Source of the DNA: Cymodocea nodosa
Taxonomy: Eukaryota > Streptophyta > Magnoliopsida > Alismatales > Cymodoceaceae
Length of the DNA stretch: 64,000 bases
Direction: 5' to 3'
NCBI GenBank assembly: GCA_036874045.1
Contig: JAZBRI010000011.1
Coordinates: forward strand, 1,922,001-1,986,000
Below the pieces are notes generated by a model. That model saw nothing but the letters and a program-made list of their open reading frames with translations. It was not told where the DNA came from and did not search any database. Positions 1 to 64,000 of the stretch are shown here, piece by piece. Both the position numbers and the translations under genes were made by a program. Each line of letters starts with the position of its first letter. Position 1 is the stretch's first letter.

Positions 1-210
1 AGAAATCAGTGTCTTGTGTGGAACCTAGGCTCCTATGCCTTTGGTGGCTCACAAGCAAGCTAGTTGGTTTCCCAGAATAGATACCAACAAACTAGATCGA
101 TATTTTGTTTTTTTCTTTTATAAAATAAAAATGAAAACTAAAATTCTTCTCTCTTTTTTTCTAAAAATAAATGCAGAATACACACAACATTAAACACACA
201 AAATCACAGC

Positions 211-1347
211 TTAAGAACATGATTGAAAAGTAGAAACAAATGGAATAAACGTGTTAGTCCAAACAAACTTTTTAGGCATAATTCTTCTTGCTATTAATTC
301 TGTTTTAATGTAGTTCTTGTTTCTTCTTAATTTGTAAACGTGTAATATATTATAAATTCCAAATACAAGTGTATTACCATTAATGATATGAAATGCAGAA
401 AGGGATCCTTTTCGGTTCCAAGGTAATGTAGCAGTTTCTATTTGTACATCTATTTCAATATATTCCTCTTCCCACTTCCATTCATTTATGTCTTTCATAG
501 TCTATATTTGAAATTTCATCAATTCATCCCACCATCTTATCAGACATAAAGTAGGATCATCATATTCATTATACCACATCCCTATTTGAATTTTATCAAA
601 TTCTGCAGATGGTGGTTTAGCTATTTCTCTTAATATAGGTAAAATTTCTATATATTCATCATAACTGTTTATGCTTACTATGTATAACTCAGATCCAAAT
701 GCTATTGATATATCTGTGACTAGATATACATATCCATCAAGTATAACATGCATGCTATTAATTAATGATTTCTATCCTAGATATATCATAATATTTTCAG
801 TCCAAGATCTATTTAGAAAATTATACACACTTAAGCGTAAATCTTCATCCCAATTTCCTATAGGTCTCTAATAATATAATTTTTCAAGAATGGTAGAATT
901 TTTATCAGAAAATATTAAAGTCGACCCACAATTTACAGTTGGTACTTCATATCTATTAGGTCTTCCTATATTCCATTCTTCTCTTATTATAGAATTTCTT
1001 ATCAAAATATCAAGTAATAGACTTGCATACCTTGGTCTGGTTCTGTATATAATTAATCCTTCATCCATCCCCATAACATGATCTATTCCTTCTAATGTAT
1101 TGGGTGGAATTCCAATAGTTTCTTCCATATTCAGATATTCATGGCTAATTGAACTACGATTAAATGACCTCCATATGAATCCATCTCTCATCTTAGTCAT
1201 TTTTGCAGCTTGTAGTCCTTGAAAATATTTTTCTTCAATATAGTCTTTAATTTCCTTTGATACACAACACAGTCTACACAAATCTTTAGTTGATAAATTA
1301 CTCAATACTTCCCTTAGTGTATCCAACGGTAATTGCATCAATTCCAT
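211..1347 (-). pseudogene. F-box protein ORF carried by element A (nonsense-mutated)
   Basis: About 378 codons starting at the ATG for MELMQLPLDTLREVL. The N-terminal ~45 residues are an F-box (LPLDxLREVLSNLS, then CRLCCVSKEIK), which in host proteins binds SKP1 of an SCF ubiquitin ligase. The rest resembles a plant F-box-associated beta-propeller: an ILIRNxI motif, DPTLCLIRWWDEL, and a Trp-rich NEWKWEEEY stretch. Three in-frame stops interrupt it; compared with copies B and C they replace TGG (YYWRP), CAG (LGQKS) and TGG (QIWIM). A longer upstream start (1425) would add 26 residues that do not belong to the F-box. It lies between gag and the 3' end of the element, the env position of other Athila elements. 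The target protein is unknown. Confidence 0.8.
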
Positions 1348-1515
1348 TTGTTGATTCTGTATAACACGAACAAAAATTAACATAACTACTACACACCCTC
1401 GTGGAGTTAGGGCATAACTTAGCAAACTAAGTTCGTTGAGTTAAGGACTAACTCTATGATACTATTAACTATAAATAAACAAATATATACATATAGTTAC
1501 TTCAGTTATACTGCT

Positions 1516-2855
1516 TCATTCAACTATCCTCCTAGAAGAGGTATCAATTTCATTAACAGTTCTATTGACAAGGTTAGGTCTTGCTTGTATTGGCAATCCT
1601 CTAGTAGGTCTAATTTCCATTGATTCCTTTTGTCTAAGCGGTATATTTCTATTCTGATTTTGAATTGTAGCATTTCCAAATACAAAATCTAGATGGTTGT
1701 TTAATTGTTGGATTATCTTTTCTAATTTCTCTATTCTAGATCCTTGTTCTAATAATGCTTCATAACTTATATTCTTCTCATTTACATTTTCTCCTCCTTG
1801 GAAATTGTTGTTTCTCCAAGATAAATTCAGGTGATTTCTCCAATTAGGATTATAAGAATTTCCAAAGTTATCTTTCTAGTTTCTAGCATAAATAATATCT
1901 AAATCATTAATGTTTGCATTCTTTTCTGCTAGCTTTTGATTTAAGGATAACTCTTCTATTTTCTTTGTTAATTCAGTTAATTTCACTTCAAGCATAGTAC
2001 TTGAATCTATTTCATGCATTCCTCTTGGCAATATTCTTTTATCTGCAATAGCTTCAGCCGAGTTTTCCCACTATGTAGTTCTTTTTGCAAAGTTTTAAAT
2101 ATGCCCATACTTCTTCACTACAAAGTTTTAGAAATCCATTTTGACAAGTAGATTCTAATAAAGATTTCGTTGAAACATCTATGCCTTCATGAATTATACC
2201 TATTAATTATGCTTACTCATTGCATGATGTGAACATTGAGTCAGTAAATCTTTAAATCTTTCAAAATATTTCCAGAATGATTCACCCTGTTTCTAGCTAC
2301 ACATTAATATTTCTTTTTTCTTTTTAATCGTTTGATGTGTTGGATAATATTTTTCTAGAAAAATAGAGCAAAATTCAGTCCATGTAGAAATTGAATCAGG
2401 TGACAGAGTATATAACCATCTCTTAGTTGTGTCTTTTAAAGCAAAAGGGATATATCTAAGTTTAATAGCATCTATACTCATGTTCGGCATTTTCATCATT
2501 TGACAAACTTCATTAAATTCTCTAAGGAAATAATAGGCATCCTCTCTTTCTAATCCATGAAATGTGGCAATTGACTAATATAATTAGATTTCAGTTCAAA
2601 CCTATCTCCCTCAAAGTTTGGCAATCGAATAAATGAAGGTTCTTCAACTAATTCAGGATACAGAATTTCTCCTAATGGTTTTTCTACTGGAGCAACCATC
2701 TCCATGTTCTCTTTTAAAGAAAGGTTAGCTACACCCTAAAGAATTTCGTTAAAGTCCAGTTCAGAAAATGTTTCAGTATGCCTCTATGTTGAAAGTTCTT
2801 AAGTAGGTGTTCTTACTAATCGTTTAGTGCTAGAAGAACGAGTGCATGTGCTCAT
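1516..2855 (-). pseudogene. gag: gag (capsid) ORF of element A, downstream of pol
   Basis: Retrotransposon Gag polyprotein of Athila type. Start at ATG (MSTCTRSSS); stop TGA at 1516-1518 after EIDTSS-GRIVE. Visible landmarks are ELKSNYISQLPHF, the capsid core around KLRYIPFALKDTTKRWLYTL and FLEKYYPTHQTIKKKKEI, the C-terminal KNELTKKIEELSLNQ-like helix and NPNWRNHLNLSWRNNNFQGG. No CCHC zinc knuckle is present; the knuckle sits in the pol ORF. Several TAG stops and a frameshift near 2565 break it. It lies 3' of pol and ORFX, the reverse of the usual gag-pol order, and 169 bases upstream of the F-box ATG. Confidence 0.85.
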
Positions 2856-2934
2856 AAATAAATAGTAGAAGATTAATTACATACCAATCTGAAGCTTTCC
2901 ATTCAGTAAATATTTGTTGACGGATGAAGTTGAA

Positions 2935-3084
2935 TCAGCTGCTTCTCCTTCTAGTTCCTCCAACGCTTTTCTCCTTACTTTTAAAAGTGTTGGTAACTCG
3001 TAAATAACATTCTATTTTATATATATAATGCACATCCATAAAGTGAATAAATCTCGTTGCAAGAACGTGTCTTGCAACGTGCAT
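2935..3084 (-). CDS. Small conserved ORF between ORFX and gag (element A)
   Basis: Short ORF from the ATG of MHVARHVLATRFIHFMDVHYIY. The same frame is recognisable in elements B (41266-41451) and C (53006-53212) at the same position upstream of gag, with mostly conservative changes. In A a frameshift ends it early compared with C. The first codons overlap a 9-bp-arm inverted repeat (CGTTGCAAG/CTTGCAACG), so conservation may reflect an RNA structure rather than a peptide. No known domain recognised. Confidence 0.4.
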   Translation of the reverse strand: MHVARHVLATRFIHFMDVHYIYKIECYLRVTNTFKSKEKSVGGTRRRSS

Positions 3085-3797
3085 CGTGGTTCCTATTTTT
3101 ATGGGTACGTGTACCACTACTAATTTCAAATTTTGGTAATCGCTAAGCTAACGAAGTTTCATTTGTGGTTCAAAGAATAACCGTTTTGCTTAATCCACTA
3201 ACTAACCTCGTTGAGTTAAAGATTACTCAACGGAACAAATGTCGGTTACTGTTGCTAACTCCACAGACTAACTTCGTTGAGTTATCTGTAACTCAACGAA
3301 GTGACTTTATATTTTATTACTGACCTCGTGGAGTTACGTTTAACTCAACGAACTTACTTCGTTGAGTTAACACTTAGCAACCTCAAAGTATACTCCTCGT
3401 AAGTACCTCTCTGCTTTTTTTCTCTCTTTCATTCTACTAACTAAAATAAAGTTAAATCTATGTCATTAATGCATCATTATAATCAAAATTCATTTATATC
3501 TGAACATTATATAAATATTTAACTTGCAGGTCATTTTATGTTATGCAGAATTTACATTTTACCTTGCAACATGTAGAAATTTTCAAGCATCTATCCTGTC
3601 ATTCAGCAAATTGTAAATCTGTTAAACATTCATTCATAATATTCCACAATTTATATAACATTCAATTCATTTCATCATTCTAAACACACATGAAAAGTAT
3701 ATCTGAAAATTTATATTCATTCATATGAATCAATTTACATTACAAATACATTAGACATTTTTCATACAATTATATACAAGTAGACGAACAATACAAT
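3085..3797. repeat. ORFX-gag spacer with interrupted palindromes (element A)
   Basis: No gene seen. Around 3180-3400 there are four or more inverted repeats with the GTTGAGTTA/TAACTCAAC core, for example CGTTGAGTTA...TAACTCAACG and CGTGGAGTTA...TAACTCAACG. The rest is AT-rich and aligns with 41450-42178 in B and 53212-53900 in C. Confidence 0.7.
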
Positions 3798-6010
3798 TTA
3801 GTCTCTATTCCTAAGTTCATCTACTTCCTTCTGAAGTTTCTCTAATTGTAGCTCTAATTGATTAAGTCTTTCTACAACTCCTGTAATGCCTCTAGAATGT
3901 ACAACTATCTCTACAGCTACAAATTTCTGTATTCTTTCATTGAAATGGTCCTTGATCCGATCCATTTTGATGCCCATTTAGTGAAATCAATATAATCCAC
4001 CATCAGTAGTGGAATCAAATCTCCATAAAATAATTTCTTCTTTACTGTTCTCAGCTTGGAGATAAAAACTACAAACCAATTTATTGGAATTCTATTTACA
4101 ACTGCATACGTGTCTCATTTGACAAATTGACTCAGTTCTATGTCATGGCCTTGTCGTTGATAGATATTCTTAATCAAAATGTTGGCTATCATATGTGCTT
4201 TACCATTTAAATTCTTCAGTCTATTTAATAATGGCACACTAGGATTGATAGCTAAGCTGTCTTTGATTTCCTATTCTGTCCATTCAACGGTAGTTGTACT
4301 TTCCAAAATTTCCTGTCCTTCATTCTTTAATCCAAAAATGTTATAGAGAAGCTCTAGTGTTATCTGTACATCAGCTTCCTCCACGTTGGAAATTAATTTT
4401 CCTTCTTCTTCTCTCAAATTTGCATAAAAATAGGGTACTAGATTCTCATATACTACATGCCCTCTTTCTTGAGAAATAAAATTCAGTAGACCTTGGAATT
4501 CAAATAATTCTTTGATTTCTTGCATTTCATCCCAATTTACTAGTCTACTATAAATAATATCATAACCCCTAATCTCTTGATATTTGATATAAGCTTCCTG
4601 ACTCTAAAAATGTACTTCATTCAGAATTGTTGCTTCAATCGGGTTAGAAATGTAACTTTGTTGTTCCAGAGGGGTTTGTTCTTGATCTTCCTCTACCGTA
4701 AGCTGAACTTGAACATGTTCTGTAGATTCCTAAATTTTTGCTTTTGCTTTTGTCTGTGGTCGTGAGCCGACATAACTCTCCACTCTATCTTGAGTTGTTT
4801 CATTTAATTCAATGGAATCTGCAAAGTCATTTTTGTCCAAATGGCTTCGTTCAACTTCTTCTTCATTTTCTATTCTTTCTTCTTCCTCTTGACTACCAAT
4901 CTACTCTGTCACTGTTCTTTCTGATTCTGTGGCAGATTGGGATGGAGTCACGGGCAATTCAGTTTCTGCCCTAATTTCTATTTCTTTTTCTTGTACAGGC
5001 TGCAGACTAATTTCAACCTATTTTTCTTCTTCTCTTTGCTCTTGCTGCTCCTGCTCCTACTCCTCCTTAGAATCGGATAGCAGGTTTATAAAAATTGGCT
5101 CCACAGGCCTTGTTGATATTGGTACTTCAGTTTTAATCTCTTTTTGATATTTAGGCACTATCTCTTTTCCTTTCCTTCGTGTGATTAATTGTGCCTAGTC
5201 TTCCTCTTCTTCTTCTAAGATTAAATCTAAAAATAAAAGCTCTGCATGCCTTTGAGCCACAGGTACTGGCTCTTCCTGTTTAATTTTTCTAATAATTGCT
5301 GGTCTCGAAGGACCAGCTTCAGCTTTTCTTGCAGCTAATCTGACAGCAGTTCTAGTAGTAGCTTCTTGATGCTGTTCCACTTTAATTTTATATTGGGCTT
5401 GCAATTTCTCTGCAACCCTCTTTTTGTGTAGTGCATCAAACACTAGATGTGCTTTGGCTACTGCTAAATCTTCTGGTTCTCCTTGGTTTCTTCCAACTTG
5501 AACTAGTGCTTGAAAATCTTTTAACTCTTCTTCAGTCGAAGGCCCCAATATTTCTACTTGTGCCAACGGCTTAAATGGTGAAACTGAAGGTCCTAGTTGC
5601 TGTTCCTCAAGAACAGGTCTTTCAACAGTCGACTCCTCCTGTTCTTCATTTGCTTGTTGCTGCCGCCTTATTGCACCCCTTGCACGACCAACAGTGTGCT
5701 TTTTGAACCACAATCTGGCTTTGCACTGGATTAATTCTGGGGCTACTTCATTGTTCGACCTTATTTTTCTTTCATTGCTTAAAGCAATTTCTGTCGCTAC
5801 TTTTATTTTTGTTTCTACTATTTGAGGTATTTGTATACCCAAATCAACCAAAAATTTCCTCAAGTTGAAGAGTTCTAATTCTACCTTTTGTAGCTCTTTC
5901 TCTCTTGTCGTATTCCGAATCTTCTACCGCGTGTGCCATTCCTCTGACTCTTTTAGAAACTATGTTGTGTCCACTACATCTTCCCAGAACTCAGGTGTCA
6001 TCTTCCTCAT
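3798..6010 (-). pseudogene. ORFX of element A: PF20167-like transposon-associated protein
   Basis: About 735 codons from MRKMTPEFWEDVVD (6010) to the TAA after ELRNRD. The N-terminal third has charged, coiled-coil-like stretches. The middle is Glu/Pro-rich and acidic, with a nuclear-type basic patch near RKGKEI. The C-terminal third carries a region resembling the 'putative plant transposon protein' domain (PF20167): KELFEFQGLLNF, NLVPYFYANL, ITLELLYNIFGLKNEG. Function is unknown; such ORFs accompany Athila-class elements. Stops, many TAG, interrupt it, including several in the first 60 codons and in the middle. It follows pol after a repeat-rich spacer. The domain name is my recognition and needs a profile search. 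Confidence 0.65.
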
Positions 6011-6567
6011 TGTGGAGTTACACAACAACACGGAATCGTTCTGATCTCTACTGTTCTAAATTCTAAATGGTTTGCTAGATAATGCTCCCAAAACCCTAGG
6101 TTTTAGTCTAAATAAGCCTTAAGTTTAGGCAGGTAATTGAGTCATTTCCTGAACCAACTATTGCTCTCTCATCCGTAGTCTTAGCTATAGTACTCTGTTG
6201 AGTTAACTGTAACTCAACGGAATAAGCTCGTTGACTAACTCAAGACTCAACAGAGTAAGTTCGTTGAGTTAAGCGTAACTCAACGGACTTCCCATACAAA
6301 TAGATATAATAATAAAAATACTTAAGATAATAGTTTTTCTATTTTTTTCCCGGTTTAACCGATACTATGTTTCGATCAGACCTAATTTTTTTCTAAAAAT
6401 TAATATAGATATTTTTATGTTTCGGTCATACCGATGGATCTAGTCGGTTGAACCACAACGATTTTTTATATTTTATAATTTTTTTTATTTTATATAAACA
6501 TAAAATAAAAACTGATTTCTTACTAAGTAAAGCTCGAGTAGTCCTCTACTATGACTTCTTCTATAAT
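6011..6567. repeat. pol-ORFX spacer: GTTGAGTTA palindromes and CGGTTTAACCG repeats (A)
   Basis: 6185-6290 has three inverted repeats of the GAGTTA/TAACTC type. 6349-6460 has two to three degenerate units containing CGGTTTAACCG, GATACTATG and TTCGGTCA. The same unit is more abundant in element B (44750-45030). No gene seen. Confidence 0.7.
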
Positions 6568-9500
6568 TCAAAAGGAGCTTTTTAGCATTTTCAAAATAAG
6601 TCTAAGTCTTTGTCCATTTACTTTAAATATATTCTGACTTTTAGGATTTTCAATTTCAATAGCTCCATAAGGATAAATATTACGAACTATGTAAGGTCCT
6701 GCCCATCTAGATCTTAATTTTCCTAGATGGTTATGGAGTCTAGCCATATAAAGATATACTTCTTGTACTATTTCAAAGCTTTTTGGAATAATTTTCCTAT
6801 CATGCCAGAATTTCATTTTCTCTTGTTCTCTTACAGTCTTCGAATAAGCTTCATTTCTAAATTCTTCTAATTCAATTAATTGCATTTTCCTATTTTCAGA
6901 AGCTTGATTTAAATTAGTGTTCAGAGTTTTTAATGCCCAATAAGCTTTATGTTCTATTTCAACTAGTAAATGACAACTTTTTCCATATACTAGCCTAAAA
7001 TGTGACATACCTAAGCTTGTCTTATAAGTAATTCTATAAGCCCAAAGTGCATCTATCAATCTATTAGCCTAATCTGTTCTAGTAGGATTTACTACTTTTT
7101 CTAAGATTAACTTAATTTGTTTGTTAGCACTTTCTACTTGTCCACTTGTTTGCGGATGATATGATGTTGCAATTTTGTGGTTTACTCCATATTTCTTCAT
7201 TAAGGCTTCAAAACATCTATTACAGAAATGAGTTCCTCTATCATTGATAATAGCTTTAGGTATTCCAAATCTAGCAAATATATTGGTTCTTATAAATTAT
7301 ATTACCACTTTGTTGTCATTAGTTTTTGTAAGAATAGCTTCTATCCATTTAGATACATAATCCACCCCCAACAATATGTAATTAAATTGATTAGACATAG
7401 GAAATGGACCCATAAAATCTATTCCCCACACATCAAAGATTTCAACCTCAATAATAGGATTAAGAGGCATCATATTCCTCTTTGATATTCTTCCTATTTG
7501 TTGACATCTTAAATAACTTAAGCAATATTTATGAGCATCTTTGAATAGTGTTGGCTAATAAAATCCACATTGCAGAATTTTTGCAGCAGTTTTCCCTGAA
7601 CCAAAGTGCCCTCCACAAGCTTGGTCATGACAGAAAGACAATATGCTCAGATATTCAGTTTTTGGAACACACCTCCTTAAAACCAGATTAGGACATTTCT
7701 TAAATAAGTATGGGTCTTCCCAATAGTAATATTTTACTCTTGAGAAAAACAATTTCTTATCTTGTCTATTCCAATCCTTAGGTATTAAACCAGTAACTAA
7801 GTAATTAACTATGTCTGCATACCAAGGTATTGTGTTGATGGTCATTAATTGTTCATCAGGAAAATTATCCTTAATTTCAGTATTTGATTTTTCTATTTGT
7901 AATCTTAATAAATGATCTACTACTACATTCTCACGATCTTTTTATCTTTAATTTCTAGATCAAATTCTTGTAATAATAATATCCATCGGATCAATTTAGG
8001 CTTAGTCTCTTTTTTTGCTATTAGGTGTTTTAAAGCTGAATGATCCATGTATACTATTACTTTAGCTCCAATCAAATATGATCTAAACTTTTCTAAGGCA
8101 AACACAACAGCTAATAATTCTTTTTTAGTAGTTGTGTAATTAACTTGAGCATCATTTAAGGTTTTACTTGCATAATGAATCACTCTAGGAGATTTTTCTA
8201 TCTTCTGTCCCAACACTACTCCTACTACAAAATCAGATGCATCACACATTAATTCAAATGGATGGCTCCAATTAGGTGCTTGAATTATAGGAGTTGAAAT
8301 TAAGCTAGTTTTAAGTCTGAAAAATGCTTCCTTGCAATTTTTATCAAAGTTAAATGGAACATGTTTTAATAAATTAGTTAAAGGTCTAGCTATCTTGCTA
8401 AAGTCTTTAATAAATCTTCTATAAAAACCAACATGTCCTAGAAATGATCTAATATCTTTTATTGATTTAGGTTCTACTAGATTAGAAATTACTTCTATTT
8501 TAGCTTTATCTACTTCCAACCCTTTATTAGAAACAACATGCCTTAAGACTATTCCTTGTTTAACCATGAAGTGACATTTTTCCCAATTTAGCACCAAATT
8601 TTTTTCCACACAGCATTTTAATATTAGGTCTAAATTTTTTAAAAAAACTTCATATGAGTTGCCATATACAGTAAAATCATCCATAAATATTTCTAAGAAA
8701 TCTTCAGTCATTCTAGTAAATATGCCCTACATACACCTTTGAAAGGTAGCTGGTGCATTGCATAATCTGAATGACATTCTCTTAAAAGCATAAGTTCCAT
8801 TAGGACAGGTGAAAGTTGTTTTCTCTTGATCCTCTAATGCTACTGGAATTTGATTATAACCTGAATACCCGTCAAGGGAAAAAAAATATTCTTGCCCTGC
8901 TAATCTTTCCAGCATTTGATCTATAAAAGGTAAGGGAAAATGATTTTTCCTAGTCACAGCATTCAATTTTCTATAGTCTATACATACTCTCCAGCTTGAT
9001 TAAATTCTAGTAGGTATCAAGTCTTGACTTTCATTCCTAATAACTGTTAATCCTGATTTCTTGGGAACTACATGGATTGGGCTAACCCACGAGCTATCAG
9101 AAATTAGATAAATTATGTCATTATCTAACCATTTCACTATTTTCTTCCTAACTACTTCTTTAAGGTTTGGATTTAATCTCCTCTCAGGAATTCTAACAGG
9201 TTTAGCATTCTCTTCTAAATATATGTGGTGACAGCATAAAGTTGAACTTAACCCTTTTATATTAGTCATAGTCCATCCTATTGCTTCTTTATAACTTTTC
9301 ACTACATCTTTTAATTTAGCTATTTGATCCTCTTTTAAATCTAAAGCAATAATGATTGGACAGGTTCGTTTCTCTTCCAGAAATATATAGGTTAATTCAG
9401 GAGGTAAAAGTTTTAATTCTAAATGTTGCCCATTAGAAGCTAGAGCTCCTAATTGAACATCATCATTTTCTAAATTAGTTTCTTCCAAATCTCCTTCTAT

Positions 9501-11168
9501 ATTTATGCTTTCACTTTCCTCTAAAGTTTCAGAATTGATTTGCGTATTTAATTCTTCTTGAATCACATCATCTAACATATCTCCTTCATCCTCTAAAAAG
9601 TCTATGGTATGTAAGGACATTTCTAACTCCTCAAACCTTTCTAGTTTGAAAATATTTAATTGAGTATCCTCATTACCATATGCTAACTTCATTACTCCAG
9701 TTTTACAATTTACGACAGCTCCTGATGTTGCTAAAAATGGCCTTCCCAAAATTAAAGATGTATCACTATTTTTATGCTTAATTTGTTGGGAATCTAAAAT
9801 TACAATATCAATAGGATATATAAAGTTTTTGATTTTAATTAAGACATTCTCTATTTTTCCTCTAGGGTATCTTATACTTCTATCAACTAATTGAATAACC
9901 GTACAAGTAGGAGTTAAGCCTTCTAATCCTAAGGATGCAAATATATCACTTGGCATAACATTTATACCTGCACCTAAGTCTATTAAGGTTCTTTCTAGAA
10001 TGGTATTTCCTATGGTGCATGATATAATAGGGATTCCAAGATCAGATAACTTTTTAGGAATTTGTGGTAGAAATAGGGAACTACTTTGCTCAAGTAAAAA
10101 GGCATTTCTAAGAACTTTTCGCTCTCTTTTCTTAGTACACCAATCCTTCAAAAATTTAGCATAAGGAGGCATTTTCTGCAATAGATCTAACAAAGGAATG
10201 TTAACTTGTACTTTTTCAAAAATTTCTTTAATTTTTTCTTGTTTTTCAGTTATTGTTTGTTGTAATCTTTCAGGATAAGGTGCTAAAGATTGTGATTTAA
10301 AAGATTCTTTTTCTTTTAGTTGATTTGTTTGATCATTTTTAACCTCATTAGCAGATTCAGATTGTTCTTCAATGATTTCTAGATTTTCAACTATTACATT
10401 TTCGTTAACATTTTGATTTTTACTCTTATCCACCTTCATATTATTTTCATTTTGAGTTCTTGATGGTATATCAATTCTAGATCTTAATGTTACACATACA
10501 TCTTCTAGATTTTCGTTACTCTCATGATGTTTTTGTATATCATTTTCGTGATTATGATCTTTAGTTGTTTTTAGTTTTAAAGTGCATTCTTTTAATTCTC
10601 TTGCATTAATATTTTCTATTGGCTGTATATTTTGCAAATTATGTAGATCTATAACATTATAATTTTCATTGTCCTGTTGCATAACTTGTATTTTCATTGT
10701 ATATTCATCCAATGCTTTTAATTTTCTTTCCAGATCATTTAATCTCATTGCATTCAATTTTTGATCATTTTTCATTATGGTTTTTTTAGTTTCGTAAATT
10801 ATATCCATTTTAGGTTCTAAATATGCTTCCTTATAGTTTAATTGGTTGACTTCTTGTTGCTGACACATAAAGTATTCTAGTTTGTCCAAGTTTTGCTCTA
10901 TACTACGCTCTAGTCTGTCATACCTATCCCAAACTTTAGTGTCTCTCAACATATTACACATTCTATATTGACCATCACTTAGGTAAACTATAGGATTCTT
11001 ATACTTGGCTCTATTATACTGAGGATAATTCATTTGTTGTTCATGGGATCTAACCATCTACAAACGTCTCAGTTTCAAACAATCAGAAATGTCGTGTCCT
11101 TCAGAATTGTAGAATTCACATATGCTAACTACAAGTTTCAAAAATCTTTGAGCATAAGCATATGCCAT
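6568..11168 (-). pseudogene. pol: pol ORF of element A: zinc knuckle-protease-RT-RNase H-integrase
   Basis: First ORF after the primer site, starting at MAYAYAQRF only 75 nt from it. Order on the minus strand: a nucleocapsid knuckle relic (CEFYNSEGHDISDC; first pair altered from the CEFC in copy B), a long Asn/Glu-rich linker, aspartic protease (LIDLGAGINVMP near 9980), RT (VSPIHVVPKKSG; FMDD at 8673-8684), RNase H ([13 protein letters not shown]), integrase HHCC (CGGHFGSGKT) and the DDE core, then a C-terminal GPYIVRNIYPYGAIEIENP module. Protease DLGA is typical of Athila. Stops include TAG for CAG at 8729-8731 and TAG for TGG near 7069. It ends at a TGA 15 codons short of B and C. No gag capsid precedes it. 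Confidence 0.9.
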
Positions 11169-11242
11169 ATTCTCAATTACAGAAGAAAACACACAACTCT
11201 AGCTATTAAAATGAAATAGCTCTAACAGTTGCTTATATTAAT

Positions 11243-11260
11243 TCCCCAGTAACGGCGCCA
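11243..11260 (-). other. Primer binding site, tRNA-Asp type (element A)
   Basis: Minus strand reads TGGCGCCGTTACTGGGGA, matching the 3' end of plant tRNA-Asp except at two positions relative to the copy in element B (TGGCGCCGTTGCCGGGGA). It lies 7 bp inside the LTR end. tRNA-Asp priming is usual for Athila elements. Confidence 0.85.
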
Positions 11261-11267
11261 TAAAACT

Positions 11268-13487
11268 TGTTTGGTTACCCAGCACGACACCAAAAAACTA
11301 GTTTGTATCTCCAGCAACGCACTAGAAAAACTTGGATTTGTTAACTTCTGTTTTTACTTAGTTAATTTATCTTTATGCCTATTCCTTTTTTAGAAGTAAA
11401 CAAACAACCTTTCACACAAATTAGATATTAATTCCAATTTGTATTTTAAATGCAAGTGCACAGTGTCTATTGCATTAGTGTGCAAGTACAGGTCGATCCC
11501 ACAAAGAATTATTTAAGAATTGAGAACTGTTCTGTTTGCAACAATCAAATTAATATCTTCAATAAGCCCTCCGTTGAGTTACAGTTAACTTAACGGACAA
11601 TGTTCGTTAAGTTATGGCTAACTCAATGGACTAACCTCGTGGACTTAAGTTAACTCCACGAGTCTGCCTTTCCTATTTAATATTGCTATTTACAGAGGAA
11701 TTCGGCCAACCATTGGGCAGTTCCACAGATTGTAAATAACATCAATTAAGCTCTTTAATGTTAGTTAACATTAGATTTATCATAAGCATACTAACATTCA
11801 GATAATTCAAATAGTATCTATTAAAATCTTTAAGTCTTTTGAACGAACTAATTTCAGTAAACTATAAAACTAAAACAAACATAAAACAATCATAACACTG
11901 ACAAAGCTAACATTAATCACGATACAACACAAACAATACAAAATACAAACACAGATAAGTTGTTTTTGGTATTTTTGTTTTAATATGAACATGGAAATGG
12001 GCGAAAGGTGAAATGTAAAGTAATATCAGTCGATAGTAAATACTTCCGTCACTACATGCGACACGATTACACCATTGAAAATTAAACCACTTACAATTCT
12101 GTCTCCTCTCTCAATAGAATCGCGAGTCTAGAATTGCAAGATGATCTCCTCTTCAACATATAGGCATCAACCCGAAGTCAAGGCTAGAAGCTTTACGATC
12201 TCCTGAAATATGAGTCGGTGCTTGGTGAAAATGGCTTCCTTTCTCGCGACGCGATCACTCCTCACAATGGTTGTCAAGCACTGTGTTTGGCTCGGAATCG
12301 ACCCGACATCAAGAAAGTATCCTCACAGACCTCCGATGGTTGGTGATTATGGTGGTGGTAATGATGGTTGGTGTGGTACTTCAGAGAATTAACGACGTTG
12401 CTTGTAGAAAGCTCGGTGCTCCTCCTCTATACACACTGGCCATACCCATCGATCACACACTTTACTTCTTTTTCTTCTTTTCTTTTATATTTCTTTAGTG
12501 GTAACTACTTCTACTTGAATGGTCGGTTGGATTTCCTTCATTTATATCAACGACGATGATTTCTTCTCCCTACGTAATACGTGCGATCGTGGTTTTTCCT
12601 TTCAACTATCCTATTTTTGCAACCGCTACAATGGCATATTAGAAAATAAATAGTCCATGGAGTTACAGATAACTCAACGGACTTGCTTCATTGATTTAAT
12701 TATAAAACACGTGCATAAATTTAACTATTTGATGCTCAGGTGCATTTCGAATACTTACAAACTTAACTATCTGATGCCTAGATGCATTTCGGATAGTTAG
12801 AGATAACTCACCGATATATAACTTAAGTAAATGTACCAGATCTTAACACATGTTAGTAACAATTTAATAATAAAAGAAACATTTCGGAGAGTTACAGGTC
12901 TAACTATTCGATGCTCAGATGCATTTCAGATAGTTAGAGATAACTCATTGAAAATCCACTTAAGTCACTTTCCTAGAACATTACACGTGTCCATAGCTAT
13001 TTTATAAATAAAAGGAGATTTCGGAGAGTTACACATATAACTATCTGATGCTCAGCTGCAATTTCGAATAATTATAGATAACTCACCGAAAGCTCACTTA
13101 AGTCAAGCATTGTGGTTTCGACACGTGTACTTTAGGAAATAATAAAATATTCTTTTAAAACATAACTGTTCGGTAGTTTAAACATAACTATCCAACACAT
13201 GTTCGGTACGTTAAACATAACTGTCCGAAATATGTTCGGTATGTTAAACGTAACTGTCCGAAATATCAGAAAATTCGGATACTTAATAATTTCACAACTT
13301 GCAACTTACCAACAGTTCAGAAATGTACTAAATTAACATTAATTCCCTGAAATTAAGCAGATTCTTTAATTAAAGCATATAACAGTGCAATTATAACATA
13401 ATGGCTTAATTCTCATATGATAAGCTAAATATTATGCAATTAACCATCATTTAACCATTAATAATATACACTTTTTCATTCTAAACA
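11268..13487 (-). repeat. 5' LTR of element A (2220 bp)
   Basis: Plus strand begins TGTTTGG and ends CTAAACA, so the LTR reads TGTTTAG...AACA on the minus strand. A TATA box (TATAAAA, minus) lies at 12483-12489. U3 (about 12700-13300) has tandem units of roughly 130 bp with TTTCGGATAGTTA palindromes and ACACGTG boxes. A three-hairpin cluster lies at 11570-11662. Antisense ORFs on the plus strand inside it look like shadows of conserved LTR sequence. Confidence 0.9.
12483..12489 (-). promoter_or_regulatory. Putative LTR TATA box (element A)
   Basis: TATAAAA on the minus strand in a context (AAATATAAAAGAAAAG) kept at the same place in the C, D and both B LTRs. It would drive transcription leftward through R-U5 and pol. 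Confidence 0.6.
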
Positions 13488-14000
13488 GGAATGCATGAAA
13501 TAGATTTAAGCACTATACTTAAAGTTAAAGTAACTGAATTAACAAAGAAAATAGAAGAGTTATCATTAAATCAAAATCTAGTAGAAAAGAATGCAAACGT
13601 TAATGATTTAGATATTATTTATGCTAGAAACTATAAAGATAACTTTGGAAATTCTTATAACCCTAATTGGAGAAATCACCCGAATTTATCTTGGAGAAAC
13701 AACAATTTCCAGGGAGGAGAAAATATAAATGATAAAAATATAAGTTATGAAGCTTTAATTGAACAATAATCTAGAATAGAGAAATTAGAAAAGATAATCT
13801 AACAATTAAATAATCGTCTAGATCTTGTATTTGGAAATGTTGCAATTCAAAATCAAAATATAAATAGAAATATACCCCCTAGATAGAAAGAATCAATGGA
13901 AGTTAGACCTACTAGAGGATTGCGAATGCAGATAATACTTAATCCTATCAACAGAACTGTTAATGAAATTGATACCTCCTCTGGAAGGGTAGCTGAATGA
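13488..14000 (+). pseudogene. gag: gag relic E (plus strand), target of element A
   Basis: C-terminal part of the same Athila-like gag, on the plus strand: MHEIDLSTILKVKV, ELTKKIEELSLNQ, INDLDIIYARN-like, NPNWRNHPNLSWRNNNFQGG, then EIDTSSGRVAE and TGA at 13998-14000. Stops occur after EALIEQ and in the IIQQ and PPRQ codons (TAA or TAG for Gln). It begins exactly at the end of the A LTR, so A inserted into a fifth family member of opposite orientation. The homology fades by about 14040 and no F-box ORF follows. Confidence 0.85.
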
Positions 14001-15539
14001 AACAGTATAACTGAAGTAACTATATGAATTTAAAAATCTATCATACTAAATAGTAAAAACATATGTTAACTTAATGATAAGTTTTACAAAAAATTAGTAT
14101 AACTTAATGATATGTTATATTTTCCAATATAGATAAATATATAACTCTAAGATATTTTCTATATTAATTGATGTCTTTTATTTTTTTGTTATCTAAAATA
14201 AATAAATAATTAATTATGATTAATTAAACATTTTACATATATACTAAAAACAAAATTCTCAATATTTACTTAAGATGTGTTTGTAAATAAATCCAAAATT
14301 CTCAACATTTACGTAAGATATGTTTGTAAATAAATCTCGCTCTATGCAACTCTTTCCAATGAACAAATGCCTCTGATCCATTAGATCTAGTTGTCATTTC
14401 TGATCTGAATAATATACGAGAAAATGGTAAATGTTAGCATTCACAGTCAAAAAAGTTATTAGAAGCCAACATTGGACTTCGCCACACTTTCCCTCCACCC
14501 CTTCCTCAAGTTCCGCCACCCTCTCTCCCTCCTTCCGTTGCGCTTCCGTCTTCGCCCCTTTTGCCTTTGCACCTTTCTTCTACCCCCTCGTTAGCACTTT
14601 TATGCCCATCGGTTGCACATTCGCCGTCGGTTGGGCATCTCGACCAATTGTACCTTGTGTTGTTGGTGTTCTCCTTTGTTTGGCAAATTAATTAATAAGG
14701 AGTCACACACAGGTTTGTCTTTGAATTTTAACCAAGGGTACGTAAATAAATAGGCAATTCCCCTACGAATTAAGAGCCGCACATCTGACGAACAGGAGCA
14801 AGATTTCCTAGTTACCAAGACCCAAGCAAATGTGTGTATTGTACATGCCAACTCCAAATTGTTGATCTCCTGGAAAAATGGAGAATCGTCTTCTTCTAGC
14901 AGATGCAAGATAAAACATCAACAAAATTGATTTAAAATAATACAAGAACAAGATGGGAAAAGCTTCATGTTGAAAATTTAACGTATGAATAAGATCTTGA
15001 CTAATATATGATGAATCATTTTACTTCCTATTTATTAATTTAAAAATAAATATTTCACATAAATTAGATCATACATCAACTCGTAAGATACTTATAAACT
15101 CAAGATAAACTACAAGTGAAGAAGAATGTGAAAAATCTCACATTAAAAAGTATACGAATAGAACTTGAGATAAGATATAATGAATTTTTTTATTAATTAC
15201 CATTTGATTTTAAAATGAAGTATTTCACACAAGTTTCATATGAATGAATTACATGGCATCAATCTTGAGGCCAACAAAAATTCACACTCCCACAGGAAGA
15301 TCACATACATGCATATCAAATAGATATAGATACAAATAGAAACTCACTGGTACATAACAACGTTTCAACGACAACGCAGCATGCATGGTACAATCACAGC
15401 AATTGATGGGAGAGATTCGGAGTACTTGAGGTGGAGTAGTCAGAAACAGCAGACAACACAGATACAAAAACACATACGTGCATGCATGTAATGTTCTTGA
15501 TTATCTATTTATTATAAAAGCCGACCTAGTAGGTAGGCC
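14001..15539. other. Intergenic DNA, no gene recognised
   Basis: AT-rich, with a short GC-richer patch at 14470-14690 that encodes no recognisable protein. Two related blocks (about 14960-15060 and 15120-15240) share a pattern of 'tatgatgaat...attaatt...taaaataa.tatttcaca'. This is the least transposon-like part of the window. Confidence 0.5.
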
Positions 15540-15752
15540 CTAGACAGAACGACACTTGCTCAACTTGTTGCAGCCGCGGGTGTAGTTGCCTGTCTTCGTC
15601 CAATTCAGTGGGCGATGGATCCGCTTCGGGAGGAACATCCTCTCCCCATTGTATACCTTAAGCTGGCGGTTGGCCAACACCGTGGTCGTGGTCGACGCCA
15701 ATATGACGACGGCCAGCAAGACGACGAGGGCAACATCTGCTTTTCTCGCCAT
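15540..15752 (-). CDS. Small secreted RALF-like peptide gene
   Basis: 70-residue protein starting at MARKADVALVVLL. Residues 1-27 form a clear signal peptide (hydrophobic core VALVVLLAVVILA, then a TTTTVLA cleavage region). The mature part is basic, and its end, NYTRGCNKLSKCRSV, resembles the C-terminal disulphide motif of RALF peptides (RGCxxIxRCR), which signal through CrRLK1L receptor kinases in the apoplast. It has only two Cys, lacking the first RALF pair, and no YISY motif, so it would be an atypical short member. I chose this ATG because the upstream 56 codons of the open frame are not signal-peptide-like and because the context ATTAATGGC suits plant initiation. GC content and codon use differ from the surrounding elements. 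It could also be an unrelated cysteine peptide. Confidence 0.55.
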   Translation of the reverse strand: MARKADVALVVLLAVVILASTTTTVLANRQLKVYNGERMFLPKRIHRPLNWTKTGNYTRGCNKLSKCRSV

Positions 15753-17124
15753 TAATGCCTCCTCGCAGATTCTCTTCTTCTTCTTCTTCGCGTCGCCGAG
15801 GGGCAGTATAAATAAAATGGGGAGGATCAGACCTTTGGCCTTGGAGTGGCAAAGATTTGGAAGACCGTTGGTGGCCAGTTGTGCGAAAACCCTAACCACC
15901 CTTTTAGAAGAGAAGATCAAGGTGACCCATGAGTATGTGTGAGGCGTAGAATTGTTTCGAACAATTTCGTGAATTCAAATTAACAATGGTCCAATTGATT
16001 TTATCATTGCAGATCGATCGATATCTATCCGATCGATTAATTTAAAATGATCGAGGCTGATTTTCTTATCAAAATAAATACTAATCACTTGGATTTATCG
16101 GAACGTGAATTTAGACATTTTATGTTTGCGAGAGCGTGTACTAAAATCTTTTTAATTTTAATCATTCATTTAAGTTTAGAGGATGGTGAGATTTAAATTT
16201 ATATAAGAAAACACTTTTAACTATGAAAAATGGTTATTCTTTGTTCTTTGAAGCTTTCTAAAAGTATTTACAAGTTAGGCAAGGTTGTGCAGGTTGAGCA
16301 TGCCAGTTCGCAATCTCTATTTGCAGATGAATCTGAATTCATTAAATGGGAATCAAGCAACATGACGCTGGCATCCATATGGTGGTATACGGTACAAGTG
16401 CTTTGCCACTTTTCATTTTTCTCCCATATTTTTTCATGATTCTTCCAACCTATAAAAGTGCAACCAAATGCTTCAAACGTAATTTTTCATTAATGTTGGA
16501 AAAGAATCGCCTTGAATCCTTCTTCTCCTAGTGACGTAGAAGGAAGAAATCAATCTAAAACACTAACCAAATCCACAAGCACGGTGACACACTGACTTAT
16601 CTGGAAAATCACCTTGACGTGAAAGTAAAAATCATTAGTCCGAATAGTTCGTACTCAAATCTTTTATTATGATTTAATGATTAACAATAGGTACAAAAGA
16701 TCCTTTCTAATTACCAACTAAAAGAATCAAAACATACATCAACATATATTCTCAAGCACAATGAAAGTACCAAATGCAAAAAGGGGCATCAAAATTTACC
16801 CAATGCGGCTGCTGTCATCTCACAATTTTTTCCCACAACACGACACCAATAAACTTGTAATTTGGTAGAAAAAGAAGATTCACATCTCTCAAATATGCCA
16901 AATTTCTATTGCGCATAAACCTAGACTGATTTTCGAAAGCAACTTCTTAATTGTGAAACAAAATGTAAGTCTATCAAAAACAAGAAAAACTATAAACACA
17001 AAATACTAAGGATTTTTACATGAAAAGTTCCCTAGTGTAAGGAGAAAAATCACAAGATTTGTTCATTCACCCTAAACCATTGATTCACCCTTAAAAACCT
17101 CTACTATAATGAAATGACTTCTAT
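15753..17124. other. Upstream flank of the RALF-like gene and intergenic DNA
   Basis: 15753-15950 is GC-rich and includes a purine-rich leader (GAA repeats on the minus strand) just before the RALF-like start. The rest to about 17124 is AT-rich and shows no gene. A purine/pyrimidine biased stretch before 17125 may be debris from the SIRE-like element. Confidence 0.4.
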
Positions 17125-18224
17125 GTTTTGATAATGCAAAAAAACTATGTGAGAAAATATGATGTATTTCACAAGTTTAGTTTAGATGCAGTCATAGCAT
17201 GTAAAGTCTAGAGTTCATGTCACTTGAAGACATAAGATAGATAGTTATGTACTCGTTAAGTTAAGGTAACTCAATGTGTATTTACAAGGATATGAGTAGA
17301 GAAATTCATTGAGTTAGGATAACTTAACGTATCTTTACAAAGAAATGAGCAGAGAAACTCGTTAAATTAATAGATATCACATGCACCCAACTTAAGATAT
17401 CACGTGTAGATAGAAGGAAAAGCTTAGAGTTAGATAACTCAACATGTCTTTACAAGGATATGAGTAGAGAAACTCGTTAAGTTAATAGATATCACGTGTA
17501 GATTGAAGGAAAAATCATTGAGTTAAAATAACTCAATGTGTTTTTACAGGAACATACGTAGAGAAACTTGTTAAGTTAACAAATTAACAACTTCAAAGTA
17601 TCTAGAAGATATTCAATAGTCAATCAAATGGTAACCTTCCATTTTTGAGACTAGCAGATCAATAAGTATGATAGATTGTATAATGTTGAAGGAAATTCAA
17701 TCGTTACATTCTTTGATATATGAAGAGACTAAGAAAAGTAACAAAATTAATGAACATATACTTACAAAGAGTAATTTTACAAGTGAAAAAAGAGAAAATC
17801 TAGAATTATAGTAGTTCTCAAGTAAATTTCAAGTGTAATAAGCTCTCCATTTGCAAACTCTATTTGAAGACAAGCTAGTTGGTTTTTAAATTTTGTACCA
17901 GAAAACTTCAACTGTTGTAGGTTAGAGTTGTGACTAGAAAGCTCAAGTTGTGATTGGTTCTTGCTTTGACCATAAAGCAAGAGTTGTAAGCAAAATTGAT
18001 AGTGAAGCCCAAGCTATGCCTTGGGGGTGGACTAACCATTTGGGATGAACCACCTAAGATTTCTTACATATTCTTGTTGGACATTTTGTTCTCTTACATC
18101 ACTTACCATATTCATCATTGATTTAATTATTTATGCATATATAAGATAAAAATCATATACAATTGTTAAAAATAAGCATCATTCACCATTCACCCTTCTC
18201 TAGTAAGTCCATACGATCCTAACA
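17125..18224 (+). repeat. 5' LTR of a SIRE-like copia element (5'-truncated)
   Basis: Plus-strand LTR that ends ...CCATACGATCCTAACA immediately before a tRNA-Met primer site. Its start aligns with the solo LTR at 20952-22402 (inverted) and the fragment at 59052 (TTTTGATAATGCAAAAA, TATGTGAG), but the terminal TGTTAGGACC is lost. 17230-17590 contains three or four direct repeats of about 100 bp (see findings). Confidence 0.75.
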
Positions 18225-18226
18225 AT

Positions 18227-18238
18227 TGATATCAGAGC
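18227..18238 (+). other. Primer binding site, initiator tRNA-Met type
   Basis: TGATATCAGAGC, one base from TGGTATCAGAGC, two bases after the LTR end. It fixes the copia class and plus orientation. Confidence 0.8.
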
Positions 18239-18276
18239 AAGGTTAATCCCTACAAAGATTTAATCATTTGGGATTT

Positions 18277-18794
18277 ATGGCTCACTTTATTTAGGGGAAA
18301 AATATCCATAGACCTCCTCTATTTGATGGATCTAATTATGATTATTGAAAAAATAAAATAAAGTGTTTCCTTAAGAGTTCTAATGTGAAACTTTAGAAGA
18401 TGATAGTTCGTGGAACACTCCTTCTTACTAGTTAAGAAGAGGACTAGTTTAAGGAGGATGAGAAGCTCATCTAGATGGATGCTCGAGGGTTGAATTATGC
18501 ACTTTCAAAAGAATAATTTAATAAAATCTCTACATGCAAATCTACTTATGAGGCCTAGAAAACCCTTCAAGTTACTCATGAAGGTAGCAACCAAGTGAGG
18601 GATATTGAAATAAGTATCTTACTAAGAAAATATGAATTATTTAAGATGATTGAAAATGAATCCATAACTAATATATTTTCTAGATTCATTGAAATTGTCA
18701 ACAGCTTGAAAGGCTTGGGAAAGGAGTTTTCTGTGCGTGAACAAGTGTAGAAAATTCTAAGAATATTAATTGTGGAGTGGAAATAAAAATCCAC
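18277..18794 (+). pseudogene. gag: Decayed copia gag (UBN2-type) fragment
   Basis: Starts at ATG (MAHF). The frame shows HRPPLFDGSNYDY, IKCFLKSSNVKL, KSTYEA and the helix around RKYELFKMIENESITNIFSRF, the usual landmarks of UBN2-type copia Gag. At least seven in-frame stops, several of them TAG at expected Trp or Gln codons. The frame ends at about 18794 where another LTR fragment begins; protease, integrase and RT are absent. Confidence 0.75.
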
Positions 18795-18798
18795 CTAT

Positions 18799-18905
18799 AG
18801 GATCGTAGTATCATAAAAGGGGGGTGAATTGTGTCTTTAGAAATTAAAAAAATTTCCAGTAGATAAAATAAGAGCATGCTTGGTGTGAAAAGTTAAATCA
18901 AAAAA
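18799..18905 (-). repeat. Fragment of SIRE-like LTR
   Basis: TAGGATCGTAGTATCATAAAAGG and the following GGGTGAATTGTGT match the inverted 3' end of SIRE-like LTRs at 20952 and 28725. Only about 105 bp remain before the element D LTR begins. Confidence 0.55.
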
Positions 18906-21900
18906 CTTGTCTATTTGTTTTTATGTTTATATTAATAAATTCTTTTAGAAGTAAACAAACAACTTTTCACATAAATTAGATATTAAGTCCAATTTGTATT
19001 TTTAACTACAAATGCATAGTGTATATTGTATTTGTATACAAGTATAGGTCGATCTCACAGAGATTAAGTAAGAATTGTGTACTATTTTGATTTTTATATT
19101 GGAGTTTATATGTATTTAGTTAAGCACTTCATTGAGTTACAGTTAACTCAACAGACTTAGTTCGTGGAGTTATGGTTATCTCAATGGACTAACCTCGTGG
19201 ACTTAAGTTAACTCCATGAGCCTACCTTTCTAGTTAAATACTACTATTCACAAAGGAATTTGGTCATCCATTGGGTGGTTCCATAGAATGTAAATAACAT
19301 CAATTAAGCTTTTTAATATTAGTTAATCTAAGATTTGTCACTAAGCAACACTAACATTTAGATATTTCAAACAGTAACCATTAAGATTTTTAGTATTCTA
19401 TACGAATCAATTTTAGTAAATAATAAAACTATTTTCTATTTTCTAAATCAAACAAACATAAAACATTCACATTACTAATAAAGATAACATTAATCATAAT
19501 ACAAAACAAATAATACAACACTTTAATACTAAATGTAAACATACCTAATTAGTTGTTTTTGGTATTTTTGTTTTGATATGTTATTGAAGATGAGCGAAAG
19601 GTGAAATGTAAAAATCTTTATCGATAGTAAGAACTTTTGTCACTACATGCGATGCGATTACACTACTAAAAACTTAATCACTTATAGTCTTGCTTCCTCT
19701 CCCTATAGAATCGCGAACCAAGACTTGTAAGTTCATCTCCTATTCAGTATACTAGCATCAACCTAAAACCAAGGCTAGAAGTTTTACGATCTCCTGAGAT
19801 ATGAGTCAATGCTTAGTGAAAATGGCTTCCCTTCCTACGACGCAATCACTCCTCACAATGGTTGTCAGTCACTGTATTTGGCTTGGAATCGACCTGACAT
19901 CTGGAAAGTATCCTTACAGACATCCGATGGTCAGTGATTTTGGTAGTATTGTGGAGCTTCAAGGAACTTCCGATGCTTCCTACAGTTAGCGCGGTTCTCC
20001 ACTAACCATTTCTTCGTCTTTCTCCTCTTCTTTTATATTTCTTTTAGTAATAACTATTTCTACTTAAATGATCAGTTGGATTTCCTTCATTCATATCAAT
20101 GATGGTGATTTCTTCTTTATTTCACAAGTTAATTCCTACGTGATATGTGCAATCGTGACTTTCCTTTGAATTTTCTATTTCTACAATTGCTATAATGGCA
20201 TGTTAGAAAATAAATGGTCCATGGAGTTAGTGTAACTCAACGGACTTACTTCATTGATTTAACTAAAATACACGTGTAGTAAAGAAATAACTTATAAACT
20301 TATAACACTAACACAACGTGTTAACTTAGTGTATATTCAAGTAACTTAATGCGTTAACTTAGTGTACATTCAAGTAACTCAACACGTATAGTTGTACTAA
20401 CTTAACAAGTTATACATGTGCAACTCACGTGACATAGTAAAGCATTTAATTTCAACACGTGCGTAATTCTAACTTAACAAGTTCAGATATTTTGGATAGT
20501 TACCACTATAAGTATCCAAAACTTATATGCATTTCAGATAGTTAACACCTAACCTTCTGAAAGATAACTTAAGTCAAGTTTCCAAATCACGACACGTGTC
20601 CTCAATCAGTTTTATGATGAAAAGGTATTTCAAATACTTGCAAACCTAACTATCTGATGCTCAAACACATTTTAGATAGTTAACATCTAACTTACCGAAA
20701 ATCCACATAAGCCATGTATTAAGGTTACAACACGTGTACTCTAGGAAATAATAAAGTATTCTTTAAGCGTTAAAACATAACTGTCTAATACATGAAATGT
20801 AACTCTTCGAAATAACAAAAAATTCAAATAGTTAAGAATTTCAAAGTCTGTAACTCACCGATAGTTCAAAAATATACTTAATTAACACTAATTCCCTAAA
20901 ATTATGTAGATTCTTTCATTAAGGCATATAATAGTACAATTATAACATAATTGTTAGAATCGATAGGCTCACTAGAGGGAGGGTGAATGGTGAAGGTGTG
21001 TAATTTTACTTCTTTTTAATTAAGAATCAACTGATTCTATTAAATAGTGTGTTGAACTAAATTAAATGGATGCACAATAGTAATAAAAAAATAACACACA
21101 GCAATTTTTAAGTGGTTTACCAACTCGACTAGTCTACCCCCAAGAAACACTTGGGCTTCACTAAGTAAACAAGTACTTACAACACTTGCTTTCAGGTTGA
21201 AGCAAGAACCAACACTTAGAGCTTTCTAGTATAAGCTCAATAACCAACCTTTCTTCGAGCTTTCAGGTTGAAGCTCTCAACCAACAGTGAGTTTTCAAGT
21301 TGAAACTCACAAACTAACAGCTTTAAACTTTTCTATCAGAGATTTGGCATAGGGAGCTTTTCTGCAGTGAATCTTTAAGGGTATTCTTGAATGTTGCGGA
21401 CTTGAAAGTGTATCTGAAATTTTGTGTGGCTCATAGTATAATGTATGATCGTTATCTCTCCCCTTAATCTTCTCTTTACTCTTCATATTTATACCAAAAG
21501 GTATAACAATCATATTTTTCTTCCAACAGATGTATTCTGCTGTACTTGCTAAGAAATTAGACCTAAATATGGTAAGTTACCGTTTAAGGAGGTATTTCAA
21601 GATACCCTTCCAATTTTCTCAAACTTTCAGATAGTTAGCTATGTAACTCTTCGAAGGATGTTTGTAACTCACCGAAAAATCACTTAAGTCTTTTTTCCAT
21701 GTAGGATTTCAGATCGTACAATGAGCTGCCACTCGATCAGATACTTGTGACTGTAACTTATCGAACTGTCCTTTGACTATCGGATAGTTAGCTATAGTAA
21801 CCCTTCAAAATCCTTCTCTTTAAGTTTCCAACTACTTTTTTATTTCAGCACGTGCATAAAAGAATAACTTAAGTTTTCTGATAGATAAGTCTATAACCTT

Positions 21901-22492
21901 CCGAAAATTCCTACTTTTCAGATAGTTAGCTTTCTAACTCACCGAAAAATCACTTAAGTCTTTTGTTCTGGATTTCTACACGTGGGTAATTGAATGACTT
22001 AAGTTTCAAATAGTTAGCTTTTTCTAACTTATCGAAAACTCCTTTAGCTTTCAGATAGTTAACTTCTTAACTCTTTGATCATTCAATGTTTCTTAACTAT
22101 CCGATCATTTAACTCTCTGAAGGCTTTGTAAATTCGAATAGTTATTCTTCTAACTGTCCGATGGTATTTCTGCTACTCTACTCTTCAGATACTTAAGCCT
22201 GTAACTTATTGAAAATTAACTTTCTTCTGGATACTTGGCTTGGTAACTATCCGATTTTCTTGCAGCTTTATAACAGTAATTTTTGAACTACCTATATCTG
22301 TTTTTTTGCCTTCTGATCTTTTGCTGCACTGTCTTCAATGTGAAATACAATATATCTCCTTACACAAGTTTTTTGCATTATAAAAATACTAGGGTCCTAA
22401 CAATAATGGCTTAATTCTCATATGATAAGCTAAATATAATGAAATTAACCATCATTTAACCCTTAATATTATGTACTTTTTCATTCTAAACA
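18906..22492 (-). repeat. 3' LTR of Athila-like element D, split by a solo copia LTR
   Basis: Aligns with LTRs of A, B and C from 'tagaagtaaacaaacaac' to CTAAACA at 22492, with the low-coordinate end truncated. It contains the three-hairpin cluster (19125-19222), TATA box TTTTATA on plus at 20031-20037, and U3 palindromes. It is interrupted at 20952-22402. It is followed by a polypurine tract, so it is a 3' LTR of a minus-strand element. Confidence 0.8.
20952..22402 (-). mobile_element. Solo LTR of a SIRE-like copia element (1451 bp)
   Basis: Plus strand begins TGTTAGAATCG and ends GGGTCCTAACA, giving the TGTTAG/CTAACA termini. It is flanked by the 5-bp duplication ATAAT (20947-20951 and 22403-22407), inside the U3 of element D; the undisturbed sequence ACATAATGG is present in the other LTRs. 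On the minus strand it reads like the LTR at 17125-18224. Interior is rich in TTCGGATAGTTA/TAACTCACCGAA palindromes. No internal region, so it arose by LTR-LTR recombination. Confidence 0.9.
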
Positions 22493-22505
22493 CTTCCCCC
22501 ATACT
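22493..22505 (-). other. 3' polypurine tract of element D
   Basis: Minus strand reads GTATGGGGGAAG directly against the LTR TGTTTAG. It is followed by the stem sequence GCTA...TAGC (TTTGCTAGTCCCTTAGCAAA on plus) seen in C and B too. Confidence 0.8.
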
Positions 22506-23173
22506 TAACTTTTGCTAGTCCCTTAGCAAACTACTAAGATCTAACTAGTTGGTCATTCTAAAGTGCTAGAACTAATTCTTCATTTTGTATCTTCAGAATA
22601 CATAGATTAGATTAATATAAAGATATTCTGTATTAATTCAGTAATCTAATTTAACATTGTTTTCTCCTTTCCAACCTGTAAATATATTTAAAACATATGT
22701 GAATTACATACAAAATATACTAGTATCACATAGATGGTAATTATATTATCATTTTTTCAAACATCTGTTATTCTAAATTTCCCAATATGATTTCTAGATT
22801 AAATTTCAACTACATACGAATCAAAACACAATTCAACTCAATATGATTAAAACAAGTAAAATGATGAATTGTATCTCAAATAAACAACTTCAAAAGTCTA
22901 ATCTAGATTCATACTTCAATGATCATAAATAACAGAAAATATACTCGTTTCAAAAGATTTCTGTATTTTCACAAAATACTTTTATCTTTTCAGAATAGTA
23001 TATGCATATTTTTACTTTAGAAGTTATTTTGAAAAGCTTGAATCATACAAGAGCTTTCTAGTGTACCCATGTATCAAGCTTTCAGTCAACAATCCTAGAT
23101 CTGATGAGGATCTTAGGTTGCCAGATTTAAAGAGTCTTTTTTGAGGTCAACAATCCTTACATACCTATCTACT
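22506..23173 (-). mobile_element. Element D 3' internal non-coding region
   Basis: No ORF. Aligns with 31758-32410 (C) and 36761-37430 (B), the stretch between the terminal and internal polypurine tracts. It continues at 28674-28724 after the copia insertion, then is cut by another LTR. Confidence 0.75.
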
Positions 23174-23544
23174 TGTTGTGCGGAAAGATCAAACAAACGT
23201 GGAGCATCTAGGGGTGGCATGGAGAAGAGATCTACGTGGAAGAGAGGATTGTGAGTGGAGAATTCGAAGAACAACAAATTTACGTGGTTCCCCAACATGG
23301 GTACGTCCACAGGTGATCAATCTATCGTGATTCCTTGTTGTATGGTTGCTGGTACAAAGAAGGGGGAGAACAAAATCAAGGGATGGTTTGGCATGGCATC
23401 CCTTGGACGTGGATGACCCCTTACATATATAGGGGCAACAGTTGGTGATACCCAAAAGACAAGTTTGCCCTTGTACAAATTATCAAAGAAATACAACCAT
23501 ATATAAAGACACATATATATACTTGATGGAAGACACGCATCACA
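23174..23544 (-). repeat. 3' LTR of the copia element
   Basis: 371 bp; begins TGTTGTGCGG and ends GCATCACA on plus. Adjacent internal side reads AAGGTGGAGATT on minus, a polypurine tract. Confidence 0.95.
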
Positions 23545-23557
23545 AATCTCCACCTTG
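23545..23557 (-). other. Polypurine tract of the copia element
   Basis: Minus strand AAGGTGGAGATT directly precedes the 3' LTR TGTGATG; it primes plus-strand DNA synthesis. Confidence 0.75.
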
Positions 23558-23612
23558 TCTTTCATCAATCTTCACCACGAACAGGTGATGAATCACCAAG
23601 ACCCAACTTGGG

Positions 23613-26600
23613 TCAGCAACAACAATAGACGTTGAGTAAGTCCAAGCAATGCTTGAACTTGCTTTCAACAACGTCCTTTATAAACATATCAGCTAGATTG
23701 TCCTTTGTGTTGACCTTCATAATCTTTATCTTGTCTTCATTCCTGAGGAAGTGATACTTAACATCAATATGTTTAATTCTATCATGCAAGACATTATCTT
23801 TGGAGAGACAAATAGCGCTAAGACTATCACAGAAGATATCAGCTTTATCAATGCGCCAACCAAAGTCTCTAAGTAAGCCTTTCAACCAAATCCCTTCCTT
23901 TGCAGCTTCTATCATAGCCACATATTCAGCCTTAGTTGTGCAAAGAGATACCGTAAGCTGAAGAGTTGATTTCCAACTCACAATAGAACCTGCAAATGTA
24001 AAGACATAACCAGATAATGATCTCCTTCTATCAACATTACCTGCATAGTCTGAGTCTGTATAACTAGCCATAGTACAACCCTGACCTACTGCATACATCA
24101 AGCCAACACCTGGAGTTCCTTTCGAATATCTGAATATCCTTTTAACTGCTTTCCAATGTTCCCTGCTCGGATCGGACATGAACCTACTAACAACACTCAA
24201 AGGATATGCCAAATCAGGCCTAGTGCATGCCATAACATACATAAGACTTCCAACTGCCTGTGCATAAGGAACTCACTACATATCAAGCTTTTTAGAATCA
24301 ATTTGTGGACACATCGTAGATGACAATTTGACATTTCTGTCATAAGGCGTGCTGATGGCTTTGCATGAAGCCATACCAAATCTGCTAAGGATCTTCTCAA
24401 TATACTTCTGTTGATTCAAAAACAGCTTACCAGAATTTCTTTCATGCCTAATCTCCATTCCAAGAATTCTGCCAACTGAACCAAGATCCTTCATATCAAA
24501 TTCTGATTTTAATGTGTCCTTCAGCTCTTGTATCACTTCGATATTCTTTGCAGCTATAAGAATATCATTAACATACAATAACAAATAAACATGTGTACTC
24601 TTATCAAGAGTTTTAACATATACACATGAATCATAGTTGCTACGTCTAAAACCAACTTTAACTATAAAGGCATCAAACCTTTTGTACCATTGTCGTGGTG
24701 ACTGTTTAAGTCCATACAAGGACTTATTTAATTTGCACACCCAATCAGATTTACCTTTCATCACAAACCCTGTTGGTTGTTCCATCCAAATATTTTCTTT
24801 CAACTCACCATGCAAGAAGGCCATCTTTACATCTAGTTGTTCCAATTCTAAATTCTGTGCTGCAGCAATGGATAACAAAATTGTAATAGATGTATGACGT
24901 ACAATAGGAGCAAATACCTCATTGAAGTCAACTCCTTCTCGCTGTGAATAACCTTTGGCGACTAATCTTGCCTTGTGCTACACACCTGCATTGCCTTGAG
25001 TCCCAATCTTCTTCTTATAGACCCATTTGCAACCAACAATATTTGTGTTCTTTGGATGTTTCACCAGTTCCCAAGTTTTGTTCTTATGGAGAGATTGGAG
25101 TTCCTCCTCCATAGCAGACATCCAAAGACCAGCTTTTGAATCTTTCATTGCAGCTTCATATGTAGGTGGATCAACAGAATCCTCCACCTCAACTGCTACT
25201 TGTAAGGCAAAAGCAACCAAACTATCGTAGCCATATCTAATCGGAGGTGTAACGTCTCTTCTAGGACGATCTTTGCTAATGGTTCTTGGTGGTGGTTGCT
25301 CCACCTCTTCCTCCTCAACTTCATTTTCCTGAGTTTTAGATGAAATTTCTCTAATTTCAACTTGATTAGTGATAGGTGGTTGCTGTTCGTCATCTATCTC
25401 CATCTATTCAGGAAGGGTGTGCTCAATTTCTGGTGTTTCACCTGCTAGTTTATTTGTTGCCTACAAAAGAGAATTTTCATCAAAAGTAACATCACAACTA
25501 TATATTACTTTGTGAGATTCAATATCATATATCTTGTATCCCTTTACACCAACATCATAACCCACAAATATGCCTTTCTTGGCACGTGGTTCCAACTTAC
25601 AATTGTTCACATGATAGTAAGCTGGACACTTGAAAATTCTAAGCTTTGAATAACTAGCAGATCTTTTCAACCATACCTCAAGAGGTATTTTCCCATCTAA
25701 GGCACTAGAAGGGGACCTGTTCACCAGATAAGAAGCTGTGTTAACAGCCTCTGCCCAAAACTTCTTGCTTAAACCTGCATGAGACAACATACAACGTGCC
25801 TTTTCTAGGAATGTTTTGTTCAATCTTTTAGCCACTCCATTTTGCTGAGGGGTATACCTGATAGTGTTATGTCATGTAATGCCTTCATCTTTACAAAAGT
25901 TATCAAATTCTTGAGAACAAAACTCAAGACCATTATCAGTTCTAAGATATTTTACCTTTCTATCTGTTTGGTTTTCTACCTACTTCTTCCAATGCTTGAA
26001 GCAAGAAAAAGTTTCACTTTTGTGTGTCAAAAAGAAAACTCAGTTCATCCTTGAATGATAGTCAATGATAGAAAGAAAATATCTGAAACCTGTAATAGAA
26101 GGCTGACGTGAAAGCCCCCAACAATCAGCATGAATATAATCAAGAACTCCCTTGGAGCTATGCTGACTGCGTGCAAATGACACTCTTTTCTGTTTGTCAA
26201 AGACACAATGCTTGCACATGTCAATACAAGCAACCTTGTGCCCATCAAACTTGCCTAGACTACTCAGTTTCTGCATTCCTTTTTGCCCTAAATGACCCAT
26301 CCTTGAGTGCCACATGACAGAAAAATCTTGCTGATCAGATATAGATGATGTAGCTATGCCAACAATTGGAGTGTCTTGCAAAATGTATAAGGGACCATAT
26401 TTGGTTCCCTTCATAACAACTAATGAGCCTTTTAGTATGTTGATCTTCCCCTCACCACTTGTATATCTATAACCCTTAGCATCAAGGGCCATCAGTGAGA
26501 TCAGACTTTTTCCAAGCTTTGGGACGTGCCAAACGTCCTCCAGAATTCTAACTGTGCCATCATGTTGTTTAAATTTTATAGTGCCCACACCAACTCTAGA

Positions 26601-27548
26601 ACACACATCATCATTGGCCAAAGTCACTTGACCACCCTCCACCTGCTCGTAGGTGTCAAAATACTCCCTAGTAGGAGTCATATGATGTGAAGCTCCTAAG
26701 TCCATAATCCACTGATCATCAGAATAGGCACTGCAACAAACTGTAAGAGAAAAGTCATCACCTAACGCAGAATTGGTTTCTGCCACAACAGCCTTTCCTT
26801 TGTTCATAAGCTTAGGACAATGTGATTTCCAGTGTCCTTTCTCCTTACAGTAATGGCAAGTATCCCTAGAGTACTTGCCCTTCGACTTGCTTCTGCTTCT
26901 ATTCTTCCCTCCACCTTGTCTTCGGCTTCTTCCTCTATTCTCTTGTTGCTGAGCTGAGAGGCCAACACCACTTGCCTCGTTTCTACCATGCACCATGTGC
27001 TTGAGCTCCCTAGAATGAAGGCTAGACCTCACTTCTTCTAGTGTAATTGAATCTCTTCCAACTATACAAGACTAAACAAAGTTTTCATAACTCAATGGGA
27101 GTGAACAAAGCAAGATAAGAGCTGCATCTTCATCTTCTATGATTACTCCAATATTCTTGAGTTCCATCAGAATAGCATTTAGTTGATCTAAATGTTGCTT
27201 AAGAGGTACACCTTCTATCATCTTTAAAGAGAACAGTCTCTGCTTTAACAACAATTTGTTTGTTAAAGACTTAGTCATATACAATGACTCAAGTTTCTAC
27301 TAAAGACCTAACGAGATAGATTCATCAGCAACTTCTATTGTAACTTCATCAGACAAACACAACAAGATGGTGGAGTGAGCTTTCTCCTCCTGCAATTCAA
27401 ACTCTGGCGAATTTCTGTTCAAAGTAGTTTCCTTATTTAAAGGAGCCCAAATACCTTGTTACTTTAGAAGTGCTTTCATCTTAATTTGCCATAAGCTGAA
27501 GTTATTCTTACCATCAAACTTTTCTATCTTCAACCCCGAAGTATTCAT
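23613..27548 (-). pseudogene. pol: Copia gag-pol polyprotein (broken)
   Basis: Starts at MNTSGLKIEKFDG (27548). In order: UBN2-type Gag with LESLYMTKSL; zinc knuckle CHYCKEKGHWKSHC near 26865; protease WIMDLGASHHMTP (the usual DSGA reads DLGA); GAG-pre-integrase WHSRMGHLGQKG; integrase with TPQQNGVAKRLN; RT with QLDVKMAFLHGEL and YVNDILIA (YVDD expected, so a catalytic Asp is Asn); RNase H with YTDSDYAGNVDRRRS and CTTKAEYVA; end near 23613. Interrupted by about eight stops, for example the pair near 27297-27302 and one near 25980. Motifs such as MKDLGSVGRILGMEI suggest the Tork lineage. Confidence 0.9.
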
Positions 27549-27880
27549 GTTTTCAAAACAACAAACAACTAGCAATACACACGAGATACAATGTGATTTC
27601 AACAAACACAATTATACGGCAAGGTACACAATAGCAAGCAATATCTTAACAATAATATGCTACTAAAACTACTGATTTCAACGAAATACAATCAGCCACA
27701 AGCCAAGCACACTACTTATCACAAAACAATAGCAAATACTTGCACAAACCAAGCACAAAACCACAATCACAAAATGCCCAAAATCCGACAATCAAAGAGT
27801 CACTCGTCTAGAAAACTACTATGCCCTAGCCAGACGCCTCCTGCTGTATCTCTCTTAATACGAAACTTCTGACCACGAAA

Positions 27881-28254
27881 TTTTAAAGGAAGGAATTTCA
27901 GGAAGCTTACTACACGTCCTCAAAATTTGAGATGCAACGGAGCACGAACAAGGAAGGCGCACGACTTGGTGTCGGAGTGTGCAGACTAGCGCCAGCGATG
28001 ACGATAGTTACGGCAATGGGGGATATCCTTGCGGAAATGGCTTGAACCTTGATCAATCTCTTCAAACTTTTAAAGGAAGGAATTTCAAGAAGCTTACTAC
28101 ACGTCCTCAAAATTTGAGATGCAACGGAGCATGGACGAGGAAGGCACACAACTTGGCGTCGGAGTGTGCAGATTGGCGTCGGCAACGACGGCAGTTACAA
28201 CAATAGAGAGATCCCTTGCGGAAATGGCTTGACCCTTGATCAATCTCTTCGAAA
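27881..28254. repeat. Tandem duplication (2 x 187 bp) in the copia leader
   Basis: TTTTAAAGGAAGGAATTTCA begins both units, at 27881 and 28068, and 'cttgatcaatctcttc' closes both. It lies between the primer site and the gag ATG. The copies differ at scattered sites, so it predates the insertion's decay. Confidence 0.85.
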
Positions 28255-28286
28255 CTTCAAATGCAAACCCGGAGATATCCAACCTC

Positions 28287-28298
28287 GCTCTAATACCA
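28287..28298 (-). other. Primer binding site, tRNA-Met type (copia)
   Basis: Minus strand TGGTATTAGAGC, one base from the canonical TGGTATCAGAGC, two bases inside the 5' LTR. Confidence 0.85.
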
Positions 28299-28300
28299 GT

Positions 28301-28673
28301 TGTTGTGCAGAAAGATCAAACAAACGTGGAGCATCTAGGGGTGATGTGGAGAAGAGATTTGCGTGGAAGAGATGATTGCGAGTGGAGAATTTGAAGAACA
28401 ACAAATTTACATGGTTCCCCCACACGGGTATGTCCACAGGTGATCAATCTATCGTGATTCCTTGCTGTATGGTTGCTGGTACAAAGAAGGGGGAGAACAA
28501 AATTAAGGGATGGTTTGGCATGACATCCCTTGGACGTAGATGACCCCTTACATATATAGGGGCAACGGTTGGTGATACCTAAAAGATAAGTTTGCCCCTA
28601 TACAAATTATCAAAGAAATACAACCATATACAAAAACACATATATATACTTGATGGAAGACACACGCATCACA
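28301..28673 (-). repeat. 5' LTR of the copia element
   Basis: 373 bp, TGTTGTGCAG...GCATCACA on plus, pairing with 23174-23544. Confidence 0.95.
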
Positions 28674-28724
28674 CTACTCAAGTACAAAAGGCTCATGATC
28701 AAATAAATCAATAAACTCTCAAAG

Positions 28725-29510
28725 TTTTTGTAGGATCATATGGCTACACAAGAGGGGGTGTGAATTGTGTTTTTCAACATTTTCGATTATAATTGAAACT
28801 TCAAAATTAAAAACAAGTTGAGACACTATTTTCATAAAATCATTTTTATTCAAGGTTTCAATTACATTATACAATTCAATTCTCCTCAAAAATTGTAGAT
28901 GCAATTATATATCGATACTATGTTTCATCTATACAATTTCATAACTACAAATAGAGAAAACTAATTTGTGGAATTTAAAACATTTCTCCTTGTTTGAGAT
29001 CTTTCTTTTTCTTTTTCTTCTTTTTCTTCTTCAGCAATTATTCAATGACGAATATCTAACTTTCTCTACTTCACCGAATTTACTTTCTTTTGATACTTTA
29101 GATCTTTAGTGACATAAATCTGACCTTTTCTACTTCATTGAATTTTCTTTCATCTGAGAGTTTTTCCCTAAAGAGGTGTTTTTGATCCTTGAAAAGATTT
29201 TTCATTTGGTGTGTAGGGATAACTGATCAATGAGAATTCTATGCCTTTTATATTGTATCTTCACTTCATGCATATTCTCTACGTTTAATCACTACCAGTT
29301 TTCCACTTCTTCACGTCTTCTCTTTTTCCTTCATCGAAATACACACATTCTGACCCACGTTTACATTTTAAATTTTCTTTAATCATCAATCCTAGATCTC
29401 TGAAAAATTTCCTGCAAAATAAACTTTTTTGTCCAAAATTTTTCATCAAGTGTAATAAGAAGTGGTTACTTTAATGTTAACTAAATGAATAACACAAGTA
29501 GATATATAAC
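28725..29510 (-). repeat. SIRE-like LTR fragment interrupting element D
   Basis: Begins TGTAGGATCATATGGCTACA then AGAGGGGGTGTGAATTGTG, the inverted 3' end of SIRE-like LTRs. The right boundary is uncertain; no internal region or target duplication seen. Contains a C/T-rich stretch at 28990-29040. Confidence 0.5.
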
Positions 29511-29721
29511 TTAACATTTCTAACTTAACGAGTTCCTCATATGCTAACTCATGTGACAAGTACTATAGCTAACTCAACGAACTAAGTCTATGGTGTTACA
29601 GATAACTCAATGAACCAATAATAAACAAATGTTTTTATAATAAAAATTTTACCACGTGCAATAATAACTTAAGTTTATAACGCTAACCTAATGCGTTGCC
29701 TTAGTGTTCAATATAGCAACT
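29511..29721. repeat. Relic resembling U3 of the Athila-like LTR
   Basis: 'aacttaagtttataacgctaacctaa.gcgttgccttagtgt' matches 36340-36385 in the element B LTR. GAGTTA/TAACTC palindromes are present. It directly abuts the C LTR. Confidence 0.5.
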
Positions 29722-31744
29722 TGTTTGTGTTTTCCCAACACTACACTAGAAAAACTTGGATTTGTTACTTCTATTTTTACTTAGTTAATTTATCTTTATG
29801 CCTATTCTTTCTTTTAGAAGTAAACAAACAACCTTTAATACAATTTAGATATTAATTCCAATTTGTACTTTAACTACAAGTGCACAGTGTCTATTGTATT
29901 AGTGTGCAAGTACAGGTTGATCCCATAGGGAATTGCTGAAGAACTTAAGAACTATTCGTTTGTTAACAATCAAATTTATATATTCAATAAGCTCTCCGTT
30001 GAATTACAATTAACTCAACAGACAAAGTTCCTTGAGTTATGGCTAACTCAACGGACTAACCTCGTGGACTTAAGTTAACTCCACGAGCCTATCTTTTTCT
30101 TTTTAATACTGCTATTTACAGAGGAATTCGACCAACCATTGGGCGATTCCATAGATTGTAAATAACATCAATTAAGCTCTTTAATGTTAGTAAACATTGG
30201 ATTTATCATTAAGCAATACTAACATTTAGATAATTCAAACAGTAACCATTAAAATCTTTAAGTCTTTTGAACGAACCAATTTTAGTAAACTATAAAACTA
30301 AAACAACATAAAGCAATCACAGCACTGACAAAGATAACATTAATCACGATACAACACAAATAATACAATACTCAAATACAACATACAAACATAGATAAAT
30401 TGTTTTTGGTATTTTTGTTTTAATATGAACATGGAAATAGGCGAAAGGTGAAATGTAAAGTAATCTCACTCAACAGTAAATACTTCCAACACTACTTGCA
30501 ATGCGATTACACCACTGAAAATTAAACCACTTACAATTCTGTCTCCTCTCCCTATAGAATCGCAAGTCCAGAATTGCAAGATAATCTCCTCTTCAGCATA
30601 CAGGCATCAACCCGAACCCAAGGCTAAAAGCTTTACGATCTCCTGAAATATGAGTCGGCACTTGGTGAAAATGGCTTCCCTTCCCGTGACGCGATCACTC
30701 CTTATAGTAGTTGTCAGGCACTATGTTTGGCTCAGAATTGATCCGACATCAAGAAAGTATTCTCACAGACCTCCGATGGTTGGTGATTATGGTGGTGGTA
30801 ACGATGGTTGGTGTGATACTTTAGAGAATCGTCGATACTATCTGTAGAAAGCTTGGTGCTCCTCCTCTATATACACTGGTCGTCCATCGATCACACCCTT
30901 TTCTTCTTTTTCTTCTTTTCTTTTATATTTCTTTAGTAGTAACTGCTTCTGCTTGAATGGTCGGTTGGATTTCCTTCATTCATATCAACGGTGATGCTTT
31001 CTTCTCCCTGCGTAATACGTGCAATCGTGGTTTTTCTTCTAATTATCCTATTTCTGCAACCGCTACAATGGCATAATAGAAAATTAATAGTCTGTGGAGT
31101 TACAGATAACTCAATAGACTTTCTTCGTTGATTTAACTATAAAACACGTGCATAAATTTAACTATTCAATGCTCAGGTGCATTTCGAATAGTTAGAGATA
31201 ACTCATCGAAAATTCACTTAAGTCACTTTCCCAGAACATGACACGTGTCCTTAGATATTTTATAAATAAAAAGAGATTTCGGAGAGTTATACATATAACT
31301 GTCTGATGCCTAGCTGCAATTTCGGATAGTTATAGATAACTCACTAAAAGTTCACTTAAGTCATGCATTATGGTTTTGACACGTGTACTTCAGGAAATAA
31401 TAAAATATTCTTTCAAAACATAACCTTTCGGCAATTTAAACATAACTATTCGACACATGTTCGGTTTGTTAAACATAACTGTCCGAATATGTTCGGTATG
31501 TTAAACATAACTATCTGAATTATCAGAAAATTCAGATACTTAAGAATTTCATAGCCTGCAACTTACCGATAGTTCAGGAATGTACTAAATTAACATTAAT
31601 TCCCCAAAATTAAGCAGATTCTTCAATGAAAGCATATAACAGTGCAATTATAACATAATGGTTTAATTCTTATATGATAAGCTAAATATTATGCAATTAA
31701 CCATCATTTAATCATTAATAATATGCACTTTTTCATTCTAAACA
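29722..31744 (-). repeat. 3' LTR of element C (2023 bp)
   Basis: TGTTTGTG...CTAAACA on plus. Three-hairpin cluster at 29994-30092, TATA box at 30921-30927 (TTTTATA on plus), and about two U3 units with TTTCGGATAGTTA palindromes and ACACGTG at 31140-31390. Confidence 0.9.
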
Positions 31745-31757
31745 CTTCCCCCATACC
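31745..31757 (-). other. Terminal polypurine tract of element C
   Basis: Minus strand GGTATGGGGGAAG against TGTTTAG of the LTR, followed by a GCTA(GTCCCT)TAGC stem. Confidence 0.85.
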
Positions 31758-33040
31758 TAAATTTTGCTAGTCCCTTAGCAAACTAAGATCTAATTAATTG
31801 GTCTTTCAAAAAGTGCTAGAACTAATTCTTCTTCTTTCTTTTTTTCTTCTGTTCAACATAAGAATATATTTTGTCTGTTTCAGTAATCAACCTGCAAATA
31901 TACTTAGAATATATGTCAATTACATACAAAGTATATCATCATCACATAGGTGTTAATTATATTATCGTTTGTTCTTCTTTTCATCATTTGCCATCCTAAA
32001 TTTTCCAATAAGATTTCTAGAAGAAATTTCAACAACATACGAATCAAAATACAATCCAATTCAACATAATTAAGACAAGTAGAATAAAGAATTGTATCTC
32101 CATTAAACAACTTCAAAAGTCAATTCTAGATTCATATTACAGCAACTCTAGATAACAGAAAATATACTCGATTCATAAGATATCTGTATTTCACAAAACA
32201 CTTGTATCTTTTCAGAATAGTATATGTATATATATATATATATATATTTGTACTTTAAAGTTAATTTGACAAGCTTGGATCGTACAAGAGCTTTCTAATG
32301 TACCCATGTAACGAGCTTTCAGTCAACAATCCCAGATCTAATTAGGATCTTAGGTTGCCAAATTTCAAGAGTCCTTTTTCAGGTCAACAATCCTTACATA
32401 CCTATCTGCTCAAGTACAAAAGGCTCGTGATCAAACAAGTCAATAAACTCTCAAATTTTTTTTATTTTTTTATTTAAAATACAAACATAAAACAAAACAT
32501 TAATCACATACTGTATATGTATGTATTTCATTAATATAGATGCAGTAATCACCAATCTCATATAGTCCTACTTCTATCATTTACTGTAAATATGAATCCA
32601 TAACAATAAGCTCATACTTTTTATGTAGTTTAATAAGATCTACACATAAATCATTCTACAAGTTTAATTAGTCAAATTAAATGTATCTTTCATCATATAT
32701 GTTTCATTTAATCTAGAATTCACATTTCAGCTCCTTTAGGACTTCAAATAATTTACTGATTTTTCATTAAGCATTCTGATTTCATTTTAAAATTGTAAAA
32801 CTGTTAAACTCATGAAATTCAGAAAAACATAAGATACTATATTTAGATTTGCATAAATAGTAAATTCTATAGCATCTTATATAGCCTTCTAAATATAACA
32901 TTCAAGTAGTTACAGTTTATATAAATTTTACAGTCTCAATTATCAGATAGTTATAGTACCACAACTTTCAATTTCCACAACTTTGCAATACCATTTTAAT
33001 TTCTTTAATTAACAAACTTACATGGCTGTTACTTTAATTA
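31758..33040. other. Non-coding stretch between the two polypurine tracts (C)
   Basis: No ORF of note. AT-rich, with a TA microsatellite at about 32226-32248 and an A/T-rich run at 32458-32480. Collinear with 36761-38085 in B. Confidence 0.7.
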
Positions 33041-33078
33041 CCTCCCCCCCATACCTACATTTTGCATTGTCCTCAATG
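33041..33078 (-). other. Internal polypurine tract and stem-loop (C)
   Basis: Minus strand: CATTGAGGACAATG stem, then TAGGTATGGGGGGGAGG. Resembles the CATTGAGGACAATG plus GTGGGGGG motif of Athila-class elements, and parallels the terminal tract. An extra tract upstream of the LTR is known for Athila-type elements. Confidence 0.7.
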
Positions 33079-33478
33079 TAAAAGATTTGACAATAAGTAC
33101 AATAATTGTAGTAGGCATGAATACAATTTTGTTTGATTTAAAATTCAGGGTAAGTAATTGGTTACATACCTTGTTCTGTTTGTATCTCCTTCTACATATT
33201 CCGATTTTTGATTTTAAAAAACTTTACATTCACAGATAAAAGCAAAATATAAAACAAAATAACACTTAACAAATATTAATAAATCGGTGTCTTGTGTGGA
33301 ACCCAGGCTCTTATGCCTTTGGTGGTTCACAAGCAAGCTAGTTGGTTTCCCAGAACAGATACCAACAAACTAGATTGATATATATATTTTTTTTTTATAA
33401 AATAAAATGAAAACTATATATTTTTTTTCTAAAAATAAATGTAGAATACACACAACATTAAACACACAAAATCACAAC

Positions 33479-34616
33479 TTAAGAACATGATTGAAAAGTA
33501 GGAACAAATGGAATAAATGTATCAATCCAAGCAAACTTTTTAGGCATAGTTCTTCTTGCTATTAGTTCTATTTTAATGCAGTTCTTGTCCCTTGTTAATT
33601 TGTAAACATATAATATATTATAAATTCCAAATACAAGTGTATTACCATTAATGATATGAAATGCAGAAAGGGATCCTTTTTGGTTCCAAGGTAATGTAGC
33701 ATTTTCTATTTCTACATCTATTTCAATATACTCCTCTTCCCACTTCCATTCATTTATGTCTTCCATAATCCATATTTGAAATTTCATCAGTTCATCCCAA
33801 CATCTTATCAGACATAAAGTAGGATCATCTTCTTCATTATACCACATTCCTATTTGAATTTTATTAAATTCTGTAGATGGTGGTTTAGCTATATCACTCG
33901 GTATAGGTAAAATTTCTATATATTCATCATAACTGTCTATGCTCACTATGTATAAATCAGATCCAAATGCTATTGATATATCTGTAACAAGATATATATA
34001 TCCATCTAGTATGACGTGTTTGGTTAGTTATTGATTTCTGTCCTAGATATATTATGATATTTTCATTCCAAGATCTATTCAGAAAATTATACACACTTAA
34101 GCGTAAATGTTCACCCCAATTTCCTGTAGGTCTCCAATAATATAATTTTTCAGAAATTGCAGAATTTTTATCAGAAAATATTAAAGCCGATCCACAATTT
34201 ACAGTTGTTACTTCAAATCTATTAGGTCTTCCTATATTCCATTCTTCTCCTGTTATAGGATTTCTTATCAAAATATCAGGTAATAATAAACTTGCATACC
34301 TTGGTCTCGTCTTGTATATGATTAATCCTTCATCTATTCCCATAATATGATTTATTCCTTCTAATGCATTGGGTGGAATTCCAATAGTTTCTTCCATAGC
34401 CAGATATTCATGGTTAATTGAACTACGATTAAATGACCTCCATATGAATCTATCTCTAATATTAGTTATTTTTGCAGCTTGTAATCCCTGAAAATATTTT
34501 TCTTCAATACAGTCTTTAATTTCCTTTGATACACAATACAGCCTACATAGATCTTTAACTGATAAGTTACTCAGTACTTCCCTTAGTGCATCCAACGGTA
34601 ATTGCATCAATTCCAT
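33479..34616 (-). pseudogene. F-box protein ORF of element C (one frameshift)
   Basis: Best preserved of the three. Start MELMQLPLDALREVLS (34616), F-box with CRLYCVSKEIKDCIEE, then IRNPITGEEWNIGRP, and after a small indel near 34010 the frame resumes with GSDLYIVSIDSYDEY, DPTLCLIRCWDEL, IWIMEDINEWKWEEEY and ends FVPTFQSCS. No in-frame stop apart from the frame break, so only one lesion separates it from an open 378-codon ORF. Same place as in A and B, between gag and the internal polypurine tract. Function as an SCF adaptor is inferred from the fold; substrate unknown. Confidence 0.8.
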
Positions 34617-34800
34617 TTGTCGATTCTGTATATCACAAACAAAAATTTAGTAGAGACAAAAATTAACATAACTACTGCACACCCTCGTGGAGTTAAGGAA
34701 TAACTCAATGAACTAAGTTCGTTGAGTTAAGGACTAACTCTATGATTAACTATAAATAAAAACATATATACATACAGATAGTTGCTTCAGATATGCTACT

Positions 34801-34894
34801 TCATTCAGCTATCCTCCTAGAAGAGGTATCAATTTCATTAACCATTCTATTGACAGGATTAGGTATAGCTTGTATTGGTAATCCTCTAGTAGGT
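34801..34894 (-). pseudogene. gag: gag of element C, 3' end (severed by insertion B)
   Basis: Encodes the last ~30 codons of gag, up to EIDTSSRRIAE and TGA. It ends at the target duplication TAGGT (34890-34894); the rest of gag resumes at 51730. The upstream GLPIQ codons of gag show the undisturbed site in A and B. Confidence 0.85.
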
Positions 34895-36747
34895 TGTTCG
34901 TGTTTTCCCAGCACTACACTAGAAAAACTTGGATTTGTTACTTCTATTTTTACTTAGTTAATTTATCTTTATGCCTATTCTTTCTTTTAGAAGTAAACAA
35001 ACAACCTTTAATACAATTTAGATATTAATTCCAATTTGTACTTTAACTGCAAGTGCACAGTGTCTATTGTATCAGTGTGCAAGTACAGGTCGATCCCACA
35101 GGGAATTGCTGACGAATTTAAGAAATGTTTGATTGTGAACAATTCAAATTTATATTCAATAAGCACTCCGTTGAGTTACAGTTAACTCAACGGACTAAGT
35201 TCGTTGAGTTATGAATAACTCAACAGACTATCCTCGTAGACTTAAGTTAATTCCACGAGCCTGTCTCTTCTTTATAATACTGCTAATTATAAAGGAATTC
35301 GACCAACCATTGGGCGATTCCACAGATTGTAAATAACATCAATTAAGCTTTTTTTAATGCTAGTTAACATTGGATTTATCATTATGTAATACTAACATTC
35401 AGATGATTCAAACAGTAACCATTAAAATCTTTAAGTTGTTTTGTACGAACCAATTTCAGTAAACTGTAAAATTAAAACTAACATAAAACAATCATAAAAT
35501 TGATACAGATAACATTAATCACGATACAACACCAACAATACAACACTCAAATACAACATACAAACAAAGATAAATTGGTTTTGGTATTTTTGTTTTGATG
35601 TGATGGGCGAAAGGCGAAATGTAAATTAATTTCACTTGACAGTAAATACTTCCGACACTACTTGCAATGCGATTACACCATTGAAAATTGAACCACTTAC
35701 AATTCTGTCTCCTCTCCCTATAGAATCGCGAGTCCAGAATTGCAAGATGATCTCTTCAACATACAGGCATCAACCCGAAGCCAAGGCTAAAAGCTTTACG
35801 ATATCCTAAAATATAAGTCAGCGCTTGGTGAAAATATCTTCCCTTCCCGCGACATGATCACTCCTCACAGTGGTTATCAAGCACTGTATTTGCCTCGGAA
35901 TCGACCTGACATCAGGCAAGTATCCTCACAGACCTCCAATGATTGGTGATTATGATGGTGATACGATGGTTGGTGTGATACTTCGGAGAATCATCGATAC
36001 TATCTGCAGAAAGCTCGGTGCTCGTCCTCTGTATACATTGGCCATCCATCGATCACACTCTTTCTTTTTTTTCTTCTTTTCTTTTATATTTCTTCAATGG
36101 TAACTGCTTCTACTTGAATGGTCGGTTGGATTTCCTTCCTTCAGATCAACGGCGATGATTTCTTTCTCCCTACGCGATTGAATTCCTGCGTGATACGTGC
36201 AAACGTGGTTTTTCCTTCCAACTGTCTGTTCCTGCAACTGCTACAGTGGCATATTAGAAAATATATAGTCCGTGGAGTTACAGATAACTCAACGAACTTC
36301 CTTCGTTGATTTAACTATAAAATACGTGCAAAAATAACAACTTAAGTTTATAACGCTAACCTAACGCGTTGCCTTAGTGTATTTTCATGTAACTCAACGC
36401 GTGCAGTTATATTAACTTAACAAGTTATAACGTAAGTAAATTTACCAGCTCTCAACACGTGTCAGCAGTAGTTTAAACATAAAATAACATTCCAAAGAGT
36501 TACAGGTATAACTATCTGATGCTTAGATACATTTTCGAATACTTAAGAATTTCACAGCCTGCAATTTACCGACAGTTCATAAATGTACTAAATTAACATT
36601 AATTCTCCAAAATTAAGCAGATTCTTCAATTAAAGCATATAACAATGCAATTATAACATAATGGCTTAATTCTCATATGATAAGCTAAATATTATGCAAT
36701 TAACCATCATTTAACTGTTAATAATATGCACTTTTTCATTCTAAACA
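34895..36747 (-). repeat. 3' LTR of element B (1853 bp)
   Basis: TGTTCGTG...CTAAACA on plus. Hairpin cluster at 35165-35262, TATA box 36082-36088, U3 shortened to one partial palindromic unit near 36480-36550. Confidence 0.95.
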
Positions 36748-36760
36748 CTTTCCCCATACC
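36748..36760 (-). other. Terminal polypurine tract of element B
   Basis: Minus strand GGTATGGGGAAAG directly before TGTTTAG. Confidence 0.85.
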
Positions 36761-38085
36761 TAAATTTTGCTAGTCCCTTAGCAAACTAAGATCTAATTAA
36801 TTGGTCTTTCAAAAAGTGCTAGAATTAATTCTTCCCCTTTGGTTTTTTTTCTTCTGTTTAGCATAAACATATATTCTATATGTTTCAGTAATCAACCTGC
36901 AAAGATATTTAGAATATATGTAAATTACATACAAAGTATATCATCTTCATATAGGTGTTAATTATATTATCGTCTGTTCTTCTTTTCATCATCTGTAATC
37001 CTGAATTTTCCAATAAGTTTTTCTAGAAGAAATTTCAACAACATACAAATTAAAGTACAATCCAATTCAATCTGATTAAGACAAGTAGAATAAAGAATTG
37101 TATTTCCATTAAACAACTTCAAAAGTCAATTCCAGATTCATATTTCAGCAATTCTAGATAACAGAAAATATACTCGATTCATAAGATATCTGTATTTCAC
37201 AAAACACTTGTATCTTTTAAGAATAGTATATGTTTTTCTTTTTTTTCTTTTTTTCTTTTTTTCTTTTTTTGTGTACTTTGAAAGTTAATTTGACAAGCTT
37301 GAATCATGCAAGAGCTTTCTAATGTACCCATGTAACGAGCTTTCAATCAACAATCCCAGATCTAACAAGATCTTAGGTTGCCAGATTTTCAGAGTCCTTT
37401 TTCAGGTCAACAATCCTTACATACCTATCTGCTCAAGTACAAAAGGCTCGTGATCAAACAAGTCAATAAACTCTCAATATATATATATTTTTTTTCTTTT
37501 TCTTTTTTTTTTCTAAAAATAAATGCACACACAAAACAAAGCATTAATCACATACTGTATATGCATGTATTTCATTAATACAGATGTAGTAAAACACCAA
37601 TCTCATATAATCCTGCTTCTATCATTTACTAAAGATATGAATCCATAACTACATCAAATATTATCTGTAGTTTAATAAGATCTACACAAAAATTATTCTA
37701 CAAGTTCAATCAGTCAAAGTAAATGTATCTTTCATCATATGTGTTTCATTTAATCTAGAATTCACATCTCAGCTCCTTCAGGACTTCAGATAATTTTCTG
37801 ATTAAGCATTAAATATTCTGATTTCATTTTAAAATCTTGAAACTGTTAAACTCATGAAATTCAGAAAAATCATAAGATACTATATCTAGATTTACATAAA
37901 TAATAAATTCTATAGCATCTTCTATAGCCTTCTAAATATAACATTCAAGCAGTTTATAAAAATTTTACAATCTCAATTATCGGATAGTTACAGCAAGTTC
38001 ATAAAAATTTTCAATTTCCTCAAAACTTTGCAGTACCATTTTAATTCCTTTAATTAACAAACTTGCATGGCTGTTACTTTAATTA
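36761..38085. other. Non-coding stretch between polypurine tracts (B)
   Basis: No gene. T/C microsatellite (TTTTTTC units) at 37230-37270 and AT run at 37477-37515. Collinear with 31758-33040. Confidence 0.7.
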
Positions 38086-38123
38086 CCTCCCCCCCATACC
38101 TACATTTTGCATTGTCCTCAATG
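38086..38123 (-). other. Internal polypurine tract and stem-loop (B)
   Basis: Minus strand CATTGAGGACAATG stem then a G7-containing tract (GGTATGGGGGGGAGG). Same as 33041-33078. Confidence 0.7.
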
Positions 38124-38534
38124 TAAAAGATTTGACAATAAGTACAGTAATTGTAGCAGGCATGAATAAAGTTTTGTTTGATTTAAAATTCAGGATAAGT
38201 AATTGGTTACATACCTTGTTCCATTTGTATATCTTTCTGCATATTCTGATTTTTGATTCTGAAAAACTTTTCATTCCCAGATAAACATAGAATATAAAAC
38301 AAAATAACATTTAACAAGTATTAATAAATTAGTGTCTTGTGTGGAACCCAGGCTTCTATGCCTTTGGTGGCTCACAAGCAAGTCAGTTGGTTTCCCAGAA
38401 TAGATACCAACAAACTAGATTGATATTTTGTTTTGTTTGTTTTTTTTTTTATTAAATGAACATGAAAAACTTCAAAATTCTTTTTTTTTTTTTTTTTAAA
38501 TAAATGTAGAATACACAACATTAAACACACAAAA

Positions 38535-39683
38535 TCACAGCTTAAGAACATGATTGAAAAGTAGAAACAAATGGAATAAATATGTATCAATCCAAGCAAA
38601 CTTTTTAGGCATAGTTCTTCTTGCTATTAATTCTGTTTTAATGCAGTTCTTGGTCCTTTTTAATTTGTAAACATGTAATATATTATAAATTCCAAATATG
38701 AGTGTATTACCATTAATGATATGTAATGCAGAAAGGGATCCTTTTTGGTTCCAAGGTAATGTAGCAGTTTCTATTTCTACATCTATTTCAATATATTCCT
38801 CTTCCCACTTCCATTCATTCATGTCTTCCATAATCCATATTTGAAATTCCATCAGTTCATCCCACTATCTTATCAGACATAAAGTAGGATCATCTTCTTC
38901 ATTATACCACATTCCTATTTGAATTTTATTAAATTTTTCAGATGGTGGTTTAGCTATTTCACTCGGTACAGGTAAAATTTCTATATAATCATCATAACTG
39001 TCTATGCTCACTATGTATAAATCAGATCTATATGCTATTGATATCTCCGTGACTAAATAAATATAACCATCAAGTATGACATGTGTTTGGTTAATTAATG
39101 ATTTCTGTCCTAGATATATTATAATGTTTTCATTCCAAGATATGTTCAGAAAATTATACACACTTAAGCGTAAATCTTCACCCCAATTTCCTGTAGGTCT
39201 CCAATAATATAATTTTTCAGGAATTGCAGAATTTTTATCAGAAAATATTAAAGCTGACCCACAATTTTCAGTTGGTGCTTCAAATATATTAGGTCTTCCT
39301 ATATTACATTCTTCTCTTGTTATAGGATTTCTTATCAAAATCTCAGGTAATGATAAACTTGCATACCTTGGTCTCGTCTTGTATATGATTAATCCTTCAT
39401 CTATCCCCATAATATGACTCATTCCTTCTAATGCATTAGTTGGAATTCCAATAGTTTCTTCCATAGCTAGATATTCATGGGTATTTGAACTACGATTAAA
39501 TGACCTTCATATGAATCCATCTCTAATCTTAGTCATTTTTGTAGCTTGTAGTCTCTGAAAATATTCTTCTTCAATACAGTCTTTAATTTCCTTTGATACA
39601 CAACACATCCTGCACAGATCTTTAGCTGACAAGTTACTTATTATTTCCCTTTGTGCATCCAACGGTAATTGCATTAATTCCAT
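38535..39683 (-). pseudogene. F-box protein ORF of element B (nonsense-mutated)
   Basis: Starts MELMQLPLDAQREII (39683) with an F-box (CRMCCVSKEIKDCIEE), then IRNPITREECNIGRP, the propeller-like region and WIMEDMNEWKWEEEY. Two in-frame stops replace TGG codons of the sister copies (TGA in FIWRSF near 39510; TAG in LIRWWDE near 38863). A frame shift near 38575 changes the last ~15 residues. Length and position match the ORFs in A and C. Divergence from A and C is spread over the whole length, as expected for a component inherited with the element. Confidence 0.8.
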
Positions 39684-39878
39684 TTGTCGATTCTGTAAAA
39701 TAAAAATAAAAATTTAGCAGAGACAAAAATTAACATAACTACTGCACACCCTCGTGGAGTCAAGGCATAACTCAACGGACTAAGTTCGTTGAGTTAAAAA
39801 TTAACTCTATGATACTATTAACTTAAAATAAAAATAAAAACATATATACATATAGATAGTTGCTTCAGATATGCTGCT

Positions 39879-41222
39879 TCATTCAGCTACCCTCCCAGAA
39901 GAGGTATCAATTTCATTAACCATTCCATTGACAGGATTAGGTATAGCTTGTATTGGCAATCCTCCAGTAGGTCTAACTTCCATTGGTTCCTTCTATCTAA
40001 GTGGTATATTTCTATTCTGATTTTGATTTACAGCATTTCCAAATATAAATTCTAGACGATTGTTTACTTGTTGGATTATCTATTCTAATTTCTCTATTCT
40101 AGCTCCTTGTTCAATTAATACTTCATAACTTATGTTCTTCTCATTTATATTTTCTCCTCCCTGGAAATTGTTGTTTCTCCAAGATAAATTCAGGTGATTT
40201 CTCCAATTAGGATTATAATAATTTCCCAAGTTATCTCTCTAGTTTCTAGCATAAATAATATCTAAGTCATTTATGTTTGTATTCTTTTCTGCTAGCTTTT
40301 GATTTAATGATAACTCTTCTATTTTCTTTGTTAATTCATTTAATTTCACCTCAAGCATAGTATTGGAATCTATTTCATGCATTCCTCTTGGCAATAATCT
40401 TTTATCTGCAATAGCTTCAACTGAATTTTCCCACTCTGTAGTTCTTTTTGCAAAATTTTCTAAATATGCCCATACTTCTTCATTACATAATTTTAAAAAT
40501 CCATTTTGACAAGTAGATTCTAATAAAGATTTCAATGAAACATCTATGCCTTCATAAATTATTTCTATTAATTGTGCTTTACTCATTGCATGATGTGGAC
40601 ATTGAGTCAGTAAATCTTTAAATCTTTCAAAATATTTCTAGAATGATTCACCCTATTTTTGGCTACACATTAATATTTCTTTCTTCTTTTTAATAGTTTG
40701 ATGTGTTGGATAGTATTTTTCTAGAAAAACAGAGCAAAATTCAGTCCATGTAGAAATTGAATCAGGCGATAGAGTATATAACCATCTCTTAGTTGTATCT
40801 TTTAAAGCAAAAGGGATATATCTAAGTTTAATAGCATCTATACTCATGTTCGACATTCTCATCATTTGACAAACTTCGTTAAATTCTCTAAGGAAATAAT
40901 AGGCATCCTCTCTTTCTAATCCATGAAAATGTGGCAATTGACTAATATAATTAGATTTCAGTTCAAACCTATCTCCCTAAAAGTTTGGCAATTGAATACA
41001 TGAAGGTTCATCAATTAATTCAAGATACAGAATCTCTCCTAATGGTTTTTCTACTGGAGTAGCCATCTCTACGTTCTCTTTTAAAGAAAGGTTAGCTACA
41101 CCCCAAAGAATTTCGTTAAAGTTCAGTTTAGAAAATTTTTCAGTACCCCTCTGCAATGAAAATTCCTAGATAGGTGTTCTTACTAATCGTTTAGTACTTA
41201 GAGAACGAGTCTATGTGCTCAT
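39879..41222 (-). pseudogene. gag: gag (capsid) ORF of element B, downstream of pol
   Basis: Start at ATG 41222, stop TGA after EIDTSSGRVAE. Contains ELKSNYISQLPHFHGLEREDA, the capsid core KLRYIPFALKDTTKRWLYTL and FLEKYYPTHQT, QCPHHAMSKAQL, the helix ELTKKIEELSLNQ and NPNWRNHLNLSWRNNNFQGG. No zinc knuckle. About eight stops, including TAG for TGG in ESFWKYF and TAG for Gln. The usual Athila order (gag before protease) is reversed: it lies about 3.9 kb downstream of the integrase end. Confidence 0.85.
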
Positions 41223-41265
41223 AAATAAATAACAAAAGATTAATTACATACCAGTCTGAAGCTTT

Positions 41266-41451
41266 CTATTCTATAAAAATTTGTTGTCGGATGAAGGTTG
41301 AATCAGCTGCTTCTCCTTCCAGTTCCTCCAACACTTTCTCCTTTCTCTTAAAAGTGCTGGTAACTTGTAAATAATATTCTATTTCATATATATACTGCGC
41401 ATCCATAAAGTGAATAAATCTCGTTGCAAGAACGTGTCTTGCAACGTGCAT
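41266..41451 (-). CDS. Small conserved ORF upstream of gag (element B)
   Basis: 61 codons from MHVARHVLATRFIHFMDAQY to RQQIFIE, 44 nt upstream of the gag ATG. Same frame as 2935-3084 and 53006-53212; the sister copy in C runs further, to LNGKLQTGM. No domain recognised. The CGTTGCAAG/CTTGCAACG inverted repeat (41422-41446) spans its first codons. Confidence 0.4.
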   Translation of the reverse strand: MHVARHVLATRFIHFMDAQYIYEIEYYLQVTSTFKRKEKVLEELEGEAADSTFIRQQIFIE

Positions 41452-42178
41452 CGTGGTTCCTGTTTTAATCGGTACGTGTACCACTACTAATTTCAAATTT
41501 TGGTAACCGCTAAACTGACAAAGTTTTGTTTGTGGTTAAAAGAATAACCGTTCTGCTTAATCCACGAACTAACCTCGTTGAGTTACAGATTACTCAACAG
41601 AACACAGTCGGCTACTGTTGTTAACTCCACGGACTAACTTCGTTGAGTTATAAATAACTCAACAGAGTGACCTTATATTATATTACTGACCTCGTGGAGT
41701 TACGGTTAACTCAACGGACTAAGTTCGTTGAGTTAACACTTGGCAACTTCTAAGTTTCACTCTCGTAAGTTTTCTATTCTGTTTTTTTTTTTTTTTTTCT
41801 TTGTCATTCTGCTAACTGTAGTAAAGTTAAATCTATGTCATTAATTCCTCATTTTGATTAAAATACATTTAAATCTGAACATTATATAAAGATTTAAATT
41901 GCAGGTCATTTTATGTTATGCAAAATTTACATTTTACCTTATAACATGCAGAAATTTTTAAGCAGTTATCCTGTCATTCAGCAAATTGTAAATCTGTTAC
42001 ATATTCATTCATAAAGTTTCACAATAACATAATATTCAATAATTTCCATTCATTTCACATTCAAAACATGTATGAAAATTGCATCTGAAAAATTTACATT
42101 CATTAATATGAATCAATTACAATACAAGTACATCATACAATTTCATACAATTTTACACAAGTAGACGAATAATACAAT
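41452..42178. repeat. ORFX-gag spacer with GAGTTA palindromes (B)
   Basis: 41570-41740 has at least four interrupted palindromes (CGTTGAGTTA...TAACTCAACA and CGTGGAGTTA...TAACTCAACGG). A T-run lies at 41783-41800. No gene. Confidence 0.7.
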
Positions 42179-44401
42179 TTAATCTCTATGCCTAAGTTCA
42201 TCTACTTCCTTCTGGAGTTTTTCTAATTGAAGTTCTAATTGGTTAATACTCTCTATAGCTCTTGTAATTCCTTCAAAAGGTACTGCTAGTTCTGCAGCTA
42301 CAAAATTTCTGTATTCTTTCACTGAAATGGTTCTAGATCTTATCCTTTTTGATGTCCATTTAGTGAAATCAATACTATCCACCATCAGTAGTGGAATCAA
42401 ATCTCCATAAAATAATTTCTTCTTTACTGTTTTCAGCTTGGAGATAAAAATTGCAGACCAATTTATTTGGATCTTATTTACAACTGCATACGTGGCCCAT
42501 TTGACAAATTGACTTAATTCTATGTCATGGCCCTGTCATTGATAGACATTCTTAATCAGAATGTTAGCTACCATGTGTGCTTTACCATTTAAATGCTTCA
42601 ATCTGTTTAATAATGGCACACCAGGATTGATAGCTAAATAATCTTTAATTTGCTGCTCAGTCCATTCAACTGCAGTTGTATCCTCCAAAATTTTTGTTCC
42701 TTCATTCTTTAAACCAAATATGTTGTGGAGAAGCTCTGGTGTTATCTGTACATCAGCTTCCTCCACGTTTGAAATTAATTCTCCTTCTCCTTCTCTTAAA
42801 TTTGCATAGAAACAGGGCACTAAATTTTCATATATTGTATGCCCTCTATCTTGAGATATAAATTGCAGTAGACCTTGGAATTCAAATAGATCTTTGATTT
42901 CTTGCATTCCATCCCAATTTACTAGTCTACTGTAAATAATATCGTAACCCCTTATTTCTTGGTATTTGATATAAGCTTCCTGACTACAAAAATGTACTTC
43001 ATTCAAAATTGTTGTTTCAATCGGGTCAGGAAGGTGACTTTGTTGCTCTAGAGGGGTTTGCTCTTGCTCTTCCTCCAGCATAGGCTGCATTTGGACATTC
43101 TCTTTAGATTTTTGAATTTTTGCTTTTGCTTCTATCTATGGTGGTGAGTCGGCAGAACTCTCCACTCTGTCTTGAATTCTTTCCATAATTTGCTGAAGAG
43201 TTTCTTGCTCTTCAATGGAATCTATGAAATTATTTTTGTCCAAATGGCTTTTTTCAGCCTCTTCATTTTCTACTCTTTCTTCTTCCTCCTAACTACCAAT
43301 CTGTTCTGTTACTGTTCTTTCTGATTTTGTAACAGATTGGGATGGAGTCACGGGCAATTCAATTTCTGCCCTAATTTCTGTTTCTTCTTGTATAGGCTGC
43401 AAACTAATTTTAGCCTGATTTTTTTCTTTTCTTTGCTCCTCCTACTCCTCCTTAGATTCGGATAGCAGGTTGATAAAAATTTGCTCCACAGGCCCTGTAA
43501 AAATTAGTACTTCAGATTTAATTTCCTCATATTTAGGCACTTTTTCTTTTCTTTTCTTTTTTCTGATTAGTTGTGCCTGTTCTTCCTCTTCATCTTCTGA
43601 AATTAAATCTATAAAAATAGGCTCTGCTGGCCTTCAAGCCACAGGTACTGGCTCTTCCTATTTAACTTTAATTGCTGGTCTTGAAGGACCAGCTTCATCT
43701 CCTTTTGCAGTAGGTTTGGCAACAGTTCTGGCAGTAGCTGCGTGATGCTGTTCCACTTTGATTTTATATTGGGCTTTCAACTTTTCTACAGCCCTCTTTT
43801 TGTACAATGCATCAAACACCAGGTGTGCTTTAGCAACTACCAAGTCTTCTGATTCTCCTTGATTTTTTCCAACTTGAATCAGTTTTGCAAATTCTCTTAT
43901 TTCTTCTTCAATCGAAGGCCCCATTATTTCTGCTCGTGCCAATGGCTTAAATGGTGGAACTGAAGGTCCAGACTGCTGCTCCTCAGGAACAGGTCTTTCA
44001 GTAGTTGGTTCCTCCCGTTCTTCAGTTGCCTCTTCATTTGCTTTCCTTTCTTGCTCCCAGATCACCCGTTTAGCTTGTCTACAGATTCATCTTTTGAACC
44101 AGAGTTGGGACTTACGCTGGATTAATTCTAGGGCAACTTTGTTACTTGGCCTTATTTGTCTTTCTTTACTTACTGCAATTTCAGTTGCCACTCTGATTCG
44201 TGTTTCCATCATTTAAGGTATTCGTATATCCATATCTATTAAATCTCTTCGCAACTTGAAAAGTTTTGATTCTACCTTCTGTAGCTCTTTCTCTCTTGTC
44301 GTATTTCTGATCTTCTACCGTGTGTGCCACTCTTCTGATTCCTTCAGAAATTCTGATGTATCAACAACATCTTCCCAGAATTCAGGCGTCATCTTCATCA
44401 T
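42179..44401 (-). pseudogene. ORFX of element B: PF20167-like transposon-associated protein
   Basis: Starts MMKMTPEFWEDVVD (44401) and ends EVDELRHRD. Regions: charged coiled-coil-prone N-terminus (KELQKVESKLFKLRRDL), Glu/Pro-rich middle (EERE-EPTTERPVPEEQQ), acidic patch EDEEEE, then KDLFEFQGLLQFISQDRGH, NLVPCFYANLREGEG and ITPELLHNIFGLKNEG, the PF20167-like core, and a C-terminal coiled coil (LELQLEKLQKEVDEL). About nine stops, many TAG where A keeps CAG (for example KQEEPVP). Role in the element is unknown; it is not an env, having no membrane segment. Confidence 0.65.
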
Positions 44402-45114
44402 CGTGGAGTTACACAACAGCACGTAATCGCTTTGATTTCTACTGTTCTAGATTCTAAATGATTTGTTGGATAATGCCCCTAAAACCCTAGGTTTTAGTTT
44501 AAATAAGCACTAAGTTTAGGCAGGTAATCAGGTCATTTCCCGAACCAACTATCACTATTTTATCCACGGTCTTAGCTACAGTACTTCGTTGTGTTACAGG
44601 TAACTCAACGGAATAAGCTCGTTGACTAACTCAAGACTCAACGGAATAAGCTCGTTGAGTTAAGCGTAACTCAACGGATTCCCCGTATAAGCAAATATAA
44701 TAATAAAAATATTACAGAGAATAGTTTTTCTATTTTTTTTTTTTTTTTTTACAGGTTTAACCGATACTATGCTTCGGTCAGACCTAAAATTTTATATATA
44801 TATATATTTTTTATCTTTCTTTCGATTGAACCGATACTATGTTTCGGTAAACAAAATTTTTTTTGAAAATTAATATACAATTTTCTTTCCGGTTTAACCG
44901 ATACTCTGCTTCGGTAAAACCAATATTTTTTTTTTATGTTTCGGTCATACCGATGCTACGCTTCGGTCAGACCTAAATATTTTTTAATTTTTCGGCCATA
45001 CCGATGGATTCAGTCGGTTGAACTGCAACTATTTTTATGTTTTATATATATTTTTAATGTTTTTTTTTTTTTTTTTTTCACTATATATATATAAACATAA
45101 AAACTGATTTCTCA
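44402..45114. repeat. pol-ORFX spacer with expanded CGGTTTAACCG repeats (B)
   Basis: 44580-44680 holds GAGTTA/TAACTC palindromes. 44750-45030 holds about five units of the pattern CGGTTTAACCGATACTATG then YTTCGGTCAGACC, spaced by T-rich runs. Poly-T at 44727-44750 and 45060-45078. No gene. Confidence 0.75.
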
Positions 45115-48100
45115 CTAAGTAAAACTTGAGTAGTCCTCTACTCTAATTTCTTCTATAATTCCAAAGGAGCTTTTTGGTGTTTTCAGAATAGGTTTAAGTC
45201 TTTGTCCATTTACTTTAAATATATTCTGATTTTTAGGATTTTCAATTTCAATAGCTCCATAAGGATAAACATTTCGAACTATGTAAGGTCCTGCCCATCT
45301 AGATCTTAATTTTCTTGGATGGTTATGGAGTCTAGCCATATAAAGATATACTTCTTGTCCTATTTCAAAGTTTTTAGGAATAATTTTTCTATCATGCTAG
45401 AATTTAATTTTCTCTTTTTCTCTTACAGTCTTTGAATAAGCTTCATTTCTAAATTCTTCTAATTCAATTAGTTGCATTTTCCTATTTTCAGCAGCTTGAT
45501 TTAAATTAGTGTTCAGAGTTTTTAATGCCCAATAAGCTTTATGTTCTATTTCAGCAGGTAAATGACAACTTTTTCCATATACTAGCCTAAAAGGTGACAT
45601 ACCTAAGCTCGTTTTATAAGCAGTTCTATAAGCCCAAAGTGCATCAATCAATCTATTAGCCCAATCTGTTCTAGTAGGATTTACTAATTTTTCCAAGATT
45701 AATTTAATTTGTTTGTTTGCACTTTCTACTTGTCCACTTGTTTGCGGATGATATGATGTTGCAATTTTGTGGTTTACTCCATATTTCTTCATTAAGGCTT
45801 CAAAACTTCTATTACAGAAATGAACTCCTCTATCACTGATAATAGCTTTAGGTATTCCAAATCTGGCAAATATATTTGTTCTTATAAATTGTATTACCAC
45901 TTTGTTATCGTTAGTTTTTGTAGGAATAACTTCTATCCATTTAGATACATAATCCACTCCCAACAATATGTAATTAAATTAATTAGATATAGGAAATGGA
46001 CCCATAAAATCTATTCCCCACACATCAAAGATTTCAACCTCAACAATAGGATTAAGAGGCATCATATTCCTCTTTGATATTCTTCCTATTTGTTGACATC
46101 TTAAACAACTTAAGCAATCTTTATGAGCATCTTTGAATAGTGTTGGCCAATAAAACCCACATTGTAGAATTTTTGCAGTAGTTTTCCCTGAACCAAAATG
46201 TCCTCCACAAACTTGGTCATGACAGAAAGACAATATGCTTGAATATTCAGTTTCTGGAACACACCTCCTTAAAACCAGATCAGGACATTTCTTAAATAAG
46301 TAAGGGTCTTCCCAATAGTAATATTTTACTCTTGAGAAAAACAATTTCTTTTCTTGTCTATTCCAATCCTTAGGTGTTAAACCAGTAACTAAGTAATTAA
46401 CTATGTCTGCATACCAAGACATTGTGTTGATGGTCATTAATTGTTCATCAGGAAAATTATCTTTAATTTCAATATTTGATTTTTCTATTTATAATCTTGA
46501 TAAATGATCTGCTACTACATTCTCACAACCTTTTTTATCTTTAATTTCTAGATCGAATTCTTGCAATAATAATATCCATCGGATCAATCTAGGTTTAGTT
46601 TCTTTTTTCTTTATTAGATGTTTTAGAGCTGAATGATCTGTGTATACTATTACTTTAGCTCCAATCAAATATGATCTAAACTTTTCTAAAGCAAACACAA
46701 CAGCTAATAATTCTTTTTCAGTAGTTGTGTAATTAACTTAAGCATCATTTAAGGTTTTGCTTGCATAATGAATCACTCTAGGAGATTTTTCTATTTTCTG
46801 TCCTAACACTGCTCCTACAGCAAAATCAGAAGCATTGCACATTAATTCAAATGGATGGTTCCAATTAGGTGCTTGAATTATAGGAGTTGAAATAAAGCTA
46901 GTCTTAAGTCTAAAAAATGCTTCCTTGCAATTTTTATCAAAGTTAAATGGAACATCTTTTAATAGATTAGTTAAAGGTCTAGCTATCTTGCTAAAGTCTT
47001 TAATAAATCTTCTATAAAACCAGCATGTCCTAGAAATGATCTAATATCTTTTACTGATTTAGGTTCTGTTAGATTAGAAATTACTTCTATTTTAGCTTTA
47101 TCTACTTCCAACCCTTTTTTAGAAACAACATGTCCTAAGACTATTCCTTGTTTAACCATGAAGTGACATTTTTCCCAATTTAAAACCAGATTTTTTTCCA
47201 CACGGCGTTTTAATATTTGGTCTAAATTGCTTAAACACACTTCATATGAGTTGCCATATACAGTAAAATCATCCATAAATATTTCTAAAAATTCATTAGT
47301 TATTCCAGTAAATATGCCCTGCACACACCTTTGAAAGGTAGCTGGTGCATTGCATAATCCGAATGGCATTCTTTTAAAAGCATAAGTTCCATTAGGACAG
47401 GTGAAAGTTGTTTTCTCTTTATCCTCTAATGCTCTGGAATTTGATTATACCCTGAATACCCGTCTAGGAAACAAAACTATTCTTGCCCTACTAATCTTTC
47501 CAGCATTTGATCTATAAAAGGTAAGGGAAAATGATTTTTCCTAGTCACAGCATTTAGCTTTCTATAGTTTATACATACTCTCCAGCCTGATTGAATTCTA
47601 GTAGGTATCAAGTCTTGACTTTCATTCCTAATAACTGTTAATCCTGATTTCTTGGGAACTACATGGATTGGACTAACCCACGAGCTATCAGAAATCGGAT
47701 ATATTATATCATTATCTAACCATTTAACTATTTTCTTCCTGACTACTTCCTTAAGGTTTAGATTTAATCTCCTCTCAGGAATTCTAACAGGTTTAGCATT
47801 CTCTTCTAAATATATGTGGTGACAGCATAAAGTTGAACTTAACCATTTTATATCAGTCATAGTCCATCCTATTGCTTCTTTATAACTTTTTATTACCTCT
47901 TTTAATTTAGCTATTTGATCCTCTTTCAAATCTGAAGCAATAATGATTGGACAGGTCCGTTTATCTTCCAGAAATATATAGGTTAATTTAGGAGGTAAAG
48001 GTTTTAATTCTAAATGCTGCCCATCAGAAGCTAGAGCTCCTAATTGAACATCATCATTTTTTAAATTAATTTCGTCCTGATCTCCTATATTTATGCTTTC

Positions 48101-49755
48101 ACTTTCTTCTAAAGTTTCAGAATTGATTTGCCTATTTAATTCTTCTTGAATCACATCATCTAACATATCTCCTTCATCCTCTAAAAAGTCTATGGTATGT
48201 AAGGACATTTCTAACTCCTCAAACCTTTCTAGTTTGAAAATATTTAATTGAGTATCCTCATTACCATATGCTAATTTCATTACTCCAGTTTTACAATTTA
48301 TAACAGCCCTTGATGTTGCTAAAAATGGCATTCCCAAAATTAAAGATGTATCACTATTTTTATGCTTAATTTGTTGGGAATCCAAAATTACAATATCAAT
48401 AGGATATATAAAATTCTTGATTTTAATTAAGACATCCTCTATTTTTCCTCTAGGGTATCTTATACTTCTATCAGCCAATTGAATAACCGTACTAGTAGGA
48501 GTTAAGCCTTCTAATCCTAAGGATGCAAATATATCACTTGGCATAACATTTATACCTGCACCTAAGTCTATTAAGGTTCTTTTTAGAATGGTATTTCCTA
48601 TGGTGCATGATATAACAGAGATTCCAGGATTAGATAACTTTTTAGGAATTTGTGGCAGAAATAGGTAACTACTTTGCTCAACTAAAAAGACCTTTCTAAG
48701 AACTTTTCGCTCTCTTTTCTTAGTACACCAATCCTTCAGAAATTTAGCACAATGTGGCATATTCTGTAATAGATCTATCAAAGGAATGTTAACTTGTACT
48801 TTTTCAAAAATTTCTCTTATTTTTTCTTATTTTTTAGGAATTGTTTGTTGTAATCTTTCAGATAGGGTGCTAAAGATTTTGATTTCAAAGACTCTTTTTC
48901 TTTCAGTTGATTTGTTTGATTATTTTTAGCTTCAATTGCAGATTCAGATTGTTCTTCAGTGATTTCTAGATTTTCAGCTATTACATTTTCATTATCATTT
49001 TGATTTTTACTCTTGTCCACCTTCATATCATTTTCATTTTGAGTTCTTGGTGGTATATCAGTTCTAGATCTTAATGTTACACATACATCTTCCAGATTTT
49101 CGTTACTTTCATGATGTTTTTGTATATCATTTTCGTGATTATGATCTTCAATTGTTTTTAGTTTTAAAGTGCATTCTTTAAATTCTCTTACATTTGTGTT
49201 TTCTGTTTGTTGTATATTTTGCAAGTTGTGTAGGTTTATAACATTATAATTTTCATTGTCCTGTTGCAAAACTTGTATTTTCATTGCATTCTTGTCTAAT
49301 GCTTTTAATTTTGTTTCCAGATCATCTAATTTCATTGCATTCAATTGTTGATCAATTTTCTTTATGGCTTTTTCAGTTTCGTAAATTATATCCTGTTTAG
49401 GTTCTGAATATGCCTCCTTATAGTTTAATTGGTTGACTTCTTGTTGTTGACACACAAAGTATTCTAGTTTGTCCAGATTTTGCTCTATACTATGCTCCAG
49501 TCTATCATAGCTATCCCAAACTTCAGTGTCTCTCATCATATTACACATTCTATACTGACCATCAGTTGGGTAAACTATAGGATTCTCATACTCGGCTCTA
49601 TTATATTAAGGATAATTCATTTGTTGTACATGGGATCTATCAATCTGTAAATGTCTCAATTTCAAACAATCAGAAAGGTCGTGTCTTTCAGAATTGCAGA
49701 ATTCACATATGCTAATTAAAGGTTTCAGAAATCTTTGAGCATAAGCATATGCCAT
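45115..49755 (-). pseudogene. pol: pol ORF of element B: zinc knuckle-protease-RT-RNase H-integrase
   Basis: Starts MAYAYAQRF 95 nt from the primer site. A complete CX2CX4HX4C knuckle (CEFCNSERHDLSDC) lies near 49670-49715. Then a linker rich in Asn/Glu, protease LIDLGAGINVMP (Asp at 48566-48568), RT with FMDD at 47268-47279, RNase [14 protein letters not shown], integrase zinc region CGGHFGSGKT...CLSCLRC and DDE core ([25 protein letters not shown]), and a C-terminal module ending VEDYSSFT. Frameshifts near 48830, 47435 and 47020 and several TAG stops kill it. Catalytic residues are otherwise intact. Confidence 0.9.
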
Positions 49756-49849
49756 ATTCTCAATTACAGAAGAAAACACATAACTCTGACTATTAAAATG
49801 AAACAGCTCTAACAGTTACTTATATCTATTCAATTCAATTCAATTCAAT

Positions 49850-49867
49850 TCCCCGGCAACGGCGCCA
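49850..49867 (-). other. Primer binding site, tRNA-Asp type (element B)
   Basis: Minus strand TGGCGCCGTTGCCGGGGA, a full 18-nt match to my recollection of the plant tRNA-Asp 3' end. 7 bp (AGTTTTA) separate it from the LTR. An ATTCA microsatellite (49827-49850) follows it inside the leader. Confidence 0.9.
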
Positions 49868-49874
49868 TAAAACT

Positions 49875-51729
49875 TGTTCATGTTTTCCCAGCACTACACT
49901 AGAAAAACTTGGACTTGTTACTTCTATTTTTACTTAGTTAATTTATCTTTATGCCTATTCTTTCTTTTAGAAGTAAACAAACAACCTTTAATACAATTTA
50001 GATATTAATTCCAATTTGTACTTTAACTACAAGTGCACAGTGTCTATTGTATCAGTGTACAAGTATAGGTCTATCCCACAGGGAATTGTTGACGAATTTA
50101 AGAAATGTTTGATTGTGAACAATTCAAATTTATATTCAATAAGCACTCCGTTGAGTTATAGTTAACTCAATGGACTAAGTTCGTTGAGTTATCCATAACT
50201 CAACGAACTATCCTCGTGGACTTAAGTTAACTCCACGAGCCTGTCTCTTCTTTATAATACTACTAATTACAAAGGAATTCGGCCAACCATTGGGCGATTC
50301 CACAGATTGTAAATAACATCAATTAAGCTTTTTTTAATGCTAGTTAACATTGGATTTATCATTATGCAATACTAACAGTCAGATGATTCAAACATTAACC
50401 ATTAAAATCTTTAAGTTGTTTTGTACGAACCAATTTCAGTAAACTGTAAAATTAAAACTAACATAAAACAATCATAAAATTGATACAGATAACATTAATC
50501 ACGATACAACACCAACAATACAACACTCAAATACAACATACAAACAAAGATAAATTGGTTTTGGTATTTTTGTTTTGATGTGATGGGCGAAAGGCGAAAT
50601 GTAAAGTAATTTCACTTGACAGTAAATACTTCCGACACTACTTGCAATGTGATTACACCACTGAAAATTGAACTACCTACAATTCTGTCTCCTCTCCCTA
50701 TAAAATCGCGAGTCTAGAATTGTAAGATGATCTCCTCTTCAGCATACAGGCATCAACCCGAAGCCAAGGCTAAAAGCTTTACGATCTCCTGAAATATGAG
50801 TCGGCGCTTGGTGAAAATGTCTTCCCTTCCCACGACACGATCACTCCTCACAGTGGTTGTCAAACACTGTGTTTGGCTCGGAATCGACCCGACATCAGGC
50901 AAGTATCCTCACAGACCTCCGATGATTGGTGATTATGGTGGTGATACGATGGTTGGTGTGATACTTTGGAGAATCGCCGATACTGTCTGCAAAAAGCTCG
51001 GTGCTCCTCCTCTATATACATTTGACGTCCATCGATCACACTCTTTCTTTTTTTTCTTCTTTTCTTTTATATTTCTTCAATGGTAACTGCTTCTACTTGA
51101 ATGGTCGGTTGGATTTCCTTCCTTCAGATCAATGGCAATGATTTCTTTCTCCCTGTGCGATTGAATTCCTGCGTGATACGTGCAAACGTGGTTTTTCCTT
51201 CCAACTGTCTGTTCCTGCAACCACTACAGTGACATATTAGAAAATATATAGTCCGTGGAGTTACAGATAACTCAACGGACTTCCTTCGTTGATTTAACTA
51301 TAAAACACGTGCAAAAATAACAACTTAAGTTTATAACGCTAACCTAACGCGTTGCCTTAGTGTATTTTCATGTAACTCAACACGTGCAGTTATACTAACT
51401 TAACGAGTTATAACGTAAGTAAATCTACCAGCTCTCAACACGTGTCAGCAGCAGTTTAAATATAAAATAACATTCCAGAGAGTTACAGGTATAACTATCT
51501 AATGCTCAGATGCATTTTCGGATACTTAAGAATTTCACAGCCTGCAATTTACTAACAGTTCATAAATGTACTAAATTAACATTAATTCCCCAAAATTAAG
51601 CAGATTCTTCAATTAAAGCTTATAATAGTGCAATTATAACATAATGGCTTAATTCTCATATGATAAGCTAAATATTATGCAATTAACCATCATTTAACCA
51701 TTAATAATATGCACTTTTCATTCTAAACA
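49875..51729 (-). repeat. 5' LTR of element B (1855 bp)
   Basis: TGTTCATG...CTAAACA on plus. Hairpin cluster 50146-50242, TATA box at 51065-51071 (TATAAAA on minus), U3 with one partial unit. A plus-strand ORF at 50796-51086 is antisense to R-U5. Confidence 0.95.
51065..51071 (-). promoter_or_regulatory. Putative TATA box of the element B 5' LTR
   Basis: TATAAAA on minus in AAATATAAAAGAAAAG, conserved in all five LTRs in the window. It would start transcription about 30 bp leftward, giving a ~1.2-kb leader before pol. Confidence 0.6.
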
Positions 51730-52984
51730 TAGGTCTACCTTCCATTGGTTCCTTCTGTCTAAGTGGTATATTTCTATTCTGATTTTGAATTGCAACACTT
51801 CCAAATACAAAATCTAGATGATTGTTTAATTGTTGGATTATCTATTCTAATTTCTCTATTCTAGATCCTTGTTCCAGTAATGCTTTATAACTTATATTCT
51901 TCTCATTTATATTTTCTCCTCCCTGGAAATTGTTGTTTCTCCAAGATAAATTTGGGTGATTTCTCTAATTAGGATTATAAGAATTTCCCAAGTTATCTCT
52001 CTAGTTTCTAGCATAAATAATATCTAAATCATTTATGTTTGCATTCTTTTCTACTAGCTTTTGATTTAATGATAACTCTTCTATTTTCTTTGTTAATTCA
52101 TTTAATTTCACCTCAAGCATAGTACTTGAATCTATTTCATGCGTTCCTCTTGGCAATATTTTTTTATTTGCAATAGCTTCAGCCAAATTTTCCCACTATG
52201 TAGTTCTTTTTGCAAAGTTTTCTAAATATGCCCATGCTTCTTCACTACATAACTTTAAAAATCCATTTTGGCAAGTAGATTCTAATAAAGATTTCGTTGA
52301 AACATCTATGCCTTCATAAATTATACCTATTAATTGTGCTTTACTCATTACATGATGTGGACATTGAGCCAGTAAATCTTTAAATCTTTTAAAATATTTC
52401 CAGAATGATTCACCCAATTTTTGGCTACACAATAATATTTCTTTCTTCTTTTTAATCGTTTGATGTGTTGGATAATATTTTTCCAGAAAAACAAAGCAAA
52501 ATTCAGTCCATGTAGAAATTGAATCAGGCGACAGAGTATATAACCATCTCTTAGCTGTGTCTTTTAAAGAAAAAGGGATATATCTAAGTTTAATAACATC
52601 TATACTCATGTTCGACATTTTTATCATTTGACAAACTTCATTAAATTCTCTAAGGAAATAATAGGCATCCTCTCTTTCTAATCCATGAAAATGTGGCAAT
52701 TGACTAATATAATTAGATTTTAGTTCAAACCTATCTCCCTCAAAGGTTGGCAATCGAATACAAGAAGGTTCATCAACTAATTCAGGATACAGAATCTCTC
52801 CTAATGGTTTTTCTACTAAAGCAACCATCTCTACGTTCTCTTTTAAAGAAAGGTTAGCTACACCCCAAAGAATTTTGTTAAAGTTCAATTCAGAAAATTT
52901 TTCAATACTCCTCTACAATGAAAATTCCTAGGTAGGTGTTCTTACTAATCATTTAGTGCTTAGAGAACGAGTCCATGTGCTCAT
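51730..52984 (-). pseudogene. gag: gag of element C, 5' and central part (cut by B)
   Basis: Starts at ATG 52984. The frame is open from MNFNKILWG through LPHFHGLEREDA, the capsid core KDTAKRWLYTL, GESFWKYFKRFKDLLAQCPHH and WAYLENFAKRTT, about 230 codons, the longest open gag here. TAG then interrupts the WEN codons, and the frame continues through ELTKKIEELSLNQ until the B insertion at 51729/51730. Continues at 34894-34801. Confidence 0.85.
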
Positions 52985-53005
52985 AAATAAATAGTAAAAA
53001 ATTAA

Positions 53006-53212
53006 TTACATACCAGTCTGAAGCTTTCCATTCAATAAATATTTGTTGTCGGATGAAGTTAAATCAGCTGCTTCTCCTTCCAGTTCCTCCAACGCATTCT
53101 CCTTTCTTTTAGAAGTGCTGGTAACTCATAAATAACATTCTATTTTATATATATACTGCATATCCATAAAGTGAATAAATCTCGTTGCAAGAATGTGTCT
53201 TGCAACGTGCAT
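53006..53212 (-). pseudogene. Small conserved ORF upstream of gag (element C)
   Basis: MHVARHILATRFIHFMDMQY..., a TGA in the middle where A and B have CGA and CAA, then SKRKENALEELEGEAAD and LNGKLQTGM, stop 22 nt before the gag ATG. It shows the fuller length of the reading frame. Confidence 0.4.
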
Positions 53213-53900
53213 CGTGGTTCCTATTTTTATGGGTACGTGTACCACTATTAATTTTAAATTTTGGTAACCACTAAACCGACGAAGTTTCGTTCGTGGTTAA
53301 AAGAATAACTATTCTGCTTAATCCACGAACTAACCTCGTTGAGTTATAGATAACTCAACAGAACACAGTCGGTTACTGTTGCTAACTCCATAGACTAACT
53401 TCATTGAGTTACAGATAACTCAATGGAGTGACCTTATATTATATTACTGACCTCGTGGAGTTACGTTTAACTCAATGGACTTACTTCGTTGAGTTAACAC
53501 TTAGCAACTTCTAAGTTTTACTCTCGTAAGTTCCTCTTTGTTCTTTTCTTTTTTTATTCTGCTAACTTAAATAAAGTTAAATCTATGTCATTAATGCATC
53601 ATTCTAATTAAAATATGTTTAAATCTGAACATTGTAAAAAGATTTAACTTGCAGGTCATTTTATGTTATGCAAAATTTACATTTTACCTTGCAACATGCA
53701 GAAATTTTTAAGCATTTATCTTGTCATTTAGCAAATTGTAAATCTGTTACATATTCATTCATAAAGTTCCACAAATTACATAATATTCAATAAATTCCAT
53801 TCATTTCACATCCAAAACATGTATGAAAATTGCATCTGAAAAATTATATTCATTAATATGAATCAATTACATTACAAGTACATCATACAATTTCATAAAA
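53213..53900. repeat. ORFX-gag spacer with GAGTTA palindromes (C)
   Basis: 53330-53500 repeats the palindrome series of A and B. Near 53895 it jumps straight into ORFX; the ORFX 3' end present in A and B is deleted. Confidence 0.7.
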
Positions 53901-55884
53901 CAATTTTTTCTTTACTGCTTTCAGCTTGGAGATAAAAACTACAGACCAATTTATTTGAATCTTATTTACAACTGCATATGTGGCCCATTTGACAAATTGA
54001 CTTAATTCTATGTCATGGCCCTATCATTGATAGTCATTTTTAATCAGAATGTTAGCTACCATGTGTACTTTACTACTTAAGTGGTTCAATCTGTTTAATA
54101 AAGGCACACCAGGATTGATAGCTAAACAATCTTTGATTTCCTATTCAGTCCACTCGACGACAGTTGTCTTCCAAAATTTTTAGTCCTTCATTCTTCAATC
54201 CAAAAATGTTATGGAGAAGCCCTAGTGTTATCTATACATTAGCTTCCTCTACGTTGGAAATTAATCATCCTTCTCCTTCTCTTAAATTTGCATAAAAATA
54301 GGGCACTAAATTCTCATATACTGCATGCCCTCTTTCTTGAGAAATGAATTGCAGTAGACCTTGGAATTCAAATAAATCTTTGATTTCTTGCATTCCATCT
54401 CAATTTATTGGTCTACTGTAAATAATGTCGTAACCCCTTATTTCTTGGTATTTGGTATAAGCTTCTTGACTACAAAAATGTACTTCATTCAAAATTGTTG
54501 TTTCAGTCGGGTCAGGAAGGTGACTTTGTTGTTCTAGAGGAGTTTGTACTTGCTCTTCCTCTAACATAGGTTGCATTTGAACATTCTCTACAGATTCCTG
54601 AATTTTTGCTTTTGCTTTTGTCTATGGTGGTGAGCCGGCAGAACTCTCCACTCTATCTTGAATTCTTTCCATAATTTGCTGAAGAGTTTCTTGCTCTTCA
54701 ATGGAATCTGTGAAATTATTTTTGTCCAAATGACTTCTTTCAACCTCTTCATTTTCTGCTCTTTCTTCTTCCTCCTGACTATCAATCTATTCTGTTACTG
54801 TTCTTTCTGATTCTGTAACAAATTGGGATGAAGTCACGGGCAATTCAGTTTCTGCCCTAATTTCTATTTCTTCTTGTACAGGTTGTAGACTAATTTCAAC
54901 CTGATTTTCTTCTTTTCTTTGCTCCTACTGCTACAGCTCCTCCTACTCCTCCTTAGAATTGGATAGCAGGTTAATAAAAATTTTCTCCATAGGCCTTGTA
55001 AAAATTGGTACTTCAAATTTAATCTCTTCTTGATAGTCAAGCATTATCTCTTTTCCTTTCCTTTTTCTGATTAATTGTGTCTGTTCTTCCTCTTCTTCTT
55101 CTGAGATTAAATCTACAAAAGTAGGCTCTGCAAGCCTTCGAGCCACAGGTACTAGCTTTTCCTATTTAACTTTTCATATAATTACTAGTCTCGAAGGACC
55201 AACTTCATCTCCTTTTGTAGCAGGTTTGGCGGTAGCTTCTTGATGCTGTTTCATTTTGATTTTATATTGGACTTTCAACTTTTCTATAGCCCTCTTTTTG
55301 TAAAGTGCATCAAACACTAGGTGTGCTTTAGCCACTACCAAATCTTCTGATTCTCCTTGGTTTTTCCCAACTTGAACCAGTGCTTGAAATTCCTTTAACT
55401 CTTCTTCAATCGAAGGCCCCATCATTTCTACTCGTGCTAACAACTTAAATGGTGGAACTAAAGGTCCTAGCTACTGTTCCTCAGGAACAAGTCTTTTAGC
55501 AGTCGGCTCCTCCTGTTCTTCCTCTTGTTATTCCTATCGCCATATTTCCCAACTTCCACGACCAGCAATGCACCTTTTGAACCATAATCTGGCCTTGCGC
55601 TGGATTAGCTCTAGGGATACTTCATTGTTCGGCTTGATTTTTCTTTCTTTACTAATTGCAATTTCTATTGCTACTCTGATTCGTGTCTCCATTATCTAGG
55701 GTATTTATATACCACAATCTACTAATATTCTTTTTAATCTAAAAAGTTCAAATTCTACCTTCTGTAACTCTTTTTCTCTCATCGTATTTCTGATCTTCTA
55801 TCGCATGTGTCATTCTTCTGATTCCTTCAGAAATTCTGATGTATCAATAACCTCTTCCCAGAATTCAAGTGTCATCTTCCTCAT
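53901..55884 (-). pseudogene. ORFX of element C (3'-deleted)
   Basis: Starts MRKMTLEFWEEV (55884). Recognisable Glu-rich middle, acidic patch SEEEEEEQTQ, KDLFEFQGLQLQFIS-like core and FYANL. The C-terminal coiled coil (about 290 bp in B, 42130-42410) is missing. Many TAG and TGA stops. Confidence 0.6.
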
Positions 55885-56460
55885 CGTGGAGTTACTCAAC
55901 AGCACGGAATCACTCTGATTTCTACTGTTCTAGATTCTAAATGATTTGCTGGATAATACCCCCAAAACCCTAGGTTTTAGTTTAAATAAGCCCTAAGTTT
56001 AGGCAGGTAATCGGGTCATTTCCCAAAACCAACTATTACTATTTCATCCGCGGTCTTAGCTACAATACTCCGTTGAGTTATAGTTAACTCAACGGAATAA
56101 GCACGTTTACTAACTCAAGACTCAATGGAGTAAGCTCGTTGAGTGAAACGTAACTCAACGGACTCCCCGTACAAATAGATATAATAATAAAAATACTACA
56201 GATAATAGTTTTTCTATTTTTTTTTTTACCGGTTTAATCGATAATATGTTTCGGTCAAACCTAAATATTTTTTCCAATTGAACTGATACTATGTTTCGGT
56301 AAAACCAACATTTTTTTTGAAAATTAATATACATATTTTTTATGTTCCGGTCATATTAATGGATCTAATCGGTTGAACCGCAACGATTTTTATATTATAT
56401 ATATATATATATATTTTTTTTTTTATGTTTTTTTTTATCAACATAAAAATTGATTTTCTA
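55885..56460. repeat. pol-ORFX spacer (C)
   Basis: Palindromes CCGTTGAGTTA/TAACTCAACGG around 56070-56165 and about three CGGTTTAACCG-type units at 56228-56390; a TA microsatellite at 56393-56414. Confidence 0.7.
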
Positions 56461-59400
56461 CTAAGTAAAGCTCGAGTAGTCCTTTACTCTGACTTCTTCC
56501 ATAATTCCGAAGGAGCTTTTTGGTGTTTTCAGAATAGGTTTCAATCTTTGTCCATTTACTTTAAATATATTCTGATTTTTAGGATTTTCAATTTCAATAG
56601 CTTCATAAGGCTAAATATTTCGAACGATGTAAGGTCCTGCCCATCTAGATCTTAATTTTCCTAGATGGTTATGGAGTCTAGCCATATAAAGATATACTTC
56701 TTGTCCTATTTCAAAGTTTTTTGGAATAATTTTTCTATCGTGCTAGAATTTAATTTTCTATTTTTCTCTTACAATCTTTGAATAAGCTTCATTTCTAAAT
56801 TCTTTTAATTCAATTAATTGCATTTTTCTATTTTCAGTAGCTTGACTTAAATTAGTGTTCAGAGTTTTTAATGCCCAATAAGCTTTATGTTCTATTTCAG
56901 CAGGTAAATGATAACTTTTTCTATATACTAACCTAAAAGGTGACATACCTAAGCTCGTTTTATAAGCAGTTCTATAAGCCCAAAGTGCATCTATCAATCT
57001 ATTAGCCCAATCTGTTCTAGTAGGATTTACTACTTTTTCTAAGATTAACTTAATTTGTTTGTTAGCACTTTCTACTTGTCCACTTGTTTGCAGATGATAT
57101 GATGTTGCAATTTTGTGGTTTACTCTATATTTCTTCATTAAGGCTTCAAAACTTCTATTACAGATATGAGTTCCTCTATCATTGATAATAGCTTTAGGTA
57201 TTCTAAATCTGGCAAATATATTTGTTCTTATAAATTGTATTACCACTTTGTTATCATTAGTTTTTGTAGGAATAACTTCTATCCATTTAGATACATAATC
57301 CACCCCCAGCAATATGTAATTATATTGATTAGACATAGGAAATAGACCCATAAAATATGTTCCCCACACATCAAAGATTTCAACCTCAACAATAGGATTA
57401 AGAGACATCATATTCCTCTTTGATATTCTTCCTACTTGTTGACATCTTAAACAACTTAAGCAATATTTATGAGCATCTTTGAATAGTGTTGGCCAATAAA
57501 ACCCACATTGCAGAATTTTTGCAGCAGTTTTCCCTGAACCAAAATGCCCTCCACAAGCTTGGTCATTACAGAAAGACAATATGCTCAGATATTCAGTTTC
57601 TAGAACACACCTCCTTAAAATCAGATCATGACATTTCTTAAATAAGTATGGGTCTTCCTAATAGTAATATTTTACTCTTGAGAAAAACAATTTCTTATCC
57701 TGTCTATTCCAATCCTTAGGTAACTAAGTAATTAACTATGTCTGCATACCAAGGCACTATGTTGATGGTCATTAATTGTTCATCAGGAAAATTATCCTTA
57801 ATTTCAATATTTGATTTTTTATTTGTAATCTTGATAAATGATCTACTACTACATTCTTACAACCTTTTTTATCTTTAATTTCTAGATCAAATTCTTGTAA
57901 TAATAATATCCATCGAATCAATTTAGGTTTAGTCTCTTTTTTCTTTATTAGATGTTTTAGAGCTGAATGATCCGTGCATACTATTACTTTAGCTCCAATC
58001 AAATATGATCTAAACTTTTCTAAGGCAAACACAACAGCTAATAATTCTTTTTCAGTAGTTGTGTAATTAACTTGAGCATCATTTAAGGTTTTGCTTGCAT
58101 AATGAATCACTCTAGGAGATTTTTCTATCTTCTGTCCTAACACTACTCCTACAGCAAAATCAGATGCATCGCACATTAATTTGAATGGATGGTTCCAATC
58201 AGGTGCTTGAATTATAGGAGTTGAAATTAAGCTAGTCTTAAGTCTAAAAAATGCTTCCTTACAATTTTTATCAAAGTTAAATGGGACATCTTTTAATAGA
58301 TTAGTTAAAGGTCTAGCTATTTTGCTAAAGTCTTTAATAAATCTTCTATAAAAACCAGCATGTCCAAGAAATGATCTAATATCTTTTACTGATTTAGGTT
58401 CTAGTAGATTAGAAATTACTTCTATTTTAGTTTTATCTATTTCCAACCCTTTCTTAGAAACAACATGCCCTAAGACTATTCCTTGTTTAACCATGAAGTG
58501 ACATTTTTCCCAATTTAAAACCAGATTTTTTTCCACACAATGTTTTAATATTTGGTCTAAATTGCTTAAACAAACTTCATATGAGTTGCCATATACAGTA
58601 AAATCATCCATAAATATTTCTAAGAAATCTTCAGTCATTCTAGTAAATATGCCCTACATACACCTTTGAAAGGTAGCTGGTGCAATGCATAATCCGAATG
58701 ACATTCTCTTAAAAGCATAAGTTCCATTAGGATAGGTGAACGTTGTTTTCTCTTTATCCTCTAATGCTACTGGAATTTGATTATAACCTGAATACCCGTC
58801 TAGGAAACAAAAATATTCTTGCCTTGCTAATCTTTCCAGCATTTGATCTATAAAAGGTAAGGCAAAATGATCTTTCCTAGTCATAGCATTCATCTTTCTA
58901 TAGTCTATACATACTCTCCAGCCTGATTGAATTCTAGTAGGTATCAAGTCTTGACTTTCATTCCTAATAACTGTTAATCTTGATTTCTTGGGAACTACAT
59001 GGATTGGGCTAACCCACGAGCTACCAGAAATCAGATAAATTATGTCATTATTGTTAGGACCCTAGTATTTTGATAATGCAAAAACCTATGTGAGGAAACC
59101 AAATTGTATTTCACAGATATGATAGCTCAGCAAAAGATCAAAAAGTAGACAAATAGATGGAGAAAGTTCCAGAAGATACTACTATAGAGCTATAGGAAAA
59201 TCGGATAGTTACAGGTCTAAGTATTCGAAGAGCAAGTTTAAAGCAGTAGCAATACTATCGGACAGTTAGAAGAATAACTTTCTGAAATTATAAAGCCTTC
59301 TGAGAGTTATGAAAGGCAGTTGGTTGAATGATCGGAGAGTTAAGGAGTTAACTATCCGGAAGCAAAAGGAAAATCGAAAAGTTAGAAAGGCTAACTATCC

Positions 59401-61194
59401 GAAACTTAAGTCATTCAATTAACCTCGTGCAGAAATTCAGAACAGAAGCTTAAAGGATTTTTCAGAGAGTTAGGAAGATAACTATTCGACTTTTTTGGTG
59501 ACTTACAGGTATAACTTTTTGGAACTTAAGCATATATATAGTCAGATCATTCAATATTCAAAAAGAGCTTACAAGTGAGATTACAGATATAATTACATAC
59601 AGAGATACAATATACATTGCAGATCAATTACTGATATAGAAGAAAGCTCAAATTTAGTTCAACAAAGAATCGATTGAAAGCTGAATTTACAAGAAGATTC
59701 TTAAAGCTCTCCATGTGCTGAAAGTCTGATCCAAGAAGGATCATTTGGTTCGTGGCTTCAACCTGAATGCTACATTCAGTTGTTGGTTTGAGTTTCGACC
59801 TGAAAACTCAAGAGGTTGGTTTTCTAGAGTTTATACCAGAAAACTTCTGAGTGTTGGTTTTCTGGAGTTTATACCTGAAAACTTCTAAGTGTTGGTTTTT
59901 TGGAGTTTAGCATTCTCTTCTAAATATATGTGGTGACAGCATAAAGTTGAACTTAACCCTTTTATATTAGTCATAGTCCATCCTATTGCTTCTTTATAAC
60001 TTTTTACTACATCTTTTAATTTAGCTATTTGATCCTCTTTTAAATCTGAAGCAATAATGATTGGACAGGTTCGTTTATCTTCCAGAAATATATAGGTTAA
60101 TTCAGGAGGTAAAGGTTTTAATTCTAAATGTTGCCCATCAGAAGCTAGAGCTCCTAATTGAACATCATTATTTTCTAAATTAATTTCTTCTAGATCTCCT
60201 TCTATATTTATGCTTTCACTTTCTTCTAAAATTTCAGAATTGATTTGCCTATTTAATTCTTCTTGAATCACATCATCTAACATATCTCCTTCATCCTCTA
60301 AAAAGTCTATGGTATGTAAGGACTTTTCTAATTCCTCAAACCTTTCTGGTTTGAAAATATTTAATTTACTATCCTCATTACCATATGCTAACTTCATTAC
60401 TCCAGTTTTACAATTTATAATAGCCCCTGATGTTGCTAAAAATGGCCTTCCCAAAATTAAAGATGTATCACTATTTTTATGCTTAATTTGTTGAGAATCC
60501 AAAATTACTATATCAATAGGATATATAAATTTTTTTATTTTAATTAAGACATCCTCTATTTTTCCTTTAGGGTATCTTATACTTCTATCAACTAATTGAA
60601 TAACCGTACTAGTAGGAGTTAAGCCTTCTAATCCTATAGATGCAAATATATCACTCGGCATAACATTTATACCTACACCTAAGTCTATTAACGTTCTTTC
60701 TAAAATGGTATTTTCTATGGTGCATGATATAATAGGGATTCCAAGATCAAATAACTTTTTAGGAATTTGTGGTAGAAATAGGGAACTACTTTGCTCAGCT
60801 AAAAAGACATTTCTAAGAATTTTTCGCTCTCTTTTCTTAGTACACCAATCCTTCAAAAATTTAGCACAAGGTGGCATTTTCTATAATAGATCTAACAAAG
60901 GAATGTTAACTTGTACTTTTTCAAAAATTTCTCTAATTTTTTCTTGTTTTTCAGGTATTTTTTGTTGTAATCTTTCAGGATAGGGTGCTAAAGATTTTGA
61001 TTTCAAAGGTTCTTTTTCTTTCATTTGATTTGTTTGATCATTTTTAGCTTCATTAGTAGATTCAGATTGTTCTTTAGTGATTTCTAGATTTTCAACTATT
61101 ACATTTTCATTATCATTTTGATTTTTACTCTTGTCCACCTTCATATCATTTTCATTTTGAGTTCTTGGTGGTATATCAGTTCTAGATCTTAATA
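56461..61194 (-). pseudogene. pol: pol of element C, interrupted by a copia LTR and 5'-truncated
   Basis: From the recombination junction at 61194 the linker (RSRTDIPPRTQNEN) leads to protease (LIDLGVGINVMP, Asp near 60685), RT (FMDD 58600-58611), RNase H, integrase with CGGHFGSGKT and [13 protein letters not shown], and a C-terminal module ending in YSSFT. RT N-terminus has lost about 74 bp, replaced by an 853-bp copia LTR piece (59052-59904). Stops include TAG for CAG at the RT QRCM site, shared with element A. The knuckle and 5' LTR are absent. Confidence 0.9.
59052..59904 (+). mobile_element. Truncated SIRE-like LTR inside pol of element C
   Basis: Starts TGTTAGGACCCTAGTATTTTG, the LTR start seen inverted at 22402. 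Contains TCGGATAGTTA-type palindromes. It ends in a GGAGTTTA context where the pol sequence GTTTAGCATTCTC resumes. The left flank keeps CATTAT; the right duplication is lost with the LTR end and ~74 bp of pol. Confidence 0.8.
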
Positions 61195-62942
61195 CCATTT
61201 CACTATATACATCTGGAATCTTTGATAGCAAGTGAATGTCCCATTCCAGCTGTCTGATCATGTCAAATCTATTTGTAACAACAACACATTCATTCTTCAA
61301 TGCTAAAACTTCAAAAATTAATTCAAGAGACAATGTCAACTCTTGTTGATTTATTTGAGTTGTCAATATATTGTCATTCTTGATCAGATTGTTATAAAAA
61401 ACTGCAATAAGCTCTTTGTATTGCTTCCATTTTGTTCCAACTGGCAAGAATTGAATTAGGCCTTGAAACTCAAATAGATCTCTTATTTCCATCAAATTTC
61501 TGAACTTTATTGGACGAGCATGTAGAATCTGACATGTAATTAGATTATTATATTTCTGCAATGCTTCCTCAGATCTAAAATGAATTGAATTACCTTGAAT
61601 GTGTAATACATTATACAAAGAAGGTGATACTTGAAGCCTTGATTCAGAATTTAATTCATCTTTAGGAACCTCTTCTTTAAAATAAATGTCATGTTGTTCC
61701 TTTGAGAAATTATTTTCTTGAAGCTACGTATGTAAGCTTGATTCTCCAATTTCAATAGTGTAAGAAACATCTTCAATATACTCAACATTCATCTATTCAA
61801 TCTCTATAGAATGTTCAAAGTTCAATTTTTCCACAAATTCTACAACTGGTGTATCTATTTGTAATTATTCATTTAGTTCAACAGATCTCCATTGATACAT
61901 GCTATGAATTCTCAAACTCTACTTCTATAGATTCTGAAGAAGGCTGATTGACATTAAGCTCTTCTAGAGTCTTAACTTTTTCAATATCCACTACTCTAGA
62001 CAATTCAGCTTGTGAACTAGTTACTGCCTCAACATTTTCAATTATATTTGCAATAACTTGTTCTATGTCAGTTTCCTGATACTCTGATTGTTCAATTACT
62101 ACATCATCAAGGCTTGAACTAATAGAAAAACTTGAACTTATATTTGACTTGGATTTCTTTTCAAGTTTTCTAGTAAGAGAAAATAAAGTCTCATTATCTT
62201 TATCAATTTCAGTATACTTGGAACTAATGAGTTTTTCAGATGCACTAAAAGGAATGATGTCTAGACATATATTGTCCTTCTGAAATAAATGCTCATCTAA
62301 TTTTTCTTTTCCAACAGACTTTGTTTCCTTAAACATAATTTTCCTGACTTTTCTTCTTATATAACAAGTTAGCCTCTCTTCTTCAAGTATTACTGTTTTC
62401 TTTTGAAATTGTTCCATAAAAGTTTTCTGGTTCAATTCTTCTAAGGCACTTTCTATTGCTATTGCCTTTCGAAATCCTTCAACTTTTCTTTTATCCACAA
62501 CAATATTTGTTTGTTTTTCTTTTGAATACAAAGGAGTAGGAATAGCAGATTCATGTTCTTCCTTAAATGCATGTAATCTTGTACCACTTATAAGGGTTTG
62601 AGGAATTCTAGTTGATGAACCTACACCTTTTTCCATATATTTAGCATACTGTTCCAAAAATGCAATTTCGGCACACTTCATTCTATACTCTTTGTCAATT
62701 TTACTTCCTATACCCATGTATTTGATACTATCATCAGTAATATGAAGCTCTAGTCTAACTTCATTCAGTATTCCCTCAGGAAAGAAGTATTCACTATAAA
62801 TTTTTACTAATCTTTTGTCAACTTGAAGTATTTTCTTAAACCAAGCTTGTGGAACTTCATCATAGTCTATTTCTTTTCCTTTTCCATCTCCTCTGCCTTT
62901 GCCTTTTCCTTTGCCATGACCTTTGTAGAACTTAGAGACCAT
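61195..62942 (-). pseudogene. Divergent ORFX-like transposon ORF fused to pol of C
   Basis: Starts MVSKFYKGHGKGKGKGRGDG, a Gly/Lys-rich basic N-terminus, followed by AWFKKILQVDKRLVKIYSEY and a long charged, Ser-rich middle open to 61902. Two or three stops follow, then the frame resumes as HFRSEEALQKYNNL, IRDLFEFQGLIQFL, AVFYNNL and LSLELIFEVLALKNE, matching the PF20167-like core of ORFX at low identity. At 61194 the frame runs without a stop into the pol linker. It is a diverged relative of ORFX from another subfamily. Function unknown. Confidence 0.6.
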
Positions 62943-63439
62943 CGTCGTAGGATGTTACAACAATAAGTAGGAAAGATTTTCAGACAAAGTTTATGAATAA
63001 CCTAAGTGCCCGTGTAATAAGTGTTTAAATAGGGTTTTAGTCAACTAACTCAACGTGTATAGTAGTCGGGTTTGGATTTTAAATGAATATTGAATATAGT
63101 TTATTCAATCAAGGTACTTGAAATATTTAAGTATAACTCGTTGAGTTAACTAACCTAACAAGTAAAATGCTGTCTAGAGGTAGTTTTACACGTTACCTTA
63201 CATAACATAATATTTAGTTAGTACACTTTACCAAACACAAGCTTCAGATGCTTTCAACTAAATCCTTGCGAAGACAACACGCAAGCTATAGTTAACATAT
63301 ATAAAACATCATCTTGAGAGCACTGTAAACTATTCTAATATTCTTTTTATGAATCTAAAAATAGTTTGTTTATCTTTTAAATTGTTTCATCAAGATCTTA
63401 AGAGGACTAAAATTAGATTAACCAAGATTTCTATTCTGA
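62943..63439. other. Spacer upstream of the divergent ORFX-like ORF
   Basis: No gene. Contains 'aaatagggttttagtcaac', like the leader of ORFX in A-C, and one CGTTGAGTTAAC-type palindrome half at 63130-63150. Confidence 0.5.
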
Positions 63440-64000
63440 ATTATATTAATCTATTTTGGACATTGTTATTCCTCCCCTTACAAATATACTTCAATTATAT
63501 TCAATAACATACAAAATATACTTGTATAAAAATAGATGTTAATTATAACTATACTTTAAATTCTCTTTTTCAAAATATTTCTATCATCCTGAATTCATCA
63601 AAAATGATTTTAAGAATCAACTTCATTCGTATATGAATCAAAACATAACTTTAAACTTAATATGATTAACTTAAGGAGAATAAAAGAATGTATCTCAAAT
63701 AAACATTTTCAAAAATACTAATGTTGATTCAATAAATCAGTAGTCATATTAGTAGAAACTATATTCAATTCAAAGATATCTATAGTTAATGAAACAACTT
63801 TTATCTTTTCAAAATAGTAAATATTGATAATTTTCTTTAAAAGTTAGTTTGAAAAGCTTGAATCATACAAGAGCTTTCTAATGTACCTGTGTAATGAGCT
63901 TTCAGTTAGCAATCCCATGTTTGATTAGGACCTTAGGTTGCTAGATTTAAAGAATCCTTTTATCAGGACAGCAATCCTTACATACCTATCTACTCAAGTA
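63440..64000 (-). mobile_element. 3' internal region of another family member (F)
   Basis: Aligns with 22640-23173 (D) and 31880-32410 (C), including 'caagagctttctaatgtacc' and 'caatccttacatacctatctactcaagta'. The element continues beyond the window; its polypurine tract and 3' LTR are missing on the left. Confidence 0.65.

Follow-up and report, generated by a model that had tools for sequence, protein, structure and literature searches.

The window, a 64,000-nucleotide stretch of contig JAZBRI010000011.1 of the Cymodocea nodosa genome, contains three LTR retrotransposons of the same organization, here termed elements A, B and C. Element A (34895-51729, minus strand), for which two LTRs, a primer binding site, a polypurine tract and a 5-bp target duplication were found (Table 1), is nested inside element B, within the gag gene of the latter, and element C occupies the left end of the window. 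The order protease-reverse transcriptase (RT)-RNase H-integrase identifies element A as a member of the Ty3/gypsy group. Its primer binding site, which presumably matches a tRNA in Athila-like fashion, and protein features that we likewise take to be Athila-like, together with an env-like match below the profile cut-off, suggest that the element is probably Athila-like. The LTR pair presents a K2P distance of 0.046 over 1853 aligned sites, with transitions accounting for 70 of the 82 differences, which corresponds to an insertion age of 1.8 My or 3.3 My under assumed rates of 1.3e-8 and 7e-9 per site and year, respectively.

Table 1. Coordinates of annotated features, in window positions and ordered along the minus strand of element A, followed by the F-box copies of elements B and C.
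Feature	Coordinates	Strand	Evidence and remarks
Target-site duplication ACCTA, 5' side	51730..51734	-	Partner at 34890-34894
5' LTR, element A	49875..51729	-	TG...CA ends; 95% identity to 3' LTR (self-comparison)
Primer binding site TGGCGCCGTTGCCGGGGAA	49849..49867	-	
5' ORF, two overlapping frames	47480..49605	-	No Retrotrans_gag match; Asp_protease_2 E 2.7e-5, then RT start
Reverse transcriptase / RNase H	46531..47590	-	tblastn with element C pieces
Integrase (zinc-binding, core, C-terminal part)	45118..46488	-	Integrase_H2C2 E 4e-12, rve E 3e-12
orfX	43580..44314	-	54-65% identity between copies; most neighbouring pieces about 80-95%
env-like ORF region (Transposase_32-like)	42182..43135	-	PF20167 E 8.6e-4, below cut-off
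Intron 1	39693..41251	-	Donor CAGACTG/GTATGT, acceptor TTTACAG/AATCGACAAATG; contains all of gag
Alternative splice, intron 1 donor to acceptor TTGCAG at gag exon start	41151..41251	-	L084 only
gag exon, displaced 3' of pol	39879..41150	-	Retrotrans_gag E 4.4e-8 and 3.3e-5 in pieces
Intron 2, donor after gag stop, acceptor of intron 1	39693..39853	-	L027 only
F-box ORF, element A	38535..39683	-	TGA at codon 59 and TAG at codon 273
Polypurine tract AGGTATGGGGAAAG	36748..36761	-	Adjoins 3' LTR
3' LTR, element A	34895..36747	-	Self-comparison; ends and flanks read
F-box ORF, element B	33479..34616	-	One frameshift; splits into 219 + 155 residues
F-box ORF, element C	211..1347	-	Three internal TAG

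Pfam and tblastn searches outlined, from 5' to 3' on the minus strand, the order protease, RT/RNase H, integrase, orfX, env-like ORF, gag, F-box gene and polypurine tract. The segment running from integrase through orfX, env and gag to the F-box gene presents the same order in elements A and C and in two loci elsewhere in the genome (L031 and L032), and element B follows it down to gag, with its F-box gene lying beyond the inserted element A. In the pol region, a single piece of element C matched both RVT_1 and RT_RNaseH (E 4e-35), and the C-terminal part of the integrase was assigned by position and conservation. The 5' ORF is open in a single frame in element C (9003-11057) and does not significantly resemble the 3' gag, which was also matched by Retrotrans_gag in element B (52199-52912, E 6.7e-20). 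The gag gene lies 3' of pol in all three elements of the window and 3' of integrase in L031 and L032; at locus L063, the sequence from the LTR through pol is contiguous with element A, which has no gag in that part. The placement of gag 3' of pol hence follows from the gene order in L031 and L032, from the contiguity at L063 and from the lack of similarity between the 5' ORF and the 3' gag. The first-pass annotation had correctly located the F-box gene between gag and the polypurine tract, with no mention of the position of gag relative to pol, and had equated its place with that of the env-like ORF of Athila elements. The env-like ORF is instead a separate gene, located 5' of gag.

Between integrase and env, orfX has equivalents at 5198-5923 and 55105-55797, and the element C copy is 54-65% identical to four other copies; given the values of about 80-95% for most neighbouring pieces, orfX appears to be unusually fast-changing. 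A family of palindromic motifs (AACTCAACGA / TCGTTGAGTT and near forms) was found at 52 places in the window, compared with an average of 0.05 over 20 simple shuffles. Of these places, 23 belong to element A (from 35168 to 51269), where they concentrate in the two LTRs and ahead of orfX, gag and the F-box gene; the motif may act as a promoter element or be bound by a protein of the element. A TATA-like stretch (GTATATATATG, 41385-41395), some 140 bases upstream of the donor that precedes gag, marks a possible internal promoter for gag and the F-box gene.

Further insertions were detected in the same window. A separate insertion occupies 23173-28673; its terminal repeats share 93% identity, and it contains ORFs that we take to be of Ty1/copia type. 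A gag fragment from this family (13484-14032) lies in inverted orientation directly beside the 5' LTR of element C and suggests another nested insertion. An ORF of 350 residues (61905-62954) gave, in its first-ATG form, no Pfam match at E 1, and the env-like stretch adjoining it (61241-61591) shares 32% identity with its element A counterpart; the match to element B stops at about 61198.

The three places at which the first-pass annotation had located the F-box gene (Table 1) are correct in their coordinates and homologous to each other. Over residues 1-200, identity between the element B copy and the other two window copies amounts to 84.5% and 83.3%, and the genome copy L018 shares 86-92% identity with all three. 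The ORF of some 378 residues that had been reported at each place, however, is open at none of them: the coding strand is the minus strand in the three cases, with plus-strand translations ridden with stops, and every minus-strand frame is interrupted by stop codons or a frameshift. A profile search, which the same annotation had proposed, identified the F-box domain (PF00646) at the start of the gene in two window pieces (E 1.6e-10 and 1.3e-8) and above the Pfam cut-off of 20.5 bits in all five uninterrupted genome copies scanned (28.5-40.9 bits), which are natural copies with open 379-codon frames. The F-box in the postulated combination of F-box and propeller-like domains is thus borne out, whereas its propeller-like part is unproven. 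FBA_1 matched the five open copies within residues 202-318 below its cut-off of 21.1 bits (14.1-16.5 bits, E 0.008-0.044), and AlphaFold2 models with a mean pLDDT of 34.1 and 43.5 consist of a helical F-box part and numerous strands after it, a prediction too weak for naming the fold of the C-terminal part, which extends for about 340 residues beyond the F-box. A fold search with such a weak model returned clathrin terminal domains and other large folds (query TM 0.12-0.22 in the top 50 of 773 rows) and was given no weight.

A search of the genome assembly (374.6 Mb in 28 contigs) with the F-box piece returned 5917 first-look candidates, and all 150 that were scored matched. The exact, unspliced sequence context of the acceptor site preceding the F-box gene occurs 747 times in the genome. 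At least part of gag was found directly upstream of the F-box gene in 28 of 29 loci, a set chosen by similarity to the query and excluding the window's own, and in 20 of 20 loci picked by the acceptor sequence only. The F-box gene is therefore a fixed component of a high-copy LTR retrotransposon family, in agreement with the initial proposal that it travels with the element. Neither of the observations named there as refuting it, a lack of any F-box profile match or of the F-box in other genomic copies, was made. In a search for its host origin, protein databases queried with one piece and one alignment of the F-box returned no match, and a scan of viral contigs also gave no match. A genome search with the F-box in which 150 of 4219 candidates were scored led, among 10 of these 150 places that were read, to nine instances of this same gene and to one locus (L085) encoding a clear other F-box protein, without useful similarity. 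The closest host F-box gene and its introns, which the first-pass annotation had suggested seeking, were hence not found in protein databases or among these 10 of the 150 scored genome places.

Among the 29 loci chosen by similarity, the single one without gag (L025) lacks exactly positions 41251-39693. The missing segment starts with GT and ends with AG in the sense of the element, contains all of gag and places its acceptor AG 9 nt before the F-box ATG (intron 1 in Table 1). The exact junction was detected 96 times in the genome, with no occurrence in a backwards control, and intron 1 is precisely absent from 20 of 20 further distinct loci; these were chosen by that junction, which is accordingly no independent evidence there, but their upstream side is contiguous with the element over at least 293 bp in every case. 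Two other junctions, each observed at one locus, use one of the sites of intron 1. Locus L084, obtained from a search with a made-up junction pattern allowing one mismatch, combines its donor with an acceptor at the start of the gag exon, and L027 combines its acceptor with a donor after the gag stop codon. Among 47 copies inspected for the latter donor, its position was assignable in 26; it reads GT in 17 of these and AT in nine, and element A itself has AT. Of 27 copies examined for the acceptor AG next to the F-box ATG, 25 retain it. L090, a member of a subfamily with 77% protein identity, is compatible with the intron 1 junction over 79 aligned upstream bases.

The relationships among these copies were analysed with a 60-row tree from whose alignment the junction was withheld. 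Five of the 20 gag-less and three of the 20 unspliced loci were excluded because of rearrangement or truncation, as were L027 and the window's own copy. On this tree, the distribution of the 16 gag-less rows requires nine changes of state, compared with 14.4 in shuffles. This clustering, and the amplified appearance of some clades, would be expected if all gag-less copies descended from one amplified genomic deletion without any splicing, and recombination between copies during reverse transcription could have scattered such an event. Nonetheless, well supported branches require at least eight changes, a single clade for the gag-less state is rejected (p-AU 4e-66, quick tree), the missing segment ends exactly on GT..AG, and the junctions of L027 and L084 fall on donor and acceptor sites sharing an acceptor or a donor with intron 1. 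We hence regard a single deletion as very unlikely. The simplest reading of these sequences is that gag-less copies arose by repeated reverse transcription of spliced element RNA, and template switching could have spread some of the junctions. Six of the 20 gag-less loci (L039, L040, L042, L057, L059 and L061), as well as L084, also lack orfX and env, from 44568 to about 42230. An origin of this loss by splicing was rejected, since its ends could not be placed on GT..AG. In the one such locus checked, pol is kept upstream (L063, upstream of L061), and the copies without orfX and env are probably a non-autonomous subfamily.

Subfamilies down to 58% identity retain the F-box reading frame. We computed dN/dS for deep pairs comprising L018 against L086, L087, L088, L091 and L092 (58-85% identical to L018) and pairs among these. 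In-frame values ranged from 0.39 to 0.58 in nine of the 10 pairs and reached 0.73 in the tenth, against 0.69-1.34 in frame +1 and 1.01-1.68 in frame +2, the pairs being non-independent and the off-frame values an impure neutral control. Two shallow pairs yielded 0.85 and 0.64. For 600 random pairs of the young crown, the true frame (0.48) was indistinguishable from frame +1 (0.47), with 0.64 in frame +2 and 0.53-0.71 in noncoding pseudo-frames, and crown-level dN/dS was discarded as evidence on account of the identical behaviour of frame +1. A comparison of dN/dS across many element copies had been proposed at the outset, and we base the case for constraint on the deep pairs.

A complementary analysis of 63 rows revealed that variants present in at least six copies are shifted towards synonymous changes with respect to singletons (77:50 versus 289:88, p 8e-4), and that a noncoding stretch stays unshifted in all three pseudo-frames (p 0.30-0.52). 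The direct comparison of common variants between the F-box gene and the noncoding stretch, however, gave p 0.09-0.22 per pseudo-frame, and in a smaller first set two noncoding controls were shifted too (p 0.004 and 0.027), so that this test is weak. A value of p 0.03 for the same comparison was discarded, since it added the three pseudo-frames and counted each variant three times. The deep pairs show in-frame constraint on the F-box gene, and selection within the young crown is not clear.

These results bear on the alternative that the gene stems from a single capture of a host F-box cDNA and is merely carried along whenever the element is copied, without serving it. F-box genes are abundant in plants, and most sampled copies are broken, with at least 370 codons open from the ATG in only two of 20 unspliced and three of 20 spliced loci. 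The 2-nt shift of the query copy is present in eight of 29 other loci, a set chosen by likeness to the query, implying either that copies without a whole F-box gene have spread or that the site is a slippage spot. The equal crown values of the true frame and frame +1, and common variants not significantly different from the noncoding stretch in any single pseudo-frame, also fit such a passenger. Against it stand the frame and its low dN/dS in nine of 10 deep pairs, the retention of the acceptor AG beside the ATG, and the agreement of the diverged copy L090 with the same junction. On balance, we consider it quite unlikely that the gene is a functionless passenger.

The data instead lead us to propose, as a reasonably likely reading, that the F-box gene has long served this Ty3/gypsy LTR retrotransposon as an accessory gene, that gag and the F-box gene at its 3' end are expressed via spliced RNA, and that the F-box protein serves as an SCF adaptor, the SCF step and its target being inferred. 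In this model, the acceptor preceding the F-box ATG would be joined to the donor 5' of gag, as seen in many copies, yielding an F-box RNA without gag, or to the donor just 3' of gag, as seen in one copy. The donor 5' of gag would also be joined to the acceptor at gag, again as seen in one copy, so that gag too would be produced from a spliced RNA. The F-box would then bind host SKP1 and the C-terminal part would select a target, with the resulting SCF ligase removing a host silencing or restriction factor or, alternatively, surplus protein of the element. The element may in this manner steer the protein-disposal machinery of its host.

A host factor appears somewhat likelier as the SCF target than an element protein. 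Removal of gag from the F-box mRNA means that gag and the F-box protein would be alternative products of one RNA, and this arrangement also fits a protein acting in the element's own cycle, for instance by limiting the level of Gag or integrase, rather than on the host; we regard this as fairly unlikely. A bolder extension of the accessory-gene model, which we put forward tentatively and regard as somewhat doubtful, is that of a virus-like rearranged lineage, with pol and the env-like gene first, gag and the F-box gene last, alternative spliced products, and an SCF ligase turned on a silencing or restriction factor. The displaced gag raises the question of how enough Gag is made from the 3' end of the element, and the natural gag-less copies constitute a record of its apparent RNA processing.

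In the accessible part of their description (PMC7264820), Athila-type Ty3/gypsy elements share several features with element A. Both present the order protease-RT-RNase H-integrase and additional sense ORFs between pol and the 3' LTR, and the putative env-like ORF 3' of pol in element A, with its Transposase_32 match below the cut-off, would correspond to the env-like ORF with a weak match of this kind in Athila elements. Element A differs from them in having gag 3' of pol and env, and in its fixed F-box ORF. No description of an unusual gag position in LTR elements was found in the literature searched, including the available portion of PMC1142308. Splicing that sets the ratio of products in an LTR element has a parallel in the Ty1/copia element EVADE, which generates a spliced short GAG RNA (PMC8892269, in its available text). 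The spliced RNA of EVADE makes Gag, whereas splicing in element A, with its 3' gag, would remove gag to yield an F-box RNA.

The fixation of a domain from a cellular protein in a Gypsy lineage has likewise been described for orchid elements carrying an AlkB RNA demethylase, for which an action on host surveillance has been proposed (PMC9289625, as far as its accessible text goes). The orchid domain is an enzyme and that of element A an F-box. The same study screened 121 angiosperm genomes and reported 15 unusual domains, and the term F-box is absent from its main text in the form available (PMC9289625). In agreement with the initial surmise that no plant LTR element with an F-box ORF had been described, none was found in the literature by title or abstract start.

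Turning a host ubiquitin ligase against host factors is known from plant RNA and ssDNA viruses and, by another route, from lentiviruses. The polerovirus P0 and nanovirus Clink proteins, according to the available parts of PMC3588083 (see also PMC6593998), are viral F-box or F-box-like proteins that engage SKP1, as proposed here for element A, and viral F-box proteins of this type act on silencing or the cell cycle (PMC3588083). P0 is described as lacking typical C-terminal repeats (PMC3588083), whereas the element A protein carries the long C-terminal part noted above. If the proposed role is correct, retrotransposons would carry a ubiquitin-ligase adaptor of the type known from these viruses, and whether transposable elements degrade host silencing proteins would become directly testable.
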